Assembly: GCF_000312045.1 (NCBI RefSeq)
Contig: NZ_HE978634.1
Location: 1,420,098-1,484,097, forward strand
From: Noviherbaspirillum massiliense JC206
Lineage (GTDB): Bacteria > Pseudomonadota > Gammaproteobacteria > Burkholderiales > Burkholderiaceae_D
Reading direction: 5' to 3'
Length of the DNA stretch: 64,000 nucleotides
Shown here: one piece after another, positions 1-64,000 of the stretch
Layout of the letters: the number at the start of each line of letters is the position of its first letter
Numbering within the stretch: position 1 is the stretch's first letter
Made by a program: the position numbers and the translations under genes
Notes under the pieces: generated by a model
Seen by the model: the letters and a program-made list of their open reading frames with translations, nothing else
Told to the model about the DNA's origin: nothing
Databases searched by the model: none

Positions 1-2
1 AA

Positions 3-209
3 ATGGCCACGCGAACATTGGAGATGCACATCGCAAGCATGCACCACGCATTGGGCCGAACAAGAAACAGGAGGATTGAAAGAAAGGATGAACAGAGTCA
101 GCCGAATTCGTTGTTTGCATCGGAACGCTGGCTAAGCTCCGGCATGCCGACGTTCCACAGGGAGCACATCATGCAGATCATGAATAATATTTTGAGGAAA
201 GAACATTAA
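3..209 (+). CDS. possible 3' end of an upstream gene (uncertain)
   Basis: This reading frame is open from the window edge and stops one base before the ATG of the GMC oxidoreductase, as expected for the last codons of an upstream operon partner. The second half has a fairly natural amino-acid mix, with the ending NNILRKEH. The first half has weak third-position GC bias and looks less like coding sequence. No family could be recognised, and the frame may be chance. The Shine-Dalgarno sequence of the next gene (GAGGA, near 195) lies inside it. Confidence 0.2.
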   Translation: MATRTLEMHIASMHHALGRTRNRRIERKDEQSQPNSLFASERWLSSGMPTFHREHIMQIMNNILRKEH

Positions 210-210
210 A

Positions 211-1857
211 ATGTTCATCGATACACGACGGGTGGAAGAGGGAGCTGTTGTCGACACAACGGTGTGCATCATAGGCGGCGGCGTGGCAGGTATCACGCTG
301 GCGCTGGAGCTGGACCGGCAGGGAATCGATGCCTGCCTGCTTGAAAGCGGCGGATTTTCGCCGGATGACGATACACGCGACCTGTATCGCGGCGAAGATG
401 TCGGCGCCTGGAAATACAATTTTGCGGATGGCAGCCGCAGCCGCTTCCTCGGGGGAAGCAGCAACTGCTGGGGCGGTTGGTGCCGTCCGCTCGATCCCTG
501 GGATTTCGAAAAACGTGACTGGGTGCCGCACAGCGGCTGGCCTTTCGGCCTCGACGAACTGATGCCGTATTACGAGCGCACTCATTCGCTGCTCAAACTG
601 GGCCCGACCAATTTCGAACCTGCATTCTGGGAAGGCGCGATCGGCCGCCAGGATGTGCGCCGTATTCCCCTGGTGACGAACAAGATCCGGGACACGATTT
701 CCCAGTTCAGCCCGCCCGCGCGTTTCGGCAAGCTGTATCGCGACGATCTCAAGCGTTCGCAGCATGTGCGGGTCTTCCTGTATGCGAATGTCATCAACAT
801 CGATACCGACAAGGCTGCACGCACGGTGTCGCAAGTGCAGGTTGCCACGCTCACCGGCCGCAGCATGCAGGTACGGGCGAAAACCTTCGTGCTGGCCACC
901 GGCGGCATTGAAAATGCGCGCCTGCTGCTCGCCTCCAACAAGGTGCAGGCGAGCGGCCTGGGCAATGGCAATGATCTGGTCGGCCGCTTCTTCATGGACC
1001 ATCCACGCCTGTTGACGGGCAATATCCGGTTCAGGAAGGAATGGGCACGCAACAAGCTGTTCGATGTGAAGTACCACTACATGAATTCCGCGGTCGCCGC
1101 GCATGGCACCTGCATCGCGGCCCAGTTCGCCCTGACGCCGGAAGTACTGGAACAGGAACGGCTGCTGAATGCCCGCGTGTGGTTTTCCTCGGTCTTCCCG
1201 GGTGAAGGCAGCGCCGGCGCGCAAGCACTGTTCCGCTGCAAGCAGGCGCTGCTGCAGAAGGAGCAGGCCGACTGGAAGCTCAGCAAGGATCTGCTGACGA
1301 TGGTGGCGCATCCGATCGATACGCTTGGCTATGGCTATACCCGCCTGTTCCAGCCGCGCTGGCTGATCCAGGGGGTGAAGTTCCAGCTGATCGTCGAGCC
1401 GGATCCCGATCCGAACAGCCGTGTCACCCTTTCCCCGACGCAGAAGGACAGGCTCGGCATGAACCGCGTGCGGGTCGACTGGCGGCTGGGCGAGCAGGTC
1501 AAGCGCACCTTCGACCGTACCCTGGCTTTGCTTGCGGACGACATGCAACGCAGCGGCGTGGCGGATGTCACGCTCGATCCTCCGGTCGAAGGGCGCAACT
1601 GGCCGTCCGACCTCGAGGGTACCTGGCACCATATGGGAACGACGCGCATGCATGATTCGCCCAAGCATGGCGTGGTCGACCGCAACTGCCTGGTGCATGG
1701 CATGACCAACCTGTATGTGGCAGGCAGTTCAGTGTTCCCGACCGCCGGCGCGAATTTCCCGACGATCACGCTCGCGGCGCTCACCTTCAGGCTGTCCGAG
1801 CATATCGTCAAGGAATTGAGGAGTGCATCCGCAAATTTTTCGGTAAAGGTCGCGTAA
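211..1857 (+). CDS. GMC-family FAD-dependent oxidoreductase
   Basis: A 548-residue flavoprotein of the glucose-methanol-choline oxidoreductase family, expected to oxidise an alcohol or sugar hydroxyl using bound FAD. Residues 22-27 read GGGVAG, the dinucleotide-binding glycine motif. A GGSSNCWGG segment near residue 85 and ATGGIENARLLL near residue 229 are further FAD-contacting family motifs. The C-terminal GMC domain contains HHMGTTRM (473-480) and TAGANFPT close to the end. No signal peptide is evident, so it is probably cytoplasmic. The start is supported by GAGGA about nine bases upstream. It is followed by galE and lies at the edge of the polysaccharide region, so a sugar or polyprenyl-sugar substrate is plausible, but the sequence does not show the substrate. 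Confidence 0.85.
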   Translation: MFIDTRRVEEGAVVDTTVCIIGGGVAGITLALELDRQGIDACLLESGGFSPDDDTRDLYRGEDVGAWKYNFADGSRSRFLGGSSNCWGGWCRPLDPWDFEKRDWVPHSGWPFGLDELMPYYERTHSLLKLGPTNFEPAFWEGAIGRQDVRRIPLVTNKIRDTISQFSPPARFGKLYRDDLKRSQHVRVFLYANVINIDTDKAARTVSQVQVATLTGRSMQVRAKTFVLATGGIENARLLLASNKVQASGLGNGNDLVGRFFMDHPRLLTGNIRFRKEWARNKLFDVKYHYMNSAVAAHGTCIAAQFALTPEVLEQERLLNARVWFSSVFPGEGSAGAQALFRCKQALLQKEQADWKLSKDLLTMVAHPIDTLGYGYTRLFQPRWLIQGVKFQLIVEPDPDPNSRVTLSPTQKDRLGMNRVRVDWRLGEQVKRTFDRTLALLADDMQRSGVADVTLDPPVEGRNWPSDLEGTWHHMGTTRMHDSPKHGVVDRNCLVHGMTNLYVAGSSVFPTAGANFPTITLAALTFRLSEHIVKELRSASANFSVKVA

Positions 1858-2068
1858 GGGATTGAGGCGCGTTCATGCACGGCTGCTTCTCACATGTCGG
1901 GCCTGCGTGGGCGCGTCCCGTCTCGGGTTCATTCGTGAGACAGGCATCACGTGATACTCTGATGCTTCACATGAGCGGCCAATTTCCCACTCAGGGCAGG
2001 TAAAATCGCGAATCTGGACCGACTCCCGGCCTTGCCTGCCGCCCGAAATTCCCCATAGAAACATTGAC

Positions 2069-3115
2069 ATGAGTACACTCAAAACCATACTTGTCACCGG
2101 CGCGTCCGGCTATATCGGTTCGCACACCTGCGTCGAACTGCTGGATGCAGGATACGCGGTTGTCGCGCTGGACAATCTATGCAACAGCTCGCCCGAGGCT
2201 CTGAAGCGGGTGGAAAAGATCACCGGCAAGGTCATTCCGTTTTATGAAGCGGATGTGCGCGACAGCATTGCGCTGGATGCCTTGCTGCGCACCCATCGCA
2301 TCGATGCATGCATCCATTTTGCGGGCCTGAAGGCGGTGGGTGAGTCGGTCGAGAAGCCGCTGGCCTATTTCGAAAACAATGTATCCGGCACCATCAACCT
2401 TTTGCAGGCCCTGGGCAATGCCGGCGTGAAGCGCTTCCTGTTCAGTTCGTCGGCGACTGTGTACGGGGACCCGGAATCGGTGCCGATCCGCGAGACGGCG
2501 CGGCTATCGGTCACCAACCCCTATGGGCGTTCCAAGCTGATGGTGGAGCAGATCCTGCAGGACCTGGCCAAGTCGGATCCGTCCTGGGCGATCGCCTCGC
2601 TGCGCTATTTCAATCCGGTCGGCGCGCATGCGAGCGGCCTGATCGGAGAAGACCCGCGCGGCATTCCGAACAATCTGATGCCTTTCGTGAGTCAGGTGGC
2701 GGTGGGACGCCGCGAACGTCTGTCGGTATTCGGCAATGATTATCCGACGCCGGACGGCACCGGTGTGCGCGACTATATCCATGTGGTCGATCTTGCGCAG
2801 GGCCATTTGGCGGCGCTCGATGAACTCTTCCGCTCGGGTCGCAGCTTTACGGTCAATCTCGGTACGGGCAAGGGCTACAGCGTGCTCGAGATCGTGCGTG
2901 CATTCGAAGCGGCCAGCGGCCGTTCCGTGCCATACAAGATCGTCGCACGCCGGCCCGGCGACATCGCCGTGTGCTATGCCGATCCTTCCGAGGCGAAGCG
3001 ACTGCTCGACTGGCATGCGAAAAAGGGCCTGGCTGAAATGTGCGCCGACCACTGGCGCTGGCAGAGCATGAATCCGCATGGGTTTGAAACGCCGGCGGAG
3101 GCGGTACCTGCCTGA
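2069..3115 (+). CDS. galE: UDP-glucose 4-epimerase
   Basis: A 348-residue extended short-chain dehydrogenase that interconverts UDP-glucose and UDP-galactose in the cytoplasm, supplying galactose for surface glycans. The NAD-binding GASGYIG motif is at residues 11-17, FSSSATVYG precedes the active site, and the catalytic YxxxK is Y152/K156 (NPYGRSK). The length is typical of GalE, and the N-terminal SYTGSHT-like region of GalE is recognisable as GYIGSHTCVEL. It sits about 210 bases after the GMC oxidoreductase in the same direction and is followed by a strong hairpin terminator. The UDP-GlcNAc 4-epimerase activity of some relatives cannot be excluded. Confidence 0.92.
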   Translation: MSTLKTILVTGASGYIGSHTCVELLDAGYAVVALDNLCNSSPEALKRVEKITGKVIPFYEADVRDSIALDALLRTHRIDACIHFAGLKAVGESVEKPLAYFENNVSGTINLLQALGNAGVKRFLFSSSATVYGDPESVPIRETARLSVTNPYGRSKLMVEQILQDLAKSDPSWAIASLRYFNPVGAHASGLIGEDPRGIPNNLMPFVSQVAVGRRERLSVFGNDYPTPDGTGVRDYIHVVDLAQGHLAALDELFRSGRSFTVNLGTGKGYSVLEIVRAFEAASGRSVPYKIVARRPGDIAVCYADPSEAKRLLDWHAKKGLAEMCADHWRWQSMNPHGFETPAEAVPA

Positions 3116-3147
3116 GCGTTGCCGCATCGGATAGAGAGGCATTCAAG

Positions 3148-3186
3148 AAAAAGAGGCCGGCATGTTTCCATGCCGGCCTCTTTTTT
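3148..3186. terminator. bidirectional Rho-independent terminator between galE and GH16 copy 1
   Basis: A perfect 17-bp stem (3148-3164 with 3169-3185) around a TTTC loop, with an A-run on the left and T-run on the right, so it can end both galE and the convergent GH16 gene. Confidence 0.9.
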
Positions 3187-3247
3187 CATGCTTGCGACAT
3201 TGCCGGGCACACGCCGGGCAATGTCGCATCATGCACTGGTGCGCTGC

Positions 3248-3949
3248 TTACTTGAACTGCCAGACGCGCACGTACTTGACGTCGAAGGAGTTGCTCTTGC
3301 CTTGCGGAGTGCTGTCATCCGGCTGACCGCTGGCGCTGCCGAACAGGACGTCGAGCATCACGTACATGCGACCCGGCATGGTGACGTTGGCCGAATACAC
3401 TTCCTTGCCGTCGAAGTAGAAGGTCTGCTTGTTCGGCTCCCACTTCAGCGCGTACTTGTGATAGGTGGCCGAGAGGTCGCCCAGACCCGTCACCATCTTC
3501 GTGCCGCCCAGGTCTCCCGGATTGCCGATCCAGATGGTTGGCGCATACGCGGTCGGATGGAAGTTGGCATCGGACCAGTAGCTGGCGGGGCCGCCGCCGG
3601 AGTAGGCTTCCATGATGTCGATCTCGGGGCGGAAGTTGCCTGCAGCATCGTGGTTGTACAGCCAGAATGCGGGCCAGGCGCCTTTACCAACCGGCAGCTT
3701 GGCTTCGATCTCATAGTAGCCGTAGGTCTGGTAGAACTTGCCGTCGGTATCGATCACGCGGTTGAAGAATTTGCCGCTGGCATCTTTCTGCGGCCAGATC
3801 TTGAGCGAGCCGTTTTCGACGGCGTAGTTCTTGGTCGGATTGCTCGGCTGATCCCAGGTGGTGTCGTTCCACTTCTTGGTATCGAAGCCGTTTTCGAATT
3901 CATCCGAGAAAGTCAGCACATAATCATTCGCGTTCTGACCGTAGGGGCC
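3248..3949 (-). repeat. direct repeat copy A (GH16 catalytic part)
   Basis: This 702-bp segment aligns without gaps to 10366-11067 in the same orientation. By eye it is highly similar, including many synonymous sites: the first about 35 bases from the stop codon inward are almost identical. Similarity ends abruptly at the GPYGQN codons, upstream of which the two genes' linkers are unrelated. Together the two copies bracket the predicted arabinose-donor module. Confidence 0.85.
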
Positions 3950-4294
3950 GGTTGCGGTCGTGCCTGTGGCCGGAGACGAGCCGGTGTTGGAAGACGGCGC
4001 AGAACCAGAAGGCGCAGGGGAAGTCGGCGAAGAAGTCGAATCCGGTGTCGAGCCAGACGATGAACCGGCGTTCGAGGACGAATCAGACGTCGAAGGAGAA
4101 GCCGAATCGCTGGCAGGAGTCGAGGATCCCGACGAGGTATCCGGATTCGACATGACCGATTGTGAAGCAGTTTGGGAAGCCCCATCCGTTGCCGTTGAAG
4201 TTGTGCCGCTGCCGCCGCCACCGCCACAGGCGGTCATGATGAACGCGGCGCAAGCGCACGCGATTGCCGATTGGTAAAGACGTTTATTGCTCAA
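3248..4294 (-). CDS. glycoside hydrolase family 16 lipoprotein, copy 1
   Basis: A 348-residue secreted glycan hydrolase of family GH16 (beta-glucanase/galactanase fold, retaining mechanism). A lipoprotein signal ends at MTAC (Cys23), followed by a glycine run; Gly at +2 predicts outer-membrane sorting. Residues about 30-115 are a Ser/Thr/Pro-rich, probably disordered linker. The GH16 domain follows, with EIDIME giving the catalytic pair E224/E229. The start is TTG, with GGAG eight bases upstream and no in-frame ATG nearby. It is the first of three GH16 paralogues in 9.5 kb and is nearly identical to copy 2 over the catalytic domain. A role in trimming or releasing the polysaccharide made by this region is inferred; the substrate is unknown. 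Confidence 0.88.
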   Translation of the reverse strand: MSNKRLYQSAIACACAAFIMTACGGGGGSGTTSTATDGASQTASQSVMSNPDTSSGSSTPASDSASPSTSDSSSNAGSSSGSTPDSTSSPTSPAPSGSAPSSNTGSSPATGTTATGPYGQNANDYVLTFSDEFENGFDTKKWNDTTWDQPSNPTKNYAVENGSLKIWPQKDASGKFFNRVIDTDGKFYQTYGYYEIEAKLPVGKGAWPAFWLYNHDAAGNFRPEIDIMEAYSGGGPASYWSDANFHPTAYAPTIWIGNPGDLGGTKMVTGLGDLSATYHKYALKWEPNKQTFYFDGKEVYSANVTMPGRMYVMLDVLFGSASGQPDDSTPQGKSNSFDVKYVRVWQFK

Positions 4295-4334
4295 GATGAC
4301 GCTCCCTAAATTGATTCAAATTGCAATAGTTCTT

Positions 4335-4381
4335 GCAAGCAAGAGACACGTCAGAGCTTGCGCACAGGAAATTGGTTCCTG
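4335..4381 (-). promoter_or_regulatory. conserved hairpin leader upstream of GH16 copy 1
   Basis: About 40 bases upstream of the start codon. On the mRNA strand it has a GGAACCAATTTC box, then GCAAGC/GCTTGC arms (4335-4340 and 4356-4361) enclosing TCTGACGT. The same boxes, order and distance occur before GH16 copy 2 (11341-11381). In this copy the first box is itself an inverted repeat (CAGGAA/TTCCTG). It could be an operator or an RNA element; no known riboswitch consensus was recognised. Confidence 0.6.
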
Positions 4382-4683
4382 CGTGAAACATTTACTTACT
4401 TATTCCGTGTTTAACCAATGGCGACTTTCTGATAGCCACAAGGCAAGAAATAAGGGGTTTTCGATGGCAATCGATCAACCAGGGAGGGCAAAGGAGGACG
4501 CCGGAGCGTTTGGAAATGGCAGATGCGACAACAGGCGCGCGATGCATCAGCCGCGCATGTTTATAAAGAGGAGTGCGGAGCGGCCTCGTCCTTCAGGCCA
4601 TGAATGCAAGGGCAGGGGAGAGCTGCGGGTGCCATGCACAGCGGACCGTAAGTTCCGCTATGCGTGGAATTCCGCGTTGTGAA
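4382..4683. other. non-coding stretch between GH16 copy 1 leader and the PAP2-like gene
   Basis: No convincing gene is present. On the minus strand it should hold the promoter of GH16 copy 1, though no clear -35/-10 pair stands out, and the 3' end of the PAP2-like/UbiA transcript. No strong terminator hairpin was found for the latter. Confidence 0.5.
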
Positions 4684-5100
4684 TCAGGAAAGAAAGTATC
4701 TGGCAAATGCCGCGACGCCAATCCCCACGAGGATACCGGCGGCAATCTCGATGCGGGTATGGCCCATGCGCTCGCGCAGCACGGTATGCGATACATCCTT
4801 TGCCGCGAGACGATTGATGGCGGATGCGTGGTTTCCTACTGCGCGGCGCAGGCTGTTGGCATCGAGCATGACGATGAAGGCAAGCGTGACAGCAATGCCG
4901 AAGGCAGGCTGCGCAATGCCGTTCTTCATCGCGATCAGCGCTGCAGTGCTGCTCACGATCGCGCTGTGATTGCTCGGCAGTCCGCCATAGCCGATCTGGC
5001 CAAAAGCGAGCTGACCTGCACGAATGCTGTTGATGAAGAACTTCAGCGTGCCGGCGACGAGCCATGCGAGGAAAGGGGTAAGCGCGTACGACCAATCCAC
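4684..5100 (-). CDS. divergent PAP2-family (DUF212) membrane phosphatase
   Basis: A 138-residue membrane protein of the DUF212/divergent PAP2 family. It contains the family signatures GLPSNHSA, an LDANSLRR segment and ERMGHTRIEI, with hydrophobic helices at each end. It is cotranscribed with, and three bases after, the UbiA-type phosphoribosyltransferase. In mycobacteria a PAP2-type protein (Rv3807c) next to the UbiA enzyme is the proposed phosphatase that removes the 5-phosphate from decaprenylphosphoryl-phosphoribose. By analogy this protein probably does that step, although the family here is DUF212 and the reaction is inferred from context only. Confidence 0.75.
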   Translation of the reverse strand: MDWSYALTPFLAWLVAGTLKFFINSIRAGQLAFGQIGYGGLPSNHSAIVSSTAALIAMKNGIAQPAFGIAVTLAFIVMLDANSLRRAVGNHASAINRLAAKDVSHTVLRERMGHTRIEIAAGILVGIGVAAFARYFLS

Positions 5101-5103
5101 GTG

Positions 5104-5988
5104 TTATCCCCCGACTGGCCACAGCGCCCAGATGCATGCGCCGATCCACAGTGCGACGGTGACGAGCAGCTGCCAGTCGGCCAGCAATGCATCTGTCGGC
5201 GACTCTCCGCCATCCAGCTCATCGACCACATACCAATAGCGAAACAGGCCGAAGAGAACGAGAGGGATGGTCACGACCATCTGCGGTTTCGCCGACATGA
5301 CGTACAGGCTGTAGAAGAACAATGCGCCAGTCGCTGACATGTGGGCATAGCGGTCGATGAGCGTCACCGAATATTTTCCCAGCACTTCGCGGCCCTGCGT
5401 GCCGTTTCCCGCCAATTCCTGGCGGCGCTTGACGGCAGCGAGGTAAAGCGCAAGGCACAGTGTCGTGACTGCCATCCAGCCGGACAGCGGAACCGACAAT
5501 GCCACCGCGCCCGCATACACCCGCAGCACGAAGCCGATGGCGATGGTGAAGATGTCGACCACCGGAACGTTTTTCAGCGCAAAGGTATAGACCAGGTTCA
5601 GTACGAGGTAGCCGACGATGACCGTGACGACTTTCGGAGCCGCGACCCAGCCCCAGGCAATGATCCCGTAGAGGACGGCAAGCAGTGTCATCGCCATCGG
5701 AATGGTGACGGCACCCGATGCAAGCGGGCGGGTCTTCGACTTCTTCGGATGACGCCGGTCGCGTTCGATATCGCGCATGTCGTTGACGATGTAGGTCGCG
5801 GATGAGGCGACACAGAAAAGCAGCGTGGCGAACAGTGCGGCGCTGATCCAGGAGGGCTCCAGGAATTCTCCGGTAAAAACAAGAGGCGCCAGGACGAAGC
5901 CGTTTTTCACCCATTGTTTGGGACGCATCAAGGTGACCAGACCTCGTAACTGACCCAGGAGCGTATGCTGGACTAAGGTGTTGTGCAT
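5104..5988 (-). CDS. UbiA-family decaprenyl-phosphate phosphoribosyltransferase-like protein
   Basis: A polytopic UbiA-superfamily prenyltransferase of about 294 residues. The motif NDMRDIERD (69-77), followed by HPKKSKTRPLASG, closely follows the ND-x2-D-x3-D...RP-x-A-x-G signature of mycobacterial Rv3806c, which joins 5-phosphoribosyl-pyrophosphate to decaprenyl phosphate. A second acidic/basic loop reads KRRQEL. This would be the committed step to polyprenyl-phosphoryl arabinose. The frame is open back to 6039, but that start would overlap the divergent gtrA-like gene; the ATG at 5988 avoids this and has GGAG 11 bases upstream. The 3' neighbour is the PAP2-like phosphatase. Family assignment is firm; the precise substrate is inferred from the adjacent DprE1/DprE2 homologues. 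Confidence 0.85.
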   Translation of the reverse strand: MHNTLVQHTLLGQLRGLVTLMRPKQWVKNGFVLAPLVFTGEFLEPSWISAALFATLLFCVASSATYIVNDMRDIERDRRHPKKSKTRPLASGAVTIPMAMTLLAVLYGIIAWGWVAAPKVVTVIVGYLVLNLVYTFALKNVPVVDIFTIAIGFVLRVYAGAVALSVPLSGWMAVTTLCLALYLAAVKRRQELAGNGTQGREVLGKYSVTLIDRYAHMSATGALFFYSLYVMSAKPQMVVTIPLVLFGLFRYWYVVDELDGGESPTDALLADWQLLVTVALWIGACIWALWPVGG

Positions 5989-6022
5989 ATAATTCGTTAC
6001 TCCGCCGTAACTGAAGAACTTC

Positions 6023-6430
6023 ATGAAACTTGCAATCACTTATGCCTTGCTCGCCGCGATCGCAACGATCACCAATCTCGGAAGTCAGGACCTCACACTG
6101 CATCTCTATGCGGGCGTCTATTCGGTGCAGCTTTCCGTTCTTGTCGGCACAGGCGTAGGACTTGTCGTCAAGTACATGCTCGACAAGGTTTATATCTTCC
6201 GCTTCCAGGCACGTAATGCCATTGAGGACGGCCAAACATTCGTGCTTTACACATTGACCGGAGTAATCACCACAGCAATTTTCTGGGGCTTCGAATTCTG
6301 GTTCGATGCGCTCTTTCAATCAAAGGAATGGCGCTATGTCGGCGGTGCAATCGGTCTTGCGATTGGCTATGTCGCCAAGTATCAGCTGGATAAAAAGTTC
6401 GTCTTCGGCAATCGCGTAGCAAGATGCTGA
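6023..6430 (+). CDS. GtrA-family membrane protein
   Basis: A 135-residue protein with four predicted membrane helices and the GtrA ending pattern VAKYQLDKKFVF; a matching KYMLDKVYIF occurs after helix 2. GtrA proteins are thought to move or recruit polyprenyl-phosphate-linked sugars. The closest contextual parallel is Rv3789, the GtrA protein next to dprE1 in Mycobacterium tuberculosis. The gene overlaps dprE1 by seven bases and starts only 34 bases from the divergent UbiA gene. The likely role is handling of decaprenylphosphoryl-arabinose at the inner membrane, by inference. Confidence 0.8.
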   Translation: MKLAITYALLAAIATITNLGSQDLTLHLYAGVYSVQLSVLVGTGVGLVVKYMLDKVYIFRFQARNAIEDGQTFVLYTLTGVITTAIFWGFEFWFDALFQSKEWRYVGGAIGLAIGYVAKYQLDKKFVFGNRVARC

Positions 6431-7731
6431 TCCATGGATGGGGGCGTCACCCTGTAGTTGACGCGGAAATACGGGCGCCGCTTACACCTACGTCGGCCAC
6501 GTCGGTATTGAGTGAATGCAAGGACGTGCCGCTTATTGCGCGCGGCATGGGGAGAAGCTATGGCGACAGTTCGCTTGCATCGCATGTCATCAGCACTGCC
6601 TACCTGAATCTGCTGCTGGACTTCGACAGGGAAAGCGGCATCGTCAGATGCGGCGCAGGCGTGACGCTGGCGGAACTGCTCGATGCCTTCGTGCCTCAGG
6701 GATGGTTCCTTCCAGTGACGCCGGGCACGAAGTTCGTCTCAGTCGGTGGTGCGATCGCCAGCGATGTGCATGGAAAGAATCATCATTTGGACGGCTGCTT
6801 CAGCGAGTTTGTGGAGCGTTTCAGCCTGCTCCTGGCAAGCGGCGAAATCGTCACCTGTTCCCGCAGCGAACACAGCGACCTGTTCCATGCGACTTGCGGC
6901 GGAATGGGACTGACCGGCATCATCCTGGAAGCGAGCCTACGGCTGAAGCCGATCAGGAGCGCAATGATCGATCAGACGACTTTCAAGGCGCAAAACCTCG
7001 CAGAAGCGATCGAATTGTTCGAGAAACATCACGACGCCGAATATTCGGTGGCGTGGATCGATTGCCTGGCGACAGGGAATGCGCTCGGCCGTTCCCTCGT
7101 CATGCTGGGCAGGCACTCCGGGAGTGGCAACTTGTCTGCGCGCAGCAAGCGCCCCATGTCGGTGCCGGTCGACATGCCCGCGCCCTTGCTGAACCGCTTT
7201 TCCATCGGTGCCTTCAACGCGCTGTATTTCCATCGCATCAGGCGCTCGCCGCTCGCGCAGCAGGTGCATTACGAGCCATATTTCTACCCGCTGGATGGCA
7301 TCCATCACTGGAACCGCATGTACGGCAAGCGCGGATTCACGCAATACCAGTTTGCATTGCCAAAGGCTGCCGGCATGGAGGGCATGGCGACCATTTTGAA
7401 AAGAATTGCGGCTTCCGGACGCGGATCGTTCTTGGCCGTGCTCAAGGCCTTCGGAAAGGAAAATGCTAACCTGCTCTCCTTTCCCATCGAAGGGTATACG
7501 CTCGCGCTCGATTTCAAGCTGGAAGAGGCATTGTTTCCGCTGCTTGAAGAACTCGATGCGATAGTGCTTGACCACGGCGGACGGCTGTATCTGACCAAGG
7601 ATGTTCGCATGAGCGAGGCGACTTTCAAGCGCAGTTATCCGCGCTGGGAGGCATTCCAGGAAACGCGGATACGCTATGGCGCGCAGGGGAGATTCGCTTC
7701 GCGCCAGTCACAACGATTGGGGATGGATTAG
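6424..7731 (+). CDS. dprE1: DprE1-like FAD-dependent decaprenylphosphoryl-ribose 2-oxidase
   Basis: A 435-residue FAD-linked oxidase with an N-terminal FAD-binding domain containing RGMGRSYGDSS, as in mycobacterial DprE1, and a C-terminal D-arabinono-lactone-oxidase-like domain. DprE1 oxidises the 2-hydroxyl of decaprenylphosphoryl-ribose as the first half of epimerisation to arabinose. The C-terminal region aligns readily by eye: GGRLYLTKD matches the catalytic-lysine segment (K392, equivalent to K418). GYTLALDF matches GWNICVDF, so Ala361 sits where mycobacteria have the benzothiazinone-reactive Cys387. The gene overlaps gtrA and abuts dprE2 directly (stop codon immediately followed by ATG). 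Assignment is strong from the motif set plus partner genes. Confidence 0.9.
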   Translation: MLIHGWGRHPVVDAEIRAPLTPTSATSVLSECKDVPLIARGMGRSYGDSSLASHVISTAYLNLLLDFDRESGIVRCGAGVTLAELLDAFVPQGWFLPVTPGTKFVSVGGAIASDVHGKNHHLDGCFSEFVERFSLLLASGEIVTCSRSEHSDLFHATCGGMGLTGIILEASLRLKPIRSAMIDQTTFKAQNLAEAIELFEKHHDAEYSVAWIDCLATGNALGRSLVMLGRHSGSGNLSARSKRPMSVPVDMPAPLLNRFSIGAFNALYFHRIRRSPLAQQVHYEPYFYPLDGIHHWNRMYGKRGFTQYQFALPKAAGMEGMATILKRIAASGRGSFLAVLKAFGKENANLLSFPIEGYTLALDFKLEEALFPLLEELDAIVLDHGGRLYLTKDVRMSEATFKRSYPRWEAFQETRIRYGAQGRFASRQSQRLGMD

Positions 7732-8469
7732 ATGGAAAGAATATTGATCGTCGGCGCCACGTCGGCCATCGCCGAGGCGACCGCACGGCGCTTTGCGCAG
7801 CAGGGAGCGAAACTCTACCTGCTCGCGCGCAACCGCGAGCGGATGGAAGGCCTCGCGCGTGACCTCAGGATACGCGGCGCTTCCCAGGTGTCATTCGCCG
7901 TCTTCGACGCGAACGACTTCGATTCGCACCAAGCGCTGCTGCAGCGTGCCATCGACGACATGGGCGGGCTCGACCTGGTATTGATTGCGCACGGCACTCT
8001 GGGAGACCAGAAGGCATGCGAGAAAAGCTTCCCGCTGACGCTGCGGGAACTCAATACCAATGCCATCAGCGTGATCTCGCTGCTTACCCACCTGGCGAAT
8101 GATCTCGAGGCGCAAAGGCACGGGACGATTGCAGTGATCAGCTCGGTCGCGGGTGACCGGGGACGGCAATCGAATTACGTCTACGGTACGGCCAAGGGCG
8201 CAGTTTCGATTTTCCTGCAGGGCTTGCGCAACCGCTTGCACAAGAAGGGCGTGCACGTGCTCACGATCAAGCCCGGTTTCGTCGATACGCCAATGACTGC
8301 GGCATTCCGCAAGGGCCCGCTGTGGGCCAGTGCCGACAGGATCGCGGAAGGCATTGTGCGCTCGGTGCAGAGAAAGAGGGACGAGGTTTACCTGCCGGGC
8401 TGGTGGGCAGCGATCATGATGGTCATCAGGAACATACCGGAACGGATTTTCAGGACGCTGTCGCTGTAG
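7732..8469 (+). CDS. dprE2: DprE2-like SDR decaprenylphosphoryl-2-keto-ribose reductase
   Basis: A 245-residue short-chain dehydrogenase. The N-terminal GATSAIAEA nucleotide motif starts at residue 8, the active site shows ISSVAGDRG followed by Y151-x3-K155, and KPGFVDTPM follows, as in DprE2. It would use NADH to reduce the 2-keto intermediate made by DprE1, giving polyprenylphosphoryl-arabinose. Its ATG follows the dprE1 stop codon without a gap, implying translational coupling. SDR assignment is certain; DprE2 identity rests on the neighbour and overall resemblance. Confidence 0.88.
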   Translation: MERILIVGATSAIAEATARRFAQQGAKLYLLARNRERMEGLARDLRIRGASQVSFAVFDANDFDSHQALLQRAIDDMGGLDLVLIAHGTLGDQKACEKSFPLTLRELNTNAISVISLLTHLANDLEAQRHGTIAVISSVAGDRGRQSNYVYGTAKGAVSIFLQGLRNRLHKKGVHVLTIKPGFVDTPMTAAFRKGPLWASADRIAEGIVRSVQRKRDEVYLPGWWAAIMMVIRNIPERIFRTLSL

Positions 8470-8542
8470 GCTGGCGGGCAGGGCAAGGCTGCAGGCCGCG
8501 TCAGAAGTCGTCGTTAAAACTATTCAAAGGGATGGAACCGTA

Positions 8543-10252
8543 ATGCTGCGTGGCTTGAAATACATTGCGATCACCTACTTCCTGGCGGCCTTCGCATTCA
8601 CGATCTACGCGGTCGGCCATTATCCGACGGTACATCTGGCGGACCTGGTGTTCGACGATGCCTACTATTACCTTGGCGTCGCCTGGAATATCGCCCAGGG
8701 CCATGGCTCCACCTTCGGCAACCTGGTGCAGACCAATGGCTATCAGCCGCTCTGGCTGCTGATCCTCGCCGCGGTGCTCGCCGTTTTCTCGCTGTCCAAG
8801 GTCTGGGCGCTCGCCGTCGTTCCGCTGCTGACGCTTCTGATCAAGATCGTCGCAGTGGCGCGCATCGATGTGCGGAAGAGCGCGGAAGGTGCGGCGTTCT
8901 TCATCGCCCTGGTCGCCATCCTGCTGCTTTGCCAGAACACCTTCATGCACGGCCTGGAGACGATCCTGCTGCTGCTGTTCCTGCCCTTGATCAGCCAGCT
9001 CAAGCCGTATCCCGAGCAATTTTCCCCCGCAACCTGCGTCAAGTACGCCGCCATCTTCCTGGTCCTGTTTCTTGCGCGGCTCGATGCGCTGGCACTGGCG
9101 GGCGCATTCGCCCTGCTCGTTGTCATCAGCAGACGCAAGCATGTGGTTTCCAATCTTGCATTGACGCTTGGATTGACCCTGGCGGGTGTGCTGGTCTATT
9201 TCGCGGTCAACTACACGCTGTTAGGAACGATCGTGCCGGTAAGCGGGCAGGCGAAAGCAATCGGAAACAGGGTAGGGGAGAACCTGCCGGTTTTACTGAA
9301 CTATCTGCTTGCGGGCCGGATCGCGATTGCCGCCATCATTCTTGTTTTCATCCTGAAAGCCGGCGTCAGGAAAAATGCAATTGGTCCGCTTCCGTTTTCC
9401 GGTGAATTGAAACTCATTGCTTTGGGAACGGTGGCGATTGCCAGCTACTACGCCTTGTTTTCCGGCTGGCCGGTCTGGGGCTGGTATTACTGGCCGGTGG
9501 CGCTGGTGACGCTCTATGCGCTGACCCAGGTCGGCTATCTGAGCATGGTGCTGTACAAGCAATCCATGAGCAGCTGGACGTCGAAGCTGCTGTCAGTGGT
9601 GGGCTGGGGCTTCATCGGCTATGTTCTCCTGCTTGGCGTCAGGACGGAAATGGCGCATGACGCCAATCCGTTCTACAGCATGTTGAAGAAAACAAGCGAT
9701 CAGAGTTTCAACGCGATGAATGTCAGGCTGATTGACGACTTCTTTTCGAAGATGCCTGATGGTGTGGTCGCGATGGGAGACCGAGCCGGCGGGCTGGGGT
9801 ACTGGCTGCCGGAGCGTTTCAAATTCTTCCATACCGAAGGCCTGGTTGCGAACAAGGAATACATCGATGCGCGTAAGGCGGGAACCGGCCTGCAATTCCT
9901 GAAAGGGATGGGAATCAAATACTTTGTGGTCGAGCGCGAGAGATTGCTCGAGGCAAGGGATAAAGACGGCACCGTGGTGCACGGGATTGTCGAGCCGGTG
10001 CAGGGATTGTCGGTGCATTCCGGGCAGCTCCTGATCTGCCTCCCGGAGAGTTCGATCCTGTACAGCCAGGATTACGGACAGCAGATCCGCCGCGTGTACG
10101 ACTTCACCAAGCTTGTGGAATGTCCGAACGAGATTCGCAACGAAGCCGACCGCCTGTCGCAGGCTTACGGCGAGCTCAGGAAATACAGCCTTCCCTCGGA
10201 ATACGGCGAAAACTGGACGCTGATGAAATACATCAAGTCGAATCCTTTCTGA
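8543..10252 (+). CDS. GT-C fold membrane glycosyltransferase, candidate arabinofuranosyltransferase
   Basis: A 569-residue integral membrane protein with about ten hydrophobic segments in the first 370 residues and a soluble C-terminal part. The first periplasmic loop carries FDDAYYY (Asp38/Asp39), then NIAQGHGSTF and TNGYQPLW. This arrangement is typical of GT-C enzymes that use polyprenyl-phosphate sugars, including mycobacterial AftB-type arabinosyltransferases. It lies 73 bases after dprE2 and before a terminator, so it is the likely user of the decaprenylphosphoryl-arabinose made by this module. The acceptor (exopolysaccharide, lipopolysaccharide, pilin or other) cannot be told from the sequence. 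Confidence 0.75.
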   Translation: MLRGLKYIAITYFLAAFAFTIYAVGHYPTVHLADLVFDDAYYYLGVAWNIAQGHGSTFGNLVQTNGYQPLWLLILAAVLAVFSLSKVWALAVVPLLTLLIKIVAVARIDVRKSAEGAAFFIALVAILLLCQNTFMHGLETILLLLFLPLISQLKPYPEQFSPATCVKYAAIFLVLFLARLDALALAGAFALLVVISRRKHVVSNLALTLGLTLAGVLVYFAVNYTLLGTIVPVSGQAKAIGNRVGENLPVLLNYLLAGRIAIAAIILVFILKAGVRKNAIGPLPFSGELKLIALGTVAIASYYALFSGWPVWGWYYWPVALVTLYALTQVGYLSMVLYKQSMSSWTSKLLSVVGWGFIGYVLLLGVRTEMAHDANPFYSMLKKTSDQSFNAMNVRLIDDFFSKMPDGVVAMGDRAGGLGYWLPERFKFFHTEGLVANKEYIDARKAGTGLQFLKGMGIKYFVVERERLLEARDKDGTVVHGIVEPVQGLSVHSGQLLICLPESSILYSQDYGQQIRRVYDFTKLVECPNEIRNEADRLSQAYGELRKYSLPSEYGENWTLMKYIKSNPF

Positions 10253-10281
10253 CTCGCTGCGTCCATCAGCCTCGGCTGAAT

Positions 10282-10324
10282 AGCAAAGAGCCCGTCATGA
10301 TGAATGACGGGCTCTTTGCTTTCA
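10282..10324. terminator. bidirectional terminator between GT-C gene and GH16 copy 2
   Basis: A perfect 17-bp stem (10282-10298 with 10304-10320) and a five-base GATGA loop lie between two convergent genes. Its placement relative to the GH16 stop codon resembles the 3148 terminator beside GH16 copy 1. The flanking T-run is short. Confidence 0.8.
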
Positions 10325-10365
10325 GGCTGCGCTGAAGGCGCAAGCCTGTGCTTCAGGCATGAGGA

Positions 10366-11067
10366 TTACTTGAACTGCCAGACGCGCACGTACTTGACGT
10401 CATAGGAGTTGTCCTTGCCTTGCGGAGTGCTGTCATCCGGCTGGCCGCTGGCGCTGCCGAACAGGATGTCGAGCATCACGTACATGCGTCGCGGCATGGA
10501 AACGTTGGCCGAATACACTTCCTGGCCGTCGAAGTAGAAGGTCTGCTTGTTCGGCTCCCACTTCACTGCATACTTGTGATAGCCGGCCGAGAGGTCGCCC
10601 AGGCCCGTCACCATCTTCGTGCCGCCCGACTCGCCCGGATTGCCGATCCAGATGGTCGGGGCATAAGCGGTCGGATGGAAGTTCGCATCGGACCAGCCGC
10701 TGTCGGGGCCGCCACCGGAATAGGCTTCCATGATGTCGATCTCGGGGCGGTAGTTACCTGCCTCATCGTGGTTGTACAGCCAGAACGCGGGCCACGCGCC
10801 TTTGCCCACCGGCAGCTTGGCTTCGACCTCGAAGTAGCCATAGGTCTGGTAGAACTTGCCGTCGGTATCGATCACGCGGTTGAAGAATTTGCCGCTGGCA
10901 TCTTTCTGCGGCCAGATCTTAAGCGAACCGTTTTCGACAGCGTAGTTCTTGGTCGGATTGCTCGCCTGGTCCCAGGTAGCGTCGTTCCACTTGTTGGTAT
11001 CGAAGCCGTTTTCGAATTCGTCCGAGAAGGTGAGGACATAGTCATTCGCATTCTGACCATAGGGGCC
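10366..11067 (-). repeat. direct repeat copy B (GH16 catalytic part)
   Basis: The partner of 3248-3949: same length, same orientation, no gaps, with substitutions scattered throughout. The centre-to-centre distance is about 7.1 kb, enclosing the arabinose-donor genes. Confidence 0.85.
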
Positions 11068-11301
11068 TACGGCTTCTGTTTCTGCTGCCGATCCAGTACC
11101 AGCAGCAGGAGTAGAAGTCGGAGAGGTGGCGTTTGAACCTGCTCCAACGATTTCAGATTGCGAAGTACCAGGATAGTTGGTCTCAGCAGCTACTGCATTA
11201 GTACCGCCGCCGCCGCCGCCGCACGCAGCGAGGATCATTGCGGTACAGGCACCAGCCAGCGAGGTTGTTAAAAACTTTTTTCGGATAGTGGAAGTAACCA
11301 A
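10366..11301 (-). CDS. glycoside hydrolase family 16 lipoprotein, copy 2
   Basis: A 311-residue GH16 lipoprotein. The signal ends at LAAC with a glycine run after the cysteine, then a linker shorter than in copy 1, then the GH16 domain with EIDIME (catalytic E187/E192). The domain matches copy 1 almost residue for residue up to the shared ending VKYVRVWQFK. The start is TTG, with an AGGA Shine-Dalgarno eight bases upstream. The upstream leader is conserved with copy 1, so both are probably controlled together. The likely location is the outer membrane or cell surface, acting on a beta-linked polysaccharide; the specific linkage is unknown. Confidence 0.88.
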   Translation of the reverse strand: MVTSTIRKKFLTTSLAGACTAMILAACGGGGGGTNAVAAETNYPGTSQSEIVGAGSNATSPTSTPAAGTGSAAETEAVGPYGQNANDYVLTFSDEFENGFDTNKWNDATWDQASNPTKNYAVENGSLKIWPQKDASGKFFNRVIDTDGKFYQTYGYFEVEAKLPVGKGAWPAFWLYNHDEAGNYRPEIDIMEAYSGGGPDSGWSDANFHPTAYAPTIWIGNPGESGGTKMVTGLGDLSAGYHKYAVKWEPNKQTFYFDGQEVYSANVSMPRRMYVMLDILFGSASGQPDDSTPQGKDNSYDVKYVRVWQFK

Positions 11302-11340
11302 AACAATTTCCTTTCAAATCAATTTTCGGTAATGCTGCAA

Positions 11341-11381
11341 AGCAAGCGTTACGTAGAGCTTGCTGTCGAGAAATTGGTTCC
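11341..11381 (-). promoter_or_regulatory. conserved hairpin leader upstream of GH16 copy 2
   Basis: AGCAAGC (11341-11347) and GCTTGCT (11358-11364) form a 7-bp inverted repeat around an ACGT-containing loop, next to a GGAACCAATTTC box. This matches the element 40 bases before GH16 copy 1, at the same distance from the TTG start. Confidence 0.6.
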
Positions 11382-11636
11382 AGGAAATCGCTGAATTTTT
11401 CCGAAAAGAAAAATTTATGACAAGAAAATGATGGGATTCATTGTTCCGCTGACAAAGAATCCGAAAAAAAGCCGGGAAAACGTTTAAAAATAAATGCTGT
11501 CAGGAAATAAAAGAGGCTGGAGAAAAGGACAGGAGGTTTGCTGAATCAAATCCGCTTTTGCCCTTTCCCGCGTCGGGATGGCATGGATTTGCAATGCAGG
11601 AATGGCAGGCGCGGCAAGGTGGGGGTGGTACTGCAA
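11382..11636. other. AT-richer intergenic stretch between GH16 copies 2 and 3
   Basis: This contains no convincing gene. The part from 11390 to 11520 is unusually A/T-rich for this region and is where the promoter of GH16 copy 2 should lie on the minus strand; a CATAAAT sequence there is a possible -10 region. The remainder shows no recognisable element. Confidence 0.4.
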
Positions 11637-11669
11637 GGAAAACCGCGCCAGGAAAAGGGATTGGCGCGG
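11637..11669 (-). terminator. terminator of GH16 copy 3
   Basis: On the minus strand an 8-bp GC-rich stem (CCGCGCCA/TGGCGCGG, 11643-11650 with 11662-11669) is followed by TTTT, directly after the stop codon at 11678. Confidence 0.6.
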
Positions 11670-11677
11670 CAGCCGGA

Positions 11678-12682
11678 CTATTTCAATTTTTGTCCGTTGT
11701 GGTCTTCGTACCGCTCGGGGAATCTGTGGGCTTGCTTGAATTTCCACGCCCGAACGTACTTGATTTCAAATGCATTGTTCTTGCCTGTCGGGGTAGTGTG
11801 GTCCGGCTCTCCGCTGGCACTGCCAAACAGGAGGTCAAGGAGGATGTACATACGATGTGACATCCTGACATTGACGGAATACACTTCCTTTCCATCGAAA
11901 TAAAACGTCTGCCGATGTGGCTCCCATTTCAGCGCGTACTTGTGAAAACCCGCTGAAAGATCACCCAGATCCTGCAGCATCTTTTCCCCGCCTTTCACTT
12001 CCGGCATGCCGGTCCAGATCGTGACCGCATACGCGGTCGGCCGCAGCCGCGCATCGGACCAGCCGCTGGCAGGCCCTCCCCCGGAATAGGCTTCCATGAT
12101 GTCGATTTCCGGCCTGAAGGAGCCCTTTTCATCATCATGGTTGTACAGCCAGAAAGCGGGCCAGCAGCCTTTGCCATAGGGGAGCCTGGCTTCGATTTCG
12201 AAGTAGCCGTAGGTCTGGTAGAACTTGCCATCGGTATCGATGACGCGGTCGAAGAACCTGCCATTGGCATCGCGCTGCGGCCAGATCTTGAGCGAACCAT
12301 GTTCCACTGCATAGTTCTTCGTCGGGCTGCTTGGCTTGTCCCAGGTAGTGTCATTCCATACCCTGGTATTAAAGCCATGCTCGAATTCGTCGGAGAATGT
12401 CAATTCATACTCTTCCGGATTCTGCCCATATGGCGCCACGCTTGCCTGCTTGCGGCTGCGGGATGCAGGCTTCTTGCCGGAATCCGCTTCCTTGTCAGAT
12501 GAGTGCCGGCCCGAGGACCTTGCCTTGTCGCCGGCGCTCTTCCGGTATGCCGGGAGGTCGGCGCGGATGGCCTCGTCCTTCGTGACTGCGAAACAGGAAA
12601 CGACGGGCAGGAGAAGCGCTGCGGCATACAGCATCCGCAGCAGCGCGGGTCCCGGGTTGCGGCAAGCGCTACGTCTGTTCAA
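11678..12682 (-). CDS. glycoside hydrolase family 16 protein, copy 3 (probable lipoprotein)
   Basis: A 334-residue GH16 protein. The N-terminal hydrophobic segment ends in LPVVSC, a plausible lipobox, followed by a basic linker quite unlike those of copies 1 and 2. The catalytic motif is EIDIME (E192/E197), surrounded by the same GGGPASGWSDA and PTAYA segments as its paralogues. The ending differs, with about 20 extra residues after the RAWKFK strand. The start codon is TTG, with AAGGA eight bases upstream. Protein similarity to the other two is clear, but the DNA has diverged, so this duplication is older. The function is presumed to be surface-glycan hydrolysis. Confidence 0.85.
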   Translation of the reverse strand: MNRRSACRNPGPALLRMLYAAALLLPVVSCFAVTKDEAIRADLPAYRKSAGDKARSSGRHSSDKEADSGKKPASRSRKQASVAPYGQNPEEYELTFSDEFEHGFNTRVWNDTTWDKPSSPTKNYAVEHGSLKIWPQRDANGRFFDRVIDTDGKFYQTYGYFEIEARLPYGKGCWPAFWLYNHDDEKGSFRPEIDIMEAYSGGGPASGWSDARLRPTAYAVTIWTGMPEVKGGEKMLQDLGDLSAGFHKYALKWEPHRQTFYFDGKEVYSVNVRMSHRMYILLDLLFGSASGEPDHTTPTGKNNAFEIKYVRAWKFKQAHRFPERYEDHNGQKLK

Positions 12683-12840
12683 ATCGGCATTCCTTTCAGG
12701 CGATCGATGGATGTCACCGCAGAATATAGAGCTTTGTCCAGGTGCCGGATTGATGTCTGATAACGAGAATGCATCGATCGCCTGCAGGATCGTCTGTCAG
12801 CGTTCCGGGGCACGAACCGCACGGTGCCACCAGCCACGGA

Positions 12841-13947
12841 TCAGAAGCTCGGGTTTTTTCCTCCCGTAAGCCAGCCCGTCAGGGCATATCGAAGATTGCG
12901 CAGATCATCGAGGAGTTTCAGGATGCGCGCCGATATCCGACTGTCGCTGTGGTGCAGCCAGACCTTTGTCGCTCGCACATAACCATTCAGCGCCGTCTTC
13001 AATGCGAAGTCGCCGTTCAACAGGAACTGCAGGCGCGAGCGGTACACCGCGACGCAGTCGAGATGACGCAGGGACGCCCCGAGCGCGAACTTGTATTCGT
13101 AGCGCCCCCAGAGGAAATGGAATTCCTTGCCGCCGCGCGCGATGCATTCGCGGATCGTCATGTAGCAGCATAGGATGCCGACCCAGTAATCGTTGTAGGC
13201 AAGGTCATGGGCAAGCACATCGAGAAAGTAATTCTCGCCCGTGCAATAGCTGATCGCACCCGCGCAGATCTTGTCATTGATGCTCATGATCCCGACCAGG
13301 CCGCAGGACCGCGCACGCTTGACGATGCGCCGGGTTTCCTCTTCGTTGAGCGCCGACACCTTGTTCTTGGATGCCATTCTTTCCCGATTGAGGCCGACAA
13401 TTTCCCGGACCTGGCTCTCGCTGACTGCCTCTCTCTCGTACACTTCATAGCGCAGCGAGGGAAAGCTGCGCATGAGCTTGTCCGAGTAACGCTTGATATT
13501 GCGGCGCGTATTCTTTCCCAGGCGGGCAAGATACTCATCCGCCGTCGGGGGTAATTTCATGGCGATATCTTCGGAATAATTGAAGCGCTGGTGGGGGTAG
13601 ACAATGCGGTCGATATCCGTTTCGATCGCCTTGAAGGTAATCACATTGACATCCCTGAACCGGGTGAAGACGTGGTCGGCAAAGGCGCGGATCCGCGCAC
13701 TGTCGATCCTGATCACTTCATTCAGGACGTTGATTTTTCCCTGCCTGCGCAGGAACAGGAAGATGGCATCGTATTCCCCGTCCTTGCGGGCGACATAGGT
13801 ACAAACCTGCTTCAGTTCATCGTCGGGTAATTCGAGGTTGCGGTAGGAAGAAAAGAAGTTCCCGTAAAGACGTTCCATTTCCGAGGTGGCAAAGGAGGGA
13901 ACTTCGTTTTCATAGAATGTCGCATCAATACGAGTTTTCTGATCCAT
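12841..13947 (-). CDS. FemAB/GNAT-like acyltransferase
   Basis: A 368-residue protein with the layout of the GNAT/FemAB-like transferases found in exopolysaccharide and cellulose clusters (BcsL/CelD type). The central part contains LGKNTRRNIKRYSDKL, the usual binding-region signature, and a C-terminal GNAT half with GAISYCTGENYFLD and FHFLWGRYEYKFALGA. Such proteins are presumed to transfer an acyl or aminoacyl group to a sugar. No signal peptide is visible. It sits alone on the minus strand, with 530 bases of non-coding DNA upstream. The family call is from overall pattern, and the substrate is unknown. Confidence 0.6.
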   Translation of the reverse strand: MDQKTRIDATFYENEVPSFATSEMERLYGNFFSSYRNLELPDDELKQVCTYVARKDGEYDAIFLFLRRQGKINVLNEVIRIDSARIRAFADHVFTRFRDVNVITFKAIETDIDRIVYPHQRFNYSEDIAMKLPPTADEYLARLGKNTRRNIKRYSDKLMRSFPSLRYEVYEREAVSESQVREIVGLNRERMASKNKVSALNEEETRRIVKRARSCGLVGIMSINDKICAGAISYCTGENYFLDVLAHDLAYNDYWVGILCCYMTIRECIARGGKEFHFLWGRYEYKFALGASLRHLDCVAVYRSRLQFLLNGDFALKTALNGYVRATKVWLHHSDSRISARILKLLDDLRNLRYALTGWLTGGKNPSF

Positions 13948-14478
13948 TGATCTGTATAAGTCCGGCGGTGCTGTTCAAGATGGTTTCGATAGTTCCCTCC
14001 CTGAAGTGCAGGCATCGGACGCCTTGTGTTTTTATGTCCAATTTGCCCGCCTGTTTCAATGCAATATGTTTTGTGCGGCGGGTCTTGCTAATGAAACCAT
14101 GTTGCCTTGACTCGTCTGTTGAGAAAACTCAGCGCCGATATTTCTAGTACAGGGATTGTCGAGATAAGCGCTTGCATTGGCCCTTGATGGCGAGGCACCA
14201 ATGAAGGGAAGCAGATGGTCCTTGTACCTGCCGCTTCCTGCCGAAGTCAACAAGGACGGCATTGTGTATTCGCAAAACAGCCCCACACCGGTTTAACTAC
14301 ACTGTCAGCCCGGGTTGCCCGGTTTTCGATTTGCATGCAGTCAATAGTAGTTGTGCGCCTGTTTGCCAGGCTACTCGCTTGACTGCTGGAATTCGATAGA
14401 TGGATCCGATGCCTTCCGTACCACCGACTGTCATTTGCCGCATCGCGCACCGCTTCAATCAGTAAGTGAGACCAGCTA
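13948..14478. other. divergent intergenic region between the FemAB-like gene and GT4
   Basis: This 531-bp stretch contains no open frame with coding character. It must contain promoters for both flanking genes, but no convincing -35/-10 pair was found. A small CCGGG-TTG-CCCGG hairpin followed by TTTT (about 14309-14325) could be a weak terminator or attenuator on the plus strand. Confidence 0.4.
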
Positions 14479-15606
14479 ATGCTCAGAATCGCTCTCGTCA
14501 CGAACGAACCGCCGCCGTATCGAATACCCGTTTTCCAGAGATTAGGGCGCATGCCCGGGGTTGTTTTTCAAGTGATCTTCTGCGCCAGGCGGGAGCCGAA
14601 CAGGAAGTGGGATCTTCCGCCCATGGAGTTCAATCACACGTTCCTGAAGGAGCGGATCACCACCGTAAAGGATGGGCATTACATTCACAACAATCCGGAT
14701 GTGGTACCCGCCCTGATGCGTTTTGCCCCGGACGTGGTGGTCACCGATGGCTTCAATCCCACGCATCTGTATGCCTTCGCCCATGCTTGGCTGAAGGGCT
14801 TGCCGCATGTGCCGATGACGGACGGGACCGATCTGTCGGAGCGTGCCCTGAGTCGCGTGCACAAGACGATCCGCCGCTTCGTATACGCGCGCTCCAGTGC
14901 TTTCGTTTCCGCCAGCGTCGGCGGCGAACGTCTGTTCAGGAGCTATGGCATCGACGCGGAGCGATGCTTCAAGTCCTATCTCTGCATCGACAACGACACC
15001 TACTTCCGTACACCGGAGCCGGTGGAGAAGAAGTACGACCTGATCTTCTGCAGCAGGATCGTGCCGGAGAAAAGTCCGGTCTTTGCGCTGCATGTGGCGC
15101 AGAAGCTCGCGAAGAAACTGGGCAGGCAAGTCAGGATGCTGTTTGTCGGTTCAGGCAGCGCGGAAGCGACGGTCAGATCAGAAGCCTTGCTTCAGCCGGA
15201 GCTCGTGAGGGCGGATTTTCACGGCTTCGCCACGCAGAAGGAATTGCCCGGGCTATACCGCTCGGCGCGCTTGTTTCTTTTCCCCACACTGGCCGACGTC
15301 TGGGGAATTGTCGCCAATGAAGCCTGCGCCGCGGGTTTGCCGGTGATTGTTTCCCCGCATGCCGGTGTGGCGGGGGAACTGATCCTCGACGGCCAGAACG
15401 GTTTCATATGCGAACTCGATGAAGAGCTGTGGGCGGAACGTGCCGCGGCGCTGCTGACAAAACAGGATATGTGGCGGGAATTCTCCCGGCGCAGTCAGGC
15501 ACTGGTGCAGGAATATACCTTCGACAATGCGGCGTCCGGCCTGCTTTCCGCATGCCGCTTTGCACTGACGGCCGGCGAGCCCGGCAAGGTAAAGATGCCC
15601 GTATGA
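14479..15606 (+). CDS. glycosyltransferase family 4 protein (copy A)
   Basis: A 375-residue GT-B fold glycosyltransferase of family GT4. The N-terminal acceptor domain begins IALVTNEPPPYRIPV. The C-terminal nucleotide-sugar domain contains CSRIVPEKSP, FLFPTLADVWGIVANEACAAG and LPVIVSPHAGVAGE, including the family E-x7-E region. It is cytoplasmic and transfers a sugar from a nucleotide donor during repeat-unit assembly. It is clearly paralogous to the GT4 encoded at 21631-22770, sharing PPPYRIPV/PPPFRIPV, REPNR and the DVWG segment. The donor sugar is not predictable. Confidence 0.88.
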   Translation: MLRIALVTNEPPPYRIPVFQRLGRMPGVVFQVIFCARREPNRKWDLPPMEFNHTFLKERITTVKDGHYIHNNPDVVPALMRFAPDVVVTDGFNPTHLYAFAHAWLKGLPHVPMTDGTDLSERALSRVHKTIRRFVYARSSAFVSASVGGERLFRSYGIDAERCFKSYLCIDNDTYFRTPEPVEKKYDLIFCSRIVPEKSPVFALHVAQKLAKKLGRQVRMLFVGSGSAEATVRSEALLQPELVRADFHGFATQKELPGLYRSARLFLFPTLADVWGIVANEACAAGLPVIVSPHAGVAGELILDGQNGFICELDEELWAERAAALLTKQDMWREFSRRSQALVQEYTFDNAASGLLSACRFALTAGEPGKVKMPV

Positions 15607-15781
15607 GGGCAGGATAATGAGGGCGAAGATCACTGCAACCGGCTTGCGGAAATGGTGTCCGAAACCAAAAGAGTCGCTGGTGGGAAAGGCGGCGCAGTTG
15701 ACGCTGCGTTGAGGCGAGACAAGGACAATGAAATCATCCAGGGCATCTAATAGATGCATGGAAAATCGAACGGAGTTTAGG

Positions 15782-16573
15782 ATGGGCGTTGTATTTACGT
15801 GTTCCTTCGACGATGGCCACCCGTCGGACATGAAAACGGCTGATCTGCTGCAGAAGCACGGCCTGAAAGGAACCTTCTTTTTGCCGGTGACAAATTGGGA
15901 AGATGGCGAAGTCATGGCCCGGCCGCAAATCCTGGAGCTCGCACGTCATTTCGAGATCGGGTCCCATACCTACGGGCATTGCTATCTGAGCGGCGCCAGT
16001 GCCGCCGAGGCCCGCTATCAGATCAGCGAGGGCAAGAAGCATCTTGAGGATGTTCTGGGAAAGCGGATCGCCGGATTCTGCTATCCGGGCGGAAAATACC
16101 GGCAACGGGATATCGAACTGGTAAAGACTGCCGGCTTCACCTATGCGCGCACCACGATGAACCTGCGCTTCGACGCAGGCGACAAGCCATTCGAAATGCC
16201 GACCACCATCCAGTTCTATCCGCATCACAGGAGTGTCTATTTCCGCAACTTCGCACGCCTGGGAGAGTGGGCAAAGCGGCAGGATGGCCTTTTGCTTGCC
16301 CTGAAGTATCCGCACTGGATGGACCGGTTATACGCGCTTTTCGATTACGCCTGCGAGCATCGGGTGGCATTCCACTTGTGGGGACACTCCAAGCAATTCG
16401 AACAACTCAATGCCTGGCGCCAGCTGGACGATTTCCTTGCCTATGTGGCGTCGAACGTGGCGGTGCAGGACCGCCTGAGCAATGAACAAATGGCTGCCCG
16501 CTATTTCAAGGCGAAGGAGGCGGGCGAGGTAGCTGTTGGTGAAAAGCTGCTGGCCAAGAGCCTGGAGAACTGA
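15782..16573 (+). CDS. polysaccharide deacetylase (carbohydrate esterase 4 / NodB-like)
   Basis: A 263-residue NodB-homology protein that removes N- or O-acetyl groups from a sugar chain through a divalent metal. The motifs are SFDDG (Asp10/Asp11) and SHTYGH (His62/His66), with FCYPGGKY giving motif 3. The frame is open to an upstream ATG at 15728. The ATG at 15782 is preferred because GGAG lies six bases before it and the protein then begins directly with the first catalytic strand. There is no signal peptide, so it may act on cytoplasmic intermediates. It follows the GT4 gene by 175 bases and ends before a hairpin facing the SGNH gene. Confidence 0.87.
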   Translation: MGVVFTCSFDDGHPSDMKTADLLQKHGLKGTFFLPVTNWEDGEVMARPQILELARHFEIGSHTYGHCYLSGASAAEARYQISEGKKHLEDVLGKRIAGFCYPGGKYRQRDIELVKTAGFTYARTTMNLRFDAGDKPFEMPTTIQFYPHHRSVYFRNFARLGEWAKRQDGLLLALKYPHWMDRLYALFDYACEHRVAFHLWGHSKQFEQLNAWRQLDDFLAYVASNVAVQDRLSNEQMAARYFKAKEAGEVAVGEKLLAKSLEN

Positions 16574-16667
16574 TTCGAGCTCGTACGCTCGAGTTTGGAT
16601 CTTTCGAACTGGATATCTAAAGCGGTCGACAGCAGCGGGATTGACAATCTTCGACCGGAATGGCCTT

Positions 16668-16702
16668 GCCGCGGGCAATGTAACTTTGCCCGCGGCTTCA
16701 CA
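16668..16702. terminator. hairpin between convergent deacetylase and SGNH genes
   Basis: An 11-bp GC-rich stem (16668-16678 with 16686-16696) and a seven-base loop sit in the gap between two convergent genes. The T-tract is weak. Confidence 0.55.
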
Positions 16703-16716
16703 CTTTCTATTCCCGC

Positions 16717-17448
16717 TTATTTCGAAAGAGTCTTGTAGACCTGAGCAGCGTACTGGCCTTTCTCCACATACACTGCTTGTGACGGATGAGTGCCGTCCGG
16801 GCACATGTCCCGGATGTTGCGCGAGCCGTCAAGCAGGAACTGGTTCAGCCGGGAGAATTGATCGATCACCGAAAGTGCGGGGCTCGACTCCGCGGCAACT
16901 TCCTTCATGGCAGCGACATAATTCTGAAGCCCATCGCGGTCGACCGGGTTGGGAGTTTCGAAGATGACGCGCTTGCCCTTGGTTTTTGCAATGCTGGCCA
17001 GGGTGCGCAGGCAGTTCTTGTATGTCGGTATGTCTTCGCCCACCTCTGATCCAAAGTCATTGATGCCGTGGTTGAGAATGACCACGGTGGCTTGGGATGC
17101 GCTCATTTTCGCATCCCAGCCGCCATCGGCATTCAGGAGCTGGCACGCTGTCTGGCCGCTCACGCCGAGATTCCTGACTTGCTGATTCGAAGGCAATGCC
17201 TGGGCAAAGGCATCTGGCGCAGGCGTGGCGACGCGGTTGCCAGTGAAGCTTTCATATCCCCATATGGTGGAGTCGCCATAGTATTCGATGACTTGCGGTG
17301 CATCGACGAGTTTGGTCGGCTGGGGATTCGACGTGGTGCCGCCGGATGAGTTGGTCGACGTATTGGAATCCGATGATCCGCCTCCACCTCCGCATGCCGC
17401 AAGGATGACGGTCAATGCGAGAAGTGAGGGAAAAGTAAATTGCTTCAA
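16717..17448 (-). CDS. SGNH/GDSL-family hydrolase lipoprotein (copy 1)
   Basis: A 243-residue lipoprotein esterase. The signal ends at LAAC (Cys19), followed by a glycine run like that of the GH16 lipoproteins. The SGNH blocks are YYGDST (Ser60), GVSG, NHGIND and the C-terminal DGTHPS holding the Asp/His. Such enzymes usually remove acetyl or other acyl groups from carbohydrates. The start is TTG, with GGAGG five bases upstream; an ATG four bases earlier is out of frame. It is paralogous to the next gene and lies at the end of the minus-strand series containing an acyltransferase, so it may trim acyl groups on the polysaccharide. Confidence 0.85.
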   Translation of the reverse strand: MKQFTFPSLLALTVILAACGGGGGSSDSNTSTNSSGGTTSNPQPTKLVDAPQVIEYYGDSTIWGYESFTGNRVATPAPDAFAQALPSNQQVRNLGVSGQTACQLLNADGGWDAKMSASQATVVILNHGINDFGSEVGEDIPTYKNCLRTLASIAKTKGKRVIFETPNPVDRDGLQNYVAAMKEVAAESSPALSVIDQFSRLNQFLLDGSRNIRDMCPDGTHPSQAVYVEKGQYAAQVYKTLSK

Positions 17449-17687
17449 TCATGCCTCCGAGGGGAAAATAGTAATCATGTTCCTCCTCCCTGATTCCGCA
17501 GCACACTGATGAGAGGCCGTCTTGTGCGGCCCTGGATGTCGATCTTTGAGGGAATGCGCTTGCGGGATGCCTGCAATGATGCCGTGGTTCGGTCTCATGC
17601 AAATTGTCCTAAATTAAGGGAGAGATCGGTCCGCATCCGGCATTTGCAACAATCCGTTACGGGGAAATTCGGACACGGCCAATCGTG

Positions 17688-18371
17688 TCATTTCGACTGG
17701 ACCATCGCCTTGAAAACGGCGGCGGCATACCTGCCTTTCATCACGTAGATCGCATCGGTGGGATGAAGCCCGTCCGGACAGATGGTGTAGGGACTCTGGC
17801 CACGGAGATAATTGCTCAGATAACGGTACTGGTCGATGACCGGAATTTTTTCCGCGCGCGCGACATCCGTCATCGCGCTGACATAGCTGGCAAGGTCGCC
17901 ATCGGCGCCGATCGGGTTGGGGGTTTCGAAGATGACCTTCTTGCCGCTGGCTTTCGCAATCCGCGCCAGCTTGCGCAGGCAGGACTGGTAACCGTCCAGG
18001 CTCTCCTTCCACAAGTCGTTGATGCCGTGGTTGATGATGACGAAGCTGGCATCGGAGGATGCCATCTGTTGTTCCCACGCTGGATGCTTTCCGTCGGTCC
18101 CTTCGAGCAGCTGGCATGCCGTGGTCCCGCTGACGCCCTGGTTCCTCACTTCGTATTTCGACGCCAGCGCGTCAGCAAATGCCGTGGGCGCAGGCACCGC
18201 AACCTGCGTGCCCAGCCCCGAGGCATAGCCCCATACCGTGGAATCGCCGTAGTACTCGATGACAGGCGAAGCGGTCTTGCGCAGCGGAGTGGCTGCAGGC
18301 TTGTCGGCAGGGAAGGCGGGTGCCGTCACCGCGCTGGCCAGAATCACGGGCAGAAGCAGTCGTCGCAGCAT
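17688..18371 (-). CDS. SGNH/GDSL-family hydrolase (copy 2), periplasmic
   Basis: A protein of about 227 residues with an N-terminal signal peptide (RRLLLPVILASAVTAPAF) without a lipobox. The SGNH motifs are YYGDST (Ser44), GVSG, NHGIND and DGLHPTD. It parallels copy 1 throughout, but it is not lipid-anchored and so is likely soluble in the periplasm or secreted. The frame is open to 18416; the ATG at 18371 is preferred because it places the signal peptide at the N terminus. Its neighbours are the acyltransferase upstream and the lipoprotein SGNH downstream. Confidence 0.84.
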   Translation of the reverse strand: MLRRLLLPVILASAVTAPAFPADKPAATPLRKTASPVIEYYGDSTVWGYASGLGTQVAVPAPTAFADALASKYEVRNQGVSGTTACQLLEGTDGKHPAWEQQMASSDASFVIINHGINDLWKESLDGYQSCLRKLARIAKASGKKVIFETPNPIGADGDLASYVSAMTDVARAEKIPVIDQYRYLSNYLRGQSPYTICPDGLHPTDAIYVMKGRYAAAVFKAMVQSK

Positions 18372-18393
18372 GTTCTCGGCTTCTTTGGGTGAA

Positions 18394-19530
18394 TCAGTCG
18401 GCCGTCTTGTTTGCACCGGAAAGCAATCCTCTCCGCGAGGAAAACCGGGTGCCGGAGGCCAGCCGATTGAATCTGGCTCGCAGCGGATCTTCGATGAACT
18501 TGAAGGTCCAGCCGGAGATCACCACGAGGACTGCCACATACGCGACGAGAACAGCTGCGCTTGGGAGAAAGTCATGCACGCGCTTGGCGATGTTTTCGAA
18601 GAACAGTACCAGCGGCATGTGCAGCAGGTAGATCGAGTAGGAGCGTTCGCCGAGGATCTGGAAGGGCTTGCGCTTGAGAATGGCGGCAAGCCAGCCCTGA
18701 TCGGTACAGACCGAAAGGATCAGCAGGGCGAAGCAGAGCGGGAAGACAAATGCAAGCCATGGGAACGGATCCACCAGGGACAAGAGCGCGAACAGGGCAA
18801 GGCATCCGGCGATCTGCAGCATGCTGGAATTGAAACGGTTGCGCTGCGCGATCTGGTAGACGATGGCGCCCAGGAAGAATGAATAGATGCAGCGCAGAAA
18901 GCCAAAATCGGAGGTGAGGGACAGGCATCCCTTCTGCTGAAGGCATGCGTGGATGGTAGTGGAAGCCCATACGCTAATCCCGAAACCGATGAGGCTGAAC
19001 ACCGCAAAGGCCACAATCCGTGCTTTTCCATTCAGCATCAGGCAAAGCCCGGCAAACAGGAAATAGGTATAGAACTCGGTGCTGATGCTCCAGCTTGGCG
19101 TGTTCAGGATCAGCCTGTCGAACACACCCATGCCATGGACCAGCGTGATGGTGCCAAGAATCTCGGTCGCGGTCGGAATGGCAAACTCCCGTGCGGCCGG
19201 GTTGTTGAGGACGCTGGCGTAGCCGTGCGCATAGGCCAGTTGCTTCAGCAGCACGATCACGTTTTCCGCGAGTACGAATACCAGCGTCGAAAAGATCAGC
19301 AGCGGATAGAGCCGGCCGATGCGGCGGATCAGGAAGACCCGGAAGTCATGCGTGGACTTCATCGTCGAGCCGTAGGCAGCACACATCACGAAGCCGCTCA
19401 GCACAAAGAACAGGTCGACGAAGAGATAGCCGTTGCGGATCAGCGAAATGTGCTCCGCGCCGACAGCCAGGTGGAATAGAGCAACAATCAGTGCAGCAAT
19501 GCCGCGGCCGCCTTCCAGGGACTTGATCAT
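18394..19530 (-). CDS. acyltransferase family 3 membrane protein
   Basis: A 378-residue polytopic membrane protein of acyltransferase family 3 (OafA/ExoZ type), which O-acetylates or otherwise acylates surface polysaccharides. The N-terminal signature is GRGIAALIVALFH (catalytic His20) followed by GYLFVDLFFVLSGF. About ten helices follow, including ERSYSIYLLHMP near the C terminus. It sits upstream of two SGNH esterases in the same direction, a make-and-remove pairing that suggests adjustable acylation of the exopolysaccharide. Confidence 0.9.
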   Translation of the reverse strand: MIKSLEGGRGIAALIVALFHLAVGAEHISLIRNGYLFVDLFFVLSGFVMCAAYGSTMKSTHDFRVFLIRRIGRLYPLLIFSTLVFVLAENVIVLLKQLAYAHGYASVLNNPAAREFAIPTATEILGTITLVHGMGVFDRLILNTPSWSISTEFYTYFLFAGLCLMLNGKARIVAFAVFSLIGFGISVWASTTIHACLQQKGCLSLTSDFGFLRCIYSFFLGAIVYQIAQRNRFNSSMLQIAGCLALFALLSLVDPFPWLAFVFPLCFALLILSVCTDQGWLAAILKRKPFQILGERSYSIYLLHMPLVLFFENIAKRVHDFLPSAAVLVAYVAVLVVISGWTFKFIEDPLRARFNRLASGTRFSSRRGLLSGANKTAD

Positions 19531-19651
19531 GTTTTCCAGAGAATTTTGTTATCCAAGCTTCCAAAGCCATACGTTTGCAGTATGCCTGCCTGACCTTCGG
19601 CGCCGTTGACACAAGTCAGCGTGGCCTCATCTCCGCTTCAGCCACGCGCTT

Positions 19652-20464
19652 TCAGGCCTCGCTCGCCGAAGATCTGTTCAGCATGGCCATGATGAACTGA
19701 CGCATGATGCCGACGACGAACAGGCTGTTGGTCACTAGGTAGCGCTTGAACAGGCGGCGCGGCTCCGAGCCGAGGCGGTACAACCACTCGAGGCCATTGC
19801 GCTGCCACCAGAGGGGCGCGCGCTTGATCACGCCCGAGTGATAGTCGAAGGCGGCACCTACGCCTATCATGACTGCCTGGATTCTTCCGCGATGCTCAGC
19901 CATCCATTTCTCCTGCTTGGGGCAGCCGAGGCCGACGAACACCACGTTGGCGCCGGAGCGGTTGATCATGTCGACGACTTCCTCGTCTTCCTGAATGGTG
20001 AGCGGCCGGAAGGGGGGCGAGTATCTGCCGCCGATACGCAGTTTCGGGAACTGCCGCATGAGATTGGCGCGCAGCAGTTCCAGCGTCGACTCGGTGCTGC
20101 CGTAGAAGAAGACGGTCTGGCCGAGTTGCTCGGCCTGCGCCAGGTATTTCAGCATCAGGTCGGGGCCGTTGATGCGTTCCTGGGCAGGATGCCCGAGGCG
20201 GCGTAGCGCCCAGGCGATGGGCGCGCCATCCGGCGTCGCCAGGTCGGCATTGTTGACCACGATCTTGAATTCAAGGTCGCGCGTGGTGGTGACCACCGAA
20301 TGAACATTGCAGATGCAGATGTAGCGCGACTCGCGGGCGGCGCCCCAGTTCACAATCCGAGTGAGTACGTCATCCCAGGTCAGCGCGTCGATGAATGCTT
20401 CGAGTATCGGCTTGCCCGTGCGCTGTACGCTGGCAGGTTCGTATGGCTGCAATTGCGTCATCAT
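19652..20464 (-). CDS. WecG/TagA/CpsF-family glycosyltransferase (GT26)
   Basis: A 270-residue GT26 enzyme. Family features are WDDVLTRI near residue 30, NADLATPDGAPI, the FFYGSTES segment, GLGCPKQEKWM and GVGAAFDYHSG. Members add ManNAc(A), glucose or related sugars to a lipid-linked intermediate at the inner face of the membrane. The assigned start overlaps the end of the upstream GT4 gene by 95 bases. No downstream start keeps the complete N-terminal strand, so the overlap is probably real. The donor is not predictable. Confidence 0.9.
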   Translation of the reverse strand: MMTQLQPYEPASVQRTGKPILEAFIDALTWDDVLTRIVNWGAARESRYICICNVHSVVTTTRDLEFKIVVNNADLATPDGAPIAWALRRLGHPAQERINGPDLMLKYLAQAEQLGQTVFFYGSTESTLELLRANLMRQFPKLRIGGRYSPPFRPLTIQEDEEVVDMINRSGANVVFVGLGCPKQEKWMAEHRGRIQAVMIGVGAAFDYHSGVIKRAPLWWQRNGLEWLYRLGSEPRRLFKRYLVTNSLFVVGIMRQFIMAMLNRSSASEA

Positions 20465-21587
20465 AGATATCCATCAATATTTCATAGTTGCGCTCCGGCG
20501 TGTAGCGCGCCTCGTATTCGGCGCGCGCCGCCTGACCCATTCTTGCCATTGCCTCCGGATGCGACGCTGCCCACGCGATTTTTGCCGCGAGGTCGCTTGC
20601 GTCGCCCGGGTGAAACAGCAAGCCTGTCACCCCGTCCTGCACGATATCGGCCAGCGCGCCGAGACGGCTGGCAATCACGGGCAGGCCCGCGGAAAATGCT
20701 TCGACGATGGTTCGGGGCGAGTTTTCGTAACAAATGCTGGGCAACACCAGAAATTGCGCGGAACTCATCCGCCGCATGATGTCGTCAAGCGGTCTGAACC
20801 CGAGATAGCGTGAGCCGAATGCTTCCCGCGCAAGCAGTTCCAGCGGGCCACTGCCGATGACTTCGATCGGGACATCATTCGCGAGCTGCACGGCGCGCGC
20901 CAGCACATCCAGTCCCTTTTCCACGGAAAGGCGTCCGACATACATCCCGCCGCGCCGGCTGTTCCATGTAGGAACGATAGCGGAGGCCACGAAATTCGGT
21001 TTGATGCGAAACAGATGCGCGGGCAATCCGCCTTCGATGTATTTGTCGCGGGCAAAAGTGTTGAGCGCAATGTAGCGCGTCACCTTTTCACGGTAGGTGC
21101 CGATCAGGCGGTGTGTGGCGAGCATGCCGGTAAGCACCGCTGATTGCGCTGCGGAGTCCCGATAGCATTTGCGCGTCACGGCACGCCACGGCAGCTTGCC
21201 GACGCAGTCTTCGCAGATTTTTCCTTCGCGCAGAAAGATCGCCTGCGGGCAGAGAAGGCGGAAATTGTGCAGCGTTTGCACGACCGGCAATTCCATCCTC
21301 GACGCCGTCCAGTACAGGGATGGCGATATGAGCGGAAAGGTGTTGTGCACATGAATGACGTCGGGCTGAAACCGTTCGCATGCCTCGCCAACCTCGCGGG
21401 CGCTGTGCACCGACCAGATCGCCGAGGCGGCCGCTGCCGCCTTCGGCATATTGTTCAGGGCATCATTGTGCTGCCGATAGATTTCGACCTGGTGGCCATG
21501 GCTGCGCAACAAATCTGCCTCGGCATCGACCACGGTGTCTTCGCCGCCGCGATGCTGGTAAGCGTTGTGGGCAATCAGAATCTTCAT
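20370..21587 (-). CDS. glycosyltransferase family 4 protein
   Basis: A 405-residue GT4 enzyme. The N terminus has HNAYQHRGGEDTVVDAE, a glycine-rich loop common in capsule and exopolysaccharide GT4s. The donor domain has YVGRLSVEKGLDVL and LPSICYENSPRTIVEAFSAG, followed by LPVIASRLG. It is cytoplasmic and acts in repeat-unit assembly. Its last 31 codons overlap the start of the GT26 gene in another frame, and the C-terminal tail (SIHRRADLG) beyond the GT fold is basic and unlike family members. Confidence 0.9.
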   Translation of the reverse strand: MKILIAHNAYQHRGGEDTVVDAEADLLRSHGHQVEIYRQHNDALNNMPKAAAAASAIWSVHSAREVGEACERFQPDVIHVHNTFPLISPSLYWTASRMELPVVQTLHNFRLLCPQAIFLREGKICEDCVGKLPWRAVTRKCYRDSAAQSAVLTGMLATHRLIGTYREKVTRYIALNTFARDKYIEGGLPAHLFRIKPNFVASAIVPTWNSRRGGMYVGRLSVEKGLDVLARAVQLANDVPIEVIGSGPLELLAREAFGSRYLGFRPLDDIMRRMSSAQFLVLPSICYENSPRTIVEAFSAGLPVIASRLGALADIVQDGVTGLLFHPGDASDLAAKIAWAASHPEAMARMGQAARAEYEARYTPERNYEILMDIYDDAIAAIRTCQRTAHGQADTRSIHRRADLG

Positions 21588-21630
21588 AATAGGTATAGGC
21601 CGGATTGGTTTTCAGGGCTGGGCGGCGGGC

Positions 21631-22770
21631 TTATCCGGCCTTCCTTTGATCCCGGGGCGCGAGTTTTCCCGGATGCGTTGCTTCGACAGCGTAACGGCAG
21701 GCGTCCACGATTCCGGCGGCCGCGTGCTGAAAGGTATATCTGCTCGCGAGCTCCCGGCTGCGCTCGGCGAAGCGCCGGTAGACGGCAGGCTGGGTCAGCA
21801 GCAGTTCCACCCGCTCGGCCCACATGGGCACATCCAGTTGGCACACAAAACCGTTCTGGTTGTCGATTACCAGTTCCCCTGCGACACCCGCGTGGGGAGA
21901 CACAATGACGGGCAGCCCTGCGGCGCATGCTTCGTTAGCCACCACGCCCCATACGTCGCGCAGGGTCGGAAACAGGAAAATGCGTGCCGATGCGTATAGG
22001 GCCGGCAATTCATGCTGCGCGGCGTGGCCGCTGAAGCTCACATCGACCAGATCAGGCAGCAGTGCAGCTTCAGTTTGCACGTCGGCTTCCTGCCTGCCGC
22101 TGCCCACATACAGGATGCTGATTTTGCGTCCCAGCCTTCGGGCGACTTCCTGGGCAACCTTCAATGCAAAAATCGGATTCTTGTCCGGAACGATGCGACC
22201 GCAGAACACCAGGTCGAATTTCTTTTCTCCGGACTCGGTGATACGGGCATACAACTCGTTGTCGATGCAGAGACAGGACTGGAAGCAGCGCTCCGGTGAG
22301 ATGCCGTAACTTTCATACAACCTTTGCCCGCCCATGCTTGCCGCGATGAATGCGGGCGAGCGGGAATACACCATCCTGCGTACCATCCTGTGCCAGCGGC
22401 TCAAACCTTGTTCCGATACATCGGTGCCATCCGTCATCGGCACATGGGGTATGCCTTTGCCGAGCCCATAGAAAAAGGCATACAGATAAGTCGGATTGAA
22501 TCCGGTGGTGACCACCACGTCCGGGGCAAACCGGTTCAATGCCGGAATCACATCGACGTTGTTGTGGATGAAATTGTCTCCGCGTGCGACGAAACGCTCG
22601 CGCAGAAACACATGGTCGAACTGCAGCGGCGGCAATTCCCATTCCCGGTTCGGCTCGCGCGGGCTGCAGAAAATCACCTGCAACGCCATATCCGGCATCC
22701 TGGCTATGCATTCATAGACCGGGATGCGGAACGGAGGCGGATGGTTGGTGATAAGGGCGATCTTCAGCAT
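21631..22770 (-). CDS. glycosyltransferase family 4 protein (copy B)
   Basis: A GT4 protein of about 379 residues, paralogous to the plus-strand enzyme at 14479-15606: both share the IALxTNxPPPxRIPV start, the REPNR segment, MTDGTD, CIDNxxY and FPTLxDVWGxVANEACAAG. The frame extends upstream to 22845, but alignment with the paralogue supports the ATG at 22770 as the true start. It is located in the run of polysaccharide assembly genes. The two copies probably transfer related sugars, as inferred from their similarity. Confidence 0.88.
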   Translation of the reverse strand: MLKIALITNHPPPFRIPVYECIARMPDMALQVIFCSPREPNREWELPPLQFDHVFLRERFVARGDNFIHNNVDVIPALNRFAPDVVVTTGFNPTYLYAFFYGLGKGIPHVPMTDGTDVSEQGLSRWHRMVRRMVYSRSPAFIAASMGGQRLYESYGISPERCFQSCLCIDNELYARITESGEKKFDLVFCGRIVPDKNPIFALKVAQEVARRLGRKISILYVGSGRQEADVQTEAALLPDLVDVSFSGHAAQHELPALYASARIFLFPTLRDVWGVVANEACAAGLPVIVSPHAGVAGELVIDNQNGFVCQLDVPMWAERVELLLTQPAVYRRFAERSRELASRYTFQHAAAGIVDACRYAVEATHPGKLAPRDQRKAG

Positions 22771-22893
22771 GTTGGAGGGCCGGCCTGCATTCCGGGGAGT
22801 CTGTCTTGCGGACGCCAGATGGATTGGATTGTTCTTGTCATGCATGGATTGCTTGGCAGAGTATCCAGGAAGGTTTTTTAGCCGGCATTTGCT

Positions 22894-23751
22894 TCATGGT
22901 TGCCTGCGGCGCCACCCGAGCATGCCGTCAAGCCGTCCCAGCATGATGGCGCAACCCGTCATGAGGTCTGCGCCCAGCGCCCCTTTCAATAGCGGGCGCA
23001 GCACCGGCGCCACGAGCCCGCGCATGATCACCCATGCCGGCAGGCGATGTTTCGCATAGATCGCGCCGGTGCCGCGTGCGCGGTGGCGCAGGGCTTTGCG
23101 TGCCTGCGGGCTGGCCGGCAGTCTGGCGGGTGCGACCGCATGATGCACTTCCGCCAGAGGCTCGTAGGTGAAGAAGGCGCCTGAATGCAGGGCGCGCAAT
23201 ACCAGGTCGGTCTCCTCTCCTGCGCCGAACCACTGGCCGACGCCGAATCGCGCGTCGAAGCCGCCAATTCTGGTGAACAGCTTGCGCTGGCAGAACAGCG
23301 TGATGGAGCTGACGGGAATGTCGCGGAAGGCGCTCGATCTCTCCCATGACAGGTTGGAGGCGAGCAGCGGCTGCTCCTTCTGCTCGACCCAGCGCACGAT
23401 GACACCTTCGGGATTGTCGTTGCGGCTGAAACGCGCGACGACACGCTCCAGCAATTCCGGGTGGTACCAGCAGTCGTCATCCGGAAAACCGATCCATTCA
23501 CCTTTCGCGATATCGATGCCCGCATTGCGCGCGGCAGCCAGGTTGGGTGGATGGTGCTTGATATGCCGGATGGCGATGCCGAGATACTTTGCCCGCTCGA
23601 TATGGCCCGCGAGGCAATCATCCATGTTCTGGTCGACCACGATGACTTCAAAGTTGCTGAAGGTCTGGGTGGCCAGCGAGTCGAACAGGCGGTCCAGCTG
23701 ATCGGTACGTCCTACCGTAGCCAGCACGAGGGAAATGTCAGGCATTCTCAT
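22894..23751 (-). CDS. glycosyltransferase family 2 protein
   Basis: A 285-residue GT-A fold enzyme of family GT2. It has the N-terminal strand ISLVLATVGRTDQL, the VIVVDQNMDD nucleotide-binding region and the metal-binding GFPDDDCWY motif, with GAGEETDLVLRA as the catalytic-base region. A cytoplasmic role adding a sugar to the lipid-linked repeat unit is likely. It is separated from the next GT2 by about 95 bases. Confidence 0.9.
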   Translation of the reverse strand: MRMPDISLVLATVGRTDQLDRLFDSLATQTFSNFEVIVVDQNMDDCLAGHIERAKYLGIAIRHIKHHPPNLAAARNAGIDIAKGEWIGFPDDDCWYHPELLERVVARFSRNDNPEGVIVRWVEQKEQPLLASNLSWERSSAFRDIPVSSITLFCQRKLFTRIGGFDARFGVGQWFGAGEETDLVLRALHSGAFFTYEPLAEVHHAVAPARLPASPQARKALRHRARGTGAIYAKHRLPAWVIMRGLVAPVLRPLLKGALGADLMTGCAIMLGRLDGMLGWRRRQP

Positions 23752-23846
23752 GCGCAGCCTCCGGTATGGATGAACGATTTGGCGTGTGATGCGCCGGCAT
23801 AATGTTCTCTGAAACGGATCGATGCGATGGAGATATATGGCATGAA

Positions 23847-24794
23847 CTAGTGTTTTTCCAAAAGGCGAAGACGGATAGGTTTTGGCAAAAAACTCAACAG
23901 GAAGATTTTCAGCCAGAACCTGGGCGTCTGGATACTGAATCGGTCAAACAATAGTGAAACAGTGTGCCGGCTTCCGTTCCTGCGCAGGAAGGCCGAGGCA
24001 AGGTTGAGCTGATGGGTGCCAAGCACTTGCGATACACCCCTGCGGTGTTGCAGTGGAATACGGTTGTCGTCAAAGCGCTTTTTCAGTCTGCTGACAAACG
24101 GCGGCAGCTCATTTCCGCTGTCGCTCTTGCTCAGGCTGGGGAAGCTGCCTGTCCGATAGGCCGCCAGCGGCTGCATGCTGTACGCGACCGGGTATAGCTC
24201 CGCAATGCGGAACCAGACATCCTGGTCTTCTCCCAGGTTTTCCTTCTCGGGGAAGAAGATGCCGTGGTCAAAGAAAATACTTCGTGGCACAACCACCGAA
24301 GAGGTGAAAAAGAAATTTCCCTTGGCCCAGGCTTCAAAGAAGCGCGTAATGCGCTGCTGCGGCTGGCTGGATTTGAGTGCGCGCACCGGCGCCAGCTCGG
24401 TGTGCCCCTCTTCATCGAACAGGACATAGCGGGTGGCGAACATGCCGCAGTCCGGATAGGCCCGGATCAGGGCGGCGATCTCCTGTATATATCCGGGCAT
24501 CCAGTAGTCGTCTGCATCGAGGAAGGCAATGTAATCGCCGGTAGCTTCCCGGATGCCGTGGTTCCTGGCTGCCGACACGCCCTGGTTTCTTTGCCTGATG
24601 AGCCTGATACGCGGATCATCGACAGCCGCAACCAGTTGCGGCCCTTCATCGGTGGAGCCGTCATCCACGACGATGAGTTCATGCACCAACGCATTGCCGG
24701 ACAATACCGAAGCGATTGCCTGTTCCACATAGCGCGCCTTGTTATACAAGGGCATGACGACGGAGATGGCCGGAGATGAGCGCATGTTCATCAT
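23847..24794 (-). CDS. glycosyltransferase family 2 protein
   Basis: A 315-residue GT2 enzyme with ISVVMPLYNKARYVEQAI at the N terminus, LIVVDDGSTD, and the DXD-type motif FLDADDYW. The basic C-terminal tail has short hydrophobic stretches that may associate with the membrane. Its ATG follows the stop codon of the polymerase gene directly, implying translational coupling to wzy. The donor and acceptor are unknown. Confidence 0.9.
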   Translation of the reverse strand: MMNMRSSPAISVVMPLYNKARYVEQAIASVLSGNALVHELIVVDDGSTDEGPQLVAAVDDPRIRLIRQRNQGVSAARNHGIREATGDYIAFLDADDYWMPGYIQEIAALIRAYPDCGMFATRYVLFDEEGHTELAPVRALKSSQPQQRITRFFEAWAKGNFFFTSSVVVPRSIFFDHGIFFPEKENLGEDQDVWFRIAELYPVAYSMQPLAAYRTGSFPSLSKSDSGNELPPFVSRLKKRFDDNRIPLQHRRGVSQVLGTHQLNLASAFLRRNGSRHTVSLLFDRFSIQTPRFWLKIFLLSFLPKPIRLRLLEKH

Positions 24795-26228
24795 TTACCC
24801 CATCTGGAACTGGTGCTGGCTTTGCGGATAGGGCGCGAGCTTCGGCTTTGGACTGGCAATCAGTGCCAGCCGGAAGAGAAGGAGATGCGCCACGAATTCG
24901 CCCGTGAAGATGGTGGTCATGTCGAAAGGCGTTTCGGTAAATGAACGGACAAGGAGAATCGAAAACATCGCCAGCGACAGTCCGCCAGTTGCGCGGTTGG
25001 CGGCCGCGGCATGGCGCCATAGCATCACGAGATAGACCACCAGGCCGACAAACCCGACCGTGCCGGCTTCCGACAATGCCTGCAGGTACTGGCTGTGGGC
25101 GCTGACCGCCGCATCGTTGCCGATGGCACGCCTGAATTCCGTTCCCCAGACCGAGGAGCCATATCCGAACAGTGGGTTGTTCTTCCAGACTTCGAGAGCG
25201 ATTTCCCAGATCTCGGTGCGCCCGGTCAGGGTCGTAAGCTGGCGTTCCTGGTCGATCTGCGCGAAATGCTGGTCGTAGCCGCTGAAGATGGCGATGGCGG
25301 CGACCACGGACAGTCCGGCAAGGCAAACAAACATCGGTGCGGCGAAGTCGCGCAGGGAATAGTAGGCACGCCTGCGACTTCGTCCACCGGTGGGTGCCTG
25401 GATGTACCTGTACCACCATAGCAGTCCGAATGCCACCAGGGCCGCTACCCATGCGGTCTTGGATTGCGCCAGCAGCAAGGTACCGATCCCCATTGCGTAC
25501 GATGCAAGCTGCAGCCAGCGCCGACGGAAAGGGTTGCAGATGATGAGCAGCAGAAACACAATCGCGAGCGGACCCGTGCTGTTGGGGTGCACGCCCAGAC
25601 CCCAGAACCTGATGTCCAGTCCCGGGAAATAGCCCGCATAATCCCGCTGTACCGAAACGCTGGGAAGGACTACCGCTGTCAGGCAACTTGCCGCAATGAA
25701 GAAGAGCAGGCCGCGCTTGGTTGCTTCCACTGAAAAATACGCGTACTGGTTGCGGCTGAAGTAGACAGCGGCAAACAGGAACATGGACGGCAGGAACCGT
25801 TCGTAAAACTCGGGATGGGTGCCGAAGATATTGTTGAGGATGACATTGCTGATGTAATACGCCAGGAACGCGAGGAACAGGCCGCGACCGTGCCTCGGCC
25901 GGTGCTCGTACCTTTGGGATACCGAAATGAAGCGCGCGAGGCAGATGCCGAAAATGAAGCCGGTAGTGAGCCGAAAGAACCAGGTAAGGAGCTGGGTATC
26001 GAACTGTGTTGCCACTGACTCGAAGTCGGCATTGCTGACGTTCCTGTTGGATAGAATCGGCCCGAGGCTGATCGCAAAGATGATGATCGGATAGACGAGA
26101 GCAAGCAGCCATTTGCGGGAATGGCGCTGCAGGCTGATGAACCATCCGATTCCCACCATGCAGCCCAGTCCGAGGACGGCAGCTCCGCCAAGGGATGCCA
26201 GCATCTGAAAAATTTCACCGCTGTTCAT
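24795..26228 (-). CDS. O-antigen polymerase/ligase-like membrane protein (Wzy candidate)
   Basis: A 477-residue polytopic membrane protein with about eleven hydrophobic segments and the O-antigen ligase/polymerase (Wzy_C) region. The region TGRTEIWEIALEVWKNNPLFGYG is followed by AHSQYLQALSEAGTVG, which contain the characteristic Arg and His residues of the large periplasmic loop. It probably polymerises repeat units in the periplasm. It lies 12 bases after the flippase gene and is coupled to the GT2 that follows. A ligase role cannot be excluded by sequence alone. Confidence 0.85.
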   Translation of the reverse strand: MNSGEIFQMLASLGGAAVLGLGCMVGIGWFISLQRHSRKWLLALVYPIIIFAISLGPILSNRNVSNADFESVATQFDTQLLTWFFRLTTGFIFGICLARFISVSQRYEHRPRHGRGLFLAFLAYYISNVILNNIFGTHPEFYERFLPSMFLFAAVYFSRNQYAYFSVEATKRGLLFFIAASCLTAVVLPSVSVQRDYAGYFPGLDIRFWGLGVHPNSTGPLAIVFLLLIICNPFRRRWLQLASYAMGIGTLLLAQSKTAWVAALVAFGLLWWYRYIQAPTGGRSRRRAYYSLRDFAAPMFVCLAGLSVVAAIAIFSGYDQHFAQIDQERQLTTLTGRTEIWEIALEVWKNNPLFGYGSSVWGTEFRRAIGNDAAVSAHSQYLQALSEAGTVGFVGLVVYLVMLWRHAAAANRATGGLSLAMFSILLVRSFTETPFDMTTIFTGEFVAHLLLFRLALIASPKPKLAPYPQSQHQFQMG

Positions 26229-26240
26229 TCGAGATCCTTC

Positions 26241-27755
26241 TCAGCTGACTCGGTAAAGAAATTTTTGCAGCCACACGTCGGTAGGAGAAGGCAGGCGCAT
26301 GGCGATCTTTTCGAAAAGCTCGGCGACATGCCGGTTGACGAGGCTCGGGAACATCCAGAGCGACAAGGCCATGCCGACCACGCCGGCTAGGACGTCGGCC
26401 AGCAGCCAGATGCCGGGAATGCCGGATAGTTCACGCGCCATGAAATCGACCAGCATGATGCCGCAGGAAGTGATCAGCGTCGTGATGATGCCGCCGGACA
26501 TAGCCCGGTACAGCCTGCGCAGGCTGATGTCGAGCGCCCTGGAAGTGGCGGTCAATACTGCGATCGCGCGGGCCAGGTACATGGCAAACACCATCCACGC
26601 AACGGCTTCGAGCGAGAAGAAGGATGCGAAGGCCCCGGCAATGACAAAGCCGATGGCGACCGGAATCTGGATCCTGAATTCCTTGCTGGTCTGGCCGGAA
26701 ACCCACAAAAGCGGCGTTGCCATTCCAAACAGGATGTAGACCGGCATGGCCAGGGAAACCGGGCGCAACAGTGCGGTAGCGCCGAGCCAGGCTTCGCCGT
26801 AAAGGGTTTGAAGTATGGTTTCCGCAGCGACGGCAATACCGGCAAAGACCGGGAACAGCAGCAGCGTCACCACGCCCATCATGGTCAGAAACGCCCGGCG
26901 CAGACGTTCGCGGTCATCCTGAACCCGTGCGCTTGCAGAAAACAGGGCGGACTGGATGACGGTGATGACGGTCCCGGCCGGACTCGACACCAGGTTGTAG
27001 GACAGGGAATACAAGCCCACCTCGGCGGCGGGGAAGGCGCGGCCGATGATGATCCGGTCGGCATTGCCGAGGAACCAGTTGACGGCGTTGGTCAGGAAGA
27101 CGCGCGAGCCGTACACGATGAGATGGTTGTCGCCGCGCTGCCAAAGTACGAAGCCGATCGGATGCCGGGACTTCCAGTACAGGAGCGCCAGGGTGGTCAA
27201 TTCGCTGCCGATGAATGCTGCGATCAGGGCCCATACCTGCTGGCCGGCCACGGCCAGCGGAATGCCGACGAATATGTAGCCGACGATATAACCCAGGACC
27301 GACGCCGCCTGTATCGACTTGAAGTCGAGCTCGCGCTTGAGCAGGTTGTGCGATGGCGAGGCGATGGCATTGATGAAGCAGATGGCGGAGGCAACCTGGA
27401 TCACCGGCATGACCCGGGGCTGATTGAAGAAATTCGACAGGGGGCCGGCAAGCAGATAGACGACGGTGCCCACCGTCAGCCCCAGGAGGACCTGCCAGGT
27501 GAATACGAACTTGATGTCGTTGTCGCTGATCGTCTTCTTCTGGATCAGGCCGTAGGAAATGCCGATGTCCGAAAAGAACTTGCTGAAAGTCAGCACGATC
27601 ATTGCGATGGCGAAAATGCCATACTCTTCCGGCCCGAGCAGCCGGGCAAGAACGATTTGTGTTGCGATCTGAAGCAGGGCTCGCAGAATCGAGCCGAAGC
27701 CGCCCCAGAATACGGCGGAAATTCCCTTGCTTGATATGTTCGCTTTGTTGTCCAT
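26241..27755 (-). CDS. Wzx-type polysaccharide flippase (MOP superfamily)
   Basis: A 504-residue membrane protein with about fourteen predicted helices, of the MOP superfamily polysaccharide-export branch. The N terminus has GGFGSILRALLQIATQIVLARLLGPEEYGIF, the hallmark of these transporters. It should flip the completed undecaprenyl-linked repeat unit to the periplasm for the adjacent Wzy. It is followed 12 bases later by the polymerase gene in the same operon. Confidence 0.92.
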   Translation of the reverse strand: MDNKANISSKGISAVFWGGFGSILRALLQIATQIVLARLLGPEEYGIFAIAMIVLTFSKFFSDIGISYGLIQKKTISDNDIKFVFTWQVLLGLTVGTVVYLLAGPLSNFFNQPRVMPVIQVASAICFINAIASPSHNLLKRELDFKSIQAASVLGYIVGYIFVGIPLAVAGQQVWALIAAFIGSELTTLALLYWKSRHPIGFVLWQRGDNHLIVYGSRVFLTNAVNWFLGNADRIIIGRAFPAAEVGLYSLSYNLVSSPAGTVITVIQSALFSASARVQDDRERLRRAFLTMMGVVTLLLFPVFAGIAVAAETILQTLYGEAWLGATALLRPVSLAMPVYILFGMATPLLWVSGQTSKEFRIQIPVAIGFVIAGAFASFFSLEAVAWMVFAMYLARAIAVLTATSRALDISLRRLYRAMSGGIITTLITSCGIMLVDFMARELSGIPGIWLLADVLAGVVGMALSLWMFPSLVNRHVAELFEKIAMRLPSPTDVWLQKFLYRVS

Positions 27756-27890
27756 GCGGAGACAGCTCTAAGAGGACGGCATCACGGCAGGCATTGCCAT
27801 CCGGGTGAATCATTGGCCGGATGAAGCGCCGTCACAGTTTGCCGATGGGGCACCGGCCTTGGGTTCATGCAGTCGGGCGCTTCATGCCTT

Positions 27891-28859
27891 TCAGGTTGGC
27901 GCCTGCTCGTGGAGGAATTGCTTGTATGTTTCTGCGATTCCTTCTTCGAGAGCAACGCCAGGTTTCCAGCCCAGGGACAGCAGCTTGGAAGTATCCATCA
28001 GCTTGCGTGGCGTCCCATCTGGCTTGGTGGTATCGAACTCGATTTGCCCCTGGTAACCGACGACATTGCAAATGATTTCTGCAACCTCTCGTATTGTGAT
28101 GTCTTCGCCAGTACCTACATTGATATGAGATAACATCGGCGTGGTGCAGGCAGCATATGCATCATGTTCCAGCTCCATGACATGCACGCACGCTTCCGCC
28201 ATGTCATCGACGTACAGGAATTCCCGGCGCGGTGTGCCGGTTCCCCAGATCACCACCTTGTCCTTGCCCTGCATCTTTGCTTCATGGAAGCGACGGATCA
28301 GCGCGGGAATCACATGACTGTTTTCCGGGTGATAGTTGTCGCCCGGCCCATACAGGTTGGTCGGCATGACGCTGCGGTAATCGGTGCCGTACTGGCGGTT
28401 GTAGCTCTCGCACATCTTGATGCCTGCAATCTTGGCAATCGCGTACGGTTCATTGGTCGGCTCGAGCAGGCCGGTCAGCAGGCTTTCCTCTTTCATTGGC
28501 TGGGTCGCCAGCCTGGGATAGATGCAGGATGAGCCGAGGAACAGCAGGCGCTTGACGCCGGCACGCCAGGCTTCATGGATCACATTGCTCTGGACCATCA
28601 GGTTGTCGTAGATGAATTCTGCCGGATAGGTATTGTTGGCGTGGATGCCGCCTACACGCGCTGCGGCAAGATAGACTTCATCGACCTGCTCGGATTCGAA
28701 GAAGGCGCGCACCTGCGCCTGGTCGGTCAGATCCATCTCCGCATGGGTACGGGTGACGATGTTGCCGTAGTCCCGCCTGCGCAAGGCACGCACGATGGCG
28801 GAACCGACCAGGCCCCGATGGCCCGCAACATAGATGCGCTTGTTCAAATCGTTTTTCAT
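27891..28859 (-). CDS. fcl: GDP-L-fucose synthase
   Basis: A 322-residue extended SDR that performs the epimerase/reductase steps from GDP-4-keto-6-deoxymannose to GDP-L-fucose. The nucleotide motif is GHRGLVGSA, the region [11 protein letters not shown] precedes the active site, and the catalytic motif is YAIAK. The [16 protein letters not shown] and [19 protein letters not shown] segments are signatures of the family. It implies that the polysaccharide contains fucose or a related deoxysugar. The partner GDP-mannose dehydratase (gmd) is not in this window. Confidence 0.93.
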
Positions 28860-29006
28860 ATGCTGCCTCTATTTCTTGAATTTGGTTCGCGGCTGTCGTG
28901 CCTCCGAGTGTAGCCTTGACGCCGCGTCTGGTTTGACTTGCCGGAAGAACCAGGCATTCCTTTCCATCCTTGCGCTGCAAGGAATGTGCAACATCCTTTC
29001 ATATGC

Positions 29007-29441
29007 TCATGTGCCGGGCTTGCTGCTGCCGGGTTTGCGCGATGCTCGCATACGCAAGGAATACCAGGAGGAAAGCAAGCCCACGCTGGCAATGGCGCCA
29101 AGCATGTTGAATTTCCAGTCATGGAAATTCGCATGGCGATAGGGAAGCATGCTTTGGATTCCTTCGTCGAGCGCACCCAGAGCCGCAATCGCACCGATGC
29201 TGCACAATGCCCGCATGCGCTGGCTGCCGCTAATGCCGAAAAAAAGCAGGACGCTCAGCAATCCGTAGGCGACGGTGTGTAGTACCTTGTCATACACCAT
29301 GGCCGAGAGGGCATCTGCGTTGCCCGGAATCGATCCGATGGCCACCATCGAAATGAACATGACCAGTACAGCCAGCAGGCAACGTTTCGGAGTCGCCCAT
29401 GCCGCGTCCGTCCGCTTGCGGCCTCGCAGTTCAGTAGGCAT
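29007..29441 (-). CDS. VanZ-like family membrane protein
   Basis: A 144-residue membrane protein with four hydrophobic segments and VanZ-like features: DKVLHTVAYGLLS in the middle and ALDEGIQSMLPYR followed by HDWKFNMLGA near the end. VanZ-like proteins are often found in exopolysaccharide operons, but their role there is unknown. Its start overlaps the end of the phosphoglycosyltransferase gene by 11 bases, so both are translated from one message. Confidence 0.82.
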   Translation of the reverse strand: MPTELRGRKRTDAAWATPKRCLLAVLVMFISMVAIGSIPGNADALSAMVYDKVLHTVAYGLLSVLLFFGISGSQRMRALCSIGAIAALGALDEGIQSMLPYRHANFHDWKFNMLGAIASVGLLSSWYSLRMRASRKPGSSKPGT

Positions 29442-30837
29442 TCGTACCGGTCCATCCCTTGAAGGCGGTCCAGAGGATGATTCTCACATCCATCCATAAG
29501 GACCAGTGCTGGATGTAATGCAGATCGAACTGCACCCGCTTGGCCATCTTGTCCACCGTGTCGGTTTCGCCGCGGTAGCCATGGATCTGTGCCCAGCCGG
29601 TGATGCCCGGCTTCACGCGGTGCCGCACCATGTACATTTCCAGCAAATCCTTGTACATCTCGTTGTGTTGCAAGGCATGCGGCCGCGGCCCAACCACGGA
29701 CATGTCGCCGAGCAGCACGTTGATGAATTGCGGCAGTTCGTCCAGACTGGTGCGGCGCAGGAAGGCGCCGATCGGCGTGACCCTCGGGTCATCCTTGGTG
29801 GCCTGCGTAACCACGCCGTGTTCCTGGTGCATCTTCATCGACCGGAACTTGTAGACATTGAATTTCCTTCCGTTCAGGCCAAGTCTCGGCTGCTTGAAGA
29901 ACACCGGGCCCGGGGAGGATTGCTTGATCAGGATCGCGATCACGATGAACAGCGGCAGCAGCAGCACCAGCGCGACGCTTGCGAACACCTTGTCGAAGAT
30001 ATCCTTGACGATGCCGTTCACGCCACCCGACATCGGCTGGTTCAGGTCCACCGCGGGCAAGCCGAGGAAATCGCCTACCTTGTTGCTCAGCATCTGCAAG
30101 CCGAGGATGTCGGGTATCCAGCGGATGTCGACCAGGGCATTGCGCAGCAGGTACTGCAGCTCCTGCATCTTCGGCGATGCCACCAGCGGCAGGGTAATCC
30201 AGATTTCATGGATATGATTCTCGACCACGTAGTCATGGATCTTTTCCAGCGTGTCGATCCGGTCAATCGCGGGATTGGTGATCTTTGCCGCGTCCGCCGG
30301 ATCGGCATGCACGGCCCGCACGTCGTAGCCGGCCCAGTCCATCTGCAATGCACGGCGATGCATTTCCTGGCCGGTGTTGCCGTAGCCGACGATGACCACG
30401 CGCTTGTGGTTGAAGCCCTTCTTGCGCAGAAAGCGCAGCACGAAATAGACCGCTGCCCTGAGCAACATCAGGAATGCCACGCCGCTTGCATACCAGTAGA
30501 ACAGCCACAGGCGGGAAAGCGTTCCGACATGGTGGATCAGGAAGCTGAACAGCAGGCCGACCATCAGGACCACACCCCAGGAAGCGCACAGGCGCAGGAA
30601 CATCTCCGGGATCGGCTTGGCCCGCCATGAGGTATAGACCTCGAGCGGGGGAAACAGGAAAAATGCAAGTGCACTGCAGAAATGAAGAAGGATGGTGTGG
30701 ACGGGAGGCGCTTCGCTCAGGGGGACATGGAAATGCACCAGGCAAGCAAGGGCGCCGGATATTTCAAGTGCGAGCACGTCCATGAGGCGCATGGACAGTT
30801 CGAGCCGGGATGCGTTGTTGTTGATCAGATCTCGCAT
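29431..30837 (-). CDS. undecaprenyl-phosphate sugar-1-phosphate transferase (WcaJ/PssY type)
   Basis: A 468-residue initiating enzyme. The N-terminal part has four to five membrane helices plus a CoA-binding-like domain (VVIVGYGNTGQEM). The C-terminal bacterial sugar-transferase domain contains FKQPRLGLNGRKFNVYKFRSM, the RRTSLDELPQFINVL motif and VGPRPHAL, ending GWTGTNAY. It loads the first sugar phosphate, usually glucose-1-phosphate, onto undecaprenyl phosphate. It is the first gene of the minus-strand polysaccharide series, downstream of a 540-base intergenic region that probably contains the operon promoter. Confidence 0.92.
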   Translation of the reverse strand: MRDLINNNASRLELSMRLMDVLALEISGALACLVHFHVPLSEAPPVHTILLHFCSALAFFLFPPLEVYTSWRAKPIPEMFLRLCASWGVVLMVGLLFSFLIHHVGTLSRLWLFYWYASGVAFLMLLRAAVYFVLRFLRKKGFNHKRVVIVGYGNTGQEMHRRALQMDWAGYDVRAVHADPADAAKITNPAIDRIDTLEKIHDYVVENHIHEIWITLPLVASPKMQELQYLLRNALVDIRWIPDILGLQMLSNKVGDFLGLPAVDLNQPMSGGVNGIVKDIFDKVFASVALVLLLPLFIVIAILIKQSSPGPVFFKQPRLGLNGRKFNVYKFRSMKMHQEHGVVTQATKDDPRVTPIGAFLRRTSLDELPQFINVLLGDMSVVGPRPHALQHNEMYKDLLEMYMVRHRVKPGITGWAQIHGYRGETDTVDKMAKRVQFDLHYIQHWSLWMDVRIILWTAFKGWTGTNAY

Positions 30838-31375
30838 GGCTTTTTGTTCGTTTCGACGGTTGTTGCTGTTGCTGTCATTGCTGTGCGAATCGGTGTCCCT
30901 ATCGGAAACCTTTCCGGGCTCCTGCCGCGGATGACGGCGGCTCTCTTCAGGAAATTTTCTATGCCGAATGAAGCCGTCCGAATGCCGCGCCCAGCAAGCG
31001 GTCTCTTTCCTCCCTGTTTATTATTCTGGTAACAGTATTCATCATTTCAAATTCAGGTTGAACGCTATGTGTGTGTTGATTGCGGGTGCTCAAAAGAAGC
31101 GATGGCCTGGTCCTGCCTCATTACGGATGCTGTTGTTTTTCACACGTAAGCGCGTTACGCGAAATTCCTGTGCATGAAAGGAGATGTGGTCGTCGCTTCA
31201 TCCGAAAATGAAAATATATGCGCCTCCACCTATATGGATGCGGACAAATATCAAGCTTCGCTCATCTTCGCGGGCGCGCTGTAGCGACGGCATGCCCCGA
31301 GAGCCGGAAGCGGGCGCGATGACAAGATGGCGTACGGCATTTCACCGGGGGCCTTGATGCGCTATCATTCGCTCC
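30838..31375. other. intergenic region upstream of the polysaccharide operon and truncated haemoglobin gene
   Basis: The genes on either side are divergent, so promoters for both must lie here. On the minus strand TTCAAC and AATACT, 17 bases apart (around 31035-31065), are a possible but weak sigma-70 pair for the polysaccharide operon. The part near 30850-30890 has short GTTGCT-type repeats. No gene was seen. Confidence 0.4.
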
Positions 31376-31777
31376 ATGAATGCAGAAGAATCCTCGCAAC
31401 CCTCCCTTTTCGAACTCATCGGCGGCGCCACCAAATTACGCGAACTGGTTGACCGTTTTTATGACCTGATGGACCTCGAACCGGAATTTGCCGGCATCCG
31501 GGCCATGCATCCAACCACTCTGGATGGTTCACGCGACAAGCTTTACTGGTTCCTGACCGGCTGGACCGGCGGGCCGGACCTGTATATCGAGCGCTTCGGT
31601 CACCCCCGCCTGCGCGCCCGGCACCTGCCCTATGCAATCGCCACCAGCGAGCGCGACCAGTGGATGCGCTGCATGGCGCTCGCGATGGAAGACGTCGGCC
31701 TGCCGGAACCCTTGCAGGAGCGGCTGCTGTATGCCTTGTTCCAGACGGCGGACTGGATGCGCAATACCGCCGGATAA
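31376..31777 (+). CDS. group II truncated haemoglobin
   Basis: A 133-residue globin of the truncated group II (YjbI/GlbO) type, a haem protein that binds oxygen or NO in the cytoplasm. It shows FELIGGATKLRELVDRFYDLM at the N terminus, the RFGHPRLRARHLPYAI segment containing the proximal His, and the group-II Trp in RDQWMRCM. It lies 45 bases before rmuC, with which it may share a transcript. The role in this organism is unknown. Confidence 0.92.
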   Translation: MNAEESSQPSLFELIGGATKLRELVDRFYDLMDLEPEFAGIRAMHPTTLDGSRDKLYWFLTGWTGGPDLYIERFGHPRLRARHLPYAIATSERDQWMRCMALAMEDVGLPEPLQERLLYALFQTADWMRNTAG

Positions 31778-31822
31778 CCCTGCCAGTTTGCTAACATATC
31801 GGCAAACCTTCGCTGAACCTCC

Positions 31823-33277
31823 ATGGCCACAATCGAACTCGTCATCCTGGTGCTGCTCGCTGCCGTCATCGTGCTGCAGGCCGTTGCGCTTTTGCGCGTC
31901 CGCAATGCCGATTCAGGCATGCAAATGATGCAGCTGCAGCATGAATTGCAGCGCAGCCAGCAACAGGCGGGCGAACGCATCGAACGCGAACTGCGCGGCG
32001 AAATGCAGAACGGTGCCCAGGCCGCCCGCCAGGAACTCGGCAACAACTTCGCCCGCTTCCAGCAAACCCTGGCCACGCAGCTGGGCACGATGGTGTCCAT
32101 GCAGAACAGCCAGATCGACTCTTTTGCGCAGCAACTTGCTAAGCTCAATGAAGCGAACGCGCAACAGCTGGAAGCGATGCGACAGGCCATCAGCGCGCAG
32201 GGGCGGGCCGGCCGGGAAGAGCAGTCGCTGGCGCTGAAGCGCTTCGCGGACACCTTGCAGCAGACCCTGTCTGCACTGACCGAGTCGAACGCGCAGCGCA
32301 TGGCGGAAGTGCGCGCCACCCTGGAAGCGAAAATCCGCGACCTCCAGGCCGACAATGGCGCGCGGCTGGAAGAGATGCGCAGGACGGTCGACGAGAAGCT
32401 GCATGCGACGCTGGAACAGAGGCTGGGCGAATCCTTCAAGCTGGTATCCGACCGTCTGGAAAAGGTGCATCAGGGCCTGGGCGAGATGCAGCAGCTGGCG
32501 ATCGGCGTGGGCGACCTCAAGCGGGTGCTGACCAATGTGAAGACACGCGGAACCTGGGGCGAAGTGCAACTGGCAATGCTGCTCGAGCAGATGCTGACGC
32601 CGGACCAGTACGGCAGGAATGTGGAAACCATCCCCGGCAGCGGAGAGCGTGTGGAATTCGCGATCAGGCTGCCGGGGCAGGAAGAGGGCCGGCCGCCGGT
32701 ATGGATGCCGATCGATGCCAAGTTTCCGAAGGAGCAGTACGAACGCCTGGTGGATGCGGCCGAGCATGCGGATGCGGATGGCGTGGCTGTGGCCGGGCGC
32801 GAGCTCGAGCGCGCCGTGCGACAGGAAGCGCGGACCATCGCGGAAAAATATTTGTCGCCGCCCCTGACCACCGACTTCGCGATCTTGTTCCTGCCGACCG
32901 AAGGCCTGTATGCGGAAGTGGTGCGTCGGCCGGGGCTGGCAGATGAATTGCAGCGCCAGTGCCGTGTCACCATTGCCGGACCGTCCACGCTGTCGGCACT
33001 GCTCAACAGCCTGCAGATGGGCTTTCGCACGCTTGCGCTGGAAAAGCGCTCGTCGGAAGTGTGGCAGGTGCTCGGCGCGGTCAAGACCGAATTCGCCAAG
33101 TTCGGCGACGTGCTGGCGGCGACCCGGAACACGCTGGAACGTGCAGCGAAAAACATCGAGCAGGCGGAGACCCGCACGCGCCAGATGACGAGAAAGCTGA
33201 AATCGGTCGAGGCGCTTCCGGCCGAAGCCGCGAATCTGCTGCTTGGCGCGGAGCCCGCCGGGACCACGGATGAATGA
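31823..33277 (+). CDS. rmuC: DNA recombination protein RmuC
   Basis: A 484-residue protein of the RmuC family, linked to suppression of inversions at short repeats. An N-terminal membrane anchor (residues 3-25) is followed by a long glutamine-rich coiled coil (about 30-215) and the RmuC nuclease-like domain (about 220-430), with VKTRGTWGEVQLAMLLEQML, PIDAKFPKEQY and FLPTEGLYAEV. The length and order are typical of the family. Confidence 0.92.
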   Translation: MATIELVILVLLAAVIVLQAVALLRVRNADSGMQMMQLQHELQRSQQQAGERIERELRGEMQNGAQAARQELGNNFARFQQTLATQLGTMVSMQNSQIDSFAQQLAKLNEANAQQLEAMRQAISAQGRAGREEQSLALKRFADTLQQTLSALTESNAQRMAEVRATLEAKIRDLQADNGARLEEMRRTVDEKLHATLEQRLGESFKLVSDRLEKVHQGLGEMQQLAIGVGDLKRVLTNVKTRGTWGEVQLAMLLEQMLTPDQYGRNVETIPGSGERVEFAIRLPGQEEGRPPVWMPIDAKFPKEQYERLVDAAEHADADGVAVAGRELERAVRQEARTIAEKYLSPPLTTDFAILFLPTEGLYAEVVRRPGLADELQRQCRVTIAGPSTLSALLNSLQMGFRTLALEKRSSEVWQVLGAVKTEFAKFGDVLAATRNTLERAAKNIEQAETRTRQMTRKLKSVEALPAEAANLLLGAEPAGTTDE

Positions 33278-33301
33278 TGGGCAAGCAAATTGGCGGGCCC
33301 G

Positions 33302-33330
33302 ACTTCCTGCCGCTTGCTGCAGGAAGTTTG
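33302..33330 (+). terminator. possible terminator after rmuC
   Basis: A 9-bp stem ACTTCCTGC/GCAGGAAGT (33302-33310 with 33319-33327) lies 25 bases after the rmuC stop. The T-run is very short, so termination is uncertain. Confidence 0.35.
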
Positions 33331-33418
33331 TGGTAGCTTGGCTGCTTCGGCCTGGTAATCCCGGGTTTTGCCGAACCGATTTTTTCAAACAACCGCGCAG
33401 GCGGAATACTGACACGCT

Positions 33419-34732
33419 ATGGAAATCGCGATACTGATTGGTCTCATCCTTCTGAATGGCGTGTTCGCCATGTCGGAAATTGCGCTGGTCACTGCGCGCA
33501 GAGTCCGCCTGCAAAAGCTGGTGGAAGAGGGACATGCCTCGGCACAGGCGGCGATCGAACTGGGCGAGAATCCGACGCAATTCCTTTCCACCGTACAAAT
33601 CGGCATCACGTCCATCGGCATCCTGAACGGCATCGTCGGGGAGGCAACGCTTGCCAGTCCGCTCGCGGTCTGGCTGCAGCAGTCGGGCGTGCCGGAGCCG
33701 TATTCCGGTTACTTGGCGACCGGGTTGGTGGTGTTAAGCATCACCTACTTTTCCATCGTGCTTGGCGAACTGGTGCCCAAGCGGATCGGGCAAATCATCC
33801 CGGAACCCATCGCCCAACGGGTAGCGCGGCCGATGCTCTGGCTTGCGACCATTTCCAAGCCTTTCGTCAAGCTTCTGTCGGGCTCGACCTTGCTGGTGCT
33901 TAAGATTGCCGGGATCAAGGAGAAAAACCAGCCCAGCATTACCCAGGAAGAAATCAACATGATGCTGGCCGAGGGATCGAGCGTCGGCGTGATCGAGCAG
34001 CACGAGCACGAAATGGTGCGCAACGTGTTCCGGCTCGACGACCGCCAGATCGGTTCGCTCATGGTGCCGCGCGGCGAGATCGTCTATTTCGACGTCGAGG
34101 AACCGCTTGAGGAAAACCTGAAGCGTCTCGAGGCCAGTGAACATTCGCGTTTTCCCGTGGTACGTGGCGGCTGGGATCAGGTACTCGGCGTGGCGACGGC
34201 GCGCCAGCTGCTCACGCAGGCCCTGCGCGGCGAACGGCCGGCCTTGACCAATCATTTGCAGCCCGCCGTTTTCGTGCCCGAATCGCTGACCGGCATGGAG
34301 CTGCTGGAAAACTTCAAGGGCTCCGGCGTGCAGCTTGCCTTCATCGTGGACGAATATGGCGAAGTACAGGGGATCGTTACCTTGCAGGACGTGATGGAAG
34401 CGATTACCGGCGAGTTCAAGCCGCACCGGGCGGAAGATGCCTGGGCGGTGCAGCGCGAGGATGGCTCATGGCTGCTCGACGGGCTGATCCCGATTCCGGA
34501 ACTGAAGGACAGGTTGGGTTTGAAGGATGTGCCGGAAGAGGAAAGAGGCCGCTACAACACCCTGAGCGGCATGCTGATGCTGCTGCTCGGTCGCCTGCCG
34601 CAGATCGCGGACCGGTGCGACTGGGAAAACTGGACATTCGAGATCGTCGACATGGACGGCAAGCGCATCGACAAGGTGTTGGCGACCGTCAATCCGACAC
34701 CGGCAGATGGCCAGCCTCAGGCGATCGTCTGA
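33419..34732 (+). CDS. CNNM/CBS/CorC-domain membrane protein (hemolysin family)
   Basis: A 437-residue protein with an N-terminal DUF21/CNNM transmembrane domain (about 1-190), a pair of CBS domains (about 205-335, e.g. QIGSLMVPRGEIVYFD) and a C-terminal CorC_HlyC domain (about 350-430) containing YNTLSGMLMLLLGRLPQ. Members are implicated in magnesium/cobalt efflux; the hemolysin name is historical. It is convergent with moeA, with 58 bases between stops. Confidence 0.9.
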   Translation: MEIAILIGLILLNGVFAMSEIALVTARRVRLQKLVEEGHASAQAAIELGENPTQFLSTVQIGITSIGILNGIVGEATLASPLAVWLQQSGVPEPYSGYLATGLVVLSITYFSIVLGELVPKRIGQIIPEPIAQRVARPMLWLATISKPFVKLLSGSTLLVLKIAGIKEKNQPSITQEEINMMLAEGSSVGVIEQHEHEMVRNVFRLDDRQIGSLMVPRGEIVYFDVEEPLEENLKRLEASEHSRFPVVRGGWDQVLGVATARQLLTQALRGERPALTNHLQPAVFVPESLTGMELLENFKGSGVQLAFIVDEYGEVQGIVTLQDVMEAITGEFKPHRAEDAWAVQREDGSWLLDGLIPIPELKDRLGLKDVPEEERGRYNTLSGMLMLLLGRLPQIADRCDWENWTFEIVDMDGKRIDKVLATVNPTPADGQPQAIV

Positions 34733-34790
34733 TTCCGGATTTTTTCAGGAGGAAGGCGGCTCTGAAGCCCAGCGCGGGCCGTACTTCTTC

Positions 34791-36074
34791 CTACACCAGC
34801 CCTTCGAACAGCAATACGTCGACCGGGTCGCCTGCGCTCACGCTGCCCTGCTCGTGGTGCAGCACTACCATGCAATTGGCTTCCGACATCGAGCGCAGAA
34901 TGCCTGAACCCTGCGAGCCGGTGATGCGCACTTGCTGGTTGCCCTCGGCATCGCGCGACAGGATGCCTCGCTGGTATTCGGTGCGCCCCGGTTTCTTGCG
35001 GATTGCCGACTGCGACTTGACACGCATGAGCGGCAGCGGCTCGGCGTTCGCGCCCATCATGTGCATAAGGGCATCGCGCGCGAAGAAATAAAAGGTCACC
35101 ATGACCGCGACCGGGTTGCCGGGCAAGCCGAAGAGATAGGCGCTCCTCGCGCCGGAAGAAATCCTGCCGAATGCCATCGGCCGCCCCGGCCGCATGCCGA
35201 TCCGCCAGAATGCAACGTCGCCCAGCCTGGCCATCATTTGCCTCGTGTAATCCGCTTCGCCGACTGAGACACCGCCCGAGGTAATGACGGCGTCCGCGTT
35301 TTCGCAGGCTGAACGGAATGCCGCCTCCAGCGACGCCGGGTCGTCCTTGACCACGCCCATGTCGATGAGTTCGCAGCCGAGCCGGGTCAGCATGCCGTAT
35401 ATCGTGTAGCGGTTGCTGTCGTACACGCAGCCTTCGTCGAGCGGTTCGCCGATGGAGCGCAGTTCGTCACCGGTGGAAAAGAAGGCCACGCGCAGACGTC
35501 GTTGCACGGGAACTTCGGCAATGCCAAGCGAAGCCAGCAATCCGATGTCCGCCGGCCGCAAAATTTTCCCCTTGCCAAGTGCGGGGTGGCCGGCGCGCAG
35601 GTCTTCGCCTTTCAGGCGCCTATTGTCACCGGTCTTCACGACATCCGCCGGAATCGTCACCGAAGTGTCGGAAGCCTGCTGGGTGAATTCCTGAGGCACG
35701 ACGGTATCGCAGCCGGCCGGCATCACGGCGCCAGTCATGATGCGTACGCATTCGCCGTTGCCAACTTCGCCGCGGTAAGCCTGGCCGGCCAGCGCGGTTC
35801 CAACGATGCGCAGCGCCGTTTGCCCGCCAGCAAGTTCGGAGCCGCGCAAGGCATAGCCATCCATCGCGGAATTGTCATGTGCCGGGACATTGATCGGAGA
35901 GATCACATCGGCTGCCAGTACCCGGCCAAGGGCGGCGCGCACCGCAACCTTCTCGACCGCGTTGATGGGGGCGATGTATTCCCGGATGATGTGCTGGGCT
36001 TGCGCAACCGGGACGGCGTCGGGGTCGTAGTCCGACAGGCAGCTGACGACGTCGGAAAGCGTGGTGTAATTCAT
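34791..36074 (-). CDS. moeA: molybdopterin molybdotransferase
   Basis: A 427-residue MoeA, which inserts molybdate into adenylylated molybdopterin. The N-terminal HDNSAMDGYALRG signature is followed by the MogA-like domain with SGGVSVGEADYT and GMRPGRPMAFG, FGLPGNPVAVMV, and the C-terminal domain IV. It is the last gene of the moaA-mobA-moeA operon and overlaps mobA by four bases (ATGA). Confidence 0.95.
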   Translation of the reverse strand: MNYTTLSDVVSCLSDYDPDAVPVAQAQHIIREYIAPINAVEKVAVRAALGRVLAADVISPINVPAHDNSAMDGYALRGSELAGGQTALRIVGTALAGQAYRGEVGNGECVRIMTGAVMPAGCDTVVPQEFTQQASDTSVTIPADVVKTGDNRRLKGEDLRAGHPALGKGKILRPADIGLLASLGIAEVPVQRRLRVAFFSTGDELRSIGEPLDEGCVYDSNRYTIYGMLTRLGCELIDMGVVKDDPASLEAAFRSACENADAVITSGGVSVGEADYTRQMMARLGDVAFWRIGMRPGRPMAFGRISSGARSAYLFGLPGNPVAVMVTFYFFARDALMHMMGANAEPLPLMRVKSQSAIRKKPGRTEYQRGILSRDAEGNQQVRITGSQGSGILRSMSEANCMVVLHHEQGSVSAGDPVDVLLFEGLV

Positions 36075-36655
36075 TGCGCTTCAAATTTCTGCAAGTCTTC
36101 AAGCGTATTGATGTTGCGGAAGGCATCCGCGTCCGCGAACTGCACTTCGGCCACGCGCAGCGAGGCGTACCAGGCATCGACCTTGCGACCGCCGCGTTGC
36201 AGGAAATCGGCGAGATGCGGAAGCAGCGCGGTTTTCAGCAGGCAGAACACCGGATGCGGCTGGCGCTCCTGTCCTTCGCCGGTCATTGCAACGGCGAGGT
36301 CGGCCTGCTGCACCTGCAAGGCAGTGTTCAGGCTGGCGACGAGGTCGGCCGGAAGAAAGGGCGAATCGCATGGTGCAGTCACGAGGAGAGGTGTATCGCA
36401 ATGGACCAGGCCGGCATGCAGGCCGGCGAGCGGCCCGGCAAACCCGGTGATTTCATCCGGCCATACCGGTACACCGAACTGGCGATACGCTTCGAGGTTC
36501 TGGTTCGCATTGATCATCACCCGATCGACTTGGGGCGCCAGCCGCGCGAGCACATGTGCCGCCATCGGTTTGCCGCGAAAAGGCTGGAGGCCTTTGTCCA
36601 CATGTCCCATGCGGGAGCCGCGGCCGCCGGCAAGAATCAGTCCCGTGATTGACAT
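36071..36655 (-). CDS. mobA: molybdenum cofactor guanylyltransferase
   Basis: A protein of about 194 residues that attaches GMP to molybdopterin to form the MGD cofactor. It begins ITGLILAGGRGSRMGHVDKGL, the nucleotidyltransferase signature, with LVTAPCDSPFLP further on. The frame extends upstream to 36781, but the ATG at 36655 is the true start: GGAGG lies eight bases before it and the signature lies at the N terminus. It is four bases after moaA and overlaps moeA. Confidence 0.93.
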   Translation of the reverse strand: MSITGLILAGGRGSRMGHVDKGLQPFRGKPMAAHVLARLAPQVDRVMINANQNLEAYRQFGVPVWPDEITGFAGPLAGLHAGLVHCDTPLLVTAPCDSPFLPADLVASLNTALQVQQADLAVAMTGEGQERQPHPVFCLLKTALLPHLADFLQRGGRKVDAWYASLRVAEVQFADADAFRNINTLEDLQKFEAQ

Positions 36656-36659
36656 TCCG

Positions 36660-37772
36660 TCAGCCTCCGATATAGGACATCTCGATTTTCTGCAACTTCC
36701 GCAGTTCCGCGGTTTGGGCGGTTCTGGTCTCCGAATAGCGGTCGCTGCGCGCGCGCCAGAGATGGGCGACTGCAGTGGCAAGCTCTTCGTCGGAGCGACC
36801 GCTGCGCAGCAGTGCCCTCAGGTCGTGGCCACTCGTGGCAAACAGGCAGGTGTACAGTTTGCCTTCGGTGGACAGTCGAGCTCGGGTGCATTCGTGGCAA
36901 AAGGCCTGAGTTACGCTGGAAATGACGCCGATCTCGCCGCTGCCGTCGAGATAGCGCCAGCGCTCGGCGGTTTCACCGCTGTAGTTGGGCTCGGCCTCGG
37001 CCAGCGGCATCTCGGTGCTGATGCGGCGCACCACTTCGGCAGAAGGCACCACTTCATCCATTTTCCAGCCGTTGCTGGCGCCGACATCCATGTATTCGAT
37101 GAAGCGCAGGATGAAGGGCGATCCCTTGAAATGGCGTGCCATTGGCACGATTTCGCGGTCATTCAAGCCGGCCTTGACCACCATGTTGATCTTGATTGGC
37201 CCCAGCCCGACCTTGTGCGCGACTTCTATGCCGTGCAACACCTGCGATACCGGGAAATCCACATCATTCATGCGGCGGAAGATGGCATCGTCGAGGGAAT
37301 CGAGGGACACCGTCACGCGCTTCAGACCTGCGTCCTTGAGTGCCTGAGCCTTGCGGGCAAGGAGCGATCCGTTGGTGGTCAGGGTCAAATCCAGTTCCCT
37401 TCCATCCGGTGTCCTAAGCTCGCTCAGCATGGCGATCAGTTTCTCGATGTGCTTGCGCAGCAGGGGCTCGCCGCCGGTAAGCCGGATCTTCTGTACGCCG
37501 TGAGCAACGAAGATCTTTGCGATGCGGGTAATCTCTTCAAACGAGAGCAATGCCTCATGTGGCAGGAATGCATAATTCTTGTCGAAGACTTCCTTTGGCA
37601 TGCAGTACACGCAACGGAAGTTGCAGCGGTCGGTCACCGAGATCCGCAAATCATGCAGCGGGCGCGCGAGCGCATCGGCAAGCAGGCCTGTCGGCTGTTC
37701 CAGCATGGAAGGAATCGCCGGCACGCTGTCGCGATGACGAAGATCGATAACGGGAATGAATTTCTCTGTCAT
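36660..37772 (-). CDS. moaA: GTP 3',8-cyclase
   Basis: A 370-residue radical SAM enzyme starting molybdenum cofactor synthesis from GTP. The SAM cluster motif is C50-x3-C54-x2-C57 (CNFRCVYC), the second cluster is in the [18 protein letters not shown] segment, and the chain ends in the Gly-Gly typical of MoaA. It has an N-terminal extension of roughly 40 residues before the first conserved strand. It is the first recognised gene of the operon; a small frame just upstream overlaps its ATG. Confidence 0.95.
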
Positions 37773-38140
37773 TGCGGAATTTCGAAGCGATATGCTGCGG
37801 CAGAGAGGCGGTTGCAGTTAAGACAAATAAGATACCACGAGCCCCGTGAGTGCGCACAGGAAGTTCGGGTCAGTCGCCCCAAGTTTGAGGCGGGGCAGGG
37901 GGAGCAGGAAGCGACGGCAATTCGGGCTGCTGCCCAGCCACAGTCCCTGGGCGGAATGTGGTGATGAACGACATGCCATGCAAAGAATACCGCGAGGCTG
38001 ACGACGAGCCCTTTTACCGGCGCGGAAATCGGAGTCAGCAGCGACGTCGGTCTGATTTTGCCGTGGATCGATTCCACTCGCGCGAATGGAATATCCATGG
38101 CGGCAAGCGCCAGGAAGGCGATTATGGCAACCCGGATCAC
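37769..38140 (-). CDS. possible small membrane protein upstream of moaA
   Basis: A 123-codon frame with a GTG start whose TGA overlaps the moaA ATG (ATGA), as in coupled genes. The first about 65 residues contain two hydrophobic stretches ([15 protein letters not shown] and [18 protein letters not shown]) and look protein-like, whereas the Cys-rich second half does not. A frameshift or chance frame is possible. No family recognised. Confidence 0.25.
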
Positions 38141-38400
38141 CCATCCGCTTTCAGGCTCCGGGCCCGCTCCAATAAGCTTTCGGTAAGCGCGATCGCTGCC
38201 TTGATGCTACATAGAATGTCATTGACTGTCGGCAGATCGCAAGAGGCACCATAAACGCCCCTGGTTTAAACTGGACTGGAAGGATTTCGCCGGACTGATC
38301 GAAGCAGCATGTCTTTTCGCGACCGTGGCAGTCATATTCCTCCGATCATCTGCGCGCCTGGTGAATTGCGTTGCGTTCACATGGGTCCCAAGTGCAGACA
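38141..38400. other. non-coding stretch between the moaA side and rne
   Basis: No gene was recognised. It should contain the promoter of the moa operon on the minus strand, but no clear consensus pair was identified. Confidence 0.4.
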
Positions 38401-38430
38401 ACAAAAAAGGGGCACTAGCCCCTTTTTTGT
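38401..38430 (-). terminator. rne terminator
   Basis: A perfect 13-bp stem (38401-38413 with 38418-38430), an ACTA loop, a GGGGC/GCCCC core and A/T runs at both sides lie 42 bases after the rne stop codon. It could work in both directions. Confidence 0.9.
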
Positions 38431-38471
38431 ATTCGCTGCGCTTTATCCCTTGGAGGGAAAAGCCTATGCCA

Positions 38472-41300
38472 TCAGCGCCTTGTTTCCACCTGAATCAAAG
38501 GCTCGGTGGAAAGCGGCGGAAGCGGCTTGCGCTCCCGAGGCACACGCGGAGGCGGGACGATTTTCGCAGCCGCTTCCTGTGCCGCCCGCAGTTTCTCCGG
38601 GTCGGTTACCGCGAGCGTCAAGCCAGCGGCTTCCAGCACTTCGCGCAAGGAATCGATAGGCATCGGCGCCGGGACGACGTTGGTGTTCGCCGAGACCGCT
38701 GGAGTCGATAAAGCCGTATCTTTTGCGGACTCGACCGGGACGGCGGCCGTTTCCTGCTTTTCGGGCACAGCGGCATGAACAGGAGCGGGTTCAGCCTCAG
38801 TCTCGGTCTGAGAGACCGCTGCCAACTCGGCTTCAGCGCTGGCCGGTACGCTGGCTGCTTCTGCTGCGACCTCGGGCACGACCGAGATGACTTCCTTTAC
38901 CGTTACCGTTTCGGTTTCCACGACTGAGGCGGCAGCCGCAGCAATCTCGGGAATTGCGGATTCCTGAGCTTCGGCTTCGTTCGTCACTGCTTCAGAGGCT
39001 GCGCCGTCGTTTTCGCCGATGGATTCGATGCCTTCGGCGGTGTCGCGGTCACGGCGGTTGCGGTTGCGGCCACCGCGGCGCCGGCGCCGGCGGCGCTCTT
39101 CACCTTCGCCGGTATCGCTTTCCGGTCCATTGCCAGGCGGAACAGCATTGACTGCCGTATCAGCCACAGCCATGGTACCCGGGGCCGGGACCGGTGCTGC
39201 TGCGGCGGCAAGCGGTGCGGCAGCATTTTCCGGGACTGGCACGGCCGCCGGCGCTTCCTTGCGTTCTTCACGCTGGCGCTGCTGACGATCCCCATTATTG
39301 CCGTTACCGCTGTTGCGCTCGCGGCGACCTTCTTCGCGTGACTGGCGTGGTTCGCGTGCTTCACGCGGTTCACGCGGCTGGCGCGCTGCTGGCTGGGCTT
39401 CGGCTGCACCGCCAGGCATCGGCTTGGTATTTGCCTCGCGCGCATCAATGCGGCTGCCTTCGCGCTCTTCATTGCGATCCCTACCACCGCGCCCGCGGTT
39501 GCGGCCACGCTGGTTGCGGTTGTTGCGTTCACGTGCAGGCTGGGCTTTTTCTTCCACCGCAGGAGCAGGCGCGGGCGCAGGCGGCACGGCCTTCTTGCGG
39601 AAAAATCCGAACATCCTGCTGAAGAAGCCTTCTTCAGCAGGCGCCATCACGGCAGGAGTGGGCTCGACTGGCTTGCGCTCGACGATGGGCGCCGGCTGGT
39701 CCGGCGTAATTCCCTTGACCACCGCTTCCTGGCGAGGCCTGACTTCTTCCTTCTGCCGTTTGTTGTAACTGATGTCGGTCTCAGCCTGCTCCGCCATGGC
39801 ATAGCTGGCCTGGGTCTCTTCCAGACGCGGATCGTCGGTCTTGATGCGCTCGAGCTTGTAGTGAGGCGTTTCCAGATGCTTGTTCGGGATCAGGATGATG
39901 GTGACACGGTGGCGGGTTTCGATCTTCAGGATCTCGCCGCGCTTTTCATTCAGCAGGAATGCTGCGACGTCTACCGGTGCCTGAACATGGATGGCAGCCG
40001 AATTTTCCTTCATCGCTTCTTCCTGGATGATACGCAGGACTTGCAATGCCGAGGATTCTGTATCGCGGATATGGCCGGTGCCGTTGCAGCGCGGGCAGGT
40101 CACGTGGCTGCCTTCGGACAGGGAGGGACGCAGGCGCTGGCGCGACAATTCCATCAGGCCGAAGCGGGAAATCTTGCCCATCTGGACACGGGCGCGGTCG
40201 TAGCGCAGCGCATCCTTGAGGCGTGTCTCGACTTCACGCTGGTTTTTCGCGTTTTCCATGTCGATGAAGTCGATCACGATCAAGCCACCCAGGTCGCGCA
40301 GGCGCAACTGGCGCGCCACTTCATCGGCTGCCTCGAGGTTCGTATGAAGGGCCGTGGTTTCGATATCGGTTCCGCGGGTGGCACGTGCCGAGTTGACGTC
40401 GATCGATACCAGCGCTTCGGTATGGTCGATCACGATGGCGCCGCCCGAGGGCAGCGGAACGGTGCGGGAATACGCGGTCTCGATCTGGTGCTCGATCTGG
40501 AAGCGCGAGAACAGCGGCACGTCGTCCCGGTAACGCTTGACCCGGTTCACCATGTCCGGCATCACGTGGCTCATGAACTGTTGCGCCTGTTCATGAATAT
40601 CGTCGGTATCGATCAGGATTTCACCGATGTCAGGCTGGAAGTAATCGCGGATCGCACGGATCACCAGCGAGGATTCCTGGTAAATCAGGAAGGCGCCGGA
40701 GGCGGACTGGCCGGCGCTTTCGATTGCGCGCCACAGTTGCATCAGGTAATTCAAATCCCACTGCAGTTCCTCGACGCTGCGCCCAATGCCGGCAGTCCGA
40801 GCAATGACGGACATGCCCGACGGCAGGTCAAGCTTGTCCATGGTCTCGCGCAGTTCCTGACGATCTTCGCCTTCGACGCGGCGTGACACGCCGCCACCGC
40901 GCGGATTGTTGGGCATCAATACGAGGTAGCGGCCGGCAAGGGAAATAAAGGAGGTCAGGGCGGCGCCCTTGTTGCCACGCTCTTCCTTCTCGACCTGAAC
41001 CACGATTTCCTGGCCTTCGCGCAGCGCTTCCTTGATGGTGGCATTGCGCACATCCACGCCATCACGGAAATAGCTGCGAGCCACTTCCTTGAAAGGCAGG
41101 AAGCCGTGGCGCTCTTCGCCATAATTGACAAAGCAGGCTTCCAGGGAAGGTTCGATGCGGGTAATGACGCCTTTATAAATATTGGATTTGCGCTGTTCGC
41201 GCCCGGTCGTCTCGATGTCGATGTCGATCAGCTTTTGTCCGTCGACAATAGCTACGCGCAACTCTTCCTGCTGCGTAGCGTTGAACAACATGCGTTTCAT
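38472..41300 (-). CDS. rne: ribonuclease E
   Basis: A 942-residue endoribonuclease, the core of RNA decay and rRNA/tRNA processing. The N-terminal half has the S1 domain, the FVNYGEERHGFLP 5'-sensor region, the DNase I-like catalytic domain (ALVSIDVNSARATRG and LGGLIVIDFIDM carrying the metal-binding aspartates) and the Zn-link CPRCNGTG. From about residue 510 the protein is low-complexity: Arg-rich and Glu/Ala/Val-rich stretches expected to bind RNA and degradosome partners. The ending LIQVETRR is basic. A long leader upstream is consistent with the autoregulated 5' UTR known for rne. Confidence 0.95.
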   Translation of the reverse strand: MKRMLFNATQQEELRVAIVDGQKLIDIDIETTGREQRKSNIYKGVITRIEPSLEACFVNYGEERHGFLPFKEVARSYFRDGVDVRNATIKEALREGQEIVVQVEKEERGNKGAALTSFISLAGRYLVLMPNNPRGGGVSRRVEGEDRQELRETMDKLDLPSGMSVIARTAGIGRSVEELQWDLNYLMQLWRAIESAGQSASGAFLIYQESSLVIRAIRDYFQPDIGEILIDTDDIHEQAQQFMSHVMPDMVNRVKRYRDDVPLFSRFQIEHQIETAYSRTVPLPSGGAIVIDHTEALVSIDVNSARATRGTDIETTALHTNLEAADEVARQLRLRDLGGLIVIDFIDMENAKNQREVETRLKDALRYDRARVQMGKISRFGLMELSRQRLRPSLSEGSHVTCPRCNGTGHIRDTESSALQVLRIIQEEAMKENSAAIHVQAPVDVAAFLLNEKRGEILKIETRHRVTIILIPNKHLETPHYKLERIKTDDPRLEETQASYAMAEQAETDISYNKRQKEEVRPRQEAVVKGITPDQPAPIVERKPVEPTPAVMAPAEEGFFSRMFGFFRKKAVPPAPAPAPAVEEKAQPARERNNRNQRGRNRGRGGRDRNEEREGSRIDAREANTKPMPGGAAEAQPAARQPREPREAREPRQSREEGRRERNSGNGNNGDRQQRQREERKEAPAAVPVPENAAAPLAAAAAPVPAPGTMAVADTAVNAVPPGNGPESDTGEGEERRRRRRRGGRNRNRRDRDTAEGIESIGENDGAASEAVTNEAEAQESAIPEIAAAAASVVETETVTVKEVISVVPEVAAEAASVPASAEAELAAVSQTETEAEPAPVHAAVPEKQETAAVPVESAKDTALSTPAVSANTNVVPAPMPIDSLREVLEAAGLTLAVTDPEKLRAAQEAAAKIVPPPRVPRERKPLPPLSTEPLIQVETRR

Positions 41301-41873
41301 TTTATTGTGCTCCGTGGCCTTGAGGCCTTTCTAATACTGCCGGCGATAGCTTCTAACGCGCGCTGCAGTCAGGTACAGGGATGTACGCGAGGACGGAGTG
41401 TCTGGGAGATGGAATTGCCTTGGTGAGCGGCAGCACGGATTGAACTGGCTGGTGCCGCAATCGGGCGCGGATGGAGCTGAGCGGGTTGCCGGCCGCATGT
41501 CCTTGCCAAGCGGCAGCGCTCCTCATGGGAGCGCGTCGTGCGAGGCAGCAAGCGACTTGATTGAACTAAACGAAACATGGTTCAGCGGCATCGGCAAACG
41601 AATTTCAACTACATCAACCGGCGAGCAATGCTGGTGCGCATGGTGCTAGCCGGACTTATCCTTGTAATCCAAACATTCTTGTCCAGCATCCTTACGCTCT
41701 ATCCGATTACAACAGCGGTGCAACCCTGATGCGCGTATGGATGATGCATACACATCTTTTCCGTCGAATTTGCAATCAGCGAGGCTGACGGAAGAGCCCC
41801 TGTGTAGAATGTGCTTTTTATTCTTACACGCGCAGCCGTTCTGTAACTGCTGCAAAACAATTATATATTCAAA
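41301..41873. other. divergent rne-rluC intergenic region
   Basis: This 573-bp stretch contains no coding frame with protein-like character. In many proteobacteria rne has a long structured 5' UTR through which RNase E controls its own mRNA, and this segment is long enough for one. The part near 41700-41870 is A/T-rich and probably contains both promoters; a TATATATT near 41859 is a possible -10 region for rluC. Confidence 0.5.
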
Positions 41874-42890
41874 ATGAAGGACTTAGCGAATTTTTCTGGG
41901 AATCTGGCGCAAAGTTCCGCGCCCAACCAGTTGTCACAAGTCCCTCCGCAGGCCCGGCTGGTGACGATTTCCGAGGAAGAAGCCGAGCAGCGTATCGACA
42001 ATTTTCTGCTGCGCATCTGCAAGGGCGTACCGAAAAGCCATATCTACCGAGTGTTGCGTTCTGGCGAAGTGCGCGTCAATAAAGGCCGCGTCGACCAGAC
42101 TTATCGTCTGAAGGGCGGAGACGTGGTGCGCATTCCGCCGATACGGATTGCAGAAAAGGCAGCCCAAATTGTGCCGGGATCCGAGTTCTCGGTATTGTTT
42201 GAAGACAATTATTTGTTGATCATCGACAAACCCGCCGGCGTGGCGGTACACGGCGGCTCCGGCGTCAGTTACGGCGTCATCGAGCAGCTGCGCGCAGCGC
42301 GTCCGCAGGCAAAATTTCTTGAACTGATCCATCGCCTGGACCGCGAGACATCCGGCATCCTGATGCTGGCGAAGAAGCGCTCTGCTTTGACTAATCTGCA
42401 CGAACAAATCCGGGCAGGGCGGCTGGATAAGCGCTATTTGACCTTGGTGCATGGAGATTGGCAAAATCCGCGTCAGCACATCAAGTTGCCGTTATTTAAA
42501 TACCTCACGGCCGATGGCGAGCGCAGGGTCAGGGTGCAGGCAGACGGCTTGCCATCCCACACGGTTTTCAACCTGATCAGGAGATATGGTTCTTTCGTCC
42601 TGCTGGAGGCAGAGCTGAAAACCGGTCGTACCCATCAGATCCGGGTGCATCTTGCCTCAAGCGGGTTCCCGATCGTGGGGGATGAGAAGTATGGCGACTT
42701 CGGGCTGAATCGGGCCTTGCAAAAACCGGATGGAACCAGGATTGCATTGAAGCGCATGTTTCTGCATGCGCACAGTATCACCTTTCTTCATCCGGAAACC
42801 GAACAACCGGTCAATATCAAAGCCCCGCTGCCGCGAGAATGCGAGCAGTTTTTGAACAGTCTGGCAAGGCCGCCGTCGCAGGTGCAGTGA
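41874..42890 (+). CDS. rluC: 23S rRNA pseudouridine synthase RluC
   Basis: A 338-residue enzyme that isomerises uridines in 23S rRNA. An N-terminal S4 RNA-binding domain (QRIDNFLLRICKGVPKSHIYR) is followed by the RluA-type catalytic domain, with HRLDRETSG carrying the catalytic Asp156, and KTGRTHQIRVH and HAHSITFLHP further on. RluC is favoured over RluD by its adjacency to rne, a common arrangement. It is followed by a HAD phosphatase gene 61 bases later. Confidence 0.93.
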   Translation: MKDLANFSGNLAQSSAPNQLSQVPPQARLVTISEEEAEQRIDNFLLRICKGVPKSHIYRVLRSGEVRVNKGRVDQTYRLKGGDVVRIPPIRIAEKAAQIVPGSEFSVLFEDNYLLIIDKPAGVAVHGGSGVSYGVIEQLRAARPQAKFLELIHRLDRETSGILMLAKKRSALTNLHEQIRAGRLDKRYLTLVHGDWQNPRQHIKLPLFKYLTADGERRVRVQADGLPSHTVFNLIRRYGSFVLLEAELKTGRTHQIRVHLASSGFPIVGDEKYGDFGLNRALQKPDGTRIALKRMFLHAHSITFLHPETEQPVNIKAPLPRECEQFLNSLARPPSQVQ

Positions 42891-42951
42891 AGGCAGTAGC
42901 CGAGCAGGAATCGAACGAGAGCGAGGCAGCGCAGGCTGCCGGAATAGAAAT

Positions 42952-43611
42952 ATGGCGAGAAAGCGATTTGACCTGATCGTATTCGATTGGGACGGCACTC
43001 TGATGGATAGCACGGCGACTATCGTAAAATGCATTCAGGCTGCCGCAAAGGATCTGGGCCTGCCCATACCGGACCGGAAGTCCGCTTCCTATGTCATCGG
43101 CCTGAGCTTGCAGGACGCGATGCAAACGGTTCTCCCGGACCTCGATCCAAAGCATTATCCGCGCATGGTCGAAAGATATCGCTATCACTATCTGACTAAG
43201 GACAAGGGATTGTCGTTGTTCGATGGCGTACGCGAAATGCTTGCCGAATTGTCCCAACAGGGCTATTTCCTGGCAGTGGCGACCGGCAAGAGCCGTGTCG
43301 GATTGAACCGGGCGCTCGATGCAGCGCAATTGCTGTCGGTTTTCGATGCCACGCGCTGTGCCGATGAAACCTTTTCCAAGCCGCATCCGGCAATGCTGCA
43401 GGAATTGACTCGCGAGCTCGGTCAGGACATAGGGCGCACGGTCATGATCGGCGACACCACGCACGATCTGCAAATGGCTCTCAACGCTGGTGCAGCAGGG
43501 ATTGCTGTCCATTATGGTGCACATGCGGCCGATGAACTGGAGGCGCTGAATCCGGTGTTCTCTGCCGGCTCGGTGCAGGAGTTGCACGCCTGGCTGAATG
43601 AAAATGCGTAA
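42952..43611 (+). CDS. HAD-IA family hydrolase (phosphoglycolate phosphatase-like)
   Basis: A 219-residue HAD phosphatase. Motif I is FDWDGTLMDS (nucleophile Asp12, acid Asp14), motif II lies in VATGKSR, and motifs III/IV are SKPHP and MIGDTTHD. The cap between motifs I and II is of the small helical subclass IA type. Phosphoglycolate or a pyrimidine nucleotide is a common substrate of relatives; the natural one is unknown. It lies in a row with rluC, the Rieske protein and sppA. Confidence 0.9.
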   Translation: MARKRFDLIVFDWDGTLMDSTATIVKCIQAAAKDLGLPIPDRKSASYVIGLSLQDAMQTVLPDLDPKHYPRMVERYRYHYLTKDKGLSLFDGVREMLAELSQQGYFLAVATGKSRVGLNRALDAAQLLSVFDATRCADETFSKPHPAMLQELTRELGQDIGRTVMIGDTTHDLQMALNAGAAGIAVHYGAHAADELEALNPVFSAGSVQELHAWLNENA

Positions 43612-43619
43612 GTGCGCCA

Positions 43620-43991
43620 ATGGATGATCCCGCCATTTTTATTTGTGCTTCGGAGGTGCTCAAGGACGGCGGCAAGGGAGTGCGATTTCCGCTTACAGCC
43701 GGGGGTGAGGACGGCGTCGGTTTTGTCGTACGCTACGGCAGCACGGTATACGGCTATCTGAACCGGTGTGCCCATGTGCCAATTGAGCTCGACTGGAATG
43801 AAGGCGAGTTTTTTGAATCGAGCGGCCTATATCTGATGTGTTCGACCCATGGAGCCATCTATTTCCCGGAAAACGGAAAATGCGCCGGGGGGCCATGCCG
43901 CGGCGGACGCTTGCGCTCCATCAGGGTATTTGAAAAAGACAATCAGGTATTCTGGCAACCCGATGATTACATAAGGCCCGTAAGGGCATAG
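43620..43991 (+). CDS. Rieske [2Fe-2S] domain protein
   Basis: A 123-residue single-domain ferredoxin-like protein. The cluster ligands are C50-x-H52 (CAH) and C74-x2-H77 (CSTH), spaced as in Rieske domains. There is no signal peptide, so it is cytoplasmic. It lies eight bases after the HAD gene and 15 before sppA, an order often seen in Burkholderiales. The electron partner is unknown. Confidence 0.92.
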   Translation: MDDPAIFICASEVLKDGGKGVRFPLTAGGEDGVGFVVRYGSTVYGYLNRCAHVPIELDWNEGEFFESSGLYLMCSTHGAIYFPENGKCAGGPCRGGRLRSIRVFEKDNQVFWQPDDYIRPVRA

Positions 43992-44006
43992 AGCAAGGAA
44001 AGCAAG

Positions 44007-45026
44007 ATGACCAATGAGAATTCCCGGGAAGGTGGCCAATCTTATGCGGGTCCGTCCGGGCAAAATGATGCGCAGGCGACCAGAAGAGGCAACTGGGAAA
44101 GAGAGTTGCTGGAAAAGCTTGCATTTGAAACATTGAGGGAGCAGCGGGCGCGTCGCCGCTGGAACATCTTCTTCCGTTTGATAACGTTGGGAATTGCTGG
44201 CTTCATCCTGTGGGCGGTCTTGGACCTGGGTGGAGGCAGCGGGGACGCTGTGGGCCGGCATACCGCATTGATCGAAATCGATGGAACCATCGAAGGCGGC
44301 AGTGGGACTGGTTCCGCTGATTCGGTGATTCCTGCTCTCAACCAGGCATTTTCCGACGAGGGTTCTGTAGGCGTCGTACTACGTATCAATAGTCCCGGCG
44401 GCAGCCCGGTGCAGGCGGGGATGATCAATGATGAAATCACACGCTTGCGCAAGGCTTACCCGCGCAAGCCCTTGTATGTTGTAGTAGATGAAATATGTGC
44501 CTCTGGTGGATATTATATTGCTGTGGCTGCCGACAAAATTTTTGTCAATAAGGCCAGCATTGTCGGCTCGATCGGCGTCCTGATGGATGGTTTTGGTTTC
44601 ACCGGCTTGATGGACAAGGTCGGCGTGGAGCGTCGGCTGATGACTGCAGGTGAAAACAAGGGCTTCATGGATCCATTCAGCCCGCAAACGCAGAGCCAGA
44701 AGACCTATGCGCAGGAACTGCTCAACGAAGTGCATCAGCAATTCATTGATGTCGTGCGCAAAGGCCGCGGCAAGCGTCTCAAGGAAACGCCGCAGACTTT
44801 TTCCGGCTTGTTCTGGATAGGTTCGAAAGCGGTCGAGATGGGCCTGGCCGATGGATTCGGTACCGTGGATACGGTGGCACGCGACGAATTGAAGGCCGAA
44901 GACATAGTGGATTACACACAGCGCGAGGGGCTTTCGGATCGTTTGCTGAAAAAGTTCGGCGGAGCAGTGGGCAGCGCGGCTGTAGCCTCAATCTGGAGCC
45001 ACGCCAGACCAGCGGGCATCAGATGA
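44007..45026 (+). CDS. sppA: S49 family signal peptide peptidase SppA
   Basis: A 339-residue membrane-anchored protease of the short SppA type that clears cleaved signal peptides. One transmembrane helix spans residues about 53-73. The Ser/Lys dyad is Ser166 (ICASGGYY) and Lys218 (AGENKGF), spaced as in Bacillus SppA. GSIGVLMDGFGFTGLMDKVGV is typical of the family. It ends 258 bases before the terminator of the next intergenic unit. Confidence 0.93.
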   Translation: MTNENSREGGQSYAGPSGQNDAQATRRGNWERELLEKLAFETLREQRARRRWNIFFRLITLGIAGFILWAVLDLGGGSGDAVGRHTALIEIDGTIEGGSGTGSADSVIPALNQAFSDEGSVGVVLRINSPGGSPVQAGMINDEITRLRKAYPRKPLYVVVDEICASGGYYIAVAADKIFVNKASIVGSIGVLMDGFGFTGLMDKVGVERRLMTAGENKGFMDPFSPQTQSQKTYAQELLNEVHQQFIDVVRKGRGKRLKETPQTFSGLFWIGSKAVEMGLADGFGTVDTVARDELKAEDIVDYTQREGLSDRLLKKFGGAVGSAAVASIWSHARPAGIR

Positions 45027-45118
45027 AAGCTCGATGCATTGGCTGATGCTAAGGGATAGGGGAAAGCAGGCGGAAACTATTGAAAAGGTGAGGAGGCGTT
45101 TTCAGCGCCGAACTGATC

Positions 45119-45146
45119 TTGAAACTTCGGCCTTTCATCTTATACT
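45119..45146 (+). promoter_or_regulatory. strong sigma-70-like promoter of an intergenic unit
   Basis: TTGAAA (45119-45124) and TATACT (45141-45146) are separated by 16 bases. Transcription would start near 45153 and run into the hairpins and terminator that end at 45315, without reaching any annotated gene in this orientation. Confidence 0.65.
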
Positions 45147-45152
45147 GCAGTT

Positions 45153-45320
45153 GTCTGGCTTCAGCTTCGATCCTTTTACGCATAAATAAATATGCACAAG
45201 GAAAAATTCATGGGCCGGATATCTACCGTATCGACGATACGGCACTGAGGAGTCTCGGACTTCTCCAGAAGCCCTGCGGGGCAGGCAAAACGGCGGCGCA
45301 ATACCGCCGTTTTGCGCTTG
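45153..45320 (+). ncRNA. candidate intergenic small RNA (or micropeptide mRNA)
   Basis: A predicted transcript of about 165 bases between convergent genes. It contains a hairpin CCGTAT/ATACGG (45226-45242), a GGAG/CTCC hairpin near 45248-45266, a GCCC-TGC-GGGC hairpin near 45271-45282 and a 12-bp terminator stem at 45285-45315. It also encloses a 12-codon frame (45210-45248, MGRISTVSTIRH) with AAGGA seven bases before the ATG. It does not resemble 6S, 4.5S, tmRNA or RNase P RNA. The product is unidentified. Confidence 0.5.
45285..45315. terminator. terminator between sppA side and the RsmI-like methylase
   Basis: A perfect 12-bp stem (45285-45296 with 45304-45315) contains GCAAAACGG and CCGTTTTGC, giving runs of four A and four T on either side. 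It can end transcription from both directions. Confidence 0.75.
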
Positions 45321-45322
45321 AT

Positions 45323-46075
45323 TCAACCGGCGAGAAGCAGGAATACGGTCGGTTTCTTGTGTAGAGCAGGCATCCTTCCCGAACTTAGTTCCTCTTTCCA
45401 GTTTGCGACCATGCGGGTCTGAATGGATTCACCAGGCAGGGTCAAATCCGTGGCGACGCACACCAGTGTATTTCCCTTGCATGTCTTGATGAGGGCTTCA
45501 AGAAGCGCGCTGTTGCGGTAGGGGGTTTCGATGAAAAGCTGGGTTTGCCGTTCCTGACGCGAGCGCTCCTCGAGAGCCTTGATGCGTTTTGCTCTTTCAG
45601 CCGGATCGACCGGAAGGTAGCCGTTGAAGGCGAAACTCTGGCCATTGAGGCCGCTTGCCATCACGGCCAGCAGGATGGACGAGGGACCGACCAAAGGCTT
45701 GACCTCGATACCCTTCTGATGTGCAAGGCGGACGAGGTTTGCGCCCGGGTCTGCTACCGCCGGCACGCCTGCTTCCGAGATCAGCCCTGCATCCTGCCCG
45801 GCCTGTAATGGCGCAAGCAGTGATGGCAGCATGGATGCCTCGGTATTAACATTCAATTCCGAAATGCGTATTTCCTGCAGCGGTTTGGCGAGCGGACGGA
45901 TGGCCGCCACCAGCTTCAGGAAGGCCCGTGTCGTTTTCGCATTCTCGGCGATGAAATAATCGAGTCGGGCGGTAAGCGACTGCACCTCGGTGGGGATCAC
46001 AAGCCCCAGCAGGTCAACAGAATCGGCATCAATTGGTCCCAGAGTATTCGGAATCAGGTAAAGGGTACCGGGCAT
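45323..46075 (-). CDS. RsmI-like SAM-dependent methyltransferase (tetrapyrrole methylase family)
   Basis: A 250-residue protein of the tetrapyrrole methylase superfamily, close to RsmI/YraL 16S rRNA methylases. It starts PGTLYLIPNTLGP, similar to the GxLYxVxTPIGN start of RsmI. It has SEAGVPAVADPGANLV and LVGPSSILLAVMASG, with FIETPYRNSALLEAL further on. Many Burkholderiales encode this protein in addition to genuine RsmI. The substrate is unproven. It is directly downstream of maf on the minus strand. Confidence 0.85.
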   Translation of the reverse strand: MPGTLYLIPNTLGPIDADSVDLLGLVIPTEVQSLTARLDYFIAENAKTTRAFLKLVAAIRPLAKPLQEIRISELNVNTEASMLPSLLAPLQAGQDAGLISEAGVPAVADPGANLVRLAHQKGIEVKPLVGPSSILLAVMASGLNGQSFAFNGYLPVDPAERAKRIKALEERSRQERQTQLFIETPYRNSALLEALIKTCKGNTLVCVATDLTLPGESIQTRMVANWKEELSSGRMPALHKKPTVFLLLAG

Positions 46076-46106
46076 GATTGGTGGCAGTTGCAGAAATTAG
46101 GGCCTG

Positions 46107-46721
46107 TCAAGATGCGAAAAAGCGTACGCCTGCACGCCGCAGCATGGTGGTCAAGGCAATCAGGGGCAATCCAGTCAAGGCAGTCGGGTCGGTACTTTCG
46201 ATTTTTTCAATGAGCGCAATTCCCAGCCCTTCATTCTTTGCGCTCCCTGCGCAGTCGTACGGCTGCTCGATGCGCAAATAAGCGTCGAGTTCTTCGTCCG
46301 AAAGATTACGGAAAGTGACTGCAGTTTGGACATTTTCAAGTTGCGCGGCTCGATCCGGATCGCCTTCTCGTCCATCCCACAGGCAGAGTGCGGTATGAAA
46401 GATGACTCGCCGGCCGCGCATTTTCTGCAGCTGTTTCAAAGCGTTCTCGTGGGAGCCGGGTTTGCCGATCTGCTCGCCATCGAGCGTCGCGACCTGGTCG
46501 GATCCAATAACCAGCGCTTGCGGGATTTGTGCGGCCACCGCAGCAGCCTTTGCCTTCGCGAGTCGGCATGCAGTCATGTCCGGTGCTTCCCCTGAGCGCG
46601 GCGTTTCATCAATGTTGGGAACGTTTATGCTGAAGGGAAGTTGTATCCGAGACAATAGTTCCCGACGATAGGCGGAGCCCGACGCGAGCACTAGATGCGG
46701 AGAGGGGGTATAAGAAGACAT
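46107..46721 (-). CDS. Maf-family nucleoside triphosphate pyrophosphatase (YceF subgroup)
   Basis: A 204-residue Maf protein that hydrolyses non-canonical nucleotides; the YceF subgroup prefers m7GTP. It has LASGSAYRRELL at the N terminus, VPNIDETP, LAKAKAAAVAA, the GSDQV motif carrying the catalytic Asp (YceF-type), and GKPGSHENA. Typical length. It is divergent from yceD, with 107 bases between starts, next to the fatty-acid operon as in many proteobacteria. Confidence 0.92.
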   Translation of the reverse strand: MSSYTPSPHLVLASGSAYRRELLSRIQLPFSINVPNIDETPRSGEAPDMTACRLAKAKAAAVAAQIPQALVIGSDQVATLDGEQIGKPGSHENALKQLQKMRGRRVIFHTALCLWDGREGDPDRAAQLENVQTAVTFRNLSDEELDAYLRIEQPYDCAGSAKNEGLGIALIEKIESTDPTALTGLPLIALTTMLRRAGVRFFAS

Positions 46722-46770
46722 GCTGCTTGAGTTGGCTTGGACGTTTGTGCAGTTTGGAAATGCTAACGCT

Positions 46771-46800
46771 TTGACGAATAAGGGAAAACCCTGTTATTAT
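46771..46800 (+). promoter_or_regulatory. sigma-70 promoter of the yceD-rpmF-plsX-fab operon
   Basis: TTGACG (46771-46776) and TATTAT (46795-46800) have an 18-base spacer, placing the start about 20 bases before the yceD ATG. The spacer contains the short inverted repeat AGGG-AAAA-CCCT, a possible but unproven operator. Confidence 0.65.
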
Positions 46801-46828
46801 CGCAGGTTTTCCGGGAACGGCTTTTGCG

Positions 46829-47329
46829 ATGAATGCCCTTGTAATTGATGCGTTCGAGTTTTGTCGTCTCAAGGAGCGCCTGGAAGGCGAGACTTTGGTT
46901 GCGGATTTGCCTCGATTGGCCAAGGAATCAGTGGACCGATCCGGCAGGATCATGTGGTCATTGCAAGGCGGAACTAACTCCGAAGGGCATGCCCAGCTTA
47001 TCCTGGATGTGTCGGGCACGGTTCGATTGCTTTGCCAGCGCTGCCTGACGCCGCTTGATTTCAATATTGCATCGAAATCAATGTTGCTGCTGGCAAAAGA
47101 CGAGGCGAGTGCGGATGAGCTCGATGCTTCGCTGGATGATGACGATGCAAGCGAAGTAATCGTGGGAAGCAAGGCCTTCAATGTTGCCGATCTGATCGAG
47201 GACGAAGCATTGCTGGCATTACCTCAGGCGCCGAAGCATGAGGCCTGTTCGGGGCAGCCTATCCAGAATGCGCCGGAGGAAATGGAAAAGGTTTCGCCCT
47301 TCGCAGTTTTGAAGAAGCTGAGGCAATAA
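46829..47329 (+). CDS. yceD: YceD family protein (DUF177)
   Basis: A 166-residue protein of the YceD/DUF177 family, which is linked to 23S rRNA accumulation in plants and bacteria and is always encoded next to rpmF. It contains the LLCQRCLTPLDF cysteine motif and an acidic stretch (DASLDDDDASE). It is the first gene of the operon; rpmF follows after 96 bases. Confidence 0.92.
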   Translation: MNALVIDAFEFCRLKERLEGETLVADLPRLAKESVDRSGRIMWSLQGGTNSEGHAQLILDVSGTVRLLCQRCLTPLDFNIASKSMLLLAKDEASADELDASLDDDDASEVIVGSKAFNVADLIEDEALLALPQAPKHEACSGQPIQNAPEEMEKVSPFAVLKKLRQ

Positions 47330-47425
47330 GTAATATCGGCAGATACTGATACTGTCAGGCAAGTAATTCCCGGCATGCAAGCCGGATATGTTAAAATTTT
47401 CGGATCCCAAGATTTAGGAGTCATC

Positions 47426-47608
47426 ATGGCTGTTCAACAAAACAAGAAATCCCCATCCAAGCGTGGCATGCACCGTGCGCATGATCATCTGTCCGCGCCG
47501 CCTCTCGCAGTCGAGCCGACTACCGGTGAAACTCACCTGCGTCACCACATCAGCCCGAGCGGTTACTATCGCGGCCGCAAGGTGCTGAAAACCAAAAACG
47601 ACGAGTAA
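47426..47608 (+). CDS. rpmF: 50S ribosomal protein L32
   Basis: A 60-residue ribosomal protein beginning [19 protein letters not shown], the conserved L32 start, with [15 protein letters not shown] near the end. A longer frame exists upstream, but the ATG at 47426 is correct: a TAGGAG Shine-Dalgarno lies 6 bases before it and family proteins begin exactly here. It lies between yceD and plsX, as in most proteobacteria. Confidence 0.97.
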
Positions 47609-47639
47609 TCATCGTCTTCCGTTTTTCCAAGCTTGAAAG

Positions 47640-47672
47640 CGGCGCGGAAAGTTTGACTTGGCGCCGTTTTTT
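47640..47672 (+). terminator. weak terminator/attenuator between rpmF and plsX
   Basis: A 6-bp CGGCGC/GCGCCG stem with a 15-base loop is followed by six T residues. It probably ends only part of the transcription, giving more rpmF than plsX-fab mRNA. Confidence 0.4.
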
Positions 47673-47757
47673 CATATGCTGAATCTGCGCACTGCGTCAT
47701 TTTGAATCATGCCAAGCCGGCCACTCAGGTAGCAGGCAGGGCTACTGAATCAAAACA

Positions 47758-48849
47758 ATGACAATCAAAATATCTATCGACTGCATGGGCGGGGACCACG
47801 GCCCGTCAGTCACCATTCCCGCAGCCATCTCTTTCGTTAATCACGAGCCGGGTGCAGAACTGATTTTGGTCGGTATTGAGCACGCGATCCGGGAGGAGTT
47901 GGTCAAGCACAAAGCCGCAGATCATCCGCGCCTCTCCATCGTCAATGCATCGGAAGTCGTTACGATGCACGATCCGCTTGAAGTTGCCTTGCGGCGCAAG
48001 AAGGATTCGTCGATGCGTGTCGCGATCACCTTGGTCAAGGATGGTCAGGCTCAGGCTTGCGTTTCCGCCGGCAATACCGGTGCGCTGATGGCGGTCTCAC
48101 GATATGTGCTGAAGACCCTGCCTGGTGTTGATCGTCCTGCGATCTGTACGCTCATACCCAATCAAAAGAATTCGGCGACCTACATGCTCGACCTCGGCGC
48201 CAACGTCGACTGCGAGCCACAGCATTTGAACCAGTTTGCCCTGATGGGGTCGGCGTTGGTGTCAGCGCTGGAAGGCAAGGCGAAGCCGACGGTCGGATTG
48301 CTGAATATCGGTGAAGAGGACATCAAGGGTAATGAAGTGGTCAAGCAGACTGCGGCATTGCTGCGCGCCGATCACGAAAGAGGTCTGCTCAACTTCTACG
48401 GGAATGTGGAAGGGAACGACATATTCGAAGGCACGACTGATATCGTAGTCTGCGACGGGTTTGTCGGTAACGTGGTACTTAAGGCGTCGGAAGGGCTCGG
48501 GCGCTTCGTCAAGCGTGTTCTGACTACAGAATTCAAGAGCAGTCCTCTGAATTTGCTGGGCGCGCTGCTTGCGCGCGGCGCATTGAACGCAATTTCTCAA
48601 CGGATGAATCCGTCCCGCTACAACGGCGCCAGCCTTCTCGGCTTGCGCGGATTGGTTTTCAAGAGTCATGGCGGGGAAGATGCTTATGGCTACGAATGGG
48701 CCATCAGGCGGGCGTTCGAAGCGGCGAAGCATGATCTGTTATCGCGTATCGCCAAATCCGTTGCGGAATTGATGGTGCAGCCGGAAGCGGTTCCCACAAG
48801 CGAAGACACCGATCAATCCGTCGATCTAACTCGACAAAAAACTGCATGA
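47758..48849 (+). CDS. plsX: phosphate acyltransferase PlsX
   Basis: A 363-residue enzyme making acyl-phosphate from acyl-ACP for phospholipid synthesis. It starts [15 protein letters not shown] and contains [28 protein letters not shown], and [13 protein letters not shown], all PlsX signatures. It overlaps fabH by four bases (ATGA), implying translational coupling. The C-terminal tail after about residue 340 is variable. Confidence 0.96.
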
Positions 48850-49832
48850 CTCTCTATAGCAAAATTATCGGCACCGGCAGCTATCTGCCGCCCGGGCGAG
48901 TGACTAATCATGAGCTCGCCATGCAATTGGCGGAGAAGGGGGTTGAGACCTCGGACGAATGGATAGTGACGCGCAGCGGCATTTCGGCACGGCATTTTGC
49001 TGAGCCAGGCGCAAAATCCAGCGATCTGGCGGTTGAGGCGGCCAGGCGCGCCATCGAGCGCTCGGGGTTGAGCGCAAACGACATCGACCTGATTATTCTG
49101 GCGACATCGACGCCCGATCATCTTGGCGGTTTTCCGAGCACGGCATGTGTCGTACAGCACAAGCTTGGCATTACCAATGGCTGCCCAGCCATGGATGTGC
49201 AGGCTGTTTGTAGCGGCTTCGTTTACGCAGTATCGATTGCCGACAAGTTCATCAAGTCCGGCGTGCACAAAAATGTTCTGATAATCGGGGCGGAAGTGTT
49301 CTCCCGCATTCTGAATTTTGAAGACCGTACTACCTGCGTATTGTTTGGTGATGGCGCCGGGGCGGTCGTGATGACTGCATCGAGCGAGCCCGGAATTCTT
49401 GCTACCAAGCTGCATGCCGATGGTAGTCACGGCAATATCTTGTGTGTACCCGGCAGTGTAAATGCTGGTGTCCTAGAGGGCAGTGCCTTCATGCACATGG
49501 ATGGGCAGGCGGTCTTCAAAATGGCGGTGTCCGTTCTCGACAAGGTCGCGCACGAGGCACTTGAAATTGCTGGCATGAGTGCCTCTCAGCTGGATTGGCT
49601 GATTCCTCATCAAGCTAATATCCGCATCATGCAAGGTACTGCGAAAAAGCTCGGCCTGCCGATGGAAAGGATGGTCGTGACCGTCGATCAGCAGGGCAAT
49701 ACTTCGGCGGCGTCGATACCGCTGGCTCTGGACAAGGCGGTACGCGATGGCCGTATCAAGCAGGGGCACCACGTTATGATGGAAGGCGTGGGCGGCGGAT
49801 TCACTTGGGGCGCCGTGCTCGCGCGGATGTAA
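48846..49832 (+). CDS. fabH: 3-oxoacyl-ACP synthase III
   Basis: A 328-residue condensing enzyme that starts fatty-acid synthesis by joining acetyl-CoA and malonyl-ACP. The catalytic Cys122 lies in [11 protein letters not shown], His is in [10 protein letters not shown] and Asn in GNTSAASIP. The DGAGAVVM segment is typical of the family. It overlaps plsX by four bases and precedes fabD by 18. Confidence 0.96.
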
Positions 49833-49850
49833 TTTTCTTTTCACCTAAAC

Positions 49851-50783
49851 ATGACCAAATTCGCATTTGTGTTTCCGGGGCAGGGCTCGCAGGCCGTTGG
49901 CATGCTGAATGGCTTTGCCGATAACCCGAGCGTAAGACAGACGGTTGCAGAGGCGTCCGATGCGCTGCAGTTCGACCTTGGAAAGTTGATGGCCGAAGGG
50001 CCGAAGGAAGGGCTCGATCTCACCACCAATACCCAGCCGGTCATGTTGACCGCTGCCGTCGCCTTTTACCGGGCGTGGGTGGCGGCTGGCGGCAAGGCGC
50101 CGCAGATCATGGCGGGCCACAGCTTGGGTGAATATTCGGCGCTCGTCGCCGCCGGGGTCATTTCCTTCAAGGACGCAGTGCCGCTGGTGCGTTTCCGTGC
50201 CCAGGCCATGCAAGAAGCGGTGCCGGTTGGGCAAGGGGGCATGGCTGCGATCCTCGGGCTTTCGGATGCCGACGTACGTGCCGCGTGCGCAGAGGCTGCC
50301 CAAGGCGAGGTGGTCGAAGCAGTCAATTTTAATGCGCCAGCTCAGGTCGTCATCGCTGGTCACAAGGGGGCAGTTGAGCGCGCCTGCGAAGCGGCAAAGG
50401 CGAAAGGGGCGAAACGTGCCTTGCCTTTGCCGGTATCTGCACCATTTCACTCGTCCTTGCTCAAGCCGGCCTCGGACCGCTTGCGCGAATACATGGCGAA
50501 GCTCGATTTCGCCGCGCCTGCGATCCCCGTCATCAACAACGTCGATGTCGCCATCGTAAATGATGCGGTCGCCATCAAGGAGGCGCTGGTGCGCCAGGCT
50601 GCAAGTCCGGTGCGCTGGGTCGAAACAATTCAGAAAATTGCTGCGGACGGAGTCACGCACGTTATCGAATGCGGCCCCGGCAAAGTGCTGAGCGGCCTTA
50701 CCAAGCGAATCAATGGCGACCTCGTCGGCGAAGCCATCGTCGATCAGGCATCCCTAGACAAAGTCATGGAGCTGCTCAAGTGA
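49851..50783 (+). CDS. fabD: malonyl-CoA:ACP transacylase
   Basis: A 310-residue enzyme transferring malonyl groups to ACP. The start FAFVFPGQGSQ gives the oxyanion region; the nucleophile elbow is AGHSLGEYSA (Ser91), and the catalytic His lies in PVSAPFHSSLL. It ends in a GTGA overlap with fabG. Confidence 0.96.
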   Translation: MTKFAFVFPGQGSQAVGMLNGFADNPSVRQTVAEASDALQFDLGKLMAEGPKEGLDLTTNTQPVMLTAAVAFYRAWVAAGGKAPQIMAGHSLGEYSALVAAGVISFKDAVPLVRFRAQAMQEAVPVGQGGMAAILGLSDADVRAACAEAAQGEVVEAVNFNAPAQVVIAGHKGAVERACEAAKAKGAKRALPLPVSAPFHSSLLKPASDRLREYMAKLDFAAPAIPVINNVDVAIVNDAVAIKEALVRQAASPVRWVETIQKIAADGVTHVIECGPGKVLSGLTKRINGDLVGEAIVDQASLDKVMELLK

Positions 50784-51541
50784 ATCCTTCCAATGCAATT
50801 CTTGTCAATGAAGTGGCTCTGGTAACGGGCGCATCGCGTGGCATCGGCAAAGCTATCGCGCAGGAGCTGGCAAGGCAAGGCGCGAGAGTGATTGGTACGG
50901 CAACATCGGAATCCGGCGCTGCATCGATATCGGAATATCTCGCAGCGATCCGCCCTGAAGCCGGCAAGGGCGTCGTCCTGAACGTGAATGATGCGCAGCG
51001 CTGCATCGAGGTGGTGGAACAGGCGCAGAAGGAATTCGGCGCATTGTCGATCCTCGTCAATAACGCCGGCATCACCCAGGACCAACTGGCCATGCGGATG
51101 AAAGACGAGGAGTGGGACGCCGTCATTGCCACCAACCTGTCCGCAGTGGCCCGCCTTTCCCGTGCAGTATTGCGCGGCATGATGAAAGCCAAGCACGGGC
51201 GTATCATAAATATCACTTCTGTCGTTGGCTCCGCAGGCAATCCAGGGCAAATGAACTACGCTGCTGCAAAGGCAGGGGTAGCCGGCATGAGCCGAGCACT
51301 CGCACGTGAAATCGGCAGCCGCAATATCACCGTCAATTGCATTGCTCCTGGTTTTATCGATACGGATATGACCAAGGAATTGAACGATCAGCAGACCGAG
51401 GCTTTGATGCAGCAGATTCCCCTAGGTCGCTTCGGCATGCCGGAAGACATTGCCGCGGCTGCTGCGTTTCTTGCTTCACCACAAGCCGGCTACATCACTG
51501 GTGCGACGCTCCATGTAAATGGCGGCATGTACATGAGCTGA
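50780..51541 (+). CDS. fabG: 3-oxoacyl-ACP reductase
   Basis: A 253-residue SDR reducing 3-oxoacyl-ACP with NADPH. The cofactor motif is TGASRGIGKAI, the catalytic residues are Ser147, Tyr160 and Lys164 (MNYAAAK), and PGFIDTDMT follows. The frame continues upstream inside fabD. The GTG at 50780 is chosen because it overlaps the fabD TGA (GTGA) and leaves a normal FabG N terminus; no in-frame ATG lies between it and the cofactor motif. Confidence 0.94.
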   Translation: MNPSNAILVNEVALVTGASRGIGKAIAQELARQGARVIGTATSESGAASISEYLAAIRPEAGKGVVLNVNDAQRCIEVVEQAQKEFGALSILVNNAGITQDQLAMRMKDEEWDAVIATNLSAVARLSRAVLRGMMKAKHGRIINITSVVGSAGNPGQMNYAAAKAGVAGMSRALAREIGSRNITVNCIAPGFIDTDMTKELNDQQTEALMQQIPLGRFGMPEDIAAAAAFLASPQAGYITGATLHVNGGMYMS

Positions 51542-51661
51542 GATGAGTTGTTAAGTCCGTCTTTTACTACGGCCAGCAGTTAAAACAAGAGCCGAAAATG
51601 AATTTTCAACGCGCAAACCTGATAAAATGCGCGCACTTTCGTAACCCCACTGGAGGTATAT

Positions 51662-51900
51662 ATGTCCGATATCGAACAACGCGTTAAGAAGATCGTCGCT
51701 GAACAACTCGGCGTCGCCGAGGCAGACATCAAGAACGAATCGTCATTCGTAGATGACCTTGGCGCAGATTCGCTGGACACGGTTGAACTTGTTATGGCGC
51801 TCGAAGATGAATTCGAAATGGAAATTCCGGACGAGCAAGCCGAAAAATTACGACTGTGCAACAGGCGATTGATTACGCCAAGGCACACGTCAAGGCTTAA
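51662..51900 (+). CDS. acpP: acyl carrier protein, with apparent one-base frameshift
   Basis: ACP carries growing acyl chains on a phosphopantetheine attached at Ser37 of GADSLDT. The first 61 residues match classical ACP, up to DEQAEK. After the A-tract at 51843-51847 (five A) the frame runs out of register into an unrelated tail ending at 51910. One more A restores [17 protein letters not shown] and a stop at 51898-51900, giving the normal 79 residues. Because acpP is essential, a sequence error in the homopolymer is most likely; transcriptional slippage or a true mutation is possible. GGAGG lies seven bases before the ATG. Confidence 0.93.
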
Positions 51901-51928
51901 TTTGTTTTGATGATTCCAGGAGAACCGC

Positions 51929-53176
51929 TTGATCCGCTCACGTGAACGTCGCGTCGTAGTGACTGGTCTCGGTTGCATCTCGCCAGTTGGTAATACCGTT
52001 GCTGATGCATGGTCGTCACTAACTGCAGGCAAATCAGGGATTGCGACCATCACCAGGTTTGACGCTACGCCGCTTTCCACCCGTTTCGCGGGTGAAGTGA
52101 AGGGCTTTAATGTCGAGGAATACATTCCCGGTAAAGAAGCGCGCCACATGGATACCTTTATCCACTATGGCATGGCGGCAGGCATTCAGGCGATGCAGGA
52201 CAGCGGCCTGGCTGTTACAGAAGAAAATGCCGAACGGATCGGCGTGATCGTCGGATCCGGAATCGGTGGCTTGCCGATGATCGAAGAAACGCATGCTGAA
52301 CTTATGAACCGCGGCCCGCGTCGCATCAGCCCGTTTTTTGTTCCATCATCGATCATCAACATGATTTCCGGACACCTGTCCATCAAGTACGGGTTGAAGG
52401 GGCCAAATCTGTCGATCGTTACAGCGTGTACTACCGGATTGCACTGCATCGGTGCGGCAGCACGTTTGATCGAGTATGGCGACGCCGACGTCATGGTTGC
52501 CGGCGGAGCTGAGTCGACAGTATCTCCTTTGGGGATCGGCGGCTTCGCCGCTGCGCGCGCACTTTCTTCCCGCAATGATGATCCGGCCACCGCATCCCGT
52601 CCATGGGACAAGGATCGCGACGGTTTCGTGCTGGGCGAAGGCGCCGGCGTGATGGTGCTCGAAGAGTATGAGCACGCAAAGGCGCGCGGCGCAAAGATCT
52701 ATGCCGAAGTCCTCGGATTCGGCATGAGTGGTGATGCATACCATATGACCGCGCCCTTGGAAGACGGTGACGGCGCGCGGCGATGCATGATTGCTGCGTT
52801 GAAAAACGCACAGATCAACCCCGATCAGGTTGATTATGTTAATGCGCATGGTACCTCTACGCCTTTAGGGGATGTTGCCGAAACCATCGCTATCAAGCGA
52901 ACCTTGGGCGATCATGCGAAGAAGGTGGTGGTCAACTCCACCAAATCGATGACTGGGCATTTGCTTGGCGGTGCCGGCGGACTGGAATCGGTATTCACCG
53001 TACTCGCGGTCCACCATCAGATTTCGCCCCCCACCATCAATATCTTTAATCAGGATCCTTCCTGCGACCTTGATTATTGCGCAAATACCGCACGTGAAAT
53101 GCCGATAAGAGTTGCAGTGAAAAACTCCTTTGGGTTCGGCGGTACGAATGGCACCCTAGTTTTCGGACAAATCTAA
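51929..53176 (+). CDS. fabF: 3-oxoacyl-ACP synthase II
   Basis: A 415-residue condensing enzyme that elongates fatty acids. The nucleophile is Cys167 ([10 protein letters not shown]); the two histidines lie in [11 protein letters not shown] and [10 protein letters not shown]. The N terminus is [16 protein letters not shown]. The start is TTG, with AGGAGA seven bases upstream; no ATG lies nearer the first conserved strand. It is the last gene before a strong terminator. Confidence 0.95.
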
Positions 53177-53190
53177 GATTTAAGTCCTGC

Positions 53191-53226
53191 CTCCCTCCTT
53201 CAATGAAGGAGGGAGACTTTCTTTCC
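53191..53226 (+). terminator. terminator after fabF
   Basis: A perfect 11-bp stem (53191-53201 with 53205-53215) with an AAT loop, followed by a T-rich stretch, ends the yceD-fabF operon 15 bases after the stop. Confidence 0.8.
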
Positions 53227-53239
53227 TATCCTTCCAGCC

Positions 53240-53749
53240 ATGACTGTCGCGGTGTCCGCTGTAGTCAAGCCGTCCCGGTTGCTGTTCTTGCTCGTATGCT
53301 CAATGTCCGCTGTCACCATCTTGGTCGGCGTCTTGATCGGTGCAGGAAAAGTTGGAGAGCTCCCTGTTGCGCCGAGATATTCCATCGCCATTTTTTGCCT
53401 TTTCCTCGCATTTTTTGGTCTTTGTCATACCGCTCGACATCGAAAACACCTACATATAGATATCTCCGGTACAGGCCTGATACGCCTTGCTGAAATTGGT
53501 GACAACTATCACTCTTGTAAGCATGCGAAGTGGCCTCATTTATACCAAGATAGGGAAATCGTTATCTTGCTTGATGATTCCACCATGTGGTCATGGCTCC
53601 TGCTGTTACGTCTGAAGACCCAGGATGGAAAGATAAGGGTTTTGCCGATTTTGCCTGACAGCGTTTCGCGGGATAGCTTTCGGGCTTTAGCGGTTGCGTG
53701 TCGTTGGATTGCTGCGCGCAATAATTCCCTCGAACAGGAATGCCGTTGA
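53240..53749 (+). CDS. YgfX-like membrane protein
   Basis: A 169-residue protein with two N-terminal membrane helices (about 13-36 and 47-62) and a soluble part containing LLLRLKTQDGKIRVLPILPDSVSRDSFRALA, the pattern of the YgfX/CptA family. E. coli CptA is described as an inhibitor of cell division, but the beta-proteobacterial proteins between fabF and rpoE are uncharacterised. The gene starts right after the fabF terminator and stands alone ahead of the rpoE promoter. Confidence 0.75.
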   Translation: MTVAVSAVVKPSRLLFLLVCSMSAVTILVGVLIGAGKVGELPVAPRYSIAIFCLFLAFFGLCHTARHRKHLHIDISGTGLIRLAEIGDNYHSCKHAKWPHLYQDREIVILLDDSTMWSWLLLLRLKTQDGKIRVLPILPDSVSRDSFRALAVACRWIAARNNSLEQECR

Positions 53750-53767
53750 GTTTGCTCGGATGAAATT

Positions 53768-53794
53768 GAACTTTTTGTATTTCTTTGAGTCAAT
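53768..53794 (+). promoter_or_regulatory. sigma-E-type promoter upstream of rpoE
   Basis: GAACTT (53768-53773) and GTCAAT (53789-53794) are separated by 15 bases, close to the GAACTT/GTC-type consensus for sigma-E. This suggests positive autoregulation of rpoE. Confidence 0.55.
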
Positions 53795-53838
53795 GAATCT
53801 AGCCGCGTACATGTTGCAATAAGACAAGGGAATGGGGA

Positions 53839-54441
53839 TTGACGACAGAACGCGACATTGATCAATTGCTTGTCGAGCGCGTACAGCGCGGCGATAAAAA
53901 AGCGTTCGAGCTGTTGGTGACCAAATACCAACGGAAACTGATGCGGCTCGTGTCAAGGCTCGTGCGCGACCAGGCTGAAGCCGAGGATGTGGTGCAGGAG
54001 GCCTTTATCAAGGCCTACCGGGCGTTGCCGCAGTTCCGTGGCGACTCGGCGTTTTATACATGGCTGTATCGCATCGGCATCAACACCGCAAAAAATTATC
54101 TCGTCACTCAAGGCCGCCGCGCACCGACGTCGACCGAAGCGGACGCCGAAGAGGCGGAAACCTTCGACGACGGCGATCATTTGCGGGATATCAATACGCC
54201 CGAATCGATGCTGGCAACCAAGCAGATTGCCGAGACCGTCAATGTGGCAATGGATGCACTGCCGGATGAATTGCGCGTTGCAATTACGTTGCGTGAAATC
54301 GAAGGGTTGAGCTACGATGAAATAGCGGAAGCAATGGGGTGTCCGATAGGAACAGTGCGCAGCCGGATATTCAGAGCACGTGAAGCCATTGCAGAGAAAT
54401 TGAGACCCTTGCTGGGCACCGCAATCGACAAACGCTGGTAA
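53839..54441 (+). CDS. rpoE: RNA polymerase sigma-E factor
   Basis: A 200-residue ECF sigma factor controlling the envelope stress response. Region 2 spans about residues 10-95 (FELLVTKYQRKLMRLVSRLVRD, EDVVQEAFIKAYRALPQFRG). Region 4 spans about 130-185 (LPDELRVAITLREIEGLSYDEIAEAMGCPIGTVRSR). The start is TTG, with GGGGA nearby; family alignment supports it. It is followed by its anti-sigma factor genes rseA and rseB and the periplasmic protease mucD. Confidence 0.95.
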   Translation: MTTERDIDQLLVERVQRGDKKAFELLVTKYQRKLMRLVSRLVRDQAEAEDVVQEAFIKAYRALPQFRGDSAFYTWLYRIGINTAKNYLVTQGRRAPTSTEADAEEAETFDDGDHLRDINTPESMLATKQIAETVNVAMDALPDELRVAITLREIEGLSYDEIAEAMGCPIGTVRSRIFRAREAIAEKLRPLLGTAIDKRW

Positions 54442-54509
54442 AGCGTATAGCAAGCGAGAATAAGGTTTTGGGGAAAATTGAAGGCTTGGTCGCCTTGAAT
54501 GGGAATGTG

Positions 54510-55184
54510 ATGGATACAAAAGAAATAACACAGGAAAAGATTTCCGCTTTCGCCGACGGGGAGGCGAATGAACGGGAAGTGGAAATCGCCTTGGCCGCGT
54601 TGCGCGATTCGAAGAATCAAGCCGATTGGGAGGTGTATCACCAAATCGGAGACGTGTTGCGTTCGGATGATATGGACATCCCGCTAAGTTCAGGGTTCGC
54701 CGCCACGATGGCTGCCCGTCTTGCGGCGGAGCCGATCATTGTTGCGCCGGCGTTCACCAGCGCCCGGAACGGAACCGGCACCAAGCTTGAGGATGTCAGC
54801 ACAAGTGCTGGATCGGCGGTCGCGGCAAAGCATCGGTTCAAGCGTTTAATGTTGCCTGGCATGGCTGCTGCTGCGGCCATGGCTGCCGTAGCATTTGTCA
54901 CGGCGCCTCAGTTGATGGTCGCATCCCGAGAACATTCTGTGGACAGGCTTGCGCCGGAAACGATGTTGGCATCCGAATCTGTGCAACCTGCAAGCAATAC
55001 TGTGCCGGCTGCTTCTGTTGTTGCGGAAAAAGGCTTTATGGCAGCATCGGTATCGGAGGACGCGGTTTTGCGCGACCCTCGGATCGATGACTACCTGCTG
55101 GCGCACCAGCGCTTTTCGCCCTCGGTTTACAGTACCGCCCAATATGCGCGGTCCGCCACGTTTGCAACTGATTCTGACAAATAA
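54510..55184 (+). CDS. rseA: sigma-E anti-sigma factor RseA/MucA
   Basis: A protein of about 224 residues that holds RpoE inactive at the inner membrane. The N-terminal cytoplasmic domain has KISAFADGEANEREVEIALAAL and WEVYHQIGDVLRSDD, typical of RseA. A transmembrane helix follows at about residues 112-132 (LPGMAAAAAMAAVAFV). The frame opens at a TTG at 54468; the ATG at 54510 is chosen because DTKEITQEKISAF is the expected start. The periplasmic part is Ala/Ser-rich with a variable sequence. Confidence 0.9.
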   Translation: MDTKEITQEKISAFADGEANEREVEIALAALRDSKNQADWEVYHQIGDVLRSDDMDIPLSSGFAATMAARLAAEPIIVAPAFTSARNGTGTKLEDVSTSAGSAVAAKHRFKRLMLPGMAAAAAMAAVAFVTAPQLMVASREHSVDRLAPETMLASESVQPASNTVPAASVVAEKGFMAASVSEDAVLRDPRIDDYLLAHQRFSPSVYSTAQYARSATFATDSDK

Positions 55185-55189
55185 TTTAT

Positions 55190-56227
55190 ATGCGGCAAAC
55201 ACACGTCTTGCTTAAGTTTGTCGTAGCTCTGTCTACTTTAGTCGCGCTTTCGGCTTTCGCCGGAAGCGGAGACACATCAGCCGAGCAGCGTGAAGCTCAG
55301 GCATGGCTGAACAAGATCCAGACTGCAGCGCAAAGACTCAATTACTCCGGCACATTCGTCTATCAGCAGGGAAACCAAGTACGTACGTCACGTATCACGC
55401 ACCTGATCGACGGCAAGAACGAGACAGAAAAACTTGAGATTCTTGATGGCAAACCTCGGGAATACATCCGCAACAATGAAGAAATCATCTGTTACGTACC
55501 TGAGGCAAAGACACTGGTCGTTGAGAAGCGGGTAACTCATGACATCTTCCCCGCAATACTTGCTGCAAGTCCTTCGGATTTGGCGCAGACATATCAGATA
55601 AGGAATGGGGAAGCGGGGCGCGTGGCAGGTCATGACTGCCAATCTATCGTGCTCGAACCAAAAGACAATCTACGGTACGGTTACAAGCTTTGGGCAGAGA
55701 AATCGAGCGGACTGCTGTTGCGAGCGCAAACGCTGAATGAAAAGCACGAGATCGTCGAGCAGATTTCCTTTACGCACATAGCGATCGGCAATGTTGATCG
55801 CAGCCGAGTCAAGTCTAGTTTTGTGAACACGAATGGCTGGCGAGTTGAAAATGCTTTAACGAGTCAGGCGAGTTTATCCGGTTGGACAGTCAAGTCGTTG
55901 CCTCCTGGATTTAAAAAAATACGCGAAGTGAATCGACTGGTATCGGACCAACCTGCAGCCGCGTCATCGGGTGCAGCTGGCGCCCAAGGAAATCATGCCC
56001 CGGCAACGCAACGCGAGGTTTCGCAAATTGTTTTTTCTGACGGACTTGCCGCGATTTCAGTGTTTATCGAGCCCGGCACACAGAGCCGCACTGAAGGATT
56101 CATGCAGCAGGGTGCGATGAATATTATGGGCAAGCGTCAGGGTGATTTTTGGCTTACCATTGTTGGAGAGGTGCCAAGCGCAGCAATCAAGCAGGTTGCC
56201 AATTCGATTGAATTCAGTCCTAAGTAG
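55190..56227 (+). CDS. rseB: sigma-E regulatory protein RseB/MucB
   Basis: A 345-residue periplasmic protein binding RseA and sensing envelope damage. The signal peptide covers residues 1-24 (VVALSTLVALSAFAG). The N-terminal MucB/RseB domain has LNYSGTFVYQQGNQVRTSRI and YGYKLWAEKSSGLLLRAQ; the C-terminal domain has LPPGFKKI and FSDGLAAISVFIEP. It is five bases after rseA and 21 before mucD. Confidence 0.94.
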   Translation: MRQTHVLLKFVVALSTLVALSAFAGSGDTSAEQREAQAWLNKIQTAAQRLNYSGTFVYQQGNQVRTSRITHLIDGKNETEKLEILDGKPREYIRNNEEIICYVPEAKTLVVEKRVTHDIFPAILAASPSDLAQTYQIRNGEAGRVAGHDCQSIVLEPKDNLRYGYKLWAEKSSGLLLRAQTLNEKHEIVEQISFTHIAIGNVDRSRVKSSFVNTNGWRVENALTSQASLSGWTVKSLPPGFKKIREVNRLVSDQPAAASSGAAGAQGNHAPATQREVSQIVFSDGLAAISVFIEPGTQSRTEGFMQQGAMNIMGKRQGDFWLTIVGEVPSAAIKQVANSIEFSPK

Positions 56228-56248
56228 ATAGAAGAAAAAAGGGATGTT

Positions 56249-57718
56249 ATGAAAGTCCGCAGTATGCGAACCACGCTATTCGCCTTGTTGCTCAGCACGG
56301 CAGGAGCTTTGCTGATGCCCTTGCCGTCCGCTGTCGCCGCAACAGCTGTTGCCGCTCAAGTGCTTCCGGATTTTGCCGATCTCGCCGAAAAGACTGGGCC
56401 CGCCGTCGTCAACATCAGGACCACGGAGCGCGTCAAGCCAGGACAGGGGGGGCTGAACGGCGAAGATGAGGAAATGCAGGAATTCTTTCGCCGCTTTTTT
56501 GGGATCCCGATCCCTAGACAGCAGCAGCCCGATCGTGCTCCGCGCGGCCGGAAGCCGGCCCCGCAGCAGGAAGAGGAAGTCCCGCGCGGTGTCGGGTCGG
56601 GATTCATCATCTCCGGCGACGGCTACGTGTTGACCAATGCACACGTGGTGGAGGGAGCAGATGAAGTCTATGTCACGCTAACGGACAAACGCGAATTCAA
56701 GGCAAAGATCATTGGCGTGGACAAGCGCACCGACGTGGCGGTCGTGAAAATCGATGGGAATAATTTGCCGCGTCTGACAATTGGTGACCCCAGCAAGTTG
56801 AGGGTCGGCGAATGGGTCATCGCCATCGGCTCACCGTTTGGCCTCGAGAATACTGTCACTGCGGGAATCATTTCGGCCAAGGCTCGGGATACGGGAGAAT
56901 ATCTCCCGCTCATCCAGACTGATGTCGCGGTGAATCCAGGAAATTCGGGCGGCCCGCTCATCAACATGCGTGGCGAAGTAATCGGCATCAATTCCCAAAT
57001 TTACAGCCGTTCTGGCGGCTACATGGGCATTTCCTTTGCAGTGCCCATCGATGAAGCCGTACGGGTCGCGGATCAGCTGCGCACTACCGGCAAGGTTACC
57101 CGCGGGCGTATTGGTGTGCAGATCGGAGAGGTCACTCGTGAGGTTGCTGAAACGCTTGGCATGCCTAGGGCGCAGGGGGCGCTGGTGCAGCGGGTGGAGC
57201 CAGGCGGACCTGCTGAAAAGGCGGGCGTTGAAGCGGGAGACATTATCCTGAAGTTCAACGGCGCAAATATCGAAAAGTCAACGGATTTGCCGCGCCTGGT
57301 AGGTGCTACCAAACCGGGTACGCGCGTCGGCGTAACCGTGTGGCGCAAAGGTGCAAACCGCGAAATTCCATTGACCGTTACCGAACTCGAGCCGGAAAAA
57401 GTCGCGAAACAGGATGAAAAGAAACCCAAGGAGCAAGCAGCTAATGCGCTCGGCTTAGTGGTCAGCGATTTATCCGAGGCCCAGAAGCGGGAACTGCGAC
57501 TGGAAGGCGGCGTAATCGTCGAGGCGGCAGAAGGGCCTGCTGCGAGGGTAGGGTTGCGTGCGGGTGATGTGATTCTTCGCCTGAATAACACGGACATCAC
57601 CAATGCGAAGCAATTCAACGCGCTGGTTTCCAAGCTTGAGCCCAAGAAATCAGCTGTTATTCTGGTGCGCCGTGGTGATGCCTCCCAGTTCGTTCCGATA
57701 AAACCGAATGGGCAATAA
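56249..57718 (+). CDS. mucD: Do-family periplasmic serine protease DegP/MucD
   Basis: A 489-residue HtrA-type protease and chaperone. The signal peptide covers residues 1-31. The catalytic triad is His132 (LTNAHVV), Asp162 (KRTDVAVVKI) and Ser233 (NPGNSGGPL). Two PDZ domains span about 280-370 and 395-485. An insertion (about 66-112) is rich in Pro, Arg and Gln, as in the LA loop of relatives. It is the last gene of the rpoE block, before a terminator. Confidence 0.95.
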   Translation: MKVRSMRTTLFALLLSTAGALLMPLPSAVAATAVAAQVLPDFADLAEKTGPAVVNIRTTERVKPGQGGLNGEDEEMQEFFRRFFGIPIPRQQQPDRAPRGRKPAPQQEEEVPRGVGSGFIISGDGYVLTNAHVVEGADEVYVTLTDKREFKAKIIGVDKRTDVAVVKIDGNNLPRLTIGDPSKLRVGEWVIAIGSPFGLENTVTAGIISAKARDTGEYLPLIQTDVAVNPGNSGGPLINMRGEVIGINSQIYSRSGGYMGISFAVPIDEAVRVADQLRTTGKVTRGRIGVQIGEVTREVAETLGMPRAQGALVQRVEPGGPAEKAGVEAGDIILKFNGANIEKSTDLPRLVGATKPGTRVGVTVWRKGANREIPLTVTELEPEKVAKQDEKKPKEQAANALGLVVSDLSEAQKRELRLEGGVIVEAAEGPAARVGLRAGDVILRLNNTDITNAKQFNALVSKLEPKKSAVILVRRGDASQFVPIKPNGQ

Positions 57719-57738
57719 ATAGGCTCATTGATGATGAC

Positions 57739-57772
57739 AGGCTGCGGGGCGAACTGCCTCGCAGCCTTTTTG
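57739..57772 (+). terminator. terminator after mucD
   Basis: A 12-bp stem with one G-U pair (57739-57750 with 57756-57767), a GAACT loop and five T residues lie 20 bases after the mucD stop. Confidence 0.8.
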
Positions 57773-57863
57773 TTTCCTAGGGCAAGGATTTTGTTGGCCT
57801 GCATCAATGAGAATTGCTTCAGCCGCCTCTAGGGGCATGTTTCTCGTAACAGGTTTCAGTGCC

Positions 57864-58118
57864 ATGGTCCATTTCACGCTTTATTCCCGCTCCTATTGTC
57901 ATTTATGCGATGAATTGCTGGAGGCCTTGCAGGCTTTGAGCCCGGAATATTCATTCACGGTCGAAGTGGTGGATGTGGACAGCGATGAGGCGCTCCTTGC
58001 CTTATATGACGATCAGGTTCCTGTCCTGTTCGGAAGCCGCGATGGCGCGGCCTCCGTCAGGTTATGCCATTACTTCCTGGATGAGCCCAAGGTAAAGGCT
58101 TTCCTGACGAATGGCTGA
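57864..58118 (+). CDS. glutaredoxin-family (DUF836) protein
   Basis: An approximately 84-residue thioredoxin-fold protein of the glutaredoxin-like DUF836 family. The redox motif is Cys-x2-Cys in YCHLCDELL, and VPVLFGS supplies the cis-Pro loop. The frame is open to 57807; the ATG at 57864 is preferred because it places the redox motif at the family's usual position, but no clear Shine-Dalgarno sequence distinguishes them. It stands alone between mucD and lepA. Confidence 0.85.
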   Translation: MVHFTLYSRSYCHLCDELLEALQALSPEYSFTVEVVDVDSDEALLALYDDQVPVLFGSRDGAASVRLCHYFLDEPKVKAFLTNG

Positions 58119-58337
58119 ATCTTGATCGCCTTCCGATGTCTGTTGCATTGAGGACTAAACTCTTCATTCCAGAAACTGGAAACTCTGCTATTTGGACTGA
58201 CGCAGCCAAGGACTTCCGTAAATTCGTGCCTCTTGCATCCGTTCAATAACCTGCCACCATCTAGCTGCCTGACGGCCATCTTCGGGAGCGGCACGTTCAT
58301 GCGACCCACAATACGGCTTTTCCTCCTTGAAATCCGG
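58119..58337. other. non-coding stretch before lepA
   Basis: No open frame with coding character. A TAAAAT at 58338-58343 ends it as a possible -10 box, without a clear -35 partner. Confidence 0.4.
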
Positions 58338-58347
58338 TAAAATGCGT

Positions 58348-58413
58348 GGTTGGACAACCTTATCCGAAAGGCGCTCGCTAGGGGCAAACGCCCCCGTTCT
58401 GGGCGCCTTTTTT
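58348..58413 (+). promoter_or_regulatory. hairpin leader with intrinsic terminator directly upstream of lepA
   Basis: A small GGTTG-GA-CAACC hairpin (58348-58359) is followed by a nested structure: outer arms AAAGGCGC/GCGCCTTT (58367-58374 with 58403-58410), inner arms GGGGC/GCCCC (58381-58385 with 58390-58394), then six T residues ending at 58413. It lies 19 bases before the lepA ATG, so it could be an attenuator or the end of a very short RNA. Confidence 0.55.
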
Positions 58414-58432
58414 GTAATCTTGCATTTAGTTA

Positions 58433-60226
58433 ATGGATAACATTCGCAATTTTTCCATCATTGCCCATATCGACCACGGCAAATCCACCTTGGCAGACAG
58501 GATCATCCAGCTTTGCGGCGGTCTGTCTGATCGTGAGATGGAGGCCCAGGTGCTGGATTCGATGGAACTGGAGCGTGAGCGCGGCATCACCATCAAGGCG
58601 CAGACGGCAGCTCTGTCATACAAGGCACGTGACGGCAAGATCTACAACCTGAACCTGATCGATACGCCCGGCCACGTAGACTTCAGTTACGAGGTAAGCC
58701 GTTCGCTCTCCGCGTGCGAAGGTGCTCTGCTGGTAGTCGATGCATCTCAGGGCGTGGAGGCTCAGACAGTGGCAAATTGCTATACCGCTCTTGATCTCGG
58801 TGTCGAAGTGGTCCCGGTGCTGAACAAGATCGACCTGCCTTCAGCCGACCCGGAGAATGCGAGCAAGGAAATTGAGGACGTTATCGGTATCGATGCATCG
58901 GATGCCGTGCGCTGCTCGGCCAAGACCGGTTTGGGCGTCGAAGATGTGCTCGAAGCGCTGATCATGAAGGTGCCGCCGCCCAAAGGTGATCCGGATGCGC
59001 CGTTGCAGGCCTTGATCATAGACTCCTGGTTCGACAATTATGTTGGTGTTGTCATGCTGGTCCGTATCGTCAACGGTACCTTGCACCCCAAGGACAAGAT
59101 TCTGCTGATGGCGACCGGCGCTCAATATCTCACTGAAAATGTGGGTGTGTTCACGCCTAAATCGCAGTCACGTGAATCCCTGTCTGCAGGACAGGTCGGC
59201 TTCGTCATCGCTGGCATCAAGGAATTGAAGGCCGCCAAAGTAGGCGATACCATCACATCCGCGGCGAAGCCTGCAGCGCAGCCCCTGCCAGGTTTCAAGG
59301 AAGTGCAACCGCAGGTGTTTGCAGGTTTGTTCCCAGTGGAGGCGAACCAGTACGACGCGCTGCGTGATTCCCTTGAAAAGCTGAAGCTGAACGATGCAGC
59401 TTTGCAGTATGAGCCGGAAGTGTCGCAGGCACTCGGCTTTGGCTTCCGGTGCGGCTTCCTCGGCTTGCTGCACATGGAGATCGTTCAGGAGCGGCTCGAA
59501 CGCGAATTTGACATGGACCTGATTACCACGGCGCCGACCGTGGTCTATGAAGTGGTGCAGCGTGACGGCACTGTGGTCATGGTCGACAACCCTTCGAAGA
59601 TGCCAGAGCCCTCCAAGATCGAAGAGATCCGCGAGCCTATCGTTACCGTCAATCTCTACATGCCGCAGGAATATGTGGGCTCGGTGATCACGCTATGTAC
59701 CCAGAAGCGCGGCGTGCAGATCAACATGACGTACCACGGCAAGCAGGTGATGCTGACCTATGAGATGCCGATGGCCGAGATCGTGCTCGATTTCTTCGAC
59801 AAGCTCAAATCGACATCGCGTGGCTATGCCTCGATGGATTACGAGTTCAAGGAGTACCGTGCGGCCGACGTGGTCAAGGTGGACATGCTGATCAACGGCG
59901 ACAAGGTCGATGCGCTTGCCATTATCGTGCACCGTGCCAGCAGCCAGTTCCGTGGCCGAGCGGTGGCAGCGAAGATGCGGGAGCTGATTCCGCGCCAGAT
60001 GTTCGATGTGGCCATTCAGGCCGCGATCGGCTCGAACATTATTGCGCGCGAGAATGTGAAGGCGATGCGGAAGAATGTTCTGGCTAAATGTTATGGCGGT
60101 GACATTACTCGTAAGCGCAAGCTGCTCGAAAAGCAAAAGGCCGGCAAGAAGCGAATGAAACAAGTCGGCTCGGTTGAGGTGCCGCAAGAAGCATTCCTGG
60201 CGATATTACAAGTGGAAGAAAAATGA
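58433..60226 (+). CDS. lepA: translation elongation factor 4
   Basis: A 597-residue GTPase that acts on stalled ribosomes. The G motifs are [18 protein letters not shown] and NKIDLP; the EF-G-like domains II, III and V follow and the LepA-specific C-terminal domain contains [28 protein letters not shown]. Typical length. It overlaps lepB by four bases (ATGA). Confidence 0.97.
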
Positions 60227-61137
60227 GCCTGCAAGCAATCCTTGGGAATTTTGCGCTAATCCTGTTTGTTCTGACGGTCGTAACTGGCGTCATCTGGTTT
60301 CTGGATGTGTTTTACCTGTCCAAGCAGCGGCGACTCAAGGCAAATGCGGCGCTGGCGGAATTCGACGCCCGCAATGCAAAATTGCGCAGCAGCGGGATCA
60401 AGACTGACGAGAGCGGGCGTGCGGCACTGGAAGCCAAGTTGCTAAAGCAACCTACCTGGATAGAGTACTCGGGCAGCTTTTTCCCGGTCATCGCGCTGGT
60501 GTTTTTCCTGCGCTCCTTCCTGTACGAGCCTTTCAAGATCCCTTCAAGTTCGATGGTTCCGACATTGATGGTAGGCGACTTAATCCTCGTCAATAAGTTT
60601 ACCTATGGTGTCCGTTTACCGATCATTAACAAGAAAATCATCGACATAAATGTTCCTCAACGGGGCGATGTCATGGTTTTCAAATTTCCGAAAGATCCGT
60701 CGCTCGATTACATTAAGCGCGTCGTTGGTGTTCCAGGTGACAAAATAGTGTATAAAAACAAGCGCTTAACAGTAAATGGAAAGGAAGTTTCTTACGAGCC
60801 GCTGCCAGACTACCTGGATGAAGAGCATTTGAGTTATTCGAAGCAATATCTGGAAAAACTCAATGGGGTATCCCACCGTATTCTGAATGATGATCGTGCA
60901 CCAGCTTACGTTCCCAATCCGGATGCCACCTTTCCCTATCGGGATCTTTGCAGTTACAACACTGAAGGGTTTGCATGCAACGTCCCTGCTGGACATTACT
61001 TCATGATGGGAGATAATCGGGATAACAGCCTTGATAGCCGGTATTGGGGCTTTGTTCCAGACGAAAATATTGTCGGAAAGGCATTTTTCATTTGGATGAA
61101 CCTCAGTAATCCCAAGCGGATAGGCGGTTTTCAATAA
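60223..61137 (+). CDS. lepB: signal peptidase I
   Basis: A 304-residue membrane protease that removes signal peptides from secreted proteins. Two N-terminal helices lie at about 9-30 and 86-100. The Ser/Lys dyad is Ser110 ([10 protein letters not shown]) and Lys165 ([11 protein letters not shown]), and [15 protein letters not shown] is the conserved box E. It overlaps lepA and lies 18 bases before the DUF4845 gene. Confidence 0.96.
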
Positions 61138-61155
61138 TATTCAGGGAGCGGGTGC

Positions 61156-61526
61156 ATGAAAGTGCAGTCAAACTACAAGCGTGGACAAAGCGGGCTTTCC
61201 TTAGTTGGTTTTATTTTTGTAATCGGAATCATTGCACTGCTGGCAGTGATGGGGATGAAAGTGGTGCCGACAGTGATTGAGTATTCGGCAGTCAAGAAGG
61301 CGATCGCAATGGCCAAGGCAACGGGCCAAAGCGCACCTGAAATACGGACAGCATTTGACCGCCAAGCGGAAGTTGGCTATATCGAGTCAGTCTCGGGCAA
61401 GGATCTGGAAATCACACGCGAATCTGGTGGCATTGAAGTGAGCGTGGCGTATCAAAAAAAGTTGCCTTGTTCGGGCCGGTTAGCTTGCTCATCGATTACG
61501 CAGCAAGCACCCAGGAAGTGCGATGA
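61156..61526 (+). CDS. DUF4845 family membrane protein, with apparent one-base frameshift
   Basis: A small type II membrane protein with one N-terminal helix (LSLVGFIFVIGIIALLAVMG) in the pilin-like style of DUF4845, encoded between lepB and rnc in Burkholderiales. Up to VAYQKK the sequence is as expected. After the A-tract at 61454-61460 (seven A) the frame changes to an unrelated tail running to 61545. One extra A restores LFGPVSLLIDYAASTQ and a stop at 61524-61526. As with acpP, a homopolymer error is the likely cause. Function unknown. Confidence 0.8.
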
Positions 61527-61566
61527 ACGGCGGCGGTCGAATTAGCGGGATTAAGCGACGAGTCGA

Positions 61567-62544
61567 ATGGATTTGATGTTATTGCAAAACAGGCTAGGCC
61601 ATACGTTCAAGGACGCTGCATTGCTGCAGCAGGCCTTGACTCACCGCAGCCATAGCAGTTTGCATAACGAACGGCTTGAATTCCTTGGGGACTCGGTCCT
61701 GAATTGCGTGGTCGCTTCATTATTGTTCGAGCGCTATAACTCAATCGACGAAGGTGACCTGTCACGCTTGCGGGCCAATCTGGTGAAGCAGCAATCCTTG
61801 TACGAAATCGCGCAGCGCCTGGAGCTTTCCCAGTTTTTGCGGTTGGGGGAAGGAGAGTTGAAGTCAGGCGGATTCCGCCGACCCTCCATTCTGGCGGATA
61901 CCCTGGAAGCCCTGTTTGGCGCCATTTTCCTTGATGCCGGCTTCAATGCGGCGCGTGACGTCATTCGCGCATTGTATATTCCCATTCTCGATACGGTTGA
62001 CCCGAAAACATTGGGCAAGGATGCGAAAACCTTGTTGCAGGAATATTTGCAAGGCAAGAAGATCGCGCTTCCGCAATATAACGTGGTGGCAACTCATGGT
62101 GCCGCGCATAACCAGCAGTTCGAGATCGAATGTCTTGTGCCGAAGCTCGATATACAGGTGTTTGGGACTGGCGGCAGTCGACGCGCAGGCGAGCAGGCGG
62201 CCGCTAAACTGGCCCTGGAAGCAGTTCAAAATGCTTTTGCCAAGAACTCATCCTCAGTCCGCAAGAGCCGGCCCCGTGCCTCGCAGCTGAAATTGGCGGG
62301 CATCGCAACGATACAGTCGGATGCACCGGCTCCGGAAGCTCCTGCCAGAAAGACTGCAAGAGTGGCCCCAAAGAATGCAGCAAAACAAGAAGGTCAGTCC
62401 GAGGACAAGGAAAAGACCGGAGTGGCGGATCCGGTAACGCCACCGCTGCCGCAAACTGATGTGAAGTCGGATGCGAAGGCGAGCAGTGACGCATCCACAG
62501 AAGCGGGAATTCCCGTTGTTTCCTCCGAATCCAAATCCGCATGA
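61567..62544 (+). CDS. rnc: ribonuclease III
   Basis: A 325-residue double-stranded RNA endonuclease. The nuclease domain has [11 protein letters not shown] (Glu38, Asp42) and [14 protein letters not shown] with the remaining metal ligands. The dsRNA-binding domain spans about 155-222, with [18 protein letters not shown]. After this comes an additional tail of about 100 residues rich in Ala, Pro, Lys and Ser, not part of the catalytic enzyme; E. coli RNase III has 226 residues. It overlaps era by four bases. Confidence 0.95.
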
Positions 62545-63443
62545 CCACTCCTGTTGCGCAGTCTGACTTTCGATGTGGCTACATCGCGATCGTTGGCCGA
62601 CCCAATGTCGGCAAGTCGACCCTGATGAATGCCTTGATTGGCGCCAAGGTCAGCATTACTTCTCGCAAGGCGCAGACAACGCGCCATCGGATTACCGGCA
62701 TCCAGACCCGTGAGCATGCGCAATTCATCTATGTCGATACGCCCGGCTTTCAGACCCGGCATTCAAATGCGCTCAACCGGACGCTTAATCGCACGGTTAC
62801 CAATACGCTCACGGCGGCCGACGTTATCCTGTTCACCATTGAAGCAGGCACCTTCGGTCCGGCTGACAGGCAGATACTCGACCTGATTCCCACAAATGTG
62901 CCTTGCATTCTGGTCCTCAACAAGACGGATCGATTCAAGGACAAGAAGGCAATGCTTCCTTTCCTGCAAGAGGTTGCAGCGCAGCGAAACTTTGCCGCCA
63001 TCGTCCCTGTGTCTGCGAAGCAGCGGTTTCAGCTGGATGTACTGGAAAATGAAATCTCCAAGTATTTGCCGATCAATCCGCCTGTTTTCGACGAAGACGA
63101 CATTACTGACCGCAGCGAGAAATTTCTTGCTGCCGAGATTGTGCGGGAGAAGGTGTTCCGCTTCGTCGGGGAAGAACTGCCTTACAAAAGTACGGTCGTA
63201 ATTGAAAAGTTCGAAGAAGAAGGGCGATTGCGTCGAGTATTTGCAGCCATTCTTGTGGACCGTGATAGCCACAAGGCAATGGTGATCGGGCAGAAGGGTG
63301 CAAAGCTCAAGGAAATTTCCACCCAGGCCAGGCTCGATATGGAAAAGCTGTTTGGCGGACCGGTTTATCTTGAAATATGGGTCAAGGTGAAATCCGGTTG
63401 GGCGGACAATGAAGCCGGGCTGCGCGCCTATGGCTATGAATAG
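62541..63443 (+). CDS. era: GTPase Era
   Basis: A 300-residue GTPase that binds 16S rRNA during 30S maturation. The G motifs are GRPNVGKST (19-27), DTPGFQ and NKTDRF; the C-terminal KH domain has [12 protein letters not shown]. Coupled to rnc by a four-base overlap; recO follows. Confidence 0.97.
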
Positions 63444-63446
63444 GCC

Positions 63447-64000
63447 ATGTGCCTAATGGATGTCGATCCGCATGTGAAAACACGCAGCGAGGAATCTCCG
63501 CTTTTGCTCAAGAGCCTTGGTCGAACGGCCGAAGCGCCGGGAGTACTGCCGCCTTACCTTGCCGAAGCCTCCTCGGCGACAGGGGAGGAGGCAGGGGTGC
63601 CAGTTGCAGCGTCAACCGTGCCGCAAACAGCCAAGCGCAGCAAGCCTTCGGAAAAGGAGACGCGCGTAGCCGCCCAACCTGGCTTTGTCTTGCACAGCTA
63701 TCCCTACAAGGAAACCAGCCTTATCGTTGATCTGTTTTCGCGCGATTACGGCCGCGTGGCTCTGATTGCAAAAGGAGCAAAGCGGCCGCATTCTCGCCTG
63801 CGCGGGGTATTGCAGACTTTTCAGCCCCTGTCCGTAAGCTGGGCCGGGAAATCGGAAGTGCGCACCCTGACATCGGCCGAATGGATAGGGGGGCTGTTGC
63901 CTCTTGAAAAATCCGCGCTTCTCTGCGGCTTCTACTTGAACGAGTTGCTCGTCAGGTTGCTGGCGCGCGATGATCCGCATCCGGCCCTGTTCGATCATTA
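63447..64000 (+). CDS. recO: DNA repair protein RecO, 5' part (runs off the window)
   Basis: A frame open from an ATG four bases after era to the window end. From residue 79 it reads [24 protein letters not shown], the OB-fold start of RecO, followed by [20 protein letters not shown] and [14 protein letters not shown]. RecO works with RecF and RecR in loading RecA. Unlike most RecO proteins it has about 78 residues before the OB fold, rich in Glu, Ala, Thr and Ser. ATG 63447 or ATG 63456 could be the start; neither has a strong Shine-Dalgarno. Confidence 0.88.

Follow-up and report, generated by a model that had tools for sequence, protein, structure and literature searches.

In the genome of Noviherbaspirillum massiliense JC206 (NZ_HE978634.1), six contiguous genes likely form an acquired pentofuranose-decoration module that adds D-arabinofuranose (D-Araf) to an exopolysaccharide of the host. 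The module occupies positions 4684–10252 of the window, i.e. the whole 64,000-nt stretch of DNA that was analysed, and all positions given here refer to this window. All six open reading frames (ORFs) are present in the ORF list of the window and neighbour each other without interruption. They encode DUF212/divergent PAP2, UbiA, GtrA, DprE1-like, DprE2-like and GT-C-like proteins, and the motifs quoted in the preliminary description were likewise recovered: NDMRDIERD and TRPLASG in the UbiA ORF, GRSYGDS in the DprE1 ORF and YGTAK in the DprE2 ORF. The genes run as two divergent units, DUF212-UbiA on the minus strand and GtrA-DprE1-DprE2-GT-C on the plus strand, and not as a single operon. At the level of sequence, the assignment of the module to a polyprenyl-phosphoryl-D-arabinofuranose-type pathway is well supported.

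Three of the proteins are homologous to solved mycobacterial enzymes. The UbiA-family protein (5104–5988, minus strand), a predicted polyprenyl-phosphate phosphoribosyltransferase that resembles Rv3806c and would use PRPP as donor, matched PDB entry 8j8j with an E-value of 5e-35, and decaprenyl-phosphate phosphoribosyltransferase was the sole PDB family matched. It scored 72 bits against the UbiA family model and 223.3 bits against the decaprenyl-phosphate phosphoribosyltransferase model NF008977, below the cut-off of 234. Residues N86, D87, D90 and D94 of the NDxxDxxxD motif, as well as R205 and E208, are invariant in all seven rows of the UbiA alignment. The ORF list begins this gene at a GTG at position 6039. 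The ATG at 5988 is more likely the true start, because the ORFs of four out of six relatives begin there and its Met is found in all seven alignment rows.

The DprE1-like FAD oxidase (6424–7731, plus strand) matched mycobacterial DprE1 in the PDB with an E-value of 4e-75, with other oxidases far behind at 1e-10, and shares 38.6% identity with M. tuberculosis (Mtb) DprE1 over 427 aligned residues. Its score against NF053785 is 405 bits, below the cut-off of 500, a value reached by none of the 294 genomes of this GTDB family. The adjacent DprE2-like SDR reductase (7732–8469, plus strand) matched 21gq_C, the DprE2 of a DprE1/DprE2 complex, with an E-value of 6e-35. It scored 208.5 bits against NF053786 (cut-off 250), and its best NCBIfam model is the general SDR model NF005489 (340.8 bits, above the cut-off of 267). 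Of the D-Araf pathway proposed earlier, donor synthesis, the C2 epimerisation pair and a GtrA-type flippase candidate agree with the matches obtained, even though UbiA, DprE1 and DprE2 all miss the NCBI equivalog cut-offs; the relation of the GT-C protein to AftB is distant.

In the proposed pathway, DprE1 would oxidise C2 of lipid-linked ribofuranose and DprE2 would subsequently reduce it, giving D-arabinofuranose. At 17 checked active-site positions of DprE1, for which we assume the mycobacterial numbering, 12 residues are retained (including Y60, H132, K134, W230, R325, Q334, Y415 and K418) and five are changed (S228V, Y314F, F320I, N385T and C387A). C387 of mycobacterial DprE1 is presumably the cysteine attacked by benzothiazinones, and a DprE1 with alanine at this position is a useful natural comparison for enzymologists. 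The suggestion of the preliminary description that epimerisation is bypassed, with D-ribofuranose as the product, is unlikely at this locus, because DprE1 and DprE2 are both intact. More broadly, the product could be D-ribofuranose or another pentofuranose if the DprE pair were inactive or acted on something else. The five changed positions, the reported donor promiscuity of a related GT-C (PMC11127046) and a second UbiA-DUF212 pair in the genome, which adjoins a broken DprE2 and has no DprE1, would fit such a scenario. We consider it very unlikely, given the 12 retained residues and a DprE1/DprE2 pair that is adjacent and aligns nearly end to end with its mycobacterial counterpart. The D-ribofuranose reading could suit the second locus, with its missing DprE1 and broken DprE2; another AftB-like GT-C is found there among glycosyltransferase-like ORFs (named by eye).

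The GtrA-family protein (6023–6430, plus strand) scored 173.5 bits against NF037976 (cut-off 50) and 30 bits against PF04138, and a search against its own genome returned a single match at E ≤ 0.001. It is a candidate flippase with a role like that of Rv3789, and may help to move the D-Araf-bearing lipid, presumably a polyprenyl phosphate, across the inner membrane.

The 138-aa membrane protein encoded at 4684–5100 (minus strand) is a putative polyprenyl-phosphoribose 5'-phosphatase. It matches PF02681 (DUF212) with 108 bits, at a gathering score of 26.5, and not PF01569. The PAP2-like phosphatase of the preliminary description is thus retained as a divergent PAP2 protein, whereas a canonical PAP2 identity, which we take Rv3807c to have (PF01569), is rejected on the Pfam models. 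The PAP2-like motifs PSxHS and LRExxGHxxxE are kept in all seven aligned DUF212 proteins of such modules, and in all 15 loci that pair DUF212 with UbiA, the two genes are neighbours and share a strand. Across 109 loci, the phosphatase candidate beside UbiA is DUF212 in 15, a HAD protein in 79, neither in 15 and both in none (open stretches of at least 40 aa in all six frames were scanned, as called ORFs alone miss the DUF212 of locus L089). Because DUF212 and HAD never co-occur beside UbiA, DUF212 is probably a displaced 5'-phosphatase, which would take the 5'-phosphate off lipid-linked phosphoribose. The Fisher p of 1.5e-10 overstates this exclusion, because on the UbiA tree the exclusion amounts to a single switch (tree of 108 loci and one Mtb row; the short UbiA of L050 was left out). 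When rows with no phosphatase seen or with no UbiA are omitted, the DUF212-versus-HAD label changes once on the UbiA tree and eight times on the DprE1 tree. If DUF212 is instead scored against every other row, four changes are needed on the UbiA tree and ten on the DprE1 tree. The UbiA-linked DUF212 proteins form a separate clade with a support of 100/99.

DUF212 is a widespread family. It was found in 109 of the 294 genomes of the GTDB family, and stand-alone copies are common, with 18 of 20 chosen DUF212 loci outside modules having no UbiA in the stretch examined. Moreover, five UbiAs of the DUF212 clade have no linked phosphatase of either kind, and none of these five genomes encodes any DUF212. 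This distribution is compatible with an alternative in which an unlinked enzyme takes off the 5'-phosphate and DUF212 aids lipid transport or recycling. We find this alternative doubtful in light of the conserved PAP2-like motifs, the constant adjacency to UbiA, the complementarity with HAD and the well-supported clade. Instead, we lean towards the view that the distinct DUF212 clade is the dedicated 5'-phosphatase of pentofuranose systems, replacing HAD (fused to UbiA or free) and moving together with UbiA, the two forming an exchangeable cassette for donor charging. Together with an AftB-type transferase, this cassette would bolt D-Araf onto an exopolysaccharide whose assembly genes are shared by relatives, and so act as a lineage-level coat switch. 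The literature searched yielded neither a function for DUF212 nor a published tie to the phosphatase step, and the main text of PMC11127046 does not mention the family. For part of this uncharacterised family, the locus suggests a specific function that can be put to the test, and it also suggests that unrelated proteins have filled the phosphatase step.

The GT-C-like protein (8543–10252, plus strand) is proposed to be an arabinofuranosyltransferase and appears to belong, distantly and linked through intermediates only, to the superfamily of AftB (Rv3805c), an enzyme type that we take to be GT89. Its own sequence gave no NCBIfam match, no Pfam match at E ≤ 1 and no PDB match, and its own three-sequence profile (A4) finds no AftB and ranks ephrin receptor chains first, at 0.02. 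A 12-row profile (A6) matches AftB in the PDB at E = 1.9e-22, a result driven by intermediates, as A6 includes rows such as L084 that are AftB-like alone. Aligning A4 with a profile of GT-Cs from other modules (A8) by hhalign gave 98.9%, against 0.1% for a UbiA control, and the GT-C homologues of L100 and L163 also lie in DprE modules. AftB residues D62, E172, R221 and K278 align with D39, E139, R179 and K238 of the window protein, all invariant in A4. AftB T274 aligns with S234, which is likewise invariant, and R372 falls outside the aligned stretch; donor-site roles have been described for AftB D62, E172, R221, T274, R372 and T91 (PMC12041299). An identification from structure was abandoned, since two AlphaFold2 models were poor (pLDDT 34 and 45). 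A Foldseek search with the second model returned no match at E ≤ 0.001, and its top four rows were GT-C proteins (PimE, AftA).

The genomic position of the module suggests its acceptor. It sits between two GH16 endoglycanase genes (PF00722; 3248–4294 and 10366–11301, both minus strand), which share 91.9% nucleotide identity over 702 bp, within a Wzx/Wzy exopolysaccharide locus. The minus strand of this locus encodes a Wzy_C protein, a Wzx-type flippase, an epimerase, an ORF that we take to be VanZ-like and an initiating sugar transferase at 24795–30837 (PF04932, PF13440, PF01370 and PF02397), and Wza and Wzc are encoded upstream of the window. In all four same-genus relatives examined, the corresponding locus lacks the module, providing a natural with/without comparison. 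Since the module lies in the Wzx/Wzy locus and is missing from that of the four relatives, its product is likely a lineage-specific D-arabinofuranosyl decoration of the host exopolysaccharide, for which we infer both acceptor and linkage. The AftB-like GT-C would put D-Araf onto this polymer in the periplasm. The absence from relatives, the bracketing by 92% identical GH16 stretches and the decay of a related locus elsewhere in the genome would also be expected of an acquired module that is decaying or silent and has no function. This is highly improbable, as all six genes are open and have a third-position GC of 0.59–0.79.

A surface glycan or protein had been proposed as the decorated molecule, and because exopolysaccharide genes surround the module, the glycan fits better. 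It is unlikely that the donor pathway instead supplies a protein, such as a type IV pilin, or an LPS O-antigen. Published D-Araf systems do modify the pilins of P. paraeruginosa (PMC12369383), other pentofuranose systems modify LPS (PMC11127046), and the second UbiA-DUF212 locus has an AftB-like GT-C of its own; however, the module considered here is enclosed by GH16 genes inside the exopolysaccharide locus, and visual inspection of the ORFs of the window revealed no pilin. Exopolysaccharide remains our preferred acceptor.

The preliminary description had singled out the pathway as lying outside the Actinobacteria, while noting related genes in a few other Gram-negatives. Novelty on that ground is rejected, as such pathways are already known there: a genome-contig scan matched at least 585 stretches, of which, among the matches listed, 581 encode a relative, and systems have been published in Pseudomonas, Azorhizobium and Citrobacter. 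None of the 80 record titles kept among the matches listed names an actinobacterium. Kelly et al. 2024 (PMC11127046) likewise state that DprE1/E2 homologues were present in the systems they put forward as candidates for making glycans with Araf. Within the GTDB family, 47 of 294 genomes carry a DprE1; the loci analysed from this family comprise 46 stretches from 45 genomes, with G253 contributing two and the DprE1 fragment of G272 left out. The module is kept elsewhere: of 128 DprE1 loci, 124 have DprE2 nearby and 109 have UbiA. In an uncultured Methylococcaceae (L100), UbiA, GtrA, DprE1, DprE2, GT-C and HAD genes follow consecutively, with a homologous GT-C and a HAD phosphatase in place of DUF212.

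Comparing the module with the mycobacterial decaprenylphosphoryl-arabinose pathway (Rv3789–Rv3791 and Rv3805c–Rv3807c) reveals shared UbiA, DprE1 and DprE2 homologues, a GtrA-type protein and a distantly AftB-like GT-C. However, the window has DUF212 in the phosphatase position and alanine at DprE1 position 387, and its six genes all lie together within an exopolysaccharide locus. By description, the P. paraeruginosa system (PSPA7_6245–6251 and TfpW) likewise comprises D-Araf biosynthetic genes in a Gram-negative bacterium, but its transferase is encoded with the pilin (PMC12369383). Also by description, the Mycobacterium-like genes noeCHOP of Azorhizobium have been proposed to make a D-arabinose precursor, with Nod factor as the acceptor rather than the exopolysaccharide proposed here (PMC2443382). 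The three-component systems of Citrobacter youngae O1/O2 (GT136) co-encode a UbiA-type PPPRS, a phosphatase, a flippase candidate and a GT-C, as does the window with its putative phosphatase and transferase, and periplasmic side-chain addition is the model common to both (PMC11127046). Whereas C. youngae uses a HAD phosphatase fused to UbiA and a MATE-family flippase (PMC11127046), the window encodes DUF212, GtrA and an AftB-like GT-C.

The six genes at 4684–10252 of the window constitute a predicted D-arabinofuranose-type decoration module. DUF212 (4684–5100) and UbiA (5104–5988, the start at 5988 being the probable one) are encoded leftward (−), and GtrA (6023–6430), DprE1 (6424–7731), DprE2 (7732–8469) and a polytopic membrane protein, the GT-C (8543–10252), rightward (+). 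The preliminary description had placed six open reading frames here, which the ORF listing of the window bore out, and the motifs it quoted were found in the translations. In a PDB search, UbiA matched the decaprenyl-phosphate phosphoribosyltransferase 8j8j (5e-35), DprE1 the mycobacterial oxidase (4e-75; 38.6% identity across 427 aligned residues) and DprE2 the reductase of the same mycobacterial DprE1 complex (6e-35). None of the three reached its NCBIfam equivalog cut-off, which counts against a strict assignment. Of 17 DprE1 active-site positions, 12 are kept and five changed (S228V, Y314F, F320I, N385T, C387A). Residue 361 of the window protein, an alanine, aligns with mycobacterial C387, and N385 is replaced by threonine; C387 is the cysteine that benzothiazinones attack in mycobacteria.

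We hypothesise that DUF212 is the phosphatase of the module. The PAP2-like motifs PSxHS and LRExxGHxxxE are conserved in all seven aligned module DUF212 proteins, and their catalytic meaning is presumed to carry over from PAP2 enzymes. Module composition was compared across 128 loci: the window, 46 stretches at DprE1 matches in its GTDB family, 80 named loci and L163. Near DprE1, DprE2 was found in 124, UbiA in 109 and GtrA in 37. Among the 109 UbiA loci, a HAD phosphatase-like domain is present in 79 (as a fusion to UbiA in 43, on its own in 36; the HAD name is backed by Pfam in three examples, L054, L100 and L163, the last under the gathering score), and 15 have DUF212, which in every one of them adjoins UbiA on the same strand. 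DUF212 and HAD were never found together in these 109 loci (Fisher p 1.5e-10), and neither was seen in 15; in seven of these the centre of DprE1 is no more than 2.4 kb from a locus end. One of the other eight, a Bacteroidetes DprE module (L123 14291–14854), carries a canonical PAP2 gene some 3 kb downstream of DprE1, which may represent a third type of phosphatase. In L100 (1167–6574, an uncultured Methylococcaceae record), UbiA, GtrA, DprE1, DprE2, GT-C and HAD form a compact row, all running in one direction.

In quick tree searches made without bootstrap, the DUF212-versus-HAD label changes once on the UbiA tree and eight times on the DprE1 tree, which argues that UbiA and its phosphatase travel as a unit relative to DprE1. 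The exclusion is thus essentially one evolutionary switch, and the counts carry limited weight. The DUF212 rows fall into one UbiA set of 20 (support 99), 15 with DUF212 and five with no phosphatase seen; DUF212 was absent from all five genomes of the latter, which counts against the phosphatase role. DUF212 also occurs at E<=0.001 in 109 of 294 family genomes, so the family is wider than the D-arabinofuranose-type pathway. In a DUF212 tree, UbiA-linked rows (17) separate from stand-alone rows (18) with support 100/99, a tree with very long branches on several module rows and a short L089. Within the genus (15 genomes), DUF212 and DprE1 occur in the same two genomes and no others (G000, the window's own, and G007).

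Among 20 DUF212 loci chosen outside modules, 18 lack UbiA in the fetched stretch and two have a UbiA–DUF212 pair. One pair lies in another family genome (L170 6370–7738), with neither DprE1 nor DprE2 in the fetched 15 kb; such a pair would predict a ribofuranose donor. The other, L164 (G000:C1:2568500–2588000, region 9270–13723), is the second pair of the window's own genome, and is adjoined by a DprE2-like gene that an in-frame stop interrupts and by another AftB-like GT-C. DprE1 and GtrA were not found at L164, which is either an older module in decay or one whose transferase takes its donor from the window module.

The simplest reading of the genomic setting is that the module was acquired by insertion into a conserved exopolysaccharide locus, accompanied by a local inversion. 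Wza and Wzc lie upstream of the window, which itself encodes a GMC oxidoreductase, a GalE-like epimerase, three GH16 proteins, a GNAT/FemAB-like protein, GT4s, a polysaccharide deacetylase, a GDSL lipase, an acyltransferase, a WecG-type transferase, GT2s, Wzy_C, Wzx and an initiating sugar transferase. Gene order is kept in all four relatives compared (G002, G004, G009 and G013, of 14 in the genus) across the part fetched, the full span from Wza to the initiating transferase being fetched for G002 only. Their corresponding locus has three to five GH16 genes in a row, and none of the six module proteins has a match there at E<=1e-15 in the stretches fetched. In the window, the module sits between two GH16 genes in the same orientation (3248–4294 and 10366–11301) with 91.9% nucleotide identity over 702 bp. 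Compared with the four relatives, the GH16 genes of the window are reversed relative to their neighbours, as is FemAB (present in two of the four). On this reading, the exopolysaccharide would be, by position, the most economical acceptor. Together with the DUF212 hypothesis, this proposed insertion is the most interesting point left. The right half of the window (31376–64000) holds ordinary housekeeping-like genes, as judged by eye from the ORFs.

The 569-aa GT-C, the transferase candidate, had no match in Pfam, NCBIfam or a single-sequence PDB search, and AlphaFold models of it were too low in quality for use. Beyond its own genome, it had no match in 59 relatives and a match in one of 368 further genomes of the class; the two clearest homologues, in L100 and L163, both lie within DprE modules. 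Profile iteration among the polytopic proteins encoded in the fetched loci joined it to the GT-Cs of other modules. Profile A6 (12 rows) gave AftB as the sole convincing PDB match (1.9e-22), a match driven by rows AftB-like by themselves, such as the Pseudomonas indica GT-C (L084, 3.7e-12). Profile A4 (window, L100, L163) alone did not reach AftB in PDB; compared with disjoint profile A8 (five other GT-Cs), it scored 98.9% across the N-terminal 215 columns, versus 0.1% for a UbiA control. AftB D62, E172, R221, T274 and K278 correspond to D39, E139, R179, S234 and K238 of the window GT-C, invariant in A4, and R372 lies beyond the aligned stretch. Roles for D62, E172, R221, T274 and R372 are described in PMC12041299.

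At E<=0.001, the DprE1 model NF053785 matches 290 of the 294 family genomes, with scores that divide cleanly: counted from the score table, 47 genomes have a real DprE1, of which 46, including that of the window, score at least 304 bits and one is a 180-bit fragment, and the next match scores 92 bits. Within the genus, DprE1 occurs in two of 15 genomes (G000 and G007). In a species-level collection, DprE1 patterns matched at least 585 stretches, of which 581, among the matches listed, encode a relative; among the phyla represented in the 80 kept are Pseudomonadota, Bacteroidota, Campylobacterota, Thermodesulfobacteriota and Chlorobiota. Gram-negative cases in print include D-arabinofuranose on the pilin of P. 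paraeruginosa (PMC12369383), noeCHOP of Azorhizobium (PMC2443382) and the systems for pentofuranose described by Kelly et al. 2024 (PMC11127046).
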